The notes under the pieces: generated by a model
What the model was told of the DNA's origin: nothing
Databases searched by the model: none
Seen by the model: only the letters and a program-made list of their open reading frames with translations
Program-made: the position numbers and the translations under genes
In this document: positions 1 through 37,245 of the stretch, piece after piece
Layout of the letters: every line of letters begins with the position of its first letter
How positions within the stretch are numbered: position 1 is the stretch's first letter
IMG/VR virus record: IMGVR_UViG_3300025674_000141
Location: 1-37,245 of that record
Length of the DNA: 37,245 nt
Source of the DNA: a virus
Direction: 5' to 3' (one strand)

Positions 1-1
1 C

Positions 2-100
2 GAGGTACTGTGGCAATTGGACGCTGGTGCGCTCGGGGTACAAGTCGATGATAGCTTGTTGACCACCACTGAGATATTTCGAACGCGATACATGCAATAA
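2..100 (+). CDS. Possible C-terminal end of an unidentified ORF (partial)
   Basis: Frame 2 is open from the window edge to a TAA at 98-100 and encodes about 32 residues ending in RTRYMQ. The other two plus frames close earlier. It lies outside the phage packaging operon and just before a set of short tandem repeats, so it could be the end of a host gene, an insertion-sequence gene or a further phage gene. I do not recognise the peptide, and a 32-codon open stretch at a window edge may be chance. Confidence 0.25.
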   Translation, partial: EVLWQLDAGALGVQVDDSLLTTTEIFRTRYMQ

Positions 101-103
101 ACG

Positions 104-143
104 CGGGATATAGCGGGAACGGTCGGGAGATAGTGGGAACGTT
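104..143. repeat. Two 20-bp tandem repeats made of four 10-bp-spaced YGGGA words
   Basis: Bases 104-123 and 124-143 match at 17 of 20 positions. Each unit divides into two 10-bp halves starting CGGGA or TGGGA, so four YGGGA words sit exactly one helical turn apart on the same face of the DNA. Such arrays are typical of protein-binding sites, for example transposase sites at the end of a transposable phage or insertion sequence. The position just beyond the last packaging gene fits a phage end, but no TG/CA terminus or target duplication can be proven here. Confidence 0.55.
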
Positions 144-162
144 TCTGTAATTCTATTGCAAT

Positions 163-651
163 CTATGAAAATGCGAAACGGTCGCGGACGATGTCGAGTA
201 TCGACTCCCGATCGTTTTCAGACAACCCTAAAAACTCACGCGATGGAATATCGCCCCACGGGGTTCGCTTTCCGTACTGTCCCTTTTTAGCCCCGAAGTG
301 AAATGTGCCCGCGTATATCATCGGTGAGCCTATTTCGAGTTCACCATTTGAGACGTTATAAAAAATCTGTGTGCGGAGTTGCTTAGTCTCGCCAGTACCA
401 GCCTTTTTGTTTTTGATGCGTGCGACTTGTTTGGTCTTGAATCGACCCGCATAGTTCAGCAGCGTGACCGTTGAGTTCGCATCCCATTTTTCGCCGTCAG
501 GCGCGGTCTCAGTATTGAAACGATCTTTAGTCGAATCAATCAGCACCTCGCCGATTTCATTCAGCACCGGATCTATGTTGCCGACTGCATCGAGCAGCGC
601 CTGTAACGCAGAGCTGACTTCTTTATCGTCAAGCGTTACAGATACGCTCAT
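163..651 (-). CDS. Phage virion morphogenesis protein, Mu gpG-like / tail completion family
   Basis: A 162-residue protein that resembles the phage virion morphogenesis family (Mu gpG, P2 gpS type), small proteins acting in the last steps of head or tail completion. Family-like features are the N-terminal helical stretch, a central segment around residues 45-60 (DRFNTETAPDGEKWDANS), a glycine-rich FGAKKGQYG near residues 118-127, and the PSREFLGLS segment near 136-144 followed by a helical tail. Its ATG overlaps the stop of the portal fusion gene by 4 bases (ATGA), so it is probably translationally coupled and is the last gene of the leftward packaging operon. No clear terminator follows it. 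The family is fairly sure; the exact step in assembly is not. Confidence 0.82.
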   Translation of the reverse strand: MSVSVTLDDKEVSSALQALLDAVGNIDPVLNEIGEVLIDSTKDRFNTETAPDGEKWDANSTVTLLNYAGRFKTKQVARIKNKKAGTGETKQLRTQIFYNVSNGELEIGSPMIYAGTFHFGAKKGQYGKRTPWGDIPSREFLGLSENDRESILDIVRDRFAFS

Positions 652-2870
652 AAAAACCGCTCCCCAAGTTCGCGCACCAACGCTGCTTTAAACGCGGCCG
701 CAAGCGTTGCATTTAAAGCGATCACTTTTTTAGATGCGATGTCGCGGATCTCAGCGTCGACGCTTGCACCTGGTGCGTAATCCCAACCGTCATCTATATC
801 GCCCGGTTCATCAGCCGCGGGGTCTTCAAAACTTCCGCCTATGCGTTTTGCCGTTGCTTCAGATACAGCGATCACGTAACACGAACAGCCCCAGCCGTTT
901 GGTGTGTAGTGAGTGTCCCACCACGGGTCGTCGTGGCGTCGAACGATTTTGTCCCACTTTAGATGCTGAGGGCGAGGCTCCGCGCTGCCGCCATGGCGAT
1001 ACATTCGGAACGGTGCAACTTTTAACAACTCAGGGTCGTTGAGCTGTGCCAGCCTTCCGGCGTGGTACGTCGATTTCATGTTCGTTGTGTAGATCGTGCG
1101 CGTGCGCCAGTTCTTTTCGCCTTTGTAGTTCCAGCCGGTGCGCTCGATGATGTCGTCGAAGTCGCGGCGGAAATCTTCGATCGTGCCTCCGTTTTCGATC
1201 ACCCGCGTCACCGCGCCAGCAAGGTCATTTAATAGATCTGCTTTCATCGCTCCGGCGACCATAAACCCGCGATCATGCGCCGCGCCTTTGAAATCGTCCC
1301 AACGCTGGGTTGGTACCAGATTGCGCAGACGAATTTGAAGCGCTGCGAGCTGCTCGTTAAATACCGCCGCGGGTTCCGCAAACGCCAGCATTTTCATGCC
1401 GACTTCATTCGCTACGTCTTCCGCGCCGCGTGCTTGAGATACCGCGAATGCGGTCTCTAGCACGACGGTCATATCAAACTCATCGAGCGCGTTGTAACTG
1501 TCTAGCAGCGTCGTGTACAGAGCATCTAAACTGTCAGCGCCGTCGACGATCGCGCGCACTTTCGTCAGCCAAGCATCCATCGGCTCGGCTGCTGCGGTTT
1601 GCAGCTGCTCGGTTAATGTTTGCAGGCGTTGATCGATTGCGGCCGGTTCACCCTCGGCAAACTGCACCGCGTCAGGTTGTGCGGGATCCACTTTCGCGGT
1701 CGGCTCAGCTTTCGCTGGTACCGGCACAAGTTCCTCCGCAACGTCAAAATCCGTTTCTTTTAAATCGTACGAGCGCATGAAATAGTCTTTCGTAAATTTC
1801 ACGCCGGTACCGCTCAGAATTTCGTCACGCTTGGCTTGCTTGTCGTCGACGTCTTCTTGTTCCCATAACTTAAACTTTGGCGCGGGGCCGCTCATGCCGT
1901 TCGCGTACATGATCCACTCGATGAGCGTATTCATTGTGCTCTCGACCAAACCCGCATCACCGTCGCGCAAATCGTCGGCGACTTCTAAGCCGCTTTTCGC
2001 GCTGGCGTTCGTGCTGTTTGATTCGGTCGTTTGGTTTTGCCCAAGCAGCGCGATATTAATTTCGCTGCGGCAGTACATGAGCAACTTTTCATACGCCTCA
2101 GCGGCTCCGGCTTTCGCCGCGGCTTCGATAATATCGACGCTTGAATCGTCGGGTATCACCGCGATCGCATCTTGAACCATGCCTTCTAAATCGGCGGCTA
2201 ATTCGTTTTTTTCGTGAGTCTGTGTATTGCGCGGTACTTTACCCACCAACCACGGCGTGCCGTATTTTTCAGCAAACTGCACCCAGAATCGCAGCCCGCC
2301 TTTCATAAACACCGCGGGCCAGAACACCATGCTCATTTCAGCGATGCCCCACGGGTTTTGATACGTTGGCTCGTTGCGGGGTAATAGAATTTTACGATCT
2401 GGCAACTCGATGCCCGTCATCATTGAGTCGCGGGTGCGGAACCGCAGCTGGTTGTCTGTATTAAACAAAAACCACTCGGGTGGCTTAGCAATTAATTCGC
2501 CCGGCACCGTAAAACGCGGCCCTTTAGCCCATAAAATCTCGATGGGTTGATAGCCGTAAAGTGGTGCTTCGAGAATATCTTTGCGCGCTTTATCCATGTC
2601 GATATCGTCGAGAATTGCCTGAATATTGGCCTCAACCCGCGCTGACGCGTTGCCGCGCTCTAAACCCCACTCCAGCGACGTTACCGCCGCCTTACGTCGA
2701 CGAATCGCACCGCCCACGGCAGCGTGGCCGCGCAAGTCGCGGTAAATAGAAACGTCTTTACCCTTGGCTTTTAAAATCGCATCCGGGTTCGGTAGATAAT
2801 TACCCAGCGCGGTAAAATCGGGCGAGCGATCGCGCGTGACGATGTGGTCAGTGATGGTTTTCTTGCTCAT
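648..2870 (-). CDS. Portal protein (DUF935, Mu gp29-like) fused to Mu F-like head morphogenesis domain
   Basis: This 740-residue protein has two phage head modules. Residues 1 to about 380 look like a DUF935 portal, with conserved-looking stretches such as QNPWGIAEMS (171-180), FAEKYGTPWLVG (199-210) and LLGQNQTTES (275-284). Portals form the ring through which DNA enters the head. After a linker rich in Pro, Ala and Glu (about 380-500), residues about 500-690 match the Mu gpF / SPP1 gp7-like minor head family, including the hallmark TPNGWGCSC (656-664). In Mu these are separate genes (gp29 and gp30). The reading frame is continuous and both halves are intact, so this is a fusion rather than a broken gene. 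Its ATG overlaps the terminase stop by one base. Confidence 0.9.
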   Translation of the reverse strand: MSKKTITDHIVTRDRSPDFTALGNYLPNPDAILKAKGKDVSIYRDLRGHAAVGGAIRRRKAAVTSLEWGLERGNASARVEANIQAILDDIDMDKARKDILEAPLYGYQPIEILWAKGPRFTVPGELIAKPPEWFLFNTDNQLRFRTRDSMMTGIELPDRKILLPRNEPTYQNPWGIAEMSMVFWPAVFMKGGLRFWVQFAEKYGTPWLVGKVPRNTQTHEKNELAADLEGMVQDAIAVIPDDSSVDIIEAAAKAGAAEAYEKLLMYCRSEINIALLGQNQTTESNSTNASAKSGLEVADDLRDGDAGLVESTMNTLIEWIMYANGMSGPAPKFKLWEQEDVDDKQAKRDEILSGTGVKFTKDYFMRSYDLKETDFDVAEELVPVPAKAEPTAKVDPAQPDAVQFAEGEPAAIDQRLQTLTEQLQTAAAEPMDAWLTKVRAIVDGADSLDALYTTLLDSYNALDEFDMTVVLETAFAVSQARGAEDVANEVGMKMLAFAEPAAVFNEQLAALQIRLRNLVPTQRWDDFKGAAHDRGFMVAGAMKADLLNDLAGAVTRVIENGGTIEDFRRDFDDIIERTGWNYKGEKNWRTRTIYTTNMKSTYHAGRLAQLNDPELLKVAPFRMYRHGGSAEPRPQHLKWDKIVRRHDDPWWDTHYTPNGWGCSCYVIAVSEATAKRIGGSFEDPAADEPGDIDDGWDYAPGASVDAEIRDIASKKVIALNATLAAAFKAALVRELGERFL

Positions 2871-4483
2871 TAGTAGCCCTCTAGGATTCCGGCTGATTTG
2901 CGGCGGTGGCTACTCACCACTTCGACCGGCCCTTGTCTCATTTCAATACTGGCGAAAATCGCCAGCGCCAACGACGGCGCAAAGTCGCCGTGGCGATAGG
3001 TGTCTGGGTCTTTTAAATCTTGCCTACGTTGTTTGCTGACCATCGGTATGCCGTCGACTTCTTCGATCGCGCGCAGGTCGTTTGCAAGGTCTTGATCGTT
3101 CGGTACCACGATCGTGCCGTCTTCAAACTGCTGAATCATTTTTGGCATCCACGTGCCATACCATGAGCGCGTTAATTTGATCTCTGCGATGCGGCCGCTG
3201 CCGTATTTATCCGCGGTGTATTCTGCCAGCGTTTCACCGCTGCCGGTTGCGTCGAAGGCACCGCCGGACCAGCGCGGTAAATTGTCGATCACGTACCAGA
3301 TGATCTGCTCTTGTTGGCGCGTCGGTACTTTGTGCATCTCTAACACAAACGGCGTATAGCGTCGGCGGCTTGGTTCAATCGCCAATGGTGTAAAAATAGA
3401 ATAATCGCGGTGCCGCGCAAAATCGTGACCAAATACATGCAGGTGTTCGAGGGTGCATAATTTTAAAACTGGATCGATATTGCGTTTAATCCAATCGTCG
3501 CACCACGCCTCGCGCTCGGCGGGTGCTTTCTCAGTAAAGTCGTCAGCCAAGGATAACCGCACCACGGGGCGCTTAGGCTCGTTTTGCATCGCGTTATCAA
3601 TCCAGATGCCCGGCATGCTTGTGCCGGTACCGTCGCGAGGGATCGCGTCCAGCTCTTCGCGCATTTGTGCTTTACGTGGCCCGTAGCCATTGCGGATTGT
3701 TGCGTACCATTTCTTTTTACCTTCGATGGTCGCGACTTCGCCTTTCATCATGCACACGCGCTCGTACAGACCGTTTGCCACGGCGTCATCGAATGTGCAC
3801 ACGTAGACCGCGGCGCTGTCGCCATAGCGCCCGTCTTGAATATCTTTTATTAGCGCATTAAACGCATTTGCGCGGCCGTAATGCGTACTAATAATTGATA
3901 CACGACCACCCCAGATCAACAACGCCGTCGCCGCATCAATTACCGCCGCGACGTTACGATGGAAAGCGGCCTCGTCGATGATTACCTTGCCTTGCAGGCC
4001 ACGAATGTTTGCCGGGTTACTTGATAGCGCAACGATTTTAAAACCGGATGCGTAACGAATACGGTAGCTAGTGATATTTTTTGTCGAACCATCTTCCTGT
4101 TGATCTTCGAATAAAAATTCTTCGATCTCAGAAATACCACCGGCTTGAGCCATCGCGATGGTTTTAGAAAATTTCGCGCAATAACCAATAAACTCTAAGC
4201 CTTTTTCTTTTGTATCGCCGATGTAATAAACATCCATGCCCCCGGCTTCTTTAGACGCGCCCGCCAATAGCGGTGAATCTAAACCCTCGGCGAAGGTAAT
4301 GCCTGTGCGTCGACCCTTTCCGCAAACCTTAATTGGCGTATCTATGCGCAGCCAATCAATTTGATGCTGCATTAAAACGCCAGCATCCATCGGATTAAAA
4401 CCGTCGGGAATATTACGCGCGCGCGCCGGAAGCTCTTCCCATTCAACGCAGCGGATCGTATCGCCTAGGGGTTTCATCGCCAC
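2870..4483 (-). CDS. Terminase large subunit, Mu gp28-like
   Basis: A 537-residue DNA-packaging ATPase/nuclease. The N-terminal ATPase domain has a Walker A-like stretch GKGRRTGITF (55-64) and a Walker B motif VIIDEA (167-172), followed by the STHYGR coupling-type motif (199-204). The C-terminal RNase H-like nuclease domain shows FGHDFARHRDYS (351-362, Asp354) and DATGSG (411-416, Asp411), both expected to bind metal ions. The length fits the Mu gp28 family. It lies between the small terminase gene and the portal gene, as in Mu, although the whole operon is on the opposite strand to the capsid genes. In transposable phages this enzyme performs headful packaging from integrated copies. Confidence 0.93.
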   Translation of the reverse strand: MAMKPLGDTIRCVEWEELPARARNIPDGFNPMDAGVLMQHQIDWLRIDTPIKVCGKGRRTGITFAEGLDSPLLAGASKEAGGMDVYYIGDTKEKGLEFIGYCAKFSKTIAMAQAGGISEIEEFLFEDQQEDGSTKNITSYRIRYASGFKIVALSSNPANIRGLQGKVIIDEAAFHRNVAAVIDAATALLIWGGRVSIISTHYGRANAFNALIKDIQDGRYGDSAAVYVCTFDDAVANGLYERVCMMKGEVATIEGKKKWYATIRNGYGPRKAQMREELDAIPRDGTGTSMPGIWIDNAMQNEPKRPVVRLSLADDFTEKAPAEREAWCDDWIKRNIDPVLKLCTLEHLHVFGHDFARHRDYSIFTPLAIEPSRRRYTPFVLEMHKVPTRQQEQIIWYVIDNLPRWSGGAFDATGSGETLAEYTADKYGSGRIAEIKLTRSWYGTWMPKMIQQFEDGTIVVPNDQDLANDLRAIEEVDGIPMVSKQRRQDLKDPDTYRHGDFAPSLALAIFASIEMRQGPVEVVSSHRRKSAGILEGY

Positions 4484-4485
4484 GG

Positions 4486-5073
4486 TTAAATCCCCAGCAC
4501 TTTGTTACGCCAGAACGCGACCTGGTCTTCGTCCATGCCCTGAGCACGTGCTGCTGTTTCTGCGTTGCTTGCCGCCTCAGCCAGCGCTTCTTTGCGTGCG
4601 ATCTCTTTAATCTTGACCTCACGATCGGTAGTTTCAGACACGGCTTTTTCTAACTTCTCGTGCGAGTACGCTAGGTCTTTCAGCATCTTGATCGCGCCCG
4701 CGATGATCTCCGGGTCGTCTGCGCCCATCGTGATTTTTTGCAGTGCCAGGGAAACGTCGATCATGGAATTGCGAATAATCTCACTCGTCATGTTCGCAAC
4801 TTTAGACTGCGGCGCAGCACCGAACTCACCGATCCAAATTTCCGCCATTTGGCGTGACTCGCGGATAGCCTTACCGACTTGATCAATATTTAATTTGTAG
4901 CGATTAACGGCAGACTTAGTCACGGGATCTCCGCCCCGGTCTTCAATCAGTTCGTTTATTTTTTCAGTCACTTCTAACTGCGTGAGTTTGGGATCGTTCA
5001 GCCACGCGTGCAGCTGCTCCAACTCGTCCGCTGTTAACCGCTTTTTAATGCTACTTTTTTGGGCCATGATCAC
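4486..5073 (-). CDS. Terminase small subunit, DUF3486 (Mu gp27-like)
   Basis: A 195-residue, strongly helical protein resembling DUF3486, the Mu gp27 family of small terminase subunits that recognise phage DNA and load the large subunit. It opens with a basic KSSIKKRL patch, then a helix-turn-helix-like region (LTQLEVTEKINEL followed by VTKSAVNRYK), then a long helical region with many charged residues, and ends in QVAFWRNKVLGI. Initiation is either GTG at 5073, which overlaps the previous stop as GTGA, or the ATG at 5067 two codons later. I keep the GTG because neighbouring joints show the same 4-base overlap. It lies 2 bases before the large subunit gene. Confidence 0.85.
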   Translation of the reverse strand: MIMAQKSSIKKRLTADELEQLHAWLNDPKLTQLEVTEKINELIEDRGGDPVTKSAVNRYKLNIDQVGKAIRESRQMAEIWIGEFGAAPQSKVANMTSEIIRNSMIDVSLALQKITMGADDPEIIAGAIKMLKDLAYSHEKLEKAVSETTDREVKIKEIARKEALAEAASNAETAARAQGMDEDQVAFWRNKVLGI

Positions 5074-5369
5074 GCCCCCGGCAAAGGACGTGCAACGCCA
5101 GTGACTACCGTGCGACCTTTAGCAACATCAACACCGCGCGCGGTAATTTTTGCAACTTTGCCCACCGCTGACTCAGACACAGTGACCAGCGCCACGTCCG
5201 CCAGCCAGTCTAAATTAGCGCGCACTTTATCCGCGCTTACGCTGTGGCCCATTGCATCGAGGCCCATTTGCAGTACGGTTTCGTTGTGCGAATAGCCCGC
5301 GTCTTGCTCTAGCATTTGCAAAATCAATAGGCGCTGATTTTCTGCGACTCGTTCAGTAAAGTTCATCAC
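5070..5369 (-). CDS. Mu gp26-like protein with winged-helix look
   Basis: A 99-residue protein of the kind found between DUF2730 and DUF3486 genes in Mu-like phages (the VpaChn25_0724 / gp26 group). The sequence reads like a winged helix: helices in LLILQMLEQD and NETVLQMGLDAMG, then VSADKVRANLDWLADVALV as a recognition-type helix and wing, then ITARGVDVAKG. Resemblance to ArsR-type winged helices suggests nucleic-acid binding, possibly linked to packaging, but no function is established from the sequence. Both ends overlap neighbours by 4 bases, which indicates coupled translation. Confidence 0.72.
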   Translation of the reverse strand: MMNFTERVAENQRLLILQMLEQDAGYSHNETVLQMGLDAMGHSVSADKVRANLDWLADVALVTVSESAVGKVAKITARGVDVAKGRTVVTGVARPLPGA

Positions 5370-5749
5370 TTGCCACCTTTGTTTTGATCTAATAAATGTT
5401 GATAGATAAGCGCAGACTGATTCGCCATCGCGTTTGTCGCGCCTTCGACTTTTGACGTCGAGCGAGAAATACCGCTGAGCCGTACGTGTATTTTTTCAAT
5501 GTCTTCGTGGGTGGGGCTGTGTTTTAAATTTGCTTCAACAGTGGTGATACGTTTTTCGTGATCGCTGAGGCTACTTCTTACATCGAGATCTAGCTTTTCA
5601 ATCGCATCATGTACAGACGCGGTAAACTTGTCGAACGCTTCTGGGCTAACCGTCGTTTTACGAAATGACCACGCGATCCAAAATGCGACGGCATTAATTA
5701 GCAACACCAGTATTGGCCAATAGCCGTCGAGCTTATCCGTAAATTCCAT
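5366..5749 (-). CDS. DUF2730 family phage protein (Mu gp25-like)
   Basis: A 127-residue membrane-anchored coiled-coil protein and the first gene of the leftward packaging operon. One hydrophobic segment covers about residues 11-29 (YWPILVLLINAVAFWIAWS), followed by a cytoplasmic or periplasmic helical region with heptad-like spacing (FTASVHDAIEKLDLDVRSS onward). Length, topology and place upstream of gp26-, gp27- and gp28-like genes match DUF2730. Its role in Mu-like phages is unknown. Translation probably begins at the ATG at 5749, preceded by a purine-rich GAGATCAGA stretch; the promoter is expected in 5750-5897. Confidence 0.75.
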   Translation of the reverse strand: MEFTDKLDGYWPILVLLINAVAFWIAWSFRKTTVSPEAFDKFTASVHDAIEKLDLDVRSSLSDHEKRITTVEANLKHSPTHEDIEKIHVRLSGISRSTSKVEGATNAMANQSALIYQHLLDQNKGGK

Positions 5750-5897
5750 TTGTCTGATCTCATAAAAAAACGTAGTCTCAGTTTACTCGTTACCTACCTT
5801 TGATCTTTTAAACCGCTTTAAAAGATGCCCCCGCGCGATCCGTGCAAACTGACCCCACTAGCAATAGTTAATCAACTACTTAGGGGCGGATCATGTA
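5750..5897. promoter_or_regulatory. Divergent late control region between packaging and lysis operons
   Basis: This 148-bp gap separates two divergent operons and must hold both promoters. Leftward, TAAACT (5785 down to 5780 on the minus strand) is a 4-of-6 match to a -10 box and lies about 30 bp from the centre of the palindrome at 5803-5826. Rightward, AATAGT (5863-5868) and CAAACT (5845-5850) are candidates. The region shares GACCCCACT (5851-5859) and GTTAATCA (5867-5874) exactly with the other late control region (21447-21455 and 21399-21406). No good -35 box is seen, as expected for activator-dependent promoters. Start sites are inferred. Confidence 0.55.
5803..5826. promoter_or_regulatory. 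Perfect palindrome, candidate Mor-family activator site (site A)
   Basis: Ten-base arms ATCTTTTAAA and TTTAAAAGAT flank a CCGC spacer with no mismatch. A near copy with 8-base arms, one mismatch and a 4-base spacer occurs at 21428-21447, upstream of the protease and capsid operon. Mor/C-family activators are dimers that bind dyad sites just upstream of weak -10 boxes, and a Mor-family gene is present at 20939-21289. The symmetry suits a site that activates in both directions. Binding itself is inference. Confidence 0.6.
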
Positions 5898-6131
5898 ATG
5901 GATAACCAACACAAAAAAATTGCAGGCTATCGCGAGCTGAATCAGCAAGAAATTGACTTAATGAACGAAGTCAAAGAAAAAGCTGAAGAGCTACGTGTAC
6001 TTGTTGAAAAGCTCGAAAATCCGATTGCTGATATCAATCCAGACCAGCGCTGGGTCGCTATTGGAAAAACGGATTTACAAACGGGTTGTATGGCACTGGT
6101 GCGATCAATCGCAAAGCCGACCACGTTTTAA
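5898..6131 (+). CDS. acb2: Acb2/Tad1 hairpin-family protein, likely anti-CBASS cyclic-nucleotide sponge
   Basis: This 77-residue, all-helical protein carries the two hallmark segments of the Acb2 family: an N-terminal KIAGYREL followed by EIDLMNEVKEKAEEL (residues 7-32), and a C-terminal DQRWVAIGKTDLQTGCMALV helix (about 49-68) ending in RSIAKP. Acb2 proteins form hexamers that bind cyclic di- and trinucleotides, so the CBASS effector of the host is not activated. The size fits, and members occur in Pseudomonas B3/D3112-type phages. The start at 5898 follows a GGGGCGG ribosome site; an ATG at 5892 is followed directly by TAA. It is the first gene after palindrome A and precedes the lysis genes. 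The family call is good; ligand range is not predictable from sequence. Confidence 0.83.
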   Translation: MDNQHKKIAGYRELNQQEIDLMNEVKEKAEELRVLVEKLENPIADINPDQRWVAIGKTDLQTGCMALVRSIAKPTTF

Positions 6132-6161
6132 TTAGCTTTTTACGTATCGGAGGGCCACAGA

Positions 6162-6695
6162 ATGCAACGTCATAAAATCACGAATGATTTTTATCTCGAT
6201 GAATTCACCCGCAGCCAAACTGCGGCACGCTACGGCATTGATAACAGCCTGAGCGTGAGTGGCCCAACGTATGCTAACTTGCGACGTTTATGCCGCGACG
6301 TGCTGCAACCGATCCGCAATTATCTTGGCGTGACTGTTAGCGTGAGCAGCGGCTACCGCTGCTTAGCACTCAACCGAAAAATTGGCGGGGCAGATAGCTC
6401 ACAGCATGTACCTGCACTTGCTGCAGATATAAACGCCGCGGGTAAAACCCCGATGGAATTAGCGCGGGACATCGTCGATTTAAAAATGCGTCGTGAAATT
6501 AATTTTGATCAACTCATATTAGAGTTCGGGCAATGGGTACATATATCTACGCCCAGCCGCTCCGGTTTTGAGCGCAGCGAAATACTCACGGCAGTCAAAG
6601 TGCCGCGTAAATTTCGCAAACCAAAAACAGTGTACGTACGCGGACTGCACACCCAAGAAGACGCGCTGAAAATTGCGCAAGGTCGTGCGTTATGA
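6162..6695 (+). CDS. Endolysin, peptidase M15 family (D-Ala-D-Ala carboxypeptidase-like)
   Basis: A 177-residue zinc peptidase expected to cut peptidoglycan stem peptides at lysis. The M15 zinc site is visible: S80-x-H82 with Asp89 (SQHVPALAADI) and His127 in WVHIS, with Glu121 placed as the likely general base. VSSGYRCLALN (61-71) is also typical. The last 45 residues (about 133-177) are basic and may contact the cell wall. There is no signal peptide, so release would depend on the holin encoded next. An AGGAGG-like site (CGGAGGGCC) lies just before the ATG. The gene overlaps the next by 4 bases. Confidence 0.88.
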   Translation: MQRHKITNDFYLDEFTRSQTAARYGIDNSLSVSGPTYANLRRLCRDVLQPIRNYLGVTVSVSSGYRCLALNRKIGGADSSQHVPALAADINAAGKTPMELARDIVDLKMRREINFDQLILEFGQWVHISTPSRSGFERSEILTAVKVPRKFRKPKTVYVRGLHTQEDALKIAQGRAL

Positions 6696-6961
6696 GAGCG
6701 GTACCGACGCTGTGCGATAGCCGCGGCAAACAAAGCGTCACGCTGTTTTTTGTGAGCGTGTCGTGGCTTGTGCTCATTATTAAATTTGTCGCATCGGGCA
6801 TGGAAACCCCATTTGGGTTAGTGCCCGACATGAACGCCGCTGATTTTGGCCTTGCCGCGGTCGGTATTTTAGGCGCTTGGGTGGGCCGTGAATACACCGA
6901 AAAACAAACACAGAAACCGTATTTAAACGGTGACACTCGCGAGCCGGAGCACTATGAATAA
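6692..6961 (+). CDS. Putative holin, two membrane segments
   Basis: An 89-residue membrane protein directly after the endolysin gene and before the spanins, the usual holin position. Two hydrophobic segments are visible, about residues 16-36 (VTLFFVSVSWLVLIIKFVASG) and 48-64 (DFGLAAVGILGAWVGRE), joined by a short loop with PFGLVPDMN, and followed by a charged tail. It would open the inner membrane and let the endolysin out. No holin family can be named with confidence; the call rests on topology, size and context. It overlaps the endolysin gene (ATGA) and the following spanin gene. Confidence 0.68.
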   Translation: MRAVPTLCDSRGKQSVTLFFVSVSWLVLIIKFVASGMETPFGLVPDMNAADFGLAAVGILGAWVGREYTEKQTQKPYLNGDTREPEHYE

Positions 6962-7232
6962 CTGGGCATCACGATTAATCGGCTGGCTTGCCGCCCTCGG
7001 TGCTATGGCAGCCATGTTTTACAAAAGCAAAGCCGCCACAGAAAAAGCCAAGCGCGAAGCGGAAAAAGCTGAGTACGAAGAAGAACGCGCGGATCGTGCA
7101 GAGCATACCGCCGACACGTATCAACGCATCAACACCCAGCGCGCCGAGTTAGAACAACAGCACCAGCAGGAGCAATTAAATGATGAGACCAGCATTGATG
7201 GCCGCGATCATTTTAATAATCGCTTTAAATAG
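6954..7232 (+). CDS. Inner-membrane spanin subunit (Rz-like)
   Basis: A 92-residue protein with one N-terminal membrane segment (about residues 7-23, LIGWLAALGAMAAMFY) followed by a long, highly charged coiled coil rich in Lys, Glu and Ala. This is the i-spanin plan: anchored in the inner membrane with a periplasmic coil that joins an outer-membrane lipoprotein and disrupts the outer membrane at lysis. I choose the ATG at 6954, whose product begins MNNWASR, instead of the upstream 6930 start, because it overlaps the end of the holin gene in the compact manner of this operon. The o-spanin gene starts inside its 3' end in another frame. Confidence 0.78.
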   Translation: MNNWASRLIGWLAALGAMAAMFYKSKAATEKAKREAEKAEYEEERADRAEHTADTYQRINTQRAELEQQHQQEQLNDETSIDGRDHFNNRFK

Positions 7233-7431
7233 CGGCTGTGCCACGCGCATTGAATATCAAACGTTACCGCTGCCAATCGTGCCTCGCCCTGTATTACCCG
7301 CGATCGCGCCCGAAGAGCTAACGTGTTTGAGCGATGAGACATATACAACACTCGTCACGCGCCAGCGTCTGTTACGTCAGTGGGGCGAGGATATGGAATT
7401 AATTATTATGAATACGCAGGTCAAACAATGA
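7180..7431 (+). CDS. Outer-membrane spanin lipoprotein (Rz1-like)
   Basis: An 83-residue lipoprotein with a signal sequence MMRPALMAAIILIIALNSGC whose lipobox LNSGC places the lipidated Cys at residue 20. The mature part starts with a proline-rich stretch (LPLPIVPRPVLPAIAPEE), as in Rz1 proteins, and ends in a helical segment. It starts inside the i-spanin gene in a different frame, the overlapping arrangement typical of spanin pairs. AGGAGCAATTAA supplies the ribosome site just before the ATG at 7180. Together with Rz it should span the periplasm and fuse the membranes at lysis. Confidence 0.83.
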   Translation: MMRPALMAAIILIIALNSGCATRIEYQTLPLPIVPRPVLPAIAPEELTCLSDETYTTLVTRQRLLRQWGEDMELIIMNTQVKQ

Positions 7432-8789
7432 TTAAAAGCCCATTGCGCCCCGCGATGACGCAACCGCTCACATCGCCGTATGAATTGATTACGCGCTCGG
7501 TGTTTGAGCTTAACGGCACTCAATGGGGTGAGTTGAGTGATCAAATAGTGCTGCCAAACGTATTTGAATTGGAGATTTTCTTTTCCTCTGCTTTAGAATC
7601 TGCGCAAAGGTTGGTTGCTAATAATGAAACTGACTTCTCATTACATCTTAATGGCACGGCAAAACCTTCTGTAAAATTAACGGCAGGTAATGGTGATATT
7701 TCGTACATAACACTAGCTGACACAGTTAATGATGGGAAAGCGAGATCTATTATATTTAAGAGGAACGGTGATACTTTCACACTAACAAGTGAATACGAAA
7801 CTTTAGTCAGAGTATTTGAGGACATTGGAACGCTTACTATAGATGGAGTTCTAGGCGTTGAATCATCAAACCAGAGATTAATAGGTATCGCCTTTGGCCT
7901 AAAAATCTGGACTAACGGCGACCGCAATACCGGCGATTTAATTCTCAACGTTCCTTTCGATGAATCAGGCTCTGACTACCAGCGTAATCGTGCGGTGGCG
8001 TTGGGGGTATCTCTTCTACCTGCTACCAGTATTGCTGATGGTACTGGCTGGGCCTCTACTTCTGTCGAGTTCGACAACGCCTTGATATTTGAAAACGAAG
8101 ATAATTTCGCTGGTGCAAATTACGACATAGGTTATTCATATTCCACTACCTATGAGATTGAATTTGAAATATTTGACTATGTGTCTGGCAATTTACAGGC
8201 AACCTTTGAGGGGGTTGGCTCTGAAAATAAGGCAGGCAATGGTATTTATAAGGTTTATTTAAAATCTCCGGCTGCTGGATTAACCCGGTTTTCCTTGCGG
8301 GCAAGAAATGGGGTTGGAGAAGGGACATTCAAAGTCAGAAACATTTCAATTAGGGGATGGTCAGGCGTCATACTGCAAAACGCGCTACCTGAGCACTGGC
8401 TGCAGATCGAGCGTAAGCGTTATTGGGATTATTGGCTAAAGCCGAATTTCTGGGACGCTGCGAATGTAATTACCACCGGTGCTTGTACTGCCACCGGTAA
8501 TTCAATTGAGTTTTCAATGACTAATACAACGCTGGCTGGGGCTAGATTGCCGGGCATTGAAGACAGTCATGTATATCAAATCTCTGGCTATAGCGATGTT
8601 GTTGGTGTGATTAATCCGACTCAATCAACTGGATTTGCAGATAATATCGCTGTGCCATTGGAGAATCGATTTGTGTACGACTCGACGGGTGTAGGTTTAA
8701 CTCTGGGTATTAAGCGTCAGCAAGGCGAAATTGTTACGGGCCAAGTGCGCGACATTACAGTTCGAGAAAAACTGGAGATAGCCCAATGA
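7428..8789 (+). CDS. Putative carbohydrate-binding virion or tail-tip protein, unrecognised
   Basis: A 453-residue, beta-rich protein. The start at 7428 (product MIKSPLRPAM) overlaps the o-spanin stop as ATGA and is preferred over the longer reading from 7380. Residues about 30-170 look like a concanavalin/laminin-G-type sheet domain (ELEIFFSSAL, PSVKLTAGNGD, SIIFKRNGDTFTL, LIGIAFGLKIWTNGD). Residues about 205-310 look like a CBM-type jelly roll (YDIGYSYSTTYEIEFEIFDY, FSLRARNGVGEGTFKVRNIS), and a similar module may recur in the last 100 residues. Such modules occur in receptor-binding or decoration proteins, but no family is certain. Between about 7560 and 8340 the gene is clearly richer in A+T than its neighbours, which suggests acquired modules. 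Its place among lysis genes is odd for a tail protein. Confidence 0.5.
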   Translation: MIKSPLRPAMTQPLTSPYELITRSVFELNGTQWGELSDQIVLPNVFELEIFFSSALESAQRLVANNETDFSLHLNGTAKPSVKLTAGNGDISYITLADTVNDGKARSIIFKRNGDTFTLTSEYETLVRVFEDIGTLTIDGVLGVESSNQRLIGIAFGLKIWTNGDRNTGDLILNVPFDESGSDYQRNRAVALGVSLLPATSIADGTGWASTSVEFDNALIFENEDNFAGANYDIGYSYSTTYEIEFEIFDYVSGNLQATFEGVGSENKAGNGIYKVYLKSPAAGLTRFSLRARNGVGEGTFKVRNISIRGWSGVILQNALPEHWLQIERKRYWDYWLKPNFWDAANVITTGACTATGNSIEFSMTNTTLAGARLPGIEDSHVYQISGYSDVVGVINPTQSTGFADNIAVPLENRFVYDSTGVGLTLGIKRQQGEIVTGQVRDITVREKLEIAQ

Positions 8790-9157
8790 GCATTTCCAAA
8801 TACAACCCTGCGCTTTATTGCTCAATATTAATCCCCGGCTCGTTTGTCGTACCGGCAAATCACAGTGCGTTATCTACCGTCGATGTCACAAAAAATGGTA
8901 ATGCGCTAACTGTAGTTATTTTTGTCGGCACGAATCATTTTAAAGATGAAGCTGGCAATCCGGTTACGCCCGAAGGCTATCTGTCTAACGACGAATATTT
9001 TCTACTGCGCACAATGCTCGAACACACCGACGAAAACGGCGTATTTCACGAACGCGTTTTGCCTTACCCTTGGGAAGACATCGACGCTCTCGTTACGAAA
9101 ATGCGCGAAGCCGCTGCACAACAATCACAAACCACCGAGGAATTACCCGATGCATAA
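8786..9157 (+). CDS. Hypothetical phage protein, 123 residues
   Basis: Not recognised. The protein is soluble, starts with MSISKYNPALYCSILIPGSF, has a beta-type central part and a helical acidic C-terminus (PWEDIDALVTKMREAAAQQ). The ATG overlaps the stop of the preceding beta-rich protein by 4 bases, and its own end overlaps the next gene, so it is translated with both. Pairing with a large virion protein would suit a chaperone or partner for that protein, but nothing in the sequence proves this. Confidence 0.6.
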   Translation: MSISKYNPALYCSILIPGSFVVPANHSALSTVDVTKNGNALTVVIFVGTNHFKDEAGNPVTPEGYLSNDEYFLLRTMLEHTDENGVFHERVLPYPWEDIDALVTKMREAAAQQSQTTEELPDA

Positions 9158-9584
9158 CGTAAACCCCTTTGAATTTTTAATAAGCAGGCTAGCGCTGCCG
9201 ATATCTGTGATCGTTTTAGGACTCCTGATCGCGGTAGCCGTGCTTTTAATCACAGCCAGTTTTCCCGCCGTCGCGTGTTTATTGCTGTTTTTAGCGGTGC
9301 TACCACCCACGCGAAAGTGGGCGGCGGTGAAGGCGTATCATTTGTGGCGCGCGTTCGATTGTTTGTGCAACGCGTTTTTATTTCACGACAGCCGCGAAAC
9401 GATATCAAGCCGACTGGGAAAGGCGATTTATCACCAGCACCCGCCAGTATTTAATTTTTTAATTATTGATAAAGGCGTTGCGTGGCTGCTGAATAACGTT
9501 GACCGGGATCACTGCAAAAAGTCGATTGACTGGAGCGTTGGCCGCGGTGCCGCTTGGAATCTACACGATCACTGGAGTATTTAA
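9150..9584 (+). CDS. Conserved phage membrane protein, 144 residues
   Basis: The N-terminal third holds two adjacent hydrophobic segments (about residues 15-33, LALPISVIVLGLLIAVAVL, and 35-52, ITASFPAVACLLLFLAVL). The soluble remainder includes GKAIYHQHPPVF and the DRDHCKKSIDW segment. I recall similar His-Cys-containing C-termini in other phage membrane proteins of unknown role, but cannot name the family. The ATG at 9150 follows a GAGG ribosome site at 9137-9140 and overlaps the previous gene by 8 bases; a longer upstream reading in the same frame (from 8922) has no support. It may be a late membrane or lysis-associated protein. Confidence 0.6.
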   Translation: MHNVNPFEFLISRLALPISVIVLGLLIAVAVLLITASFPAVACLLLFLAVLPPTRKWAAVKAYHLWRAFDCLCNAFLFHDSRETISSRLGKAIYHQHPPVFNFLIIDKGVAWLLNNVDRDHCKKSIDWSVGRGAAWNLHDHWSI

Positions 9585-9586
9585 AC

Positions 9587-9859
9587 ATGGCATCAAAAAC
9601 ATACACAGGCGCGGCAGACGTTGCTAGCGCCACGGCAATTAGCTTAACCGCTAACAACTCCCAACCCGTCGATATTTACAACATCGCGAACACGGGCACA
9701 GCGTCTGCCACTGTGCATGTACTGCTGAAAGGCGCGGCGGATTACGCGGAGCTGGAGGGTGACGTACCGGCCGGTACGCTGAAAATCATCGAAGGCTTGC
9801 GCGAAGTTGAGTCGTTGAAAATTGTAGGAACAGGATCGGCGGGCGTCGTGACTGCGTGA
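9587..9859 (+). CDS. Small beta-rich protein, possible decoration or stabilising protein
   Basis: A 90-residue protein rich in Ala, Thr, Val and Gly with alternating hydrophobic residues (AISLTANNSQPVDIYNIAN, SATVHVLLKG, LKIVGTGSAGVVTA), as in small beta-sandwich virion proteins. There is no signal peptide, Cys or recognisable motif. Start: the ATG at 9587 follows GGAG at 9574-9577 and comes 2 bases after the preceding stop. It is the last gene of the rightward lysis operon. A virion role is a guess from composition and neighbours. Confidence 0.55.
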   Translation: MASKTYTGAADVASATAISLTANNSQPVDIYNIANTGTASATVHVLLKGAADYAELEGDVPAGTLKIIEGLREVESLKIVGTGSAGVVTA

Positions 9860-9914
9860 ACCCCTCCGGCGGCGCGTCCGTGCTGCCACTTTCTAAAAGA
9901 AACCCGCCACCTCT

Positions 9915-9942
9915 CCCAGCCGCTAGCGCCAACTATGCTGGG
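9915..9942. terminator. Weak stem-loop between convergent genes
   Basis: CCCAGC (9915-9920) can pair with GCTGGG (9937-9942) around a 16-base loop, in the gap between the convergent operons ending at 9859 and 9950. A short pyrimidine run (CCTTCCTTT) follows on the plus strand. Position favours a terminator, but the stem is short and the tail is not a clean T run. Confidence 0.25.
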
Positions 9943-9949
9943 CCTTCCT

Positions 9950-10438
9950 TTAATTCAGCGCCGCACGTTCATCTCGTAGCCGTGACAAGTTCTGGCGTTC
10001 GTTTTCAAGTAATGTTTGATATTTAGTCGTAACCGAATTCATTTCTTCACTAATGCTGGTTTCCCACTGGGCACCAGCCATATTGTTATTTGCTCGCAGT
10101 TTTTTGGATCGCAGCGCATTGAGTTCTTGCTGCATTGATTTCGTCTGCTGATCCAGTTTGCGTTCTGATTTAGCAATGTCGCGGTCTAATTGCCGGATTT
10201 TATTGTCACGAAATAAATCATCGGCTAATTCACTGGGGCTTTTTGCGCTGGGTGAATAGCTTGTTTGTTGGGCCGGTGGTTCATAGCTTTCATACTCGTG
10301 TTTCTTCGATGCACTCTGCCCGCCACACGGCATCGCCTGAAATGACTTTTTACCGTTGGCATCCGTGCATGAGTAATACGATCCCGCCCAGGTGTTGCTT
10401 GCGAGTGTGAGTAATGCGATAGCGATTAATTTCAGCAT
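9950..10438 (-). CDS. Secreted DUF4124 coiled-coil protein (moron-like)
   Basis: A 162-residue exported protein. Residues 1-18 form a signal peptide (MLKLIAIALLTLASNTWA, then GSYY). Residues about 20-45 match a DUF4124 core (YYSCTDANGKKSFQAMPCGG, with two Cys likely disulfide-bonded), a periplasmic domain common in Gammaproteobacteria. A low-complexity stretch rich in Ser, Pro and Tyr follows, then a long charged coiled coil from about 75 to the end. It belongs with the next minus-strand gene in a small island between lysis genes and repressor, a usual place for lysogenic-conversion cargo. Role unknown; a periplasmic or envelope effect on the host is plausible. Confidence 0.7.
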   Translation of the reverse strand: MLKLIAIALLTLASNTWAGSYYSCTDANGKKSFQAMPCGGQSASKKHEYESYEPPAQQTSYSPSAKSPSELADDLFRDNKIRQLDRDIAKSERKLDQQTKSMQQELNALRSKKLRANNNMAGAQWETSISEEMNSVTTKYQTLLENERQNLSRLRDERAALN

Positions 10439-10509
10439 AGTAATCTCCTTATTTAGTTCCTTGAGTAATCATCGCGATTTTTTCAAACTCAGAACGTCCT
10501 GTTTCTCTT

Positions 10510-11328
10510 TTACGACATCGCCGCCGCGCGTTGTTCGCGAGGGCTAGCGCTTTTTAGTGTCGTGGTGTCCCCCGGAAAAAACGGCGGTACATGCTTATTA
10601 TTCGTCGGATCAAATTGATAGTTGCTAACAATCACGTTGGTCGCTGGATCATCGATTTCGAGTTTCACACTGCAACCCATATCAATCACCATCATTGCTA
10701 ACTGCTCATGACGCTGCGTGTTGAAGTAGCGCGCTTGAATGCTGGTTATTAGTAGCATTCGTTTGGCTCGTTTTCTCTTTTTTGTTTCGCTGGGTTTTTC
10801 GAGCGGATCGGGTTCTGTTTCAAACCATGACCACGCTGCGAGGTCTGGCCATTGGTCGGCTGCGTTGAACGCGGCTTTCGCCTGGTCAAACCACGGCCAG
10901 ACAAAATCGCTATCGCCGAGGGCTTGCTCCATCGCTTTGTTATTTTGAGTTTCTGCCGCTACGGATATCGCAATAATTTGATTCTCGGATAGCGTTGAGC
11001 CTTTGAGGATATCTTGCGTAACCGTTAAATAATCCGGTGCCGTTTTTGTTTTTAATGCTTTTTGAGTCGTCGGCGCGGGGTGCATAACCGGCGCGGATTT
11101 TTTGCTCTCAATCATTGAGTGCGCGCAATACGGGCAGACTTTCGCTTTTTTACTGATTTTTTTATCGCACTGAGGGCAATTATTTAAGTCGCCTTTTACA
11201 AAATACAAAAACACAGCAAGTGGACCGAGCAACGCGCCACAAATAGCGCCGAGCACGACGCTAAACTTTTTTTTCTGTGCTGCGGCGGCACCTATTAGCG
11301 CCCCTAAAATTACAAAATATAAAAACAT
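10510..11328 (-). CDS. Membrane protein with zinc ribbon, unknown function (moron-like)
   Basis: A 272-residue protein. Two hydrophobic segments lie at about residues 1-18 (MFLYFVILGALIGAAAA) and 24-44, then a zinc ribbon with Cys51, Cys54, Cys65 and Cys68 (CPQCDKK...CPYC). A Lys/Pro/Thr linker leads to a helical region (about 100-185) containing several Trp and DSDFVWPWFDQAK, then a final domain with NTQRHEQLAMMVIDMGCSV. I do not recognise the C-terminal domain. It is likely cytoplasmic, tethered to the inner membrane, and may be expressed in the lysogen because it lies just behind the repressor gene on the same strand (42-base gap). A defence or superinfection-exclusion role is possible but only inferred from position. 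Confidence 0.6.
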   Translation of the reverse strand: MFLYFVILGALIGAAAAQKKKFSVVLGAICGALLGPLAVFLYFVKGDLNNCPQCDKKISKKAKVCPYCAHSMIESKKSAPVMHPAPTTQKALKTKTAPDYLTVTQDILKGSTLSENQIIAISVAAETQNNKAMEQALGDSDFVWPWFDQAKAAFNAADQWPDLAAWSWFETEPDPLEKPSETKKRKRAKRMLLITSIQARYFNTQRHEQLAMMVIDMGCSVKLEIDDPATNVIVSNYQFDPTNNKHVPPFFPGDTTTLKSASPREQRAAAMS

Positions 11329-11369
11329 AGCAATCTCCCTATTGAATTTGTGTTCTTAATAGGAACACT

Positions 11370-11786
11370 TTAACCCGATTTTTTTAACTCTTCCATTTGG
11401 TCTTGCAACGCCTTTAGGTTTTTTTCCATTTCGGCTATCCGCTGCCTCTCCTTAGCATCCTGTATAACTTCCTGCTGCTGTTCCATATCTAACCCGTTGA
11501 ATAACTCCAGCACGATCTCTTCACGTTTAGATAAGCCATATGACGCCGCTGGTTCTTTAATGCCAGCCGTCGGCGCTTGGCCGGTTCCACTGATTAACCA
11601 ATCTAACGACACGCCATGCTTCTTTGCGATGTTTACGCATAATGCGTACGGTATGCTATTTCTGGATTTCCACGAGCTGACTGTTTGGGCGTTAGTACTG
11701 AGTGCTTTAGCCAGCGCAGAGTCTGATTCCACGTCGTGAATACTTTTGAGCCGTGCGATAACGGCATCTACTGAGTCTTTCTGCAT
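11370..11786 (-). CDS. CI-like phage repressor, short form
   Basis: A 138-residue transcriptional repressor. Residues about 5-65 form a helix-turn-helix of the phage CI repressor type (DAVIARLKSIHDVESDSALA, ALSTNAQTVSSWKSRNSIPY, then HGVSLDWLISGTG, the usual end of that domain). The C-terminus is an acidic helical coiled coil (residues about 100-138), presumably for oligomerisation. There is no S24 self-cleavage domain, so induction should not follow the usual RecA cleavage route. I prefer the ATG at 11786 over the one at 11816, because the latter lies inside the operator and has no ribosome site. It is transcribed away from the early operon. Confidence 0.8.
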   Translation of the reverse strand: MQKDSVDAVIARLKSIHDVESDSALAKALSTNAQTVSSWKSRNSIPYALCVNIAKKHGVSLDWLISGTGQAPTAGIKEPAASYGLSKREEIVLELFNGLDMEQQQEVIQDAKERQRIAEMEKNLKALQDQMEELKKSG

Positions 11787-11803
11787 TTTGTTGATTCTCA
11801 AGC

Positions 11804-11842
11804 TTGACATACGCATTTTGCGTATATAATGTATGCATAATG
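11804..11842 (+). promoter_or_regulatory. Early rightward promoter with overlapping repressor operator
   Basis: TTGACA (11804-11809) and TATAAT (11825-11830) match the sigma-70 boxes perfectly, though the spacer is only 15 bp. An inverted repeat ATACGC-ATTTT-GCGTAT (11809-11825) fills the spacer, and a related half-site GTATGC follows at 11831. The three half-sites start at 11809, 11820 and 11831, exactly 11 bp apart. A further TATGCATA palindrome covers 11832-11839. A repressor bound here would block the early operon beginning at 11876 and could also control its own gene on the other strand. Confidence 0.72.
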
Positions 11843-11875
11843 AGTACAGCTTAACTAAATGGGTAAAGAGAATCT

Positions 11876-12157
11876 ATGAGCGATCAAGCTAAAAACAGCA
11901 AACAAAACAAAGTTCGTCGAGAGGCGTTCTGCAAAGTCCAGTCGTTGCTCGTGGAGAAAGACTCTTCATTCCGAAAATGGGCACTGGAAAATGACTATCA
12001 CCCGCGCACGGTTACACAAACCGTTGCCCGCTATGCGGGTGGAACGGACCTGCCGATCGGCCGGTTGAGTTTTCGTATTTTAGTGAAGTTAAGCAAAGCG
12101 CTTGAGCACGAAATTGTGCCGGGAATCTTCAAGCACGCGGCGGAGGACGCCGCATGA
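11876..12157 (+). CDS. Small helix-turn-helix protein, Ner/Cro-like or BcepMu gp16-like
   Basis: A 93-residue basic protein and the first gene of the early operon. Residues about 20-75 read as a helix-turn-helix (SSFRKWALENDYHPRTVTQT, then RLSFRILVKLSKAL), similar in pattern to the small phage proteins called BcepMu gp16 family and to Ner/Cro regulators placed opposite a repressor. The likely role is negative control of the early or repressor promoter during lytic growth. The start follows AAAGAG, and its stop overlaps the next ATG by 4 bases. The exact family is uncertain. Confidence 0.6.
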   Translation: MSDQAKNSKQNKVRREAFCKVQSLLVEKDSSFRKWALENDYHPRTVTQTVARYAGGTDLPIGRLSFRILVKLSKALEHEIVPGIFKHAAEDAA

Positions 12158-12351
12158 AAAATCTACTCACATGCAGTCGTTGTGGCTGCCAGCGCACCGC
12201 CGCCGATCTTAACGGCATCAACCTAACTGCCACGGGCTGGAACGACGACAGCGCGGCGTATTGCAAGCGCTTGGCTGAGTGTAAGTCTGCCGAGGCAGAC
12301 GAAACGCTGGACTGGTTGTTCGATGCGTTAGACGAGGAGGACGCCGCATGA
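12154..12351 (+). CDS. Small Cys-containing acidic protein, unknown
   Basis: A 65-residue protein with CSRCGC at residues 7-12 and further Cys at 37 and 43, which may form a small zinc finger, then a very acidic tail (DETLDWLFDALDEEDAA). It overlaps both neighbours by 4 bases (ATGA), strong support for translation. The last codons and the junction sequence (gaggacgccgcatga) are nearly identical to the end of the upstream gene (gaggacgccgcatga at 12143-12157), so the two 3' ends share a short duplicated sequence. Function unknown. Confidence 0.6.
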   Translation: MKNLLTCSRCGCQRTAADLNGINLTATGWNDDSAAYCKRLAECKSAEADETLDWLFDALDEEDAA

Positions 12352-12659
12352 CCGCTACTCCCTCAATCCACAAATCCGCCGAGGCGATTTTAACCGTGCT
12401 CGATTTAGTGCTGCGTCACTCAGTCCACGGCCTAACGTCCACCGAGATCGTTAAAGCGACCGGATTTAGCGCGCCGAACGTGAGCCGTTACGTGGCAACG
12501 CTGGAGTCTACCGGCTGGGCCGAACGCATCCCCGAGACGAACCGAATTCGTGCCAGCGTGCGCGTTGCTCAGCGAGCAATGGGCGTATTGCACGACTTAG
12601 ATAGCGCACAGCAGCGCTTAACAGAAATGCGTAACCGCATGACCACACCAAGCAACTAA
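12348..12659 (+). CDS. Winged-helix DNA-binding protein, IclR/MarR-like
   Basis: A 103-residue protein whose residues 8-75 look like the IclR N-terminal winged helix: SAEAILTVLDLVLRHSVHG, LTSTEIVKATGFSAPNVSRY as the helix-turn-helix, then LESTGWAERIPETNRIRASV as the wing. A helical C-terminus (AQRAMGVLHDLDSAQQRLTE) replaces the ligand domain of full IclR proteins, so it is a DNA-binding module only. It is placed just ahead of the transposition genes, and could regulate the early operon or take part in transposition. Confidence 0.65.
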   Translation: MTATPSIHKSAEAILTVLDLVLRHSVHGLTSTEIVKATGFSAPNVSRYVATLESTGWAERIPETNRIRASVRVAQRAMGVLHDLDSAQQRLTEMRNRMTTPSN

Positions 12660-12674
12660 TAAGAGATTTTGATT

Positions 12675-13544
12675 ATGGCTCGTAAAGAAACCCCTTCAGT
12701 CGTACTTGATCACGAACATCCAGTTATTCGCGAGGACGCGGGCACCGCTATTGATACGCTGGCACAGCTAACCGCCGAACAGCGCGAGAACAGCTTGGCG
12801 TTAGCCCATACGTTGCACTACGACGGCCCGCTGTCACCAGACGCGTTAGAAACCGGCATTAAAGACAGCCAGCAGCGTGTCAGTATGGAGCTGTTTAGTA
12901 TCGGCTCTCGCTTGTTGTTGCTTAAAGAATTGTGCGACCACGGCGACTTTCACGACCGCATCGACCGTTTGGAAATTGCACCGCGCATGGCTCAAAAGTT
13001 TATGCAGGTGAGCTTGAAGTTTTCAAATGCGCCGTCAACGGCGCATTTGCAAAAGCTAGGCAAAACCAAACTGATTGAGTTGCTAGCGCTGGACGACGAC
13101 GAAATCAAAGAACTGGAGTTCGACGGCTCGGTGCGCGGCATATCACTCGACGAAATCGACCGCATGAGCTGCTCCGCGTTACGCAAACAACTGCGCGATG
13201 CCAAGGCGCAGGCCGAAGCCAAAGACAAATTGTTGGACAATAAAAATAAACAGTTAGACGACCTGCACACGAAGCTGAGCAACGGTTCAGCGAAGCTGAA
13301 TACCCCCGACGAGTACCTAAAACGCGCGCTGACAGACGTATCCGCGCTTACACAGCAAATCGCCGAAACCCTCGGCACTGTATACCGCAAGGCGCTGGTC
13401 GATATTGCTGATCATCATGCGTTGCACGGCGGCAGTTCGGACGAAATTTTAATAGGCCACTTAAACCAAATAGACCGTGAGGTTACGCATATACGTGAAG
13501 CGTTCGCGCTGATCAATACCGCTGGCTGGAACGAGGAGGCCTGA
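12675..13544 (+). CDS. DUF3102-like helical phage protein
   Basis: A 289-residue, mostly helical protein directly upstream of the transposase gene. Residues about 45-130 (KDSQQRVSMELFSIGSRLLL, then MAQKFMQVSLKF) resemble DUF3102, a family often found in this position in BcepMu-type phages. Residues about 165-215 form a coiled coil rich in Lys, Asp and Gln, and the last third is again helical. The ATG at 12675 follows AAGAG; an in-frame TTG two codons earlier is possible. A perfect inverted repeat lies inside the gene at 13024-13049. Function unknown, perhaps an accessory of transposition or regulation. Confidence 0.6.
   Translation: MARKETPSVVLDHEHPVIREDAGTAIDTLAQLTAEQRENSLALAHTLHYDGPLSPDALETGIKDSQQRVSMELFSIGSRLLLLKELCDHGDFHDRIDRLEIAPRMAQKFMQVSLKFSNAPSTAHLQKLGKTKLIELLALDDDEIKELEFDGSVRGISLDEIDRMSCSALRKQLRDAKAQAEAKDKLLDNKNKQLDDLHTKLSNGSAKLNTPDEYLKRALTDVSALTQQIAETLGTVYRKALVDIADHHALHGGSSDEILIGHLNQIDREVTHIREAFALINTAGWNEEA
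13024..13049. repeat. Perfect 12-bp inverted repeat inside a coding region
   Basis: CAAATGCGCCGT is followed after two bases by its exact complement ACGGCGCATTTG, and flanking TTTT and AAAA nearly extend the dyad (one extra C on the right). It would form an 11-bp stem with a TCAA loop in RNA or DNA. It lies in codons of the DUF3102-like gene, with no T run after the stem on either strand, so it is not a usual terminator. Confidence 0.75.
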
Positions 13545-13545
13545 T

Positions 13546-15270
13546 ATGGCATTGCCCGCAGAAATGCTGGTCGATGCTTGGCGGGAGGCCGAATCCGCTG
13601 GGCACGGCAAGAAGCAAAAGGTTTTAAAAGATTTGGCCGCGCGGCTTGGTGTGTCGCTCTCGACTCTCTACCGCGAGCTAGAAGACTTGGGTTTAAAAAA
13701 GGGTCGTAAGCAACGCAAGGACGCGGGCCAGATGGTACTGCCACTGGCGGAGGCGCAAGTGCTTAGCGCATTCATGATGCAGAGTTACCGCGCCAACAAT
13801 AAAAAACTGGCGACTATTACAGGGTCTTTGGACGTGTTGCGCGCTAATGGCGCGATTACCGCCGGTCGAGTCAATGAGAGTACCGGCGAGTTTTTACCGC
13901 TCAGTGAGACCGCCTGTGCACGCGCGTTGCGCACTTACGGTTTGCATCCCGACCAGTTGCGCCGCCCATCGCCGTCGATCCAGCAGCGTAGCGCGCATCC
14001 GAATGATGTGTGGGAAATCGATGCGTCAATCAGCACGCTATTTTATGTGCCCGAGGACGGCCTAGCGGACATGGCACCCGGCGAGTTTTACAAAAACAAA
14101 CCGGCTAACTTCGAAAGAATTAAGCGCCAGCGTTTAACGCGCTACGTGATTACGGATCACACCAGTGGCGCTGTGTTTGTTTGGTACGTCGCCGGTGGCG
14201 AGAGCATCGCTAATTTAGGCGAATCGTTCTTAGAAGCTGTGCGCGAGAAGCAAGGCGAAGCGCTGTACGGCGTACCGTTTCACTTGTATTACGACCCCGG
14301 ATCAGCGGCTACCAAAACCTTTAAACGCTTTTTATCCGCGCTGGGGATCACTCCCGTTGTACATGCCGTGGGTAATGCCCGCGCCACCGGTCAAGTCGAG
14401 GTCACACACAATATCGTCGAGACGCGTTTCGAAATGGGCTTTAAGTTCACCCACGTGCCAAACATTCAATGGATTAACGAGCAAGCGCGTCGGTTTTGTC
14501 GCTGGTTTAACTCCAAGCAAGTCCACACCCGCACGGGCAAAACGCGCTTGAACGTGTGGATGGAAATTACCCAATTTCAACTGCGAATTGTCGACGTTGA
14601 TTTAGCCGCTGAGTTACTAACCCGAGAGCCGGAAGAGAAAAAAGTGCGTGACAACCTGCGCGTATCTTTCCGCGGCGCACTCTACGACGTATCGCAGGTG
14701 CACGCTGTACGGATCGGCGAAAAGCTGGCGATTACGGTTAACCCGCTGACGCCAGATACCGCCTACGTTGTTACTTACGTTGACGGTCAAGAGCTGCTCC
14801 AACCCATACCAAAAATCGTTGTCGACGAATACGGCTTTGAATCCGAGGCACCGTTAATCGGTCGCGAGTTTAAAGGCATGGCCGACACCGAGTTGGATGT
14901 TAATCGTAAATCTATTCAGCGCCTGATCTACGAGGTAGACACCGACGACGAGGCCACCGCCGCCGCCAAAGCCAAAAAGCTGCCGTTTGGTGGGCGTATC
15001 GACCCGTACAAACATCTTGATGACCTACCACAAATCGCCGTACTGCCGCGCCGCGGAACACAGCATGACGTTAACGCTAGCCGCATTGAGGAGCGTGTTT
15101 TAACCCACGCCGAGGCCGCTATGCAGCTACGCCAACGTGTGACATGGAACGCGGCACGTTACGCAGAGTTAGTGCGTAAGTACCCACTGGGCTTGACCGA
15201 GGCAGACATCGAAGCGATGGCCACCTACTGGAGTACAGCAAATGTAGTTCAGATCGGAGGTAAATCGTAA
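13546..15270 (+). CDS. Transposase (MuA-like, DDE/rve integrase fold)
   Basis: A 574-residue recombinase that inserts and replicates the phage by transposition. Residues about 25-50 form a helix-turn-helix (VLKDLAARLGVSLSTLYREL). The catalytic core shows Asp159 (VWEIDAS), Asp250 (LYYDPGS) and Glu285 (TGQVEVTHN), with 34 residues between the last two, the spacing expected of DD35E enzymes. After about residue 370 comes a Mu transposase C-terminal-type beta domain (RVSFRGALYDVSQ), and then a basic/acidic tail that in Mu contacts MuB and ClpX. It starts 2 bases after the upstream gene, and its TAA overlaps the ATG of the ATPase gene. Confidence 0.93.
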   Translation: MALPAEMLVDAWREAESAGHGKKQKVLKDLAARLGVSLSTLYRELEDLGLKKGRKQRKDAGQMVLPLAEAQVLSAFMMQSYRANNKKLATITGSLDVLRANGAITAGRVNESTGEFLPLSETACARALRTYGLHPDQLRRPSPSIQQRSAHPNDVWEIDASISTLFYVPEDGLADMAPGEFYKNKPANFERIKRQRLTRYVITDHTSGAVFVWYVAGGESIANLGESFLEAVREKQGEALYGVPFHLYYDPGSAATKTFKRFLSALGITPVVHAVGNARATGQVEVTHNIVETRFEMGFKFTHVPNIQWINEQARRFCRWFNSKQVHTRTGKTRLNVWMEITQFQLRIVDVDLAAELLTREPEEKKVRDNLRVSFRGALYDVSQVHAVRIGEKLAITVNPLTPDTAYVVTYVDGQELLQPIPKIVVDEYGFESEAPLIGREFKGMADTELDVNRKSIQRLIYEVDTDDEATAAAKAKKLPFGGRIDPYKHLDDLPQIAVLPRRGTQHDVNASRIEERVLTHAEAAMQLRQRVTWNAARYAELVRKYPLGLTEADIEAMATYWSTANVVQIGGKS

Positions 15271-16418
15271 TGCTGAATTTGAATAAAGCCCTAATCGACT
15301 TGAGCTTAACCCGCAAATGGCTTGGCAACGCCTTGGGCCTAAGCCGCACCGCGGTGAGTGCTATTTGCAACCACGGCCAGTGGCCAGCGAATCCCGAGAC
15401 TGAGATTTTAAAGCAGTGCATCACGGCACTGTTAGAAGAGAAAGGTGCCAGCGCTGCAACGCTGGCGGCCCTATTTGATATCACACCCGCTACCAACGGA
15501 ACGAAAAACAAAGAGGACTTTGAGATGTTACTACGAAAACAACCACTTTACCCAACCACCCGCAAGCACTTCGGCATCGTTACCGATCCATTTGGGGAGT
15601 TGACCGACGCCGCGCAAGTATTCGACACACCTGATGTGCGTTACGTGCGCCTTGCACTAGCGCAGACGCTAACTAGCGAGCGATTCATTGCGGTGTGCGG
15701 CGAATCTGGCGCGGGCAAATCGACGCTGCGCCGCGATTTAATCGACCGCATTAACCGCGAGGCGCTGCCGGTAATCGTCATCGAGCCTTACGTGCTCGGG
15801 CTGGAAGATAACGACAAAAAAGGCAAAACCCTAAAGAGCACCGATATCGCCGCGGCGATTATTCGCACGGTAGACCCGCAGGCCAAACTGCGCCTAAGTG
15901 CCGAATCACGTTACGCCCAGTTGCATAACGTGCTGCGCGAATCACGCCGTAGCGGTAACCGTCACGTACTCATCATCGAGGAAGCCCACGGCCTCAGCAT
16001 CCCTACGCTGAAACACCTGAAGCGGTTTTATGAGCTGGAAGACGGCTTCAACCGCCTGCTGAGTATTGTGCTAATCGGCCAAACAGAGCTGACTCAAAAG
16101 CTAGCGGAGAACCGCAGCGAGGTGCGCGAAGTTGTGCAGCGCATCGAGCTGATCACTCTCGACCCGCTGGATACCCACCTAGAAGGCTATTTACAGCACC
16201 GCCTAATCGCCGCCGGAAAGCAGCTGAGCGACATTATGGATAAGGGCGCAGTGGAAGCCCTGCGCGCGAAATTAACGGTACCGGCGCGTGATAAGCGCAC
16301 CCGCTCAATCAGCTTGCTGTACCCGCTTGCCGTAGGTAATCAGCTAACGGCCGCGATGAACTACGCCGCCGATATTGCTGCGCCTAAAGTCACCGCCGAC
16401 GTGATTAAGGCGGTGTGA
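15270..16418 (+). CDS. Transposition target ATPase (MuB-like AAA+ protein)
   Basis: A 382-residue partner of the transposase that picks and delivers target DNA and stimulates strand transfer. Residues 1-45 form a helix-turn-helix (LTRKWLGNALGLSRTAVSAI), as in MuB. The AAA+ core has Walker A GESGAGKS (144-151) and Walker B LIIEEAH (234-240), with IGQTEL after it as a sensor-type segment. It is longer than Mu MuB (312 residues) through the N-terminal part and the linker at residues 55-105. GGAGG at 15256-15260 serves its ATG, which overlaps the transposase stop by one base. Confidence 0.92.
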   Translation: MLNLNKALIDLSLTRKWLGNALGLSRTAVSAICNHGQWPANPETEILKQCITALLEEKGASAATLAALFDITPATNGTKNKEDFEMLLRKQPLYPTTRKHFGIVTDPFGELTDAAQVFDTPDVRYVRLALAQTLTSERFIAVCGESGAGKSTLRRDLIDRINREALPVIVIEPYVLGLEDNDKKGKTLKSTDIAAAIIRTVDPQAKLRLSAESRYAQLHNVLRESRRSGNRHVLIIEEAHGLSIPTLKHLKRFYELEDGFNRLLSIVLIGQTELTQKLAENRSEVREVVQRIELITLDPLDTHLEGYLQHRLIAAGKQLSDIMDKGAVEALRAKLTVPARDKRTRSISLLYPLAVGNQLTAAMNYAADIAAPKVTADVIKAV

Positions 16419-16419
16419 C

Positions 16420-16689
16420 ATGCAGCTAAATCATCAACTCGTGAATACTCATTACATCGACCGCATCGGCAATGTCGCTTATGCGATCGGCAAATTAACC
16501 GATCTCGATATCAGCATTTTAGACATCGACATGAACCGCGCTAAGCCTGTGATTACCGTTCAGCGCTGCTACGCCGTGCATCAACTCAATGGTGTGCAGT
16601 TCGCCCGCAAAGGCGGCCCAGCAGGGCCGATCAATCGTATGCAAGCCAATGTCCACAACTGTCGAATCGAATGGGAGGTCCAGCCATGA
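16420..16689 (+). CDS. Hypothetical early phage protein, 89 residues
   Basis: A small alpha/beta protein with RIGNVAYAIGKLTDLDISIL, a central ITVQRCYAVHQLNGVQFARK and an NRMQANVHNCRIEWEV end. I do not recognise a named family. It begins one base after the ATPase stop and its own stop overlaps the next start (ATGA), so it is part of the same transcript. Nothing in it indicates a catalytic site. Confidence 0.6.
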   Translation: MQLNHQLVNTHYIDRIGNVAYAIGKLTDLDISILDIDMNRAKPVITVQRCYAVHQLNGVQFARKGGPAGPINRMQANVHNCRIEWEVQP

Positions 16690-16967
16690 GCCAAGTCTTA
16701 AAACCAAACGCGCAAACGCTAATCAACGCGCAAAACTATCAGATCGCCTGTGCGCTATCTGTCGCGTATGACGCCGCGCGTGAGTTGCTGAATGCCGGTG
16801 TGCCGATGTACGAAATCACAATGCGTGATTCGTTTGTGCATATGACCTGCGGCGACGCCAGCGCGATCCCCGGCGTTGCGATTATGAGCACGGTTTACAG
16901 AGTCGGCAAAACCGTTACCCGCGCGTCGTTGCTCGGTTGCGTGCTCGAATGGGAGGGGATCGCATGA
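16686..16967 (+). CDS. Hypothetical early phage protein, 93 residues
   Basis: A small protein with a helical N-terminal half (NAQTLINAQNYQIACALSVAYD) and a beta-type second half (MYEITMRDSFVHMTCGDASA onward). The start at 16686 (product MSQVLKPN), preceded by GGGAGG, overlaps the previous stop as ATGA; an upstream ATG at 16671 lies inside the previous gene. Both this gene and its upstream neighbour end with a similar sequence (EWEVQP and EWEGIA, from cgaatgggagg), a short shared 3' end. Function unknown. Confidence 0.6.
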   Translation: MSQVLKPNAQTLINAQNYQIACALSVAYDAARELLNAGVPMYEITMRDSFVHMTCGDASAIPGVAIMSTVYRVGKTVTRASLLGCVLEWEGIA

Positions 16968-17686
16968 AAACACTACTCAACAAACTGCCCGCGCTCGCAC
17001 TGCTAACCGGTGCCGTTGTGCTGTTGCAAATTCATGCGATGGCGTGGTGGACGCAGTACGACCCCACCACCGGCTGGCTGTGGAGCATCGTGATTGAAGC
17101 CGGTGCGATCTGGCTGTGGTCTGCGCAAAGCCGCTTACGCAACTGCATCGCCGTGTTCGCCACCGCGTTGGCATTAATAGCCCCGCTGTATCAGCTCGCA
17201 GCGCCCATGCTCGACGGCCAACGGGCAACACAGCAAGCCGCCGATACGCTGCCAGCGCGCACACAAGCCGCGCAGGCGCAGATTGCAACGCTTACGGCAT
17301 CGTTAGCGCAATACAACGACAACAGCGCTCATAGGGGCGGCTGGGCACCGCTGATCGCGTCAACTCAGCAACAGCTTGCCACGGCCCGCGCGGATCTCAC
17401 CGCGCTGCAAACCGAGGCCGCGACACCCGCACCCGTAGCGTTGGCGGTATACCTGCCGCTGGCCATGCAAATGATCGCGCTGTGCTTGCTGCAGTGCCTC
17501 GTCGTGCTCACCACACGCACCGTATTCGCTCGATCAAACGATCAGGCACCTAAATTAACAACCCAAACAGCAGCACCCGCCGCTGGGGACGACATCGCCG
17601 CAGGACGCGGCGACGAGTCCCGCTCTATTGCTAACGCACTGGCTGACTTAGCGCTCATGCGGCCAAAGCCCGACGCCACACGGTAA
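16964..17686 (+). CDS. Inner-membrane protein with internal coiled coil, unknown
   Basis: A 240-residue protein (MKTLLNK start, coupled to the upstream stop as ATGA, with GGGAGGGG before it). Hydrophobic segments are at about residues 7-25 (LPALALLTGAVVLLQIHAM), 33-48, 55-74 and 154-177. Between the third and fourth lies an Ala/Gln-rich helical stretch (about 80-145, ATQQAADTLPARTQAAQAQI), probably in the periplasm or cytoplasm. The C-terminal tail is disordered, with RGDESRSIANALADLALMRP at the end. It is unusual for a transposition operon to carry a multi-pass membrane protein; exclusion or anchoring of replication are guesses. Confidence 0.58.
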   Translation: MKTLLNKLPALALLTGAVVLLQIHAMAWWTQYDPTTGWLWSIVIEAGAIWLWSAQSRLRNCIAVFATALALIAPLYQLAAPMLDGQRATQQAADTLPARTQAAQAQIATLTASLAQYNDNSAHRGGWAPLIASTQQQLATARADLTALQTEAATPAPVALAVYLPLAMQMIALCLLQCLVVLTTRTVFARSNDQAPKLTTQTAAPAAGDDIAAGRGDESRSIANALADLALMRPKPDATR

Positions 17687-17762
17687 CGCCTAAGCCGCGT
17701 GGCGTAGTCATCAATCTAGACCAGGCACGAAAACGAACTCGAAAAAATAAAGGGCCACCGAG

Positions 17763-17981
17763 ATGAGTTGGTACACAGACGCAATGTCATTTATCAAAAA
17801 ACAGCAGATCGAGCACCCAGAAATGACGATGCCCGAACTGAAAAAACATTGTTCGAAAAACTATCCATTTCATCAACGCTCGGGCTGGGCATACAAAGCA
17901 TGGCTATCAGCAATGAAAGATGTTTTCGGACGAACAAAAAAAGCGCCTGCGCCTCCGGGCCAAGGAGATCTTTATGAGTAA
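17763..17981 (+). CDS. Small basic hypothetical protein, 72 residues
   Basis: A basic helical protein (MSWYTDAMSFIKKQQIEHPE, then MPELKKHCSKNYPFHQRSGW and YKAWLSAMKDVFG). The short region rich in Trp and aromatic residues, and the repeated Lys-His content, would suit nucleic-acid binding. It starts a new cluster after a 76-base gap in which I see no convincing promoter, and overlaps the following gene by 8 bases. The ATG is served by a weak CCGAG. Function unknown. Confidence 0.58.
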   Translation: MSWYTDAMSFIKKQQIEHPEMTMPELKKHCSKNYPFHQRSGWAYKAWLSAMKDVFGRTKKAPAPPGQGDLYE

Positions 17982-18138
17982 CGTATGGATAGCACGCTGC
18001 CCAAAGTGCGGGCCGGTGCGAATCGAACAAATAGCGCAGCCACAAAACTGCAAAAAACAATTAAACGTTGGACCGCGCTCAATGCGTCAGTGCGGCCAGT
18101 TGTTAATCGATATTAGAAGCACCCGAGGTGTGAAATGA
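17974..18138 (+). CDS. Small zinc-finger-like protein, 54 residues
   Basis: A 54-residue protein starting MSNVWIARCPKCGPVRIEQI with further Cys at 26 and 41, giving a CxxC plus two more Cys that could bind zinc. The ATG at 17974 has a strong AAGGAG (17962-17967), much better than the upstream ATG at 17920 in the same frame, which lies deep in the previous gene. Its stop overlaps the next ATG by 4 bases. Possibly a nucleic-acid binding accessory. Confidence 0.55.
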   Translation: MSNVWIARCPKCGPVRIEQIAQPQNCKKQLNVGPRSMRQCGQLLIDIRSTRGVK

Positions 18139-18434
18139 AAACTGAACCAAAAATTCCGCATTTAGCCAGCTGCGCGCTTAAAAGCGTGATGGAAGAAATG
18201 GCAGCGCAGGACAAAAAATGGGGTGCAGACAATGACGATCACGAGCTATCGACGTGGTTTTTAATTCTCAGCGAAGAAGTTGGTAAATTCGCTCAGGCAA
18301 AAATGCATTACGAATGCCATGGGCCGAAACAATACGGTCTGCGCAGCAAATTAGTAAACGCTGCCGCGGTTGCTCTGCAAATGATCGAATACATCGATCG
18401 CAACGAAATGATGGAGACAATCAATGAATACTGA
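18135..18434 (+). CDS. MazG-like nucleotide pyrophosphohydrolase domain protein
   Basis: A 99-residue, all-alpha protein. QDKKWG (25-30) and the helix WFLILSEEVGKFAQA (41-55), followed by a later helix VNAAAVALQMIEYID, match the core of MazG-like/dATP-dGTP pyrophosphohydrolase-type phage proteins. These hydrolyse noncanonical or alarmone-related nucleotides, and phage versions may lower ppGpp or clean the nucleotide pool. In the metal-binding EExxE motif the last Glu is Lys here (EEVGK, 47-51), so activity is not certain. It overlaps both neighbours. Confidence 0.6.
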   Translation: MKTEPKIPHLASCALKSVMEEMAAQDKKWGADNDDHELSTWFLILSEEVGKFAQAKMHYECHGPKQYGLRSKLVNAAAVALQMIEYIDRNEMMETINEY

Positions 18435-19056
18435 AATCCCAAACGGCTACATGAAAAATTCGCGCGGCGATTTAGTGCTGATTGAAAATATAAAGCCGAT
18501 TGATTTATTAAAAGATCAAGCGGCGATAGCGCTTGCTCAGCAGGCGATCGACATCCACATGGCACTGATTAAATTTAAGCGCATGGCACTTGATGATATT
18601 CAAGAGCTAATCAAAACTGCCGCTGAAAAATACGACGTACAGATCGGCGGCGATAAAGGCAATCTCAGTATTAGCAGTTACGATGGCCGCTATAAAATCC
18701 AACGCGTATTTGCCGACCGTATTTCGTTTGGGCTTGAGATCGAAGCCGCGAAAGAATTGTTTTTGCGCTATCTCGATGAAGTAACCGCCGGAGCAAACGC
18801 CGACGCTCGCGCATTAATCGACGGCGCATTTCGCACCACGCGCGGCGGCTCATTACGCACCGCCGAGTTGTTACGCCTACTCAGCTACGACATCAAGCAC
18901 CCCAACTGGATACAAGCCTGCGAAGCGCTGAAAGACTCTATCAGTGTCGATGGCTCCACAGTTTATGTGCGCGTCTCTGAGCGCATGAACGACAGCGATA
19001 AATATCGTCCAATCCCGCTGGATATTGCAGCGGTGGGAGGTGGTTATGCGCGGTAA
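18424..19056 (+). CDS. DUF3164 family protein
   Basis: A 210-residue protein resembling DUF3164, common in the early region of Mu-like phages. The N-terminus MNTEIPNGYMKNSRGDLVLI with KPIDLLKD is typical, followed by a helical part (MALIKFKRMALDDIQELIKT), the segment GGDKGNLSISSYDGRYKIQR, and a helical C-terminus with CEALKDSISVDGST and RPIPLDIAAV. Its function is unknown; some copies are annotated with names from unrelated enzymes, which should be ignored. It overlaps the MazG-like gene by 11 bases and the next gene by 11 bases. Confidence 0.78.
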   Translation: MNTEIPNGYMKNSRGDLVLIENIKPIDLLKDQAAIALAQQAIDIHMALIKFKRMALDDIQELIKTAAEKYDVQIGGDKGNLSISSYDGRYKIQRVFADRISFGLEIEAAKELFLRYLDEVTAGANADARALIDGAFRTTRGGSLRTAELLRLLSYDIKHPNWIQACEALKDSISVDGSTVYVRVSERMNDSDKYRPIPLDIAAVGGGYAR

Positions 19057-19327
19057 TCTCAGCACTCATGATAATTACGGCCGGTTGAAATTTAACCCCG
19101 AACTGCATGATAAACACGACATGCCTTGGCTGACGACCGACGAAACATACTTGATTAATAACTATTACAAAGACGGTGCAGAGGCCATTGCCTTGGCGCT
19201 TGGGCGCACTACCGCAACCGTAGCGGATAAAGCCTACCGCCTGCGTAAATCGGGGCGGCTGGTACGCCCCGATGTTGTCACATATCAAAAAACAACACGC
19301 AATTCTCGGAGTAGCGATTATGTCTAG
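19046..19327 (+). CDS. SANT/Myb-like small DNA-binding protein
   Basis: A 93-residue basic protein. Residues about 28-65 (PWLTTDETYLINNYYKDGAE, then IALALGRTTATVADKAYRLR) form a three-helix SANT/Myb-type domain with regularly placed aromatic residues, a pattern seen in small phage regulators. The start at 19046 follows GGGAGG (19035-19040). It is likely a DNA-binding regulator, but its target is unknown. The end overlaps the start of the next gene by 8 bases. Confidence 0.6.
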   Translation: MRGNLSTHDNYGRLKFNPELHDKHDMPWLTTDETYLINNYYKDGAEAIALALGRTTATVADKAYRLRKSGRLVRPDVVTYQKTTRNSRSSDYV

Positions 19328-19535
19328 TAACAAAAATACGGCGTGCACAATCTGCGACGACACCGGCATCGATGATCGTCTTGCAAACTATCGAGCGTGC
19401 AACTACTGCCGCACGGGGCAAGTGCTAAAGCTGAATTTTCTGCGCGTTAAACATGCGGAAATGCAGCAAGACGTATACAGCCTAGAGCGCGAGATTAAGC
19501 ATCTCGAAACAGCAATTCCGTTGGTGGAGAGCTAG
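19320..19535 (+). CDS. Small zinc-ribbon coiled-coil protein, 71 residues
   Basis: The N-terminal half has paired Cys motifs (CTICDDTG at 9-16, and CNYC at 27-30), as in small DnaJ- or ribbon-type zinc domains. The C-terminal half is a coiled coil (LRVKHAEMQQDVYSLEREIK). The ATG at 19320 with CGGAG upstream is preferred to one at 19272, which lies inside the previous gene. Function unknown; similar small ribbon proteins are frequent in phage early regions. Confidence 0.58.
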   Translation: MSSNKNTACTICDDTGIDDRLANYRACNYCRTGQVLKLNFLRVKHAEMQQDVYSLEREIKHLETAIPLVES

Positions 19536-19537
19536 TT

Positions 19538-19915
19538 ATGAATATTAAAAAATATGTAATTAATTATGATTCTAAGGTCGAAATTCATGTTGAGATTGAT
19601 CATGATGTTTTGAGCTATGAAGCGCTGGATGAAATTAATAATTTTTGGAGTGATTCAGATTCCAGATTGGCTGAGGAACAGTCCGTATTAGAAGCAGTAT
19701 TGAAACGTCTGGCAAAAACTGTTCTTCATATTCAAATTAGTAATGACTACAACACATTTGGCGTTGTAGACGACTTTGATTACTCGCAGCGGCACGGAGG
19801 TGTCGAGGGTTGGCCGAAAATGGACGGCTCGGAGGGTATAAAAATAACTCGCGTTGACGAATTTGAGTTTGAATCTTCTGATATATCAATATTAGCGCTC
19901 GGTGATCAATCGTGA
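19538..19915 (+). CDS. DUF2528-like protein
   Basis: A 125-residue acidic protein resembling DUF2528, found in the early region of several Mu-like phages. It shows EVEIDHDVLSYEALDEINNFW-type beginnings (residues about 14-38), AEEQSVLEAVLKRLA in the middle, and GVEGWPKMDGSEGIKITRVD towards the end. The gene is much richer in A+T and in AAT/ATT-type codons than its neighbours, so it may have been acquired separately. It starts 2 bases after the previous stop, and its stop overlaps a GTG-started mini-gene (GTGA). Confidence 0.6.
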   Translation: MNIKKYVINYDSKVEIHVEIDHDVLSYEALDEINNFWSDSDSRLAEEQSVLEAVLKRLAKTVLHIQISNDYNTFGVVDDFDYSQRHGGVEGWPKMDGSEGIKITRVDEFEFESSDISILALGDQS

Positions 19916-19992
19916 ATAACTTCACCGCACACGGCATCGCAACCATCACTGTATTAATTACTGTCACGATATTGTTAGCGGTGGCGGCATGA
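19912..19992 (+). CDS. 26-residue single-pass membrane peptide
   Basis: A GTG at 19912 opens a 26-codon frame, MNNFTAHGIATITVLITVTI then LLAVAA, nearly all one hydrophobic helix. Its GTG overlaps the preceding stop (GTGA) and its TGA overlaps the next ATG (ATGA), the same coupling seen through this operon. This arrangement on both sides is the main argument that it is translated. It would sit in the inner membrane. Role unknown. Confidence 0.45.
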   Translation: MNNFTAHGIATITVLITVTILLAVAA

Positions 19993-20414
19993 AAGCGGGC
20001 GTTTTATTTAACCCACACGCGCTATGGATCGGCGCGCATTACTCGACGTATAACAAGCGGCTGTGCATTAACGTTGTGCCGTGTGTAACGGTCTGGATAT
20101 GTGCGCGGGACGGCATTGTGCCGATTGAAAAAAAACCTAGTTTTAAATGTTTATTATTGCTCGGGAGGGCAAAGATCATGGCTGAATTAAAAATTAAAGT
20201 ACCGAACGTGGCGCATATTGTAATAACTGGGCCTACTCCGTGCGGTAAAAGTATTGTGATGGATCGGATTGAGAAAGCCTTAAAAGATGAGTTCGGCGCG
20301 AATGTAGTTAGTGAAGATTTGCGCATTGAGCGCAACGGCAATGATTACGATGATTTGGCTCAGTGGCAAACGGATATGGTTAAGAACACCACTTGGGTAC
20401 TGAGCGAGCAATAA
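19989..20414 (+). CDS. Composite protein: conserved phage N-terminus joined to a P-loop segment
   Basis: A 141-residue frame with two unlike halves. Residues 1-50 (ALWIGAHYSTYNKRLCINVV, then PCVTVWICARDG) look like a free-standing short phage protein that I recall from other Mu-like genomes. Residues 64-141 contain a P-loop GPTPCGKS (residues 80-87) in VITGPTPCGKSIVMDRIEKA and could be a small NTP-binding protein. An internal ATG at 20178 has an excellent GGGAGGG site 10 bases upstream, so the P-loop part is probably also made, or only made, as a separate 78-residue protein. A lost stop codon between two ancestral genes would explain this. No Walker B is evident. Confidence 0.6.
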   Translation: MKAGVLFNPHALWIGAHYSTYNKRLCINVVPCVTVWICARDGIVPIEKKPSFKCLLLLGRAKIMAELKIKVPNVAHIVITGPTPCGKSIVMDRIEKALKDEFGANVVSEDLRIERNGNDYDDLAQWQTDMVKNTTWVLSEQ

Positions 20415-20495
20415 CGCCGGAGTCGCGCGTCGAGGTACGAGATCGCCGCGCACCCGTGTGTTATTGATCGTTCATAAAAAAACAGGTTTAAAAAA

Positions 20496-20921
20496 ATGGC
20501 TAATTTAAAAGCGCAAATTCACATCGCTAAAACTCAGCTCGGTATGGACGACGACACGTACCGCGCGGTATTAAAAGCCGCAACGGGTAAAACTAGCTGC
20601 AAAGACATGGGCGTGATCGATTTAAACAAAGCGCTGCAGGCGTTTAAAGATCGCGGTTTTAAATCACGTCGCCCGAAGAAAAAAACATCGTCTAAAGCCA
20701 CCGCCACGCTCACAGATAAATTAATTGCGCAGTGGCGCGCGATGGGCGACGAGGGTATTCTGCGCGACGCGTCCGACGCTGCGCTGCGCTCGTACGTTGA
20801 TCGTCAAACCGCTGGGACGTTTAAAGCCCCCCAGTTTTGCGATAACTACACAACGATTAAATTAATCGAATCATTAAAGCAGTGGCAAAAGCGCGTACAA
20901 AAACAGGCTAACGTTAAATAG
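20496..20921 (+). CDS. gemA: GemA family regulatory protein (Mu gp16, DUF1018)
   Basis: A 141-residue basic protein of the GemA/gp16 family. Typical features are KAQIHIAKTQLGMDDDTYRA at residues 4-23, then an LKAATGKTSCKDM segment, a Lys-rich linker (RRPKKKTSSK), and a C-terminal part with LIAQWRAMGDEGILRD and the APQFCDNYTTIKLIESLKQW helix. In Mu GemA modulates host gene expression and DNA supercoiling, and it is usually encoded just before mor. It is separated from the previous gene by an 81-base gap, with an A-rich leader before the ATG, and mor follows 17 bases later. Confidence 0.88.
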   Translation: MANLKAQIHIAKTQLGMDDDTYRAVLKAATGKTSCKDMGVIDLNKALQAFKDRGFKSRRPKKKTSSKATATLTDKLIAQWRAMGDEGILRDASDAALRSYVDRQTAGTFKAPQFCDNYTTIKLIESLKQWQKRVQKQANVK

Positions 20922-20938
20922 ATAATTTAGGAGGCCGT

Positions 20939-21289
20939 ATGTCGACACAAACCAAGTTCATGCGCGATGCGCCAGAGATGTTGATGGATCTCTACGATCA
21001 CACGTCAGCCGCTGCGCGCAAAGCGGGTTTGTCTGACGACGCGGCGGACAAGCTCGCCATTGAAGTAGTCGACCAGTTGGGCGAAACGTGGGCCGGCCAA
21101 CAATTATATTTCGGCAAGGGCTGCATCATGCGCCTGCGCAAACGCGATCTCGATATCTATAACGAGTTCGACGGAAAAAACCACGCCGAGCTAGCCGCAA
21201 AATACAAAGTCAGCACAGTTTGGATTTACTCGATTATTCGGACAGTTAAGAAACAAATACACGCAGACGCTCAGCAGCCGCTGTTGTGA
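20939..21289 (+). CDS. mor: Mor-family transcription activator
   Basis: A 116-residue activator of the Mor/C family. The N-terminal half is a helical dimerisation domain (APEMLMDLYDHTSAAARKAG, then AIEVVDQLGETWAGQQLYFG, with GKGCIMRLRKRD). The C-terminal helix-turn-helix is HAELAAKYKVSTVWIYSIIR. Mor proteins bind dyad DNA as dimers and recruit host RNA polymerase to middle/late promoters lacking a -35 box. Only one Mor/C-type gene is present in this window, so it may control the late genes directly, by way of the palindromes at 5803-5826 and 21428-21447. It follows a GGAGG site. Confidence 0.9.
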   Translation: MSTQTKFMRDAPEMLMDLYDHTSAAARKAGLSDDAADKLAIEVVDQLGETWAGQQLYFGKGCIMRLRKRDLDIYNEFDGKNHAELAAKYKVSTVWIYSIIRTVKKQIHADAQQPLL

Positions 21290-21340
21290 TCGTTTTTAGC
21301 TACCCGCTATATTGGCCCGTGTTTTTAGTGTTAGGCATGT

Positions 21341-21364
21341 TTTGACGCCGTTTGACGCGTCAAA
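21341..21364. repeat. Three TTTGACG half-sites, two forming a perfect palindrome
   Basis: TTTGACGCGTCAAA (21351-21364) is a perfect 14-bp palindrome, and a third half-site TTTGACGC lies exactly 10 bp upstream (21341-21348). It lies between mor and the late palindrome site B. The layout suggests a regulator binding site or autoregulatory operator, distinct from the TTAAA-type palindrome. No binding partner can be named. Confidence 0.5.
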
Positions 21365-21427
21365 GATGTATTTAAAAAGTAGCTGGCGCAGTGGTATTGT
21401 TAATCAGCAACTAAATCCCCTCAAAAA

Positions 21428-21473
21428 CTCTTAAACTCCTTTAAAAGACCCCACTCGCGAATCCCGCCATAGT
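21428..21473 (+). promoter_or_regulatory. Candidate Mor-dependent late promoter (site B)
   Basis: CTCTTAAA-CTCC-TTTAAAAG (21428-21447) has 8-base arms with one mismatch and resembles site A at 5803-5826. A -10-like CATAGT (21468-21473, 4 of 6) starts about 30 bp after its centre, which would put the start near 21480 and the palindrome near -43, the position used by Mor at the Mu middle promoter. No -35 box is visible. A stem CTCACG/CGTGAG (21477-21482, 21493-21498) follows in the leader. Function inferred from position, sequence sharing and the adjacent mor gene. Confidence 0.58.
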
Positions 21474-21506
21474 GATCTCACGTTATCTATTTCGTGAGTC
21501 GCATCC

Positions 21507-22511
21507 ATGCCAGGCACAACACCCAGCATCCACATTTTCAAAGCCGGTACTCATACCAGCGTCGCGGGCGATCAAATATCGTTTAGCGATGCAGAAGTTG
21601 CCGCATCTATTAATGCCTACGATCCAGCGATCCACGAAGCCCCTCTCGTTATCGGTCACCCAACATTAGATGGCCCTGCGTACGGTTGGGTTAAATCATT
21701 AGCCGCCGATGCCGACGGCATGGTGGCGATCCCGGATCAAGTCAATGCCGATTTTGCAGAGATGCATAAAAGCGGCGCGTTTAAAAAAGTGTCCGCATCA
21801 TTTTACCCCCCGACCTCCGCGAATAACCCTGTGCCCGGCGTTTGGTATTTACGTCACGTCGGTTTTTTGGGCGCGATGCCTCCAGCCATTAAAGGGCTGC
21901 GTAACCCCGAGTTCGCCGAGGGCGATGATTACATCACCGTTGAATTTTCCGAAGGTTTGCCTGCTGTCGACGAGCCTGCAACACCTATTACCGAAGAACC
22001 CCCAGCCACTCAAACCGAGGACACCACCGTGACCGAAGCAGAAGCCGCAGCGTTAGCTGCAAAAAACAAACAGCTCGAAGCGGATTTGCTAGCCGAGAAA
22101 ACCGCCCGCGCTAAAGACGCCGCCGACCAGCGCGCAAAAGAAAACGTTGCCTTTGCTGAAAAATTGGCAACAGAAACCCGCATCGGTAAAGACGAAGCGC
22201 CGTTAATCGCCGCCGTATTAACCACGCTCGAAAATGCCGCCGCAGCAACGCCGGTGAGTTTTGGCGAAGGCGACGCTGCAAAACCCTTGCATAAAGCGTT
22301 TGCGGATTCGCTGCAAGCCCAGCCGACACGTGTGGAGTTTGCGGAGATCGTCACGAAAGAAAAAGGTGCGGAAGCGGACGCCGATGATTCGGTGCAATAC
22401 GCCGAAGGCACGTCGCCTGAGTCGATTGAGTTGGATAAAAAAATTCGCGCGCACATGAAAGCGCATAACGTTGACTACACCACCGCCGCGCACGCGGTCG
22501 GCAATAAATAA
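21507..22511 (+). CDS. Head maturation protease and scaffold (Mu gpI-like)
   Basis: A 334-residue protein. Residues 1-150 match the Mu-like protease domain: IHIFKAGTHTS, EAPLVIGHPTLDGPAYGWVK (about 46-65), FKKVSASFYPP (about 92-102), and WYLRHVGFLGAMPPAIKGL (about 112-130). Residues about 170-240 are a Glu/Ala/Lys-rich coiled coil, which together with the C-terminal part would act as the scaffold around which the capsid assembles, before self-digestion. A separate internal-start scaffold, as in Mu gpZ, is possible but not obvious. It is the first late head gene; its Shine-Dalgarno (GTGAG) is weak. Confidence 0.85.
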   Translation: MPGTTPSIHIFKAGTHTSVAGDQISFSDAEVAASINAYDPAIHEAPLVIGHPTLDGPAYGWVKSLAADADGMVAIPDQVNADFAEMHKSGAFKKVSASFYPPTSANNPVPGVWYLRHVGFLGAMPPAIKGLRNPEFAEGDDYITVEFSEGLPAVDEPATPITEEPPATQTEDTTVTEAEAAALAAKNKQLEADLLAEKTARAKDAADQRAKENVAFAEKLATETRIGKDEAPLIAAVLTTLENAAAATPVSFGEGDAAKPLHKAFADSLQAQPTRVEFAEIVTKEKGAEADADDSVQYAEGTSPESIELDKKIRAHMKAHNVDYTTAAHAVGNK

Positions 22512-22522
22512 GGGGATACTTT

Positions 22523-23449
22523 ATGGGTCGTTTATCAAATTTGCGTCAACAAGATCCGGTGCTAACTGAGTTAGCGTACGGCTACGATAACGCGGAAATG
22601 GCATGTGAAGCGCTATTCCCTGTTGTTAACGTTGACAAGGAAGGCGGGAAGATTCCGTTGTTCGGAAAAGAAAAGTTCCGCATTTATGAAACACTACGCG
22701 CGCTGCGTGCGAAGTCTAATCGCATCCAGCCATCCGACATCGGTGATTTAGACATCATCCTCGACGAGCACGATCTCGAATATCCGATTGACTATCGTGA
22801 AGACGAAGAAGCGAGCTTCCCACTGCGTGCACATGCGAACGATGTAGTAACCGAAGGCATTCAATTACGCCGCGAAAAATATTGTGCGGATCTCGCTCAG
22901 AACGCTGCTAATTATGCCGCGAGCAACAAAATTACGCTCTCGGGTACTAGCCAGTTTACAGACGGCACTAACTCCGATCCCGAGGGTGTCGTCTCCGATG
23001 CGCACGACGCAATTCGTAAGAAAATCGGCAAAAAAGCGAACACGATGGTAATCGGTGAATCGTCGTGGCGCGTGCTGAAACGTCATCCTCAGCTGCGCGG
23101 CCTGCTATCAACCAACACAAAGCGTTTAGTACGAATCGAAGACCTGAAGGATATCTTTGAAGTTCAAAATATTGTCATCGGTTTATCTATGTTTGAACCG
23201 GAGATCGGCGATCAGATGGCTGATATCTGGTCGGATAATATCGTCATGGCGTACGTCCCAACCGCTGATAAGTCTATGCGCACAATGTACAAGCCATCGT
23301 ATGGATATACGTTGCGCAAAAAGGGCAGTCTGATTGTGGATGCGCGTACTGAAGACGGTAAGGTCGAGATCATTCGCCAGACCGATATTTATCGCCCGTA
23401 CCTGCTGGGTGCCGAAGGCGGCTACTTAATCAGCAACACCAACGGTTAA
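22523..23449 (+). CDS. Major capsid protein
   Basis: A 308-residue protein right after the protease/scaffold gene, as expected of the major head subunit. It starts MGRLSNLRQQDPVLTELAYG, has LEYPIDYREDEEASFPLRAH around residues 75-95 (loop-like), TMVIGESSWRVLKRHPQLRG around 173-192, and ends in IYRPYLLGAEGGYLISNTNG. It probably has the HK97 fold, although that cannot be read from the sequence alone. The gene has a strong GGGGA ribosome site and shows regular codon use, consistent with high expression. Confidence 0.85.
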   Translation: MGRLSNLRQQDPVLTELAYGYDNAEMACEALFPVVNVDKEGGKIPLFGKEKFRIYETLRALRAKSNRIQPSDIGDLDIILDEHDLEYPIDYREDEEASFPLRAHANDVVTEGIQLRREKYCADLAQNAANYAASNKITLSGTSQFTDGTNSDPEGVVSDAHDAIRKKIGKKANTMVIGESSWRVLKRHPQLRGLLSTNTKRLVRIEDLKDIFEVQNIVIGLSMFEPEIGDQMADIWSDNIVMAYVPTADKSMRTMYKPSYGYTLRKKGSLIVDARTEDGKVEIIRQTDIYRPYLLGAEGGYLISNTNG

Positions 23450-23459
23450 GGAGTAACGC

Positions 23460-23888
23460 ATGGCAGCCCGTAAACCAACCCCAAAAGCAGCGGCTGAACA
23501 AGCCGCTGCAACTCCGCCACCGGCTGCGGTCGTCGTTGATAAAGACGCAACCGACGCTGATGTAAATGCCGCCCAGGAACAGGCCGAAGCCGACGCCAAA
23601 GCCGCTGAAGAATTAGCGGCCAAGGAAAAAGCCCAAGCCGATGCTAAGGCCGCTGAAGAATTAGCGGCCAAGGAACAAGCCGAAGCCGACGCCAAGGCCG
23701 CTGAAGAATTAGCGGCTAAGGAGCAAGCCAAGGCCGCTGCACTTGAGCCGCTCGAATACGTTGTCAATTCCCCCGTCAATCACGACGGCGAATCGTACAG
23801 CGTTGGTGACTACATCTATTTAACTGCTAAACAAGCCGCGCGTTTGGTCGCAAACGGCACCATTAGCATGACCGGAGAATCCGCATGA
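23460..23888 (+). CDS. Head-associated protein with Ala/Lys/Glu tandem repeats
   Basis: A 142-residue protein in two parts. Residues 1-40 are Ala/Pro-rich. Residues 44-91 are three near-identical 16-residue units (ADAKAAEELAAKEQAE), predicted to form a highly charged single helix. Residues about 97-142 form a small domain (YVVNSPVNHDGESYSVGDYI, then LTAKQAARLVANGTISM) like that of the short protein encoded at 25166-25339 (THAGKAYAAGDKINVREATA), so both may share a DUF7210-type module. It lies between capsid and cement genes. It may be a head decoration or connector linker. GGAG precedes the ATG, and its end overlaps the next ATG. Confidence 0.65.
   Translation: MAARKPTPKAAAEQAAATPPPAAVVVDKDATDADVNAAQEQAEADAKAAEELAAKEKAQADAKAAEELAAKEQAEADAKAAEELAAKEQAKAAALEPLEYVVNSPVNHDGESYSVGDYIYLTAKQAARLVANGTISMTGESA
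23589..23732 (+). repeat. Three tandem 48-bp repeats in coding sequence
   Basis: Three 48-bp units encode the 16-residue repeats of the preceding feature, differing by only a few bases. In-frame units of this kind can expand or contract by slippage, so copy number may vary between related phages. Confidence 0.85.
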
Positions 23889-24217
23889 AAACTCACATGC
23901 CTTTATTAGTAATGTCGATCACCGCCGCGTCGGCCATCGCTCAACGTCGTTTCGTCGGCCTCGACGGCGACCTGTGCGCCGCTGGGGCAAAAGCCCTCGG
24001 CGTCACCGAATTCGCCGTGGACGCTGGCGATCAAGCCTCGGTTAACGCCCTCGGCGTAATTTTGATTGAAGCCGGTGGTGCCATTGCTGCAGAAGCCCAA
24101 GTTGAAGTCGATGCGGCTGGTAAAGCGGTTACGCTGGATACCGGTATCAGCAACGGCTACGCGCTGGATGCCGCCACCGCGGATGGCGACGTCATCCGTA
24201 TTGTGCGCGGTATTTAA
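23885..24217 (+). CDS. DUF2190 capsid cement protein
   Basis: A 110-residue protein of the DUF2190 type, small beta-rich proteins that trimerise on the capsid surface and stabilise it. Signs are QRRFVGLDGDLCAAGAKALG (residues 20-39), VNALGVILIEAGGAIAAEAQ and LDTGISNGYALDAATADGDV. The N-terminal hydrophobic stretch is part of the fold and not a convincing signal peptide. It overlaps the preceding gene by 4 bases (ATGA). Confidence 0.8.
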   Translation: MKTHMPLLVMSITAASAIAQRRFVGLDGDLCAAGAKALGVTEFAVDAGDQASVNALGVILIEAGGAIAAEAQVEVDAAGKAVTLDTGISNGYALDAATADGDVIRIVRGI

Positions 24218-24220
24218 CCG

Positions 24221-24721
24221 ATGGCCGCGTATGCAACAGTCGCTGAGTTAGCCCGCGTAGCGATAGACGGCTGGGACGAACTCGCCCAGTTCTCGACACG
24301 TAACCCGCAGGTGACCGGCGACATGTTGGAGCAGGTGTATAACGACGAGCCGCTGGACGATTTGTCGTTAAACACCGACGCGGCTGACGGGCTGGCAGAG
24401 CTAACAGACACGCTCGAAAACGTGTCTCGTTATGCAGACACGTATTTAAACCAACGCTATCGGGAATTAGTGCCGCTAGCGCTGGAGCATTACCAAAACA
24501 CCGGCCTTGGTTATGCCGTGGCGGTAATCGCCTTGGGCCGAATGTACGGCATTCGTCAGAGCGAAGAGATGCGGAAAACGATCAAAGCGCAGGAAGACTA
24601 TCTGCGCGATTTAGCCTCTGGTAAAGCTTCGCTTGATTACACCCAGCCGAGCACGCCAGAGCCAAGCGGCCGCATGACGGTTGTGGCTAAACCATCGGCA
24701 TTTGATTGGGGTGGTTATTAA
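24221..24721 (+). CDS. DUF1320 head-tail connector protein (Mu gp36-like)
   Basis: A 166-residue, helical protein like DUF1320. It starts MAAYATVAELARVAI, has a helix-rich centre (VSRYADTYLNQRYRELVPLA) and GKASLDYTQPSTPEPSG, and finishes with AFDWGGY, the usual end of the family. These proteins form the ring between portal and tail. It is placed 3 bases after the cement gene, and its TAA overlaps the next ATG by one base. Confidence 0.82.
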   Translation: MAAYATVAELARVAIDGWDELAQFSTRNPQVTGDMLEQVYNDEPLDDLSLNTDAADGLAELTDTLENVSRYADTYLNQRYRELVPLALEHYQNTGLGYAVAVIALGRMYGIRQSEEMRKTIKAQEDYLRDLASGKASLDYTQPSTPEPSGRMTVVAKPSAFDWGGY

Positions 24722-25152
24722 TGTTTACCGACATTGAGCAAGCGTTAGTTGAGCGTTTAAAAGCAGCAATGCCGAATGTGCACGTACTGACAGCGACGGA
24801 CTTATCCGAAGTCGACGAGGCACGCCAACCAACGCCTGCGGTGCACGTTATTTATAACGGCTATCGCACGTTGCCAAACGCCCGCACCGACGGCAAAGCC
24901 ACACAAGTATCGCAAACGTGGCTGACCGTGATCGCCGTGCGCAACGTCCGCAAACGCGGTACCGGCGAAGCGGCACGAGAAGACGCAGTCGCGCTGTGCG
25001 AACAAGTTGCGGGCAGTTTGATGGGATTCCGGCCGCAATCGGCCGCTGGCCCGTTGACGCTAACGAACGCACCGCGCAGCGGCGCAAGCAACGGATTTAC
25101 ATACGTGCCGCTGGCGTTTGCCGTGGACACAGTTTTAAAAGCAGCCAACTAA
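24721..25152 (+). CDS. Tail terminator / gp37-like protein
   Basis: A 143-residue alpha/beta protein starting MFTDIEQALVERLKAAMPNV, with a central IYNGYRTLPNARTDGKATQV and a closing YVPLAFAVDTVLKAAN. It matches the gp37/DUF1834-type group found after DUF1320 in Mu-like phages, which is now viewed as tail terminator: a ring capping the tail tube at the head end. The ATG at 24721 overlaps the previous stop; an upstream ATG at 24706 lies inside the previous gene. Confidence 0.72.
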   Translation: MFTDIEQALVERLKAAMPNVHVLTATDLSEVDEARQPTPAVHVIYNGYRTLPNARTDGKATQVSQTWLTVIAVRNVRKRGTGEAAREDAVALCEQVAGSLMGFRPQSAAGPLTLTNAPRSGASNGFTYVPLAFAVDTVLKAAN

Positions 25153-25165
25153 CCACGAGGTATTT

Positions 25166-25339
25166 ATGGCATCTACAAAAACGATCGACGTCACACTGGC
25201 GAAGGCACACACACACGCGGGTAAAGCCTACGCCGCTGGCGACAAAATTAACGTCCGCGAAGCAACCGCGTCGTGGTTAAAAAAAGCCGGTGTTGTTGCG
25301 GATAACGCGCCCACCACTAAACCCGTGAAAGGAGCATAG
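25166..25339 (+). CDS. Small DUF7210-like protein, 57 residues
   Basis: MASTKTIDVTLAKAHTHAGK is followed by AYAAGDKINVREATASWLKK and a short Pro/Lys tail. The fold appears to be a small beta-plus-helix domain, as in the C-terminus of the repeat protein at 23460-23888. Such short proteins commonly precede the tail tube gene in this phage group. Its ATG has GAGG upstream, and its end supplies the AGGAG used by the tail tube gene 2 bases after the stop. Confidence 0.65.
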   Translation: MASTKTIDVTLAKAHTHAGKAYAAGDKINVREATASWLKKAGVVADNAPTTKPVKGA

Positions 25340-25341
25340 TC

Positions 25342-26118
25342 ATGGCTGAACGCGTAGCAGTTTATAAACCCTATCTGGGCAGCGGCAAAGTCTGGTTGCG
25401 TGATCAATCGCTGCCAAACGGCCCGTCGTATCATATCGGTAACGTGTCAGTACTCACACTGACTGTCGACGAAGAAGTGATCGAACAAAAAGATTACACA
25501 TCGGCTGGCGGCGGTACGCACGCTGAGGTGCGTCGCATCAACTCTGTGACCGCCGCTATCACGATGCACGACCTTAACGCCGATAACCTCGCGTTAGCGA
25601 CAAAAGGCAGCAACACTGTTGTTGCTGCGGGCACCGTCACTGACGAACCCGGCACCGCCCACAAAGGCGCTTTAATTCGCTTAGCGAAACCCAGCCCGAC
25701 CACCGTGGTTGTGACCAGCTCGGATGGCAATACGACCTACACCGAAGGCACAGATTACGACGTAGTTGGTGCCGGTATTGTGATCGCGACCACTGGGGCG
25801 ATTGCCACGGCAATTGATGCACTGGGTACACCATCAGACGGCCTACCCGTGCTAGTTGATTACGCCTATGGCGCGTACAACGAAGTGGAAGCACTGACCC
25901 AAGGCAACACGAACTGGGCGCTCACGTTCGACGGCGTGAACGAAGCAGATAGCGATAGCCCGCAGGTTGTTGATTTGCACAAAGTGAATTTGGGTGCGGC
26001 TAGCGAGTTGTCTTTGATTGGTGACGCGCTGGGCACGATTAGTGTCGAAGGTAAATGCCTGAAAGACAGCAGCCAAGGCGCGGGTAAGTCTGCGTACTAC
26101 CGAGTGCAGCAGGCATAA
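25342..26118 (+). CDS. Major tail tube protein
   Basis: A 258-residue beta-rich protein beginning MAERVAVYKPYLGSGKVWLR, with GNVSVLTLTVDEEVIEQKDY and VRRINSVTAAITMHDLNADN, typical of tail tube subunits of non-contractile phages. A middle insertion (about residues 110-180, THAGTVTDEPGTAHKGALIR-type sequence with SSDGNTTYTEGTDYDV) could be an Ig-like surface domain. The last part LSLIGDALGTISVEGKCLKD is again typical. No sheath gene precedes it, so the tail is of the siphovirus type. A strong terminator follows directly. Confidence 0.78.
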   Translation: MAERVAVYKPYLGSGKVWLRDQSLPNGPSYHIGNVSVLTLTVDEEVIEQKDYTSAGGGTHAEVRRINSVTAAITMHDLNADNLALATKGSNTVVAAGTVTDEPGTAHKGALIRLAKPSPTTVVVTSSDGNTTYTEGTDYDVVGAGIVIATTGAIATAIDALGTPSDGLPVLVDYAYGAYNEVEALTQGNTNWALTFDGVNEADSDSPQVVDLHKVNLGAASELSLIGDALGTISVEGKCLKDSSQGAGKSAYYRVQQA

Positions 26119-26153
26119 AAAACACGGATGACATCTCAAGGAAGAGACCCATT

Positions 26154-26183
26154 AAAAAAGGCGGCCATTTAGCCGCCTTTTTT
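26154..26183. terminator. Strong bidirectional rho-independent terminator
   Basis: A 12-base stem AAAAAAGGCGGC / GCCGCCTTTTTT with a CATTTA loop. The GC-rich core followed by six T works as an intrinsic terminator on the plus strand, and the A run makes it work on the minus strand as well. It lies between tail tube and tape measure genes, both of which read to the right, so it should reduce tape measure expression relative to the abundant tube protein. Confidence 0.9.
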
Positions 26184-26226
26184 GTAATAAAACTCTGAAC
26201 ATAAAACATAAATCTGAGACATAAAT

Positions 26227-29200
26227 ATGGCCAACCGCGATCTCGAACTAGCGCTAAAAATTAAAGCGACCTCCGAGGGCTTGGGCGAGATTCGGTCGAC
26301 GATTAAAGAGTTAGAAAATGCGGGCATCGAGACCGGCGCGTGGAAAGATGCAGTTAATGAGCTTGACGACACGCTCGCTGAGGTCGCACGCAATGACGCG
26401 CTAATAGAACAGTTTGTTAAACTAAAAACAGAGACCACAAAATCCGCCGAAGCGCTAAAGCTGGCCCAAGCCCAAGCGCAAAAACTCGCTGTCGAATTAA
26501 AGAACACCGAAAACCCCACTAAAGCCCAAACCGCGGCGTTCGAAAAGTCACGCGCCGCAGTCGTTAAATCATCCACGGCGTACAATCAAAACCGATTGGC
26601 CGTGCAAAATATGCGCGGTGATTTAAAAACCGCGGGCATCGAGACGCGTAACCTCGCTGCGCATCAAATTGCTGGCAACAAAGCCGCCGCGGATGCCAAA
26701 GCCAAGGCCGATCTGTTAACCCGTGGCCTGCAATCTCAAGTCACACAATTAAAAGCCGCAAGCACCGCGACGGTTAAACAAGCCGCATCACAAACTGAAG
26801 TGACTAAAACCGCAAAAACGGCATCCACACAGCTTGCAGATTTACAGCGCAACGCGATCGCATTATTCGGCGTGACCAAAGGCACGCAATTAATTGGCGA
26901 TTTAGGCCGCATGGCGGACGAGTACACAAACCTCAGTGCCAGGGTAAAACTAGCGGTCGGCGAAGGCGAAGCGTTCCGCGAAGGTATGGCGGATATCCGC
27001 GATACGGCAAACGACGTGGGCGGCGCGCTTAGCTCTATCGGCGAGCTGTATGTCACGCTTAATCGTGCAACTAAAGAGTTGAATTATTCGCAACAACAAG
27101 TCGCGAATTTAACCGACACCATTAGCAAATCATTTTTAGTATCAGGCTCGTCTGCGCAAGCCGCTGACGCAGCGATTACACAGCTCGCACAGGGTTTGCA
27201 GTCCGGCGTGTTGCGTGGCGACGAATTCAACAGCGTGATGGAGCAAAGCCCACGCTTAGCGCAAGCAATGACCGACGCCCTCGGGGTGACGCGCGGCGAG
27301 CTACGGGCGATGGCCGAAGACGGCAAACTCACCACAGAACTCGTTTTAAACGCGTTGCAATCTCAATCTGCCGCCATCGCTGAAGAAGCGGCTAAAATGC
27401 CCGACACGATCGGCCGTGCCGTGCAGCGGATGCAAAACGAATTTATGGTGGCGGTCGGCGAAATGGATCAAGCCGTGGGTGCGTCGGCGTTGGTTGCCGA
27501 GGCGTTATCCAGCGTTGCCAAAAACATGGAAACGGTCATTGATATGCTGGAGCTGGCGGGTGAAGTTGCTACCGCCGCACTGCTTAAAAAGTATGTGCCT
27601 GCGGTCATCGCATCGAGCAAAGCCACGCTAGTCGCCGCTAAAAACGGAACGCTATTCGCGGGCAGTATGGCGGCCGTCGAAGGATCGTCAAAAGGTGCCG
27701 CCGCAGGTTTGGCACTGCTCAAAAACGGGCTGCAGTTGCTCGCCGTATCATTCAGCGTCGATCAAGCATTTAAACTCGTTGGTGCGCTTGGGGAATTACG
27801 CCAAGCCAACCGGGTGCTTTCAGATTCTCAGCAACAGCTGATCGGTCAAAACGACGAACTCTCAAAAGCCTATCTCGAAATTAGCGAAAAAACAGGCGTT
27901 GTCGTTAATAACATGCGCGACCTTGACGTCGCCATCGCCAGCGGCACCATCGTTATTGACGCGCAGACCAATGCATATTTAAACGCGGCTCAAGCCGCCG
28001 AGTTAAAAGCCAAGCGCGATTTAGAGGCCAGTGACGCGGCCGTAAAAATGACGTACACGCAGCAAGAGTTATCGGCCCGAATGGGTGAGACAAACAAACT
28101 ACTGCAGGCAGCTGTCGATGATAATTCGAAACTCGCGTCGGTAATGTCCGGGGCACTGCTCGATGCCATGAAAAATGGCGAAACCGGCGTTGCAGCGTTC
28201 GCCATTGCATTGCGTGGTGCCGAGCAGCAAGGCAAGTTAACAGCGGAGCAAATCGAGACCGGATTGTCCTCCGCGTTGGCCGGTTTAAGCAATGAAGAAC
28301 GCCTGCGCTTCGGCGACGCAATAAAAGCAGCGATGGGCAAAGTGACCGAAGGCGCTGATGGCGCGGGCCTGAGTATTACTCAGCTGCAATCGCTGATTGA
28401 TAAAATGAATACGTCGGCGGACGAGCAAGCGCTTAGCCGCTTGGGCTTATCTATGACCGACTTGACCGGCGGCATATCCGCGGGCGTACAGCAGTCACTT
28501 GCGGATCTGCAAGTGTTGGACACTAAACTGGCTGACCTCGGCGTCACGGGTAGCGCAGCGGCCGCGGTTGTTGAGACCTCAATTACTACGGCATTGCGCA
28601 ACGCAAAAACCGCCGCCGATCGCACCGCGCTAACCGCAGTTTTAGAACGCTGGCGCGAGCAAGGCATTATTACAGCGGCCGCGTTTGATCGTATTACCGG
28701 CTCATTAAATCAAACCAAACAAGCCGCAGATTCACTTGATAAACGCATGGCCGACTTAGGTATTGTCAGTCAGTCGGCGCTTAACAGTGTTGCCGAATCA
28801 GCTCGCCAGCTTTATGACGATATTAAAAACAGCAACGCGCCTATTGAAGACCAAAAAGCCGCATTCGAACGATATGCTCAAGCCGCCGTCGCCGCTAATA
28901 AAAATGTGGCAGACGGGCAACGTCAGACCGTGATCGAGCAACTAAAAGTCATGGCCGTCATGAATGGTATGTCTGATTTTCTTGAGCAGTTGTTACAGCA
29001 ACAAGGATTGCTCGGCGATGCGGGAGAGCAATCTGGAGAGCAGATTAAAAAAGGGGCCGAGGGTGCTACCGAAGCAACCAGAACGCTGAGCAAAGCTGCT
29101 AAAGACTCGACCCGCGACGTCCAAGCCGTCGCCGCCAGTTTGGCCGAATGGTTCGGCGCTGTGCGCACCGAAATGCAAAGCCTAAGCGCCGAAGCCGGTG

Positions 29201-29994
29201 CGCTATTCGACGACAAAATGGGTCTGCAATCTTCAGGTACCGTTAACGAAGTCGACGCGTTAAAAGCTGCGCTGTCTGCGGCCCACGAGGAACTCGGAAA
29301 AATCGCGATCGACAATATTCAAGTGTTCGATCCGACCGGCATCAATCGCTGGAAGAATTCTGTACTGCAGGCGAAGAATGAAACCGTCAGCGCGTACAAC
29401 GAGCAGAAAATTAAATTCCTTGAGTACACCCAAGCCCTCCAAAACGGCGAAACGTTAAACGCCTCGTTTATCCGTAACGCCGAAACCGCGGTCGGCACAA
29501 TGAAGCTGCTCGGCTCTCAGGATCTCGCGACCCTGCGCAGTGCAATTGACAGTGCAACGCAAAAGCTAGAGTCGATGCGTGACGCTGCGAAAGCGACGCG
29601 TGATAGTTTGCAAGACGAGTTAGATCGCATTAACGGCAATCAAGCCAATATTGATAAAAACGAGTACGAACGTAAAAAAGCCGAAGCACAAAAAGAGCTA
29701 GAAAATGCGCGGCTATACGGCGATCAACAAGCGATAAATTACTGGACCGAAGCGCTGAAATTATTAGATCAGGTGCGCAGCGCGAAGGCGCAAAAGGCTC
29801 GCGAAGACGCAGCATCTAGCAACTCTCAAACCGCCGGTAGCGCGCCATCCGCTCCCTCTCAACAGGCTACAAAAACGTACGACGTCAACGTCAATTTCGG
29901 CGGAGAAAAAACTAAACTGGCGTTCGCAAACGAGGCGTCTGCGGATAGCTTTTTATCGCTAATGAACGACTTTAAAAACCGCTCAGGAGGCTAA
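26227..29994 (+). CDS. Tail tape measure protein
   Basis: A 1255-residue protein that sets tail length and occupies the tail tube. Residues 1-210 are coiled coil. Residues about 215-415 are the conserved tape measure domain (YTNLSARVKLAVGEGEAFRE, then LTDTISKSFLVSGSSAQAAD and GVLRGDEFNSVMEQSPRLAQ). Hydrophobic stretches follow at about 440-520, and the rest is again helical, ending in a Ser/Gln-rich linker and a small C-terminal segment (TYDVNVNFGGEKTKLAFANE). At about 0.15 nm per residue the tail would be near 190 nm, a rule-of-thumb estimate. No chaperone genes precede it. Confidence 0.93.
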   Translation: MANRDLELALKIKATSEGLGEIRSTIKELENAGIETGAWKDAVNELDDTLAEVARNDALIEQFVKLKTETTKSAEALKLAQAQAQKLAVELKNTENPTKAQTAAFEKSRAAVVKSSTAYNQNRLAVQNMRGDLKTAGIETRNLAAHQIAGNKAAADAKAKADLLTRGLQSQVTQLKAASTATVKQAASQTEVTKTAKTASTQLADLQRNAIALFGVTKGTQLIGDLGRMADEYTNLSARVKLAVGEGEAFREGMADIRDTANDVGGALSSIGELYVTLNRATKELNYSQQQVANLTDTISKSFLVSGSSAQAADAAITQLAQGLQSGVLRGDEFNSVMEQSPRLAQAMTDALGVTRGELRAMAEDGKLTTELVLNALQSQSAAIAEEAAKMPDTIGRAVQRMQNEFMVAVGEMDQAVGASALVAEALSSVAKNMETVIDMLELAGEVATAALLKKYVPAVIASSKATLVAAKNGTLFAGSMAAVEGSSKGAAAGLALLKNGLQLLAVSFSVDQAFKLVGALGELRQANRVLSDSQQQLIGQNDELSKAYLEISEKTGVVVNNMRDLDVAIASGTIVIDAQTNAYLNAAQAAELKAKRDLEASDAAVKMTYTQQELSARMGETNKLLQAAVDDNSKLASVMSGALLDAMKNGETGVAAFAIALRGAEQQGKLTAEQIETGLSSALAGLSNEERLRFGDAIKAAMGKVTEGADGAGLSITQLQSLIDKMNTSADEQALSRLGLSMTDLTGGISAGVQQSLADLQVLDTKLADLGVTGSAAAAVVETSITTALRNAKTAADRTALTAVLERWREQGIITAAAFDRITGSLNQTKQAADSLDKRMADLGIVSQSALNSVAESARQLYDDIKNSNAPIEDQKAAFERYAQAAVAANKNVADGQRQTVIEQLKVMAVMNGMSDFLEQLLQQQGLLGDAGEQSGEQIKKGAEGATEATRTLSKAAKDSTRDVQAVAASLAEWFGAVRTEMQSLSAEAGALFDDKMGLQSSGTVNEVDALKAALSAAHEELGKIAIDNIQVFDPTGINRWKNSVLQAKNETVSAYNEQKIKFLEYTQALQNGETLNASFIRNAETAVGTMKLLGSQDLATLRSAIDSATQKLESMRDAAKATRDSLQDELDRINGNQANIDKNEYERKKAEAQKELENARLYGDQQAINYWTEALKLLDQVRSAKAQKAREDAASSNSQTAGSAPSAPSQQATKTYDVNVNFGGEKTKLAFANEASADSFLSLMNDFKNRSGG

Positions 29995-29999
29995 TAATC

Positions 30000-30386
30000 A
30001 TGTTACTCGACGCAGTTGAACTGCCCGAAAATCTCTACTGGTCAAACGAGTTTTCATTTAAACCTGCTGCTCAAAATAAACAGCGCGGCGTGACCGGCCG
30101 CATGATTATTCAGTCCGCGCCGCTGGTGTACGGCCAGCCGATAACGCTGACCGGGGCGTGGATTACCCGCGCCGAATTACTTATTTTGCAAGCGATGGAA
30201 AACGCGATTGATACCGTGCGCACACTCACGCTTAACAACGGCGACACGCACTCGGTGCTATTCGATCTCGACGCGGGTGGACTTGTCGCAACGTCGGAAT
30301 ATCCGCTAACCGCGCCGCTGTGCAACCCCGAAGATGAAACACTTTATAAGCTCACGATTAATTTAATTACAGTTTCAGGAGCCTAA
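30000..30386 (+). CDS. Minor tail protein, 128 residues
   Basis: A small beta-rich protein (MLLDAVELPENLYWSNEFSF, then QRGVTGRMIIQSAPLVYGQP and LTGAWITRAELLIL). The position right after the tape measure gene and the compact beta sequence fit the distal tail or tail-tip protein set of B3/D3112-type phages. It starts 5 bases after the tape measure stop, with AGGAGG just before. The precise role (distal tail ring or hub partner) is not readable. Confidence 0.65.
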   Translation: MLLDAVELPENLYWSNEFSFKPAAQNKQRGVTGRMIIQSAPLVYGQPITLTGAWITRAELLILQAMENAIDTVRTLTLNNGDTHSVLFDLDAGGLVATSEYPLTAPLCNPEDETLYKLTINLITVSGA

Positions 30387-30388
30387 AA

Positions 30389-33300
30389 ATGGCGATTAAT
30401 GCGAACGACGTACAGCTGATGCTGGCAGAACGCAACACCGACGAAACCGACGGCGGGGGCATGATGACGGGCACTGCTATCGTATCCGGTGATATCAATA
30501 ACCTTTGGACAGATATCTCTCAGAATTTGCAGGTGCGTGGTGGTGTATCTATTCGTCGTTTATTCGGCGCGATTCGCGCGGCAAATGCAGATATGTTTTT
30601 AGGTAGCGGGTTTATTTTGACTAAGGATACTGTTGCACCGAATATCAGTACAATGCTATTCAGCACTGGCGATCACTACGCTGAACGTGCGGTAATACAA
30701 GATAAAATCGAACAGTACGTCGTGCTGTCTACTCGATCACCGCTGCGGCCCGTTGGTACGCAGCGCCAAGGTCAAACTAGTATTGTTCTGTACGCTGATA
30801 ATCGCAATGATGCGCCCGAGGTGGGTGAGGTTTTGTATTTAATAGCGGGCGCTATTAGTCAGCCTGTTAAGGTTATGAGCGTTGACGTGCGCAACGCATC
30901 ATACACATACGTTGATAACCAAGGCGTGTATCAAAAGTACGCCGCTCAGGAAATGACGATCCGTATTTCTCAGCAGCTAGATAACGATTTTGGTGGCTCT
31001 GACCCATCTCCGGTAGCCGCCCACGCGACTGAGATATTCAAAACTCAGAGTAACAACAGCGCAAAATATTACGGTATTCGTCCGCTAGCGGCGGCCGCAA
31101 GCGTCGGTGACGCCAGCGTATTTGTTGACAGTATTTTTCAGCCGATTATTCCTGCATCTACTAGTGAGACAGCTTACGTTGATCAGCAACCTGGTATTGT
31201 ACAAAAAATGGTACAGCCGACGGCTGAAGCAACAAAAACACGCTCGCTGGGCGCCTTAACCGGTGCACAATTTATTACGTTACCAACTGCGTGGGTGCCC
31301 GGCACATTGCAGCTAACGGTTGGTGGTGGCGTACACGACGAAGCGGATGGTGGGCTGCGTTTGCTGTCTGGCTCTGAGTACCTGAGTGATGTTTCAATTA
31401 GTGCAACCGCCGGTACATTAGCGTTTAGCGTCTCTGGTTCGCGGTCGTGCTCCGTGAGTTATATCCCCGGCGTTGCTGTTGAACTCACGCCGTATACGGA
31501 TTCAGTGTTAATTACTGCGGGTAACCGCCAAGTCACGTACACGTTTCAACTCGCACCGCCGCCGTCTCCCGGCACGCTGCGCGTTGATTTTATGTATCTC
31601 GGCAAGTGGTACTCGCTCACTGACGACGGCACGGGTGCGCTGTCTGGCCCAAGTTCGAGCGGGTCGATTAACTACAACACAGCAAGCGGCTCGATTACGT
31701 TACCCGGTGAGCCCGATTTAAATTCTCAAATCATTTACACCTGGGCACAAACCCCGTACGAAGTCGCACCCACCGGCGCACGTAGCGCGTGGTTTGAGAT
31801 TGATCTCGATGACGTGCCGCTGGAATCCACGTTGCAAATTGACTGGTCACGTAACGCAAGCAACTATTCAGAAACCGCTAACGCGAGCGGTGTTTTATCA
31901 AGCAGCGCGGGATCAATCACGGGCAATAGTGTCGCATTTACTCCCGCTAATTTACCGACGTCTGACGTTGTTATCACATACGACAAACACAATGCGGCAG
32001 TGCTAACCGCTAACAAGTCGGTAGCTGAGAGCACCGGCGGCAGTTTTACGATTGACGTCGGCCAAGCGAGTATCGTTGCAGCGTCGATCAGCTTTGAATT
32101 AGAGCTGACATATACGGCGGGCACGTTATCCGGCGGCACTGTTTATGAGTCGCGTATTAGCAGTACGCAGCTGTTAGTTACCGACGCGCAGGGCCAGCTA
32201 AAGGCCCGCTGGATGGGCGGCGTTGTTGTCGGCTCAGTGGATTACGCCACGGGTATTATCACCGTCGATGGCACGGCATTTACACGCACCGTTGCTGAAT
32301 ACACAGAGCAAGGCGGTGTGCTTGGCGGCTGGCAGCAAACAACAACCGTAAAAACCATGCGCGTAGAGTCGCAAACGGCTGTCATCAGTTACCGCTCGAC
32401 CACGGCAGGCATACCCATTACACAAACGATCCCGGTGTCTGATCTCACACTAAAAATGCAAATCGCTGCAGATACATTGGTGCCCGGCAGTGTTGTGCTC
32501 ACGCTCGACGCTGATGAATTAATTGATCGTGGCGACGGCGTGTTATATCGCGCATTTAACACGACCACCGGCGCGGGCCTAACCGCGGGTTCGATTGATA
32601 ACGTCAACGGCATGGCTGAAATTAATTACAGCGCAGTACGTGATGTTATTGATTCGCTCAGCGGTTCGCTTGATGCAGCCGCGATTGGCTTGGGTGCCGC
32701 AGTTGCAGTAAAAAGCGTGGTATTCCGCACCGCTGCGGCTCCGTTGCGTAGCTCTGGGTTACAGTTTTTAGCACGACGTTCAACGGACGGCGCGTTAATG
32801 CGTGCGGTATCAGATAACGACGGCGTAATCAGCGGATCATTCGATGCGGGCGACACATTAACTGAGCTGCCTCAGCCGGGGGTCAGCAATGGCTATGTGC
32901 TGCCATTCGTGCCTGCAACTACAAGCGCAGGCAGTGCCAGCGGCAGTGTTGACAGCACCGCTGGCGTGGTTGAAATCGTATTTACTCAGCCCGTGATTTT
33001 ATCAACACTCACGTACAACGCCGTGGCATACACAACGCTACCGCAAGACCCTGAGCGCCTAGGTTTAAACCCAGTCCGACTGCCAACGAATGGGCAGGTG
33101 CCGGTGATGCAGGATGGGTATCTCGTTGTTATTCACCACACAGATACAGTCAGCGTCGCCAGCCCGGTTGCCGGTCAGGTGATTAACTGCGGGCGTACCG
33201 ATGTTGCAGTCATCGTGATTAAAGACGCGCTCGGTGCGTTACTCGCAAATGATCAATACACCGTTGATTTAGCCGCCGGTACCGCAACGCTGGCTGATCC

Positions 33301-33925
33301 GTTCAGCGCGGTTGATTCTGGGGGTAATTCGCTCACGTTGCCGCTAGTCGTGAATCACCGAATCGAAGACCGTGCGGTTATTACTAATGCGTCAGTGACC
33401 GGCCAACTGCAACTGAATTTGCAGCTAACGCACGATTATGTTGCGGATGAAAGTTACGTGTCCGCGATGGTCGAAACCGGTGATTTACAAGCGCGTGTTA
33501 AAGACACGTTTTTTCAAAAAGTGGATACACCCGATTGGCTCGACGACATCGACGGCGACGCTGCAACATCGAGTTATGACGATCTTAACTACCCGATTTT
33601 AGTCGATAGTTTGGGCTGTGTTCATGATCGCTGGAAATTAAAATTCACCAGCACGACCGGATTTCAGTGCATCTCTGAGCAGCGCGGCGTTATCGGCACC
33701 GGTAGCATTAACTCTGATTTCTCACCGCTCAATCCCATGACCAGCACACCGTATTTTACAATACGCGCTGCGGGTTGGGGTGCGGGCTGGGTGACGTCAA
33801 ACATCGTGCGATTTAATACAGACGCGGCCGCCGCGCCGGTTGAGATTATACGCACAGTAACGCCAAGCAACGTCCCCGCTGATGACGACGTGATAGTGAT
33901 TGAGTTTTTGGGAGATGCAGACTAA
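30389..33925 (+). CDS. Large minor tail protein with repeated beta modules
   Basis: An 1178-residue protein. Residues about 1-210 are a conserved-looking N-terminal domain (VQLMLAERNTDETDGGGMMT, SGDINNLWTDISQNLQVRGG). From about residue 250 to 1000 the sequence is a series of beta-sandwich-like modules with recurring patterns (VPGTLQLTVGGGVHDEADGG, PSPGTLRVDFMYLGKWYSLT, VPGSVVLTLDADELIDRGDG), which look like Ig- or fibronectin-like domains of tail-tip proteins. The C-terminus (residues about 1050-1178) is compact, with DTPDWLDDIDGDAATSSYDD. It forms part of the tail tip and may touch the cell surface. No family name is certain. Confidence 0.65.
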   Translation: MAINANDVQLMLAERNTDETDGGGMMTGTAIVSGDINNLWTDISQNLQVRGGVSIRRLFGAIRAANADMFLGSGFILTKDTVAPNISTMLFSTGDHYAERAVIQDKIEQYVVLSTRSPLRPVGTQRQGQTSIVLYADNRNDAPEVGEVLYLIAGAISQPVKVMSVDVRNASYTYVDNQGVYQKYAAQEMTIRISQQLDNDFGGSDPSPVAAHATEIFKTQSNNSAKYYGIRPLAAAASVGDASVFVDSIFQPIIPASTSETAYVDQQPGIVQKMVQPTAEATKTRSLGALTGAQFITLPTAWVPGTLQLTVGGGVHDEADGGLRLLSGSEYLSDVSISATAGTLAFSVSGSRSCSVSYIPGVAVELTPYTDSVLITAGNRQVTYTFQLAPPPSPGTLRVDFMYLGKWYSLTDDGTGALSGPSSSGSINYNTASGSITLPGEPDLNSQIIYTWAQTPYEVAPTGARSAWFEIDLDDVPLESTLQIDWSRNASNYSETANASGVLSSSAGSITGNSVAFTPANLPTSDVVITYDKHNAAVLTANKSVAESTGGSFTIDVGQASIVAASISFELELTYTAGTLSGGTVYESRISSTQLLVTDAQGQLKARWMGGVVVGSVDYATGIITVDGTAFTRTVAEYTEQGGVLGGWQQTTTVKTMRVESQTAVISYRSTTAGIPITQTIPVSDLTLKMQIAADTLVPGSVVLTLDADELIDRGDGVLYRAFNTTTGAGLTAGSIDNVNGMAEINYSAVRDVIDSLSGSLDAAAIGLGAAVAVKSVVFRTAAAPLRSSGLQFLARRSTDGALMRAVSDNDGVISGSFDAGDTLTELPQPGVSNGYVLPFVPATTSAGSASGSVDSTAGVVEIVFTQPVILSTLTYNAVAYTTLPQDPERLGLNPVRLPTNGQVPVMQDGYLVVIHHTDTVSVASPVAGQVINCGRTDVAVIVIKDALGALLANDQYTVDLAAGTATLADPFSAVDSGGNSLTLPLVVNHRIEDRAVITNASVTGQLQLNLQLTHDYVADESYVSAMVETGDLQARVKDTFFQKVDTPDWLDDIDGDAATSSYDDLNYPILVDSLGCVHDRWKLKFTSTTGFQCISEQRGVIGTGSINSDFSPLNPMTSTPYFTIRAAGWGAGWVTSNIVRFNTDAAAAPVEIIRTVTPSNVPADDDVIVIEFLGDAD

Positions 33926-34953
33926 TGACAGCACCTACAGTTTATTACTCCGACGACGCCGGTGCGCCGGTTTTAACAAACGGCCAAGATGCGTTTTATC
34001 AAGTATTAAAAGCGTGTTTGATTGACGGCTACGGCAGCAAAGCGGCGGCCGGTTGGAGTGTCGTTTATGACGACTGGGCCGCGAGCGGGCACGCGAGTTT
34101 TACTAACGCTGGGCAGTCCGGCGTGCTCGGTTTAGTGCGTGCAACAACGACAGATTACCCGCCGTTTATGTACGTTGCGGAGGCGATGATTGATGCACAA
34201 ACTGCCGTCAATGCGCGCAGCGGTGAGCGCGCTATTACAGACATAACCACGGATTTTGTTGAAGGGTCGAGCGAAGTGACGCAGCGGCCGGTGCACTATC
34301 GGATGCACTATCCGTATTGGTGCGTTGTTGCTAACGAAAATTTTGCGTGGGTGTGGATGTCGAATAGCGATACGGTGTTTACGACTTCGATCGCTCAAAG
34401 CGTTCTCAGTGTCGTTGGATTCGGCGCTGTGAGAAATTTTCGCGGGCTTGGAGATGTTAGTGCACCATCGATCGGTAATTTTGTAATTTTTGGGGGCGCA
34501 AATACCGAGCGCGTAGCGTCATCGAGCTCATACGGCATGTTTCATAACTCAGCGATTTTCGGCAATTATTCATCGACAGTATTTTACGGATTGGACGGTC
34601 AAATATTGACTGTGGGGGGGGCGTATTGTTTTTGGCCGTTTTTCAATTCGCAGGTGGATGGGCAGCAGAGTGGTATCGGTGAGCAAGACGATTCGATCAT
34701 TGAGTTACCGCTGCTGCCGTGTAGCGTTTGGCTGCTAACTGACGGGCAATCAACTACACGCTATGGCAATCAAACGAGCGCCATGGCCGGTGTGTATGCT
34801 AACCCTGCAGCATGTTGGTATGACGATTGGTTAGATCGTATGTTCGTCGGTGATTTAAAAACAGAATTTAATTTTGCGGGGAAAACGTTTTTAAAAATCA
34901 GACTGACATACAACGTCGCATTTTTATCACTCGATGCGAGTGACTGGGCATGA
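33925..34953 (+). CDS. Minor tail / structural protein, 342 residues
   Basis: A 342-residue beta-rich protein with several aromatic segments (YYSDDAGAPVLTNGQDAFYQ, AAAGWSVVYDDWAASGHAS, YPYWCVVANENFAWVWMSNS, and ACWYDDWLDRMFVGDLKTEF). I recall proteins of this appearance in the tail region of B3/D3112-like phages, but the role is unknown. The ATG overlaps the previous stop by one base and its own stop overlaps the next ATG, so it is translated with the tail operon. Confidence 0.6.
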   Translation: MTAPTVYYSDDAGAPVLTNGQDAFYQVLKACLIDGYGSKAAAGWSVVYDDWAASGHASFTNAGQSGVLGLVRATTTDYPPFMYVAEAMIDAQTAVNARSGERAITDITTDFVEGSSEVTQRPVHYRMHYPYWCVVANENFAWVWMSNSDTVFTTSIAQSVLSVVGFGAVRNFRGLGDVSAPSIGNFVIFGGANTERVASSSSYGMFHNSAIFGNYSSTVFYGLDGQILTVGGAYCFWPFFNSQVDGQQSGIGEQDDSIIELPLLPCSVWLLTDGQSTTRYGNQTSAMAGVYANPAACWYDDWLDRMFVGDLKTEFNFAGKTFLKIRLTYNVAFLSLDASDWA

Positions 34954-35690
34954 CAGTTACAGTAACCATCGCTGATGTTGTCGTATCCCCGATAGCGGTA
35001 GTGCCGCCAGCGTATGCGTCGATTAATCACAATCTGCCCGCTGCTGATTTTTTTGTTGTCCAGTTCTTTCGGTCAGTCAATCAGCCTGAAAAGGTGATCG
35101 TCGTGCGCGATACGCTCCGTTTTTTAATTGCGGGTATCGACACAAGCGCGTCGTATAAATTGCTGGCGTTTAAAATCTCAAACGGTATCGCGGACGGCGT
35201 GTGGTGGGTTGATGACTACGTGTACGACGTTGATCAAGTCAATATCGTGTTCAAATCGAGTGCTGAGAACTCACAAACCGGCGAGCCTAATTCGTTTGGC
35301 GGCACGGTGCTGGTTGCTGATCAACCGGCGGCGCGTAATGTCGTGGCCTTGGCCCTTGATGGCGAAACTCCGTACCAGTTGGCACGTACAGTTTCTGATC
35401 CGAGTACGGGTGCATACACGCTTAACTGGAACGGTTATAGCGGGCAGATTTTAATCACAGTACATGATGACTACGGTGTGCCGCATGTAACCGGCGAGGC
35501 ACGAGGCGTGGGTGAACGTATTCATCCGTCGGTATACACCGGCTACGTTTACGACGTGAGTGAAACCGGCACGTTGGGCACCGAACCAACATGGCCAACC
35601 GAAGCTGGCGCCGTGGTAGTGAGCGGCACAGTGCGCATGGTCGCTGTGCCGTTTTATAAACCTCAGTCTCAGGGGCCGTATTTTGTATAA
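34950..35690 (+). CDS. Minor tail protein with Ig-like segment, 246 residues
   Basis: The first half (ITVTIADVVV to about residue 105) is beta-rich. The middle AARNVVALALDGETPYQLAR and the following STGAYTLNWNGYSGQILITV, residues about 125-175, resemble a carboxypeptidase-regulatory or Ig-like domain used in phage structural proteins. The end has GTEPTWPTEAGAVVVSGTVR, a pattern seen in phage appendage proteins. It overlaps its neighbour by 4 bases (ATGA). A tail-tip role is likely from position. Confidence 0.6.
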   Translation: MTVTVTIADVVVSPIAVVPPAYASINHNLPAADFFVVQFFRSVNQPEKVIVVRDTLRFLIAGIDTSASYKLLAFKISNGIADGVWWVDDYVYDVDQVNIVFKSSAENSQTGEPNSFGGTVLVADQPAARNVVALALDGETPYQLARTVSDPSTGAYTLNWNGYSGQILITVHDDYGVPHVTGEARGVGERIHPSVYTGYVYDVSETGTLGTEPTWPTEAGAVVVSGTVRMVAVPFYKPQSQGPYFV

Positions 35691-35699
35691 GGGACGCGT

Positions 35700-37245
35700 A
35701 TGACAATTCGTTTGCGTGTTAGCGCGGGTTTACCCGTCGTCGCTCCTGATGTTTCGTGCGTTGCGAGCGCTGCAACCGCCGTGCATCAACCGCGCTCAAA
35801 TCAAACTGGGGCGCGCGTTGCTGTGGCTGTTGCTAAGCTGAGTTTTGTCAGTGAGGCGGCAACGGCTTGGGATACGCTGCAAACGCATAATCGCTCTGTT
35901 GTGATGTCGGTACCCATTGCCAGTGCGGCGCTAAATCACGGCTCTGCGCTGCCATTTTTGCGGCCAGTACCAATGCAAACCGAAGGCTCTTTATCAGTTG
36001 CTGAAGCGTCGGTGAATTTAAATCACGGTGGCAGTTTTGCAGTACACATGCCCGTCGCGCACTCAGTTGAGACGATAACAACCCAGCTGGGCACAGATCG
36101 CTACACGATCCGTGTGAATGAATACGACCTACGGCAGGGTGAATTGCTCACCGGCGTTTCAGGTGTGTTTAATCTCGATACGCCAGAGCATATACCTAGT
36201 CCGATTTTTAAAATCGCGTCATACAAACTCACTGACCTGCCCGCCTACCCGATCTATGCGGGCGGCATAGTTAACGTGCATCAAGCACCCGACAAAAGTA
36301 CACCGACAAACACACGCTGGGGTGTGGGCGAATCGCTCTATCATCAACCGGATTTGCCGTACAAAGTGGATCCTCCATTAATACCAGGTGCGCCGGTTTT
36401 AGAACCTGACATTAGAGAGACTTACATCACTATGAACAGCGTCAATGTCGTCGCGCTGCCCGGCAATGAGCCGCTGGCGGTTGTAGACGTTAAACTCGAT
36501 CTCGATAAAAAATCAGCGGCGTGGAAATGCTCATTCTCTGTGCTCAACTCAGCAAGTGCAGCATTAATAGAACCCACCGCAGCCGGTCAAAAAGAAGTAG
36601 CGATCACAATCAACGGCTGGCGCTGGGAGTGTTTTATTGATTCTGTGCCCGAATCAAAATCGTTCAGCGGCGACACGTTAAATCATCGCTATACTGCATC
36701 GGGTTATAGCCGATCGCAATATTTGGGCAACCCATACGCGCCGTTGCGATCCGCAAGCGCGGCGACAACAACAGCGGTGCAAGCCGTTACTGATGAGTTG
36801 TTCGGTACCGGATTTACTCTCGATTGGGACACAGCTCGGTTGCCCGACTGGACGTTGGCCAGCAACTCATTTAGCTACCAAGGCTTAACCCCGTTGCAGG
36901 TCATCACAAAAATGGCTGGTGCTGTGGGTGCGATCGTTCAGCCGGGCATGAGTACCGACACAATCACAGTGCGGCCCGAGTATTACCCTCTGCCGTGGGG
37001 CTTGTCATCGAGCACGCAGGACCACTCAATCAGCGAACATCAAATCGAGACGTTCGACAAAACTCGCGTATATAACAAACTGATCAACGCGGTTGTTGTG
37101 AGCGGCGAGCAAGATGTCAGCGGCGCGGTCTCGCTAACAGTCACACGCGCGGGCACCGCTGGCGATACGTTCGGCGATGACGTATCCGACGCGTGGTTAA
37201 CGTCATTCGACGCTAATAAAAGTCGAGGCGCTCAAGCGATCGCGG
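35700..37245 (+). CDS. Tail hub-like protein (partial, runs off the window)
   Basis: An open frame from the ATG at 35700 (AAGGGACG upstream, 9 bases after the previous stop) to the window end, at least 515 codons with no stop. Residues 1-130 are low in charge and rich in Ala and Val. From about residue 240 (MNSVNVVALPGNEPLAVVDV) the protein resembles tail hub or late-control type proteins, with AAWKCSFSVLNSASAALIEP, GWRWECFIDSVPESKSFSGD, the LTPLQVITKMAGAVGAIVQP helix, and VRPEYYPLPWGL. Hub proteins cap the tail tube and hold receptor-binding fibres. The C-terminal part is missing from this window. Confidence 0.65.
   Translation, partial: MTIRLRVSAGLPVVAPDVSCVASAATAVHQPRSNQTGARVAVAVAKLSFVSEAATAWDTLQTHNRSVVMSVPIASAALNHGSALPFLRPVPMQTEGSLSVAEASVNLNHGGSFAVHMPVAHSVETITTQLGTDRYTIRVNEYDLRQGELLTGVSGVFNLDTPEHIPSPIFKIASYKLTDLPAYPIYAGGIVNVHQAPDKSTPTNTRWGVGESLYHQPDLPYKVDPPLIPGAPVLEPDIRETYITMNSVNVVALPGNEPLAVVDVKLDLDKKSAAWKCSFSVLNSASAALIEPTAAGQKEVAITINGWRWECFIDSVPESKSFSGDTLNHRYTASGYSRSQYLGNPYAPLRSASAATTTAVQAVTDELFGTGFTLDWDTARLPDWTLASNSFSYQGLTPLQVITKMAGAVGAIVQPGMSTDTITVRPEYYPLPWGLSSSTQDHSISEHQIETFDKTRVYNKLINAVVVSGEQDVSGAVSLTVTRAGTAGDTFGDDVSDAWLTSFDANKSRGAQAIA

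Follow-up and report, generated by a model that had tools for sequence, protein, structure and literature searches.

The closest described systems are those of phage Mu and its relatives. It has been reported that at the Mu promoter Pm a Mor dimer occupies a 16-bp dyad centred at -43.5 and thereby replaces the -35 element (PMC4390567, PMC4287176). In Mu, the middle operon that Mor activates yields C, and neither of the two proteins activates the promoters of the other (PMC4287176). Transposable phages with a single "late regulator Mor/C" are already known, and in the B3-type members one Mor/C-family protein is the presumed late regulator (PMC8705779). The operator of the B3-type phages was not found in the literature searched, whereas an operator together with a two-way form is described here. 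The same literature contained no two-way C-activated promoter in Mu, no two-way Mor promoter, and no description of the present operator in Mu-like prophages.

The DNA analysed here, called the window, is the whole 37,245-nucleotide stretch of IMG/VR virus record IMGVR_UViG_3300025674_000141. The window belongs to a transposable (Mu-like) phage, as indicated by a DNA transposition protein (phrog_296), GemA and Mor; its DDE transposase gives an rve match below Pfam's cut-off. A CI-like repressor gene is present, with a repressor-Ner control region at 11.8 kb, and an IclR-like winged-helix gene lies in the early region at 12348-12659. To the left of the repressor, two minus-strand genes (9950-11328) match phage families of unknown function only weakly and are possible cargo genes. 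The Mor protein matches the Pfam Mor profile over its full length (positions 3-107 of 107; E=1.5e-31, 109 bits) and is similar to the solved structures of Mu Mor (1rr7) and Mu C (9l0x). The late genes form three operons (Table 1), of which the head-tail operon continues beyond the end of the record.

Table 1. Operators, predicted promoter hexamers and genes of the window.
Feature	Position	Strand	Remarks
Dyad A, proposed Mor-dimer operator common to two divergent late operons	5803..5826	.	Perfect 10-bp arms; core conserved in close relatives
Dyad B, proposed Mor operator of the head-tail operon	21426..21449	.	Kept in L003, L004 and in the mor-protease gap of distant phages
-10-like hexamer CAAACT, rightward (acb2/lysis) promoter	5845..5850	+	Bases 31-36 from dyad centre; same offset in relatives
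-10-like hexamer TAAACT, leftward (packaging) promoter	5780..5785	-	Bases 30-35 from dyad centre (31-36 in relatives)
-10-like hexamer CATAGT, head-tail promoter	21468..21473	+	Bases 31-36 from dyad centre
mor, sole Mor-family (PF08765) activator gene of the window; last early gene, adjoins gemA	20939..21289	+	Pfam Mor match
Leftward late operon: DUF2730-like, phrog_436, terminase small and large subunits, portal/minor head fusion, Neck1	163..5749	-	
Rightward late operon: acb2-like gene, M15 peptidase, Rz-like spanin	5898..7431	+	May extend to ~9859
Head-tail late operon: head maturation protease, major head protein, adaptor, tail protein, tape measure, further tail genes	21507..37244	+	

As in the Mu Mor/Pm system, a PF08765 activator is found together with a dyad of about 16 bp that lies upstream of a -10 hexamer, is centred at about -43 and is accompanied by no -35 element. 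Unlike in that system, the Mor-family sites here directly precede late operons, the dyad reads TTTAAA-N4-TTTAAA, and one site is common to two divergent promoters. The arrangement resembles the C-dependent late operons of Mu in that a dyad stands before every late operon, including the protease-head operon (the PI equivalent), but no separate C gene is present here. The two-step Mor-then-C scheme of Mu involves two Mor-family genes per phage, and one PF08765 gene was found both in the window and in its 36-39 kb relatives. The earlier note had presented a single activator in place of Mor-then-C as a simpler late switch; phages with a single Mor/C regulator had already been described, and the lack of a C step is thus no novelty.

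Both the palindrome between the divergent operons and the near copy after mor that the earlier note had pointed out are present, the copy spanning 21426-21449. Site A is composed of ATCTTTTAAA-CCGC-TTTAAAAGAT, with 10-bp arms and 0 mismatches (in full, ATCTTTTAAACCGCTTTAAAAGAT); dyad B, AACTCTTAAACTCCTTTAAAAGAC, has 3 mismatches and lies 137 bp past the end of mor (21289). Sites A and B are the sole matches in the window at up to 3 mismatches (0.00 expected in shuffles), and a search of the 37,245 bases with the 22-mer core at up to 5 mismatches also returned A and B only. Two more perfect 10-bp-arm hairpins occur in the window and are unrelated to the dyads in sequence: a GC-rich inverted repeat within an early gene (13024-13049, CAAATGCGCC...GGCGCATTTG) and a terminator-like hairpin that separates the major tail gene from the tape measure gene (26154-26183, AAAAAAGGCGGC...GCCGCCTTTTTT).

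The earlier note had also cited two strings shared exactly between the two regions as a sign of a common regulator. The strings do occur (GACCCCACT at 5851 and 21447; GTTAATCA at 5867 and 21399), but their distances from the dyads differ between sites A and B, and the nearest relatives have GTGAATCA and TTTAATCG in place of GTTAATCA. When region pairs of the same size are drawn at random from the window, 44% of the draws have an 8-mer in common and 16% a 9-mer, so these matches carry no weight. The element common to both sites in register is TGAYCYCAC, immediately 3' of the -10 hexamer.

The spacing between dyad and hexamer is the feature that most closely recalls Pm. No sigma-70 -35/-10 promoter was found at site A, where 5700-5960 was scanned, or at site B. 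The arm next to the hexamer is TTTAAAAGA, whose GA is absent from the far arm. If the hexamer is taken as -12 to -7, the dyad centre falls at -42.5, or at -41.5 for the leftward hexamer of the window. The predicted transcription starts (~5857 on the plus strand, ~5773 on the minus strand and ~21480 on the plus strand) would lie ~42-43 bp from the palindrome centres, in agreement with the ~40 bp expected in the earlier note. Relative to these predicted starts, three sequence features of a Mor/C-type promoter are found: a dyad of ~16 bp centred near -43, a -10 hexamer and no -35 element. Across relatives, most copies carry a -10-like hexamer at bases 31-36, such as CAAACT, CATAGT, TAAACT or GACAAT. 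Among 21 distinct one-sided dyads, from loci gathered by protein similarity alone and not selected for the hexamer, 16 have it at offset 31 or 32, against a background of 2.4% for the two offsets; P is ~2e-22 if the sites are independent, and the true value is less extreme because several of the dyads are homologous. A simple 5-6-5 scan for the Pm dyad of D108 gave none with a hexamer in register, and the geometric match to Pm therefore depends on published positions.

This geometry also bears on the proposal that the dyads are operators at which a CI-like repressor or Ner silences the late genes in the lysogen. Repressors often act at palindromes close to promoters, and a CI-like repressor is indeed encoded by the phage; however, the dyad has no copy at the repressor-Ner control region, just 9 of 19 motif-bearing records have a CI-like repressor, and a dyad centre ~42 bp upstream of the expected start is an activator position. 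Moreover, promoters without a -35 element need help, not blocking, and silencing by a repressor is thus very improbable.

The dyad is widely conserved. A terminase search yielded 52 loci, and every close relative (86-98% terminase identity) whose record includes the same divergent gap has the dyad there, with the core TTTTAAA/TCTTAAA-N4-TTTAAAAGA. Among more distant Mu-like phages, gathered by Mor similarity, there are 1-7 copies of TTTTAAA-N4-TTTAAAAGA, typically with one between mor and the head protease gene. For instance, the core TTTTAAA-N4-TTTAAAA is found in the mor-protease gap of Thalassolituus, of Bergeriella/Neisseria and of the viral contigs L177, L181 and L187; the closest relative in a named bacterium is that of Thalassolituus sp. 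UBA674, with 61% Mor identity. In Mor loci there are 12 occurrences of the exact core and 0 of three control dyads in which the same bases are rearranged, and near-complete motif-bearing records hold 1-7 copies per strand compared with 0-2 for a reversed control pattern. In Mor loci without the motif, a search for alternative dyads gave weak single matches only. The dyad expected upstream of equivalent operons in related phages was thus found.

The Neisseria/Bergeriella prophages (L124, L125, L183 and L188) have the same dyad and -10 spacing after mor, together with a second copy ~6 kb downstream, and differ from the window in having one-way sites only. In L125, a Neisseria phage, both arms carry a matched change (TTTTAAT-N4-ATTAAAA, with CACAAT at 31-36), as would be expected of a protein that reads both arms. 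In two Neisseria-type loci (L124 at ~12800 and L246 at ~11140), a rho-independent terminator abuts the second dyad, and one operon stops where the next Mor-type promoter starts.

The palindrome could in principle form a hairpin and act as a bidirectional terminator, or be an AT-rich hairpin that arose by chance. It is placed between divergent genes, its AT-rich stem is followed by no T-run, and no terminator was called there; a DNA motif conserved with fixed -10 spacing in distant phages also speaks against both forms of this idea, which is refuted by the conservation pattern and has practically no probability. The palindrome is conserved and is very probably a late-promoter operator of the Mor/C type.

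As to the protein that binds, Mor is the best candidate on the grounds of co-occurrence, promoter geometry and the function of its family. When 2.9 million viral contigs were scanned for dyads with an in-register hexamer, the pattern was found in 49 stretches, compared with 14 for a control in which the hexamer was shifted by 5 bp. Mor is encoded in 23 of 43 in-register records, one copy each, and in 0 of 23 control records (Fisher P=5e-6). Several of the short in-register records are fragments of such phages, and at record lengths of 34-44 kb 18 of 19 in-register ones encode one Mor protein. The IclR-like winged-helix protein could instead bind the dyads as late activator, with Mor doing something else: its gene is early, and a PF09339 family match is present in 17 of the 19 motif-bearing near-complete records, so co-occurrence alone cannot single out Mor. 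However, Mor is in 18 of these 19 records, including one (G018) without an IclR-type match at the same threshold, the IclR-like gene of PhiKM lies in the early region, distant from late genes, and Mor and C are known to activate Mu middle and late promoters with this dyad position and no -35 element (PMC4390567, PMC4287176, PMC4461284). A role of the IclR-like protein as the late activator is therefore very unlikely. Mor recognition helices vary among the dyad-bearing phages, and no clear helix-to-site code was seen when they were compared with the site variants.

Mor binding, activation and two-way use are inferred from sequence, and on this footing it is considered highly likely that Mor binds the palindrome as the operator of an activator-dependent late promoter of the Mor/C type, with site A serving both directions. 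The view in the earlier note that one regulator, likely Mor, controls three late transcripts is in line with the single Mor-family gene and the lack of a second (C) gene. In the proposed mechanism, Mor produced from the end of the early operon would bind TTTTAAA-N4-TTTAAAAGA as a dimer centred at about -42.5, stand in for the absent -35 element and recruit sigma-70 RNA polymerase to the -10 hexamer 31-36 bases from the dyad centre. Site B would drive the head-tail operon; at site A, with a -10 on each side, the same dimer site would serve packaging to the left and acb2/lysis to the right, the polymerases probably acting one at a time or alternating.

The two-way use of site A is suggested by its hexamers. 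On the leftward side, all 7 of 7 distinct relatives retain TA[AC]ACT and the GA after it, although the preceding 16 bases vary, a conservation with a chance of ~4e-12 if the relatives are independent; the hexamer begins at base 31 in relatives and at base 30 in the window's own lineage. The rightward hexamer is also kept, as CAAACT, CATAGT, CAGACT or CAATAT. Since the hexamer is conserved on both sides, one dyad probably drives the packaging genes leftward and the acb2/lysis genes rightward. It is also conceivable that site A works rightward only, the leftward hexamer being idle and the packaging genes being transcribed from elsewhere, as the left arm is weaker in relatives (ATTTTAAA or TATCTTAAA) and the right arm TTTAAAAGAT is invariant. 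Such one-way use is unlikely, given the 7/7 preservation of leftward TA[AC]ACTGA, the finding of no other promoter in the gap, and the start of the packaging operon ~24 bases past the expected leftward start.

The earlier note had attributed two-way activation to perfect symmetry and one-way activation to imperfect symmetry. This rule fails: perfect symmetry at site A is limited to the window and its near-twin L019, and six distinct relatives with an imperfect site A retain a -10 hexamer on both sides, so symmetry is not the cause of the two-way form. Whether a site is one-way or two-way is, as read from these hexamer patterns, set by the presence of a -10 on the far side of the dyad. In the other dyads of this phage group, only one side bears a hexamer. 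The sole further two-sided case, at 7867 in L044, carries CACAAT at bases 31-36 to its left and to its right, where the local genes run in one direction; it could give antisense RNA toward the repressor side.

The wider proposal is that one Mor dimer on a symmetric site activates both divergent operons and replaces both Mor-then-C steps, and that TTTTAAA-N4-TTTAAAAGA defines a late regulon that a broad clade of transposable phages has in common; this is judged moderately likely. If true, packaging and anti-CBASS/lysis genes would be switched on from a single DNA-bound protein, and the dyad signature would locate late promoters of many Mu-like phages and prophages (from marine bacteria, Neisseria and others) by sequence alone. 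Site A would also be a compact case for testing whether two outward-facing polymerases can share one symmetric activator dimer. For the window phage, the prediction is that acb2, the anti-CBASS gene, is expressed late along with lysis, not early. At 5882-5900, a minimal start-stop ATG-TAA overlaps the start of the acb2-like gene (ATGTAATG), with a Shine-Dalgarno-like AGGGG on its 5' side; the arrangement is conserved in 6 relatives and may couple or damp translation of the anti-CBASS gene.

Follow-up and report, generated by a model that had tools for sequence, protein, structure and literature searches.

What do the two genes do that lie behind the repressor gene of a transposable phage, on its strand and against the direction of the lysis genes? 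They occur in a virus record of 37,245 bases, referred to here as the window, and encode proteins of 162 and 272 residues (Table 1). The original prediction described them as a two-gene accessory island, made up of a secreted DUF4124 coiled coil and a membrane zinc-ribbon protein, which could be transcribed in the lysogen and together sense or alter the envelope. Both ORFs were found as described, and their orientation was borne out by the ORF strands and the repressor's match to Phage_CI_repr. We favour the view that the two genes are independent cargo (morons) directly downstream of CI, expressed in the lysogen and acting on the envelope, with superinfection exclusion (most likely) or another lysogenic trait as the net effect. 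The probability of this reading is roughly 0.45.

A cargo slot behind the repressor gene

The gene set marks the window as a transposable phage similar to B3. Transposase A (13546-15270) matched 58 phage records, 51 of them from Pseudomonas, with 40-45% identity in the best 20 of the 58 matches. It is followed by transposition protein B, a Mor-like activator, a protease and the major head protein, while terminase, portal and neck protein lie in the left part of the window. A Thalassolituus MAG and an Oceanospirillaceae MAG each hold a relative of the transposase (70% and 67% identity), so the host probably belongs to the Oceanospirillaceae. The terminase and portal genes (163-5749) are divergent from the lysis-side genes, which converge on the repressor operon. 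A single 740-residue ORF (648-2870) combines the portal (phrog_113) with a Mu gpF-like minor head protein (phrog_220; PF04233, E 7e-13), and its match in L015 spans residues 6-685 unbroken.

Table 1. Features of the window and contents of the slot behind CI in related phages. CTD, C-terminal domain of the 272-residue protein.
Feature	Position	Strand	Basis or content
Lysis-side genes	5898-9859	+	endolysin phrog_894, spanin-like ORF; convergent with repressor and cargo
DUF4124 protein, 162 aa	9950-10438	-	PF13511, composition, hydropathy, relatives in L011 and L003
Relic between the cargo genes: last 13 codons and stop of an L008/L004-type repressor	10469-10510	-	blastn; frame by eye
272-aa membrane protein	10510-11328	-	two hydrophobic segments, zinc-ribbon motif, C-terminal domain
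CTD (residues 97-272), phrog_14940-like	10513-11040	-	profile match; tblastn to L005, 28%, E 2e-26
Identity step against L002, inside the 272-aa gene	11030-11050		63-85% over 11039-11269, 92-100% in the CTD
N-terminal anchor and zinc ribbon (residues 1-72), exchangeable module	11113-11328	-	phrog_8436, E 1.3e-4, residues 3-73
Inverted repeat GTGTTC CTATTAA GAACAC (gene's strand), gap between repressor and 272-aa gene	11350-11368		also in L002
CI-type repressor, heads the cargo genes	11370-11816	-	PF07022 (Phage_CI_repr), E 1.7e-15; phrog_4, 1.2e-11
Operator-like palindrome ATACGCA nnn TGCGTAT, overlaps the annotated repressor start	11809-11825		11810-11869 identical in L002
Slot of the window			CI, 272-aa protein, DUF4124 coil
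Slot of L002			272-aa protein (87%), g329, g171; contig ends about 120 bases into g171
Slot of L008			g329, g171
Slot of L011 (same matches in L009, L018)			DUF4124 coil (50%), g329, g171
Slot of L005			CTD alone (242 aa, 28%), DUF4124-led coil protein
Slot of L020			487-aa protein: hydrophobic N-terminus, another domain, CTD
Slots of L004 and L007	L004 8001-8618; L007 4707-5351		DUF4124 leader fused to one other domain common to both
Slot of L012			DUF4124-like leader, coil, another end

The region behind CI could be read in nine phages, the window included, after records of the same contig or with the same matches had been merged; L003, which ends inside the DUF4124 gene, and L006 and L010, in which the slot is not reached, were left out. 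In L002, L011 and L012 tblastn located CI; for L004, L005, L007, L008 and L020 the assignment was made by eye. In all nine phages the first gene after CI lies on the strand of CI, and its identity varies. The CTD and a DUF4124-led protein are both present in two phages, the CTD only in two, a DUF4124-led protein only in four, and neither in one. A variable cargo slot directly downstream of CI is thus well supported, as is the lack of co-occurrence of the two genes. The original prediction had named absent co-conservation as a result that would count against it, and within the limits of nine phages this is what the pair shows. Recurrent exported or membrane products of the slot are DUF4124-led proteins, the membrane protein g171 and the CTD with a transmembrane anchor. 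The group forms a compact natural series of cargo: an exported leader is reused with four different C-termini, a phage-type domain comes in three arrangements, and recombination has left visible seams.

A wider group of 90 relatives reduced to 80 loci, 11 close and 69 more distant. In 55 of the latter, which form 51 groups at 90% identity, the sequence upstream of the transposase is 5 kb or longer; these loci were chosen by length and not by readability of the slot. A DUF4124-led protein lies beyond a repressor-like ORF (by eye), on the same strand, in five of these 55 loci, directly after it in L053 and as the second gene in L029, L074, L089 and L091. The CTD occurs in none of the 55.

g329 (phrog_3482) and g171 occur together in all three close phages with g329 (L008 6521-8031, L011 5705-7215, L002 8936-10040, the last being cut by the contig end). 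As a candidate co-conserved pair they are more promising than the 272-residue and DUF4124 proteins, and L035 holds a distant relative of g329.

In the lysogen, the cargo genes would most likely share the transcript of the repressor. Between 9800 and 12000 no promoter-like site was found, against 3.0 expected in shuffles, which leaves even the repressor-cargo operon presumptive; neither promoter nor terminator rose above chance level. The inverted repeat ahead of the 272-residue gene may be an operator or an mRNA hairpin, and could let CI or another factor tune the cargo.

Expression of the slot is made most plausible by the B3-like phage Fc02: strand-specific RNA-seq of the lysogen showed transcripts of the repressor and of e4, an accessory gene immediately behind it (PMC9936078). 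Like the cargo of the window, e4 lies directly downstream of the repressor on the same strand; it is missing from some beetreviruses. In the available text of that report e4 is given no function, and the exclusion genes of Fc02, olg1 and gene 10, are located elsewhere. By position, e4 is gp20, annotated as "hypothetical protein", with a lipoprotein-like start (lipobox by eye). The likeness drawn here is one of position, and e4 is one gene rather than two. The lysis genes differ as well: in Fc02 the repressor, gp20, holin and endolysin share one direction, whereas those of the window run against the repressor. At least one B3-like phage thus keeps a lysogen-on gene at this site, and the predicted expression of accessory, envelope-directed genes in the lysogen is plausible by this analogy.

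The DUF4124 protein and the envelope

The 162-residue protein has a signal peptide-like start (about residues 1-18, by eye and hydropathy), a DUF4124 part (9-58) that contains both of its cysteines, C24 and C38, a linker, and a charged, coil-like stretch (about 79-162). It just passes the PF13511 cut-off (22.2 against 22 bits); among its relatives, that of L011 reaches 29.1, and those of L007 (21.9) and L004 (19.4) fall below the cut-off. The C-terminal stretch is highly charged and free of proline, a composition that could form a coiled coil. The DUF4124 assignment in the original prediction therefore stands, while export and coil are predictions made by eye and from composition. Its relative in L011 shares 50% identity, and residues 78-158 reach 78% in L003. 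Purifying selection against the nearest relatives (dN/dS 0.21 for the 43-codon DUF4124 leader against L004, 0.23 for the 272-residue protein against its 87% relative in L002) makes both cargo ORFs look like real genes.

The closest described counterpart in layout, and the clearest pointer to a function, is TfpC of Neisseria gonorrhoeae, a DUF4124 protein with a signal, a proline-rich stretch and a charged coiled coil, which keeps pili extended (PMC7593972). The phage protein has the same predicted order of signal, DUF4124, linker and charged C-terminal coil, the comparison being one of layout only; mature TfpC has 147 residues, the phage protein 162 with its signal. TfpC differs in being chromosomal and in having a short transmembrane helix after the signal, which is not seen in the phage protein. 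In the available text, its authors do not decide whether more distantly related DUF4124 proteins have any effect on pili (PMC7593972). By analogy, the DUF4124 protein would enter the periplasm and, like TfpC, target a machine of the envelope, in the likeliest case type IV pili. In each of the three genomes examined from the host group, two PilT-family genes score above the cut-off; such genes pass it in five of 14 control genomes. Interference of this kind is known from the Mu-like phages D3112 and DMS3, which inhibit pilus assembly (PMC11436027). Together with SieA of P22, Gp05 of D3112 and Aqs1 of DMS3 represent prophage proteins that either stop DNA from passing, acting from the inner membrane, or disable type IV pili (PMC11436027, as far as its available text goes). 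The analogy with the window's genes is one of setting only, and no sequence relation is claimed. With this setting and these precedents, a role of the two genes in exclusion falls a little short of even odds.

DUF4124 proteins are also found in bacterial chromosomes, which raises the alternative that the two genes serve host fitness (envelope stability, motility, metal or redox sensing) and have no anti-phage role. Relatives of the DUF4124 coil occur in 13 of 44 host-family genomes at E 1e-10, one of them being the prophage copy of L018, and the zinc ribbon of the 272-residue protein might sense metal or redox state. That the slot turns over fast and the CTD is of phage type would fit a conflict between phages better, which leaves a pure fitness role rather unlikely. 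The best chromosome-like match to the DUF4124 coil is in L104 (123 bits), and a relative in L105 belongs to another Mu-like prophage, where it adjoins a Mor-like gene (both named by eye). DUF4124 as such is common in hosts, with 4, 8 and 11 matches in three genomes (prophage copies counted), and in the Thalassolituus MAG one such gene lies next to a rimO-like gene. In Ralstonia, a DUF4124 gene lies upstream of vgrG in two secretion clusters, with no function given in the available text (PMC11481896).

The 272-residue protein and its C-terminal domain

Two hydrophobic segments (about residues 1-19 and 21-46) are followed by a CxxC-10-CxxC motif (51-68), the four cysteines of a ribbon, and all five tryptophans fall at 144-168. 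The picture of a membrane protein with several tryptophans in its C-terminal domain thus agrees with the sequence, and the zinc ribbon proper is below every Pfam cut-off, the best being UPF0547 (26.9 against 29 in the window, 28.8 against 29 in L002). The anchor module is missing from L005 and replaced by a different anchor in L020; used alone, anchor and zinc ribbon had no match in 42 host-family genomes, in a search run without a positive control. PADLOC showed no meaningful match of either protein to a known anti-phage defence family, with no match to the 162-residue protein at E 0.1 and, for the 272-residue protein, nothing beyond LmuB at 12.4 bits (E 0.009), on the zinc ribbon. The structure model of the whole 272-residue protein (pLDDT 55) is too poor for interpretation, and Foldseek found nothing with it at E 1e-3.

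By profile comparison, the CTD resembles a phage family, phrog_14940, for which no curated cut-off exists. The versions in L020 (1.3e-11) and L005 (6e-8) match clearly; those in the window (4.2e-5) and L002 (1e-4) match weakly, with no single stretch passing alone in either. By tblastn the CTD had no match among 50,697 phage records; there, neither the two window proteins nor the CTD of L005 found a match as queries, and the L020 protein found a weak one, to its middle part. Among plasmid records, the 272-residue protein gave one match, to the zinc ribbon only (E 0.6), and the L005 CTD none. The family was present in one of 293 host-order genomes and none of 14 controls; the count of zero among 369 class genomes is weak, as that search gave no match anywhere. 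A scan of genome contigs, within the limits of its patterns, found no CTD relative, and sequence searches of the PDB gave nothing meaningful. The original prediction had named a housekeeping family as what would speak against it, and none was seen.

The host-order match lies in a 636-residue ORF of L097 near a nuclease-related (NERD-type)-like ORF (68-1285 and 1483-3393; by eye), on a contig on which no phage genes were noticed, so the family may not be confined to phages.

A possible origin of the CTD is suggested by L093, where a relative is found among clustered head genes, next to a Mu gpG-like gene and a protease, both named by eye. The L093 protein aligns with the CTD family by hhalign (97.8%, E 1e-12, 213 columns), and its residues 141-249 align with proteins of the Mu gpF type, namely that of phage RC1 (36%, E 2e-17) and the window's own portal-F protein (E 2e-6). 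The likeness to the CTD has its limits: in L093 the domain is among head genes and carries a Mu gpF-like end, while in the window it is anchored beside the repressor and lacks a SAP-like segment. Direct kinship of CTD and gpF was set aside: hhalign of the two profiles gave 0.4%, and PF04233 matched the gpF proteins of RC1 and of the window and neither the 272-residue protein nor that of L093. Since direct comparison finds nothing, it is the L093 bridge that carries this kinship. The gpF of Rhodobacter phage RC1 (L098 3725-5011) has a C-terminal PBECR3 nuclease-like domain.

The L005 CTD could be modelled better (pLDDT 71), its gpF-like end mostly below 50. With this model, Foldseek found nothing at E 1e-3 in either the PDB or the viral set, where the best match was an uncharacterised protein (E 0.009); seven of 50 among the viral matches listed, all above E 1e-3, are named minor capsid, head morphogenesis or MuF. 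The model contains a helical, SAP-like segment that can be aligned to FAN1 at Z 6.0 and to T4 endonuclease VII at Z 5.1, values below 8 that may reflect mere arrangement. The aligned region of FAN1 is presumably its SAP domain.

Such a segment could point to a membrane-tied nucleic-acid-binding regulator or DNA-handling protein that serves lysogeny control rather than exclusion. As the first gene after the repressor, preceded by a palindrome, the CTD gene is well placed for such a role, and repressor and anchor part have diverged from L002 to a similar synonymous extent (0.89 and 0.92). The SAP-like segment is, however, missing from the copies in the window and in L002, and five of the nine phages manage without the gene, so that this explanation appears improbable.

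As independent cargo, the 272-residue protein would be an inner-membrane protein with its soluble, phage-type domain probably on the cytoplasmic face; the L005 version, which has neither membrane part nor signal, argues for a cytoplasmic CTD. The soluble domain might then interfere with incoming phage DNA or its pilot proteins. A more specific version, which we regard as a long shot, makes the CTD a derivative of a Mu gpF-like minor head protein, mounted on swappable membrane anchors and coexpressed with the repressor as a decoy or plug at the inner membrane, where it would trap DNA ejected by related phages, or their pilot proteins; anchors and CTDs would be shuffled separately. If exclusion is the true function, the means by which prophages shut out rivals would come to include a periplasmic protein like TfpC and a membrane protein related to head proteins. 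Within a limited collection of literature, neither the CTD nor a DUF4124 gene linked to a repressor was found described, and nothing pertinent was seen among the papers listed on exclusion and minor head proteins.

Recombination seams within the slot

The relic between the two cargo genes matches the repressor end of L008 by blastn (36 bp, 94%), and its region matches L004 over 189 bp (91.5%), from the repressor end into the DUF4124 gene. In L004 the DUF4124 gene directly follows the repressor, and in the window the same gene start follows the relic. L002 has a related relic after the same 272-residue gene, with an internal stop, then a spacer of the L008 type and g329. From these remains, a cassette of a new repressor and the 272-residue gene appears to have replaced an older repressor, and the cargo beyond this junction differs between phages.

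A second seam lies inside the 272-residue gene. Synonymous divergence from L002 drops sharply near 11,040, from 0.92 in the anchor part to 0.12 in the CTD, and this step is, on sequence comparison, a recombination seam at the junction of anchor and CTD. At 0.89, the divergence of the repressor is similar to that of the anchor part, as if the two had moved together. If the exclusion reading is correct, the locus also illustrates how a repressor and its cargo travel together.

The original idea of a joint unit, in which a periplasmic sensor and a membrane effector would form one two-component exclusion system, is very improbable: although CI, CTD protein and DUF4124 coil protein follow in the same order in the window and in the divergent L005, a DUF4124 gene could lie beyond the end of the L002 contig, about 120 bases into g171, and nine phages are few, the two genes co-occur in only two of the nine, the CTD is found without DUF4124 in L002 and L020 and DUF4124 without the CTD in L004, L007, L011 and L012, and the repressor relic separates the genes in the window.

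The GC content of 9950-11328 is 46.3%, a value as low as that reached by only about 8% of the window's stretches of the same length.
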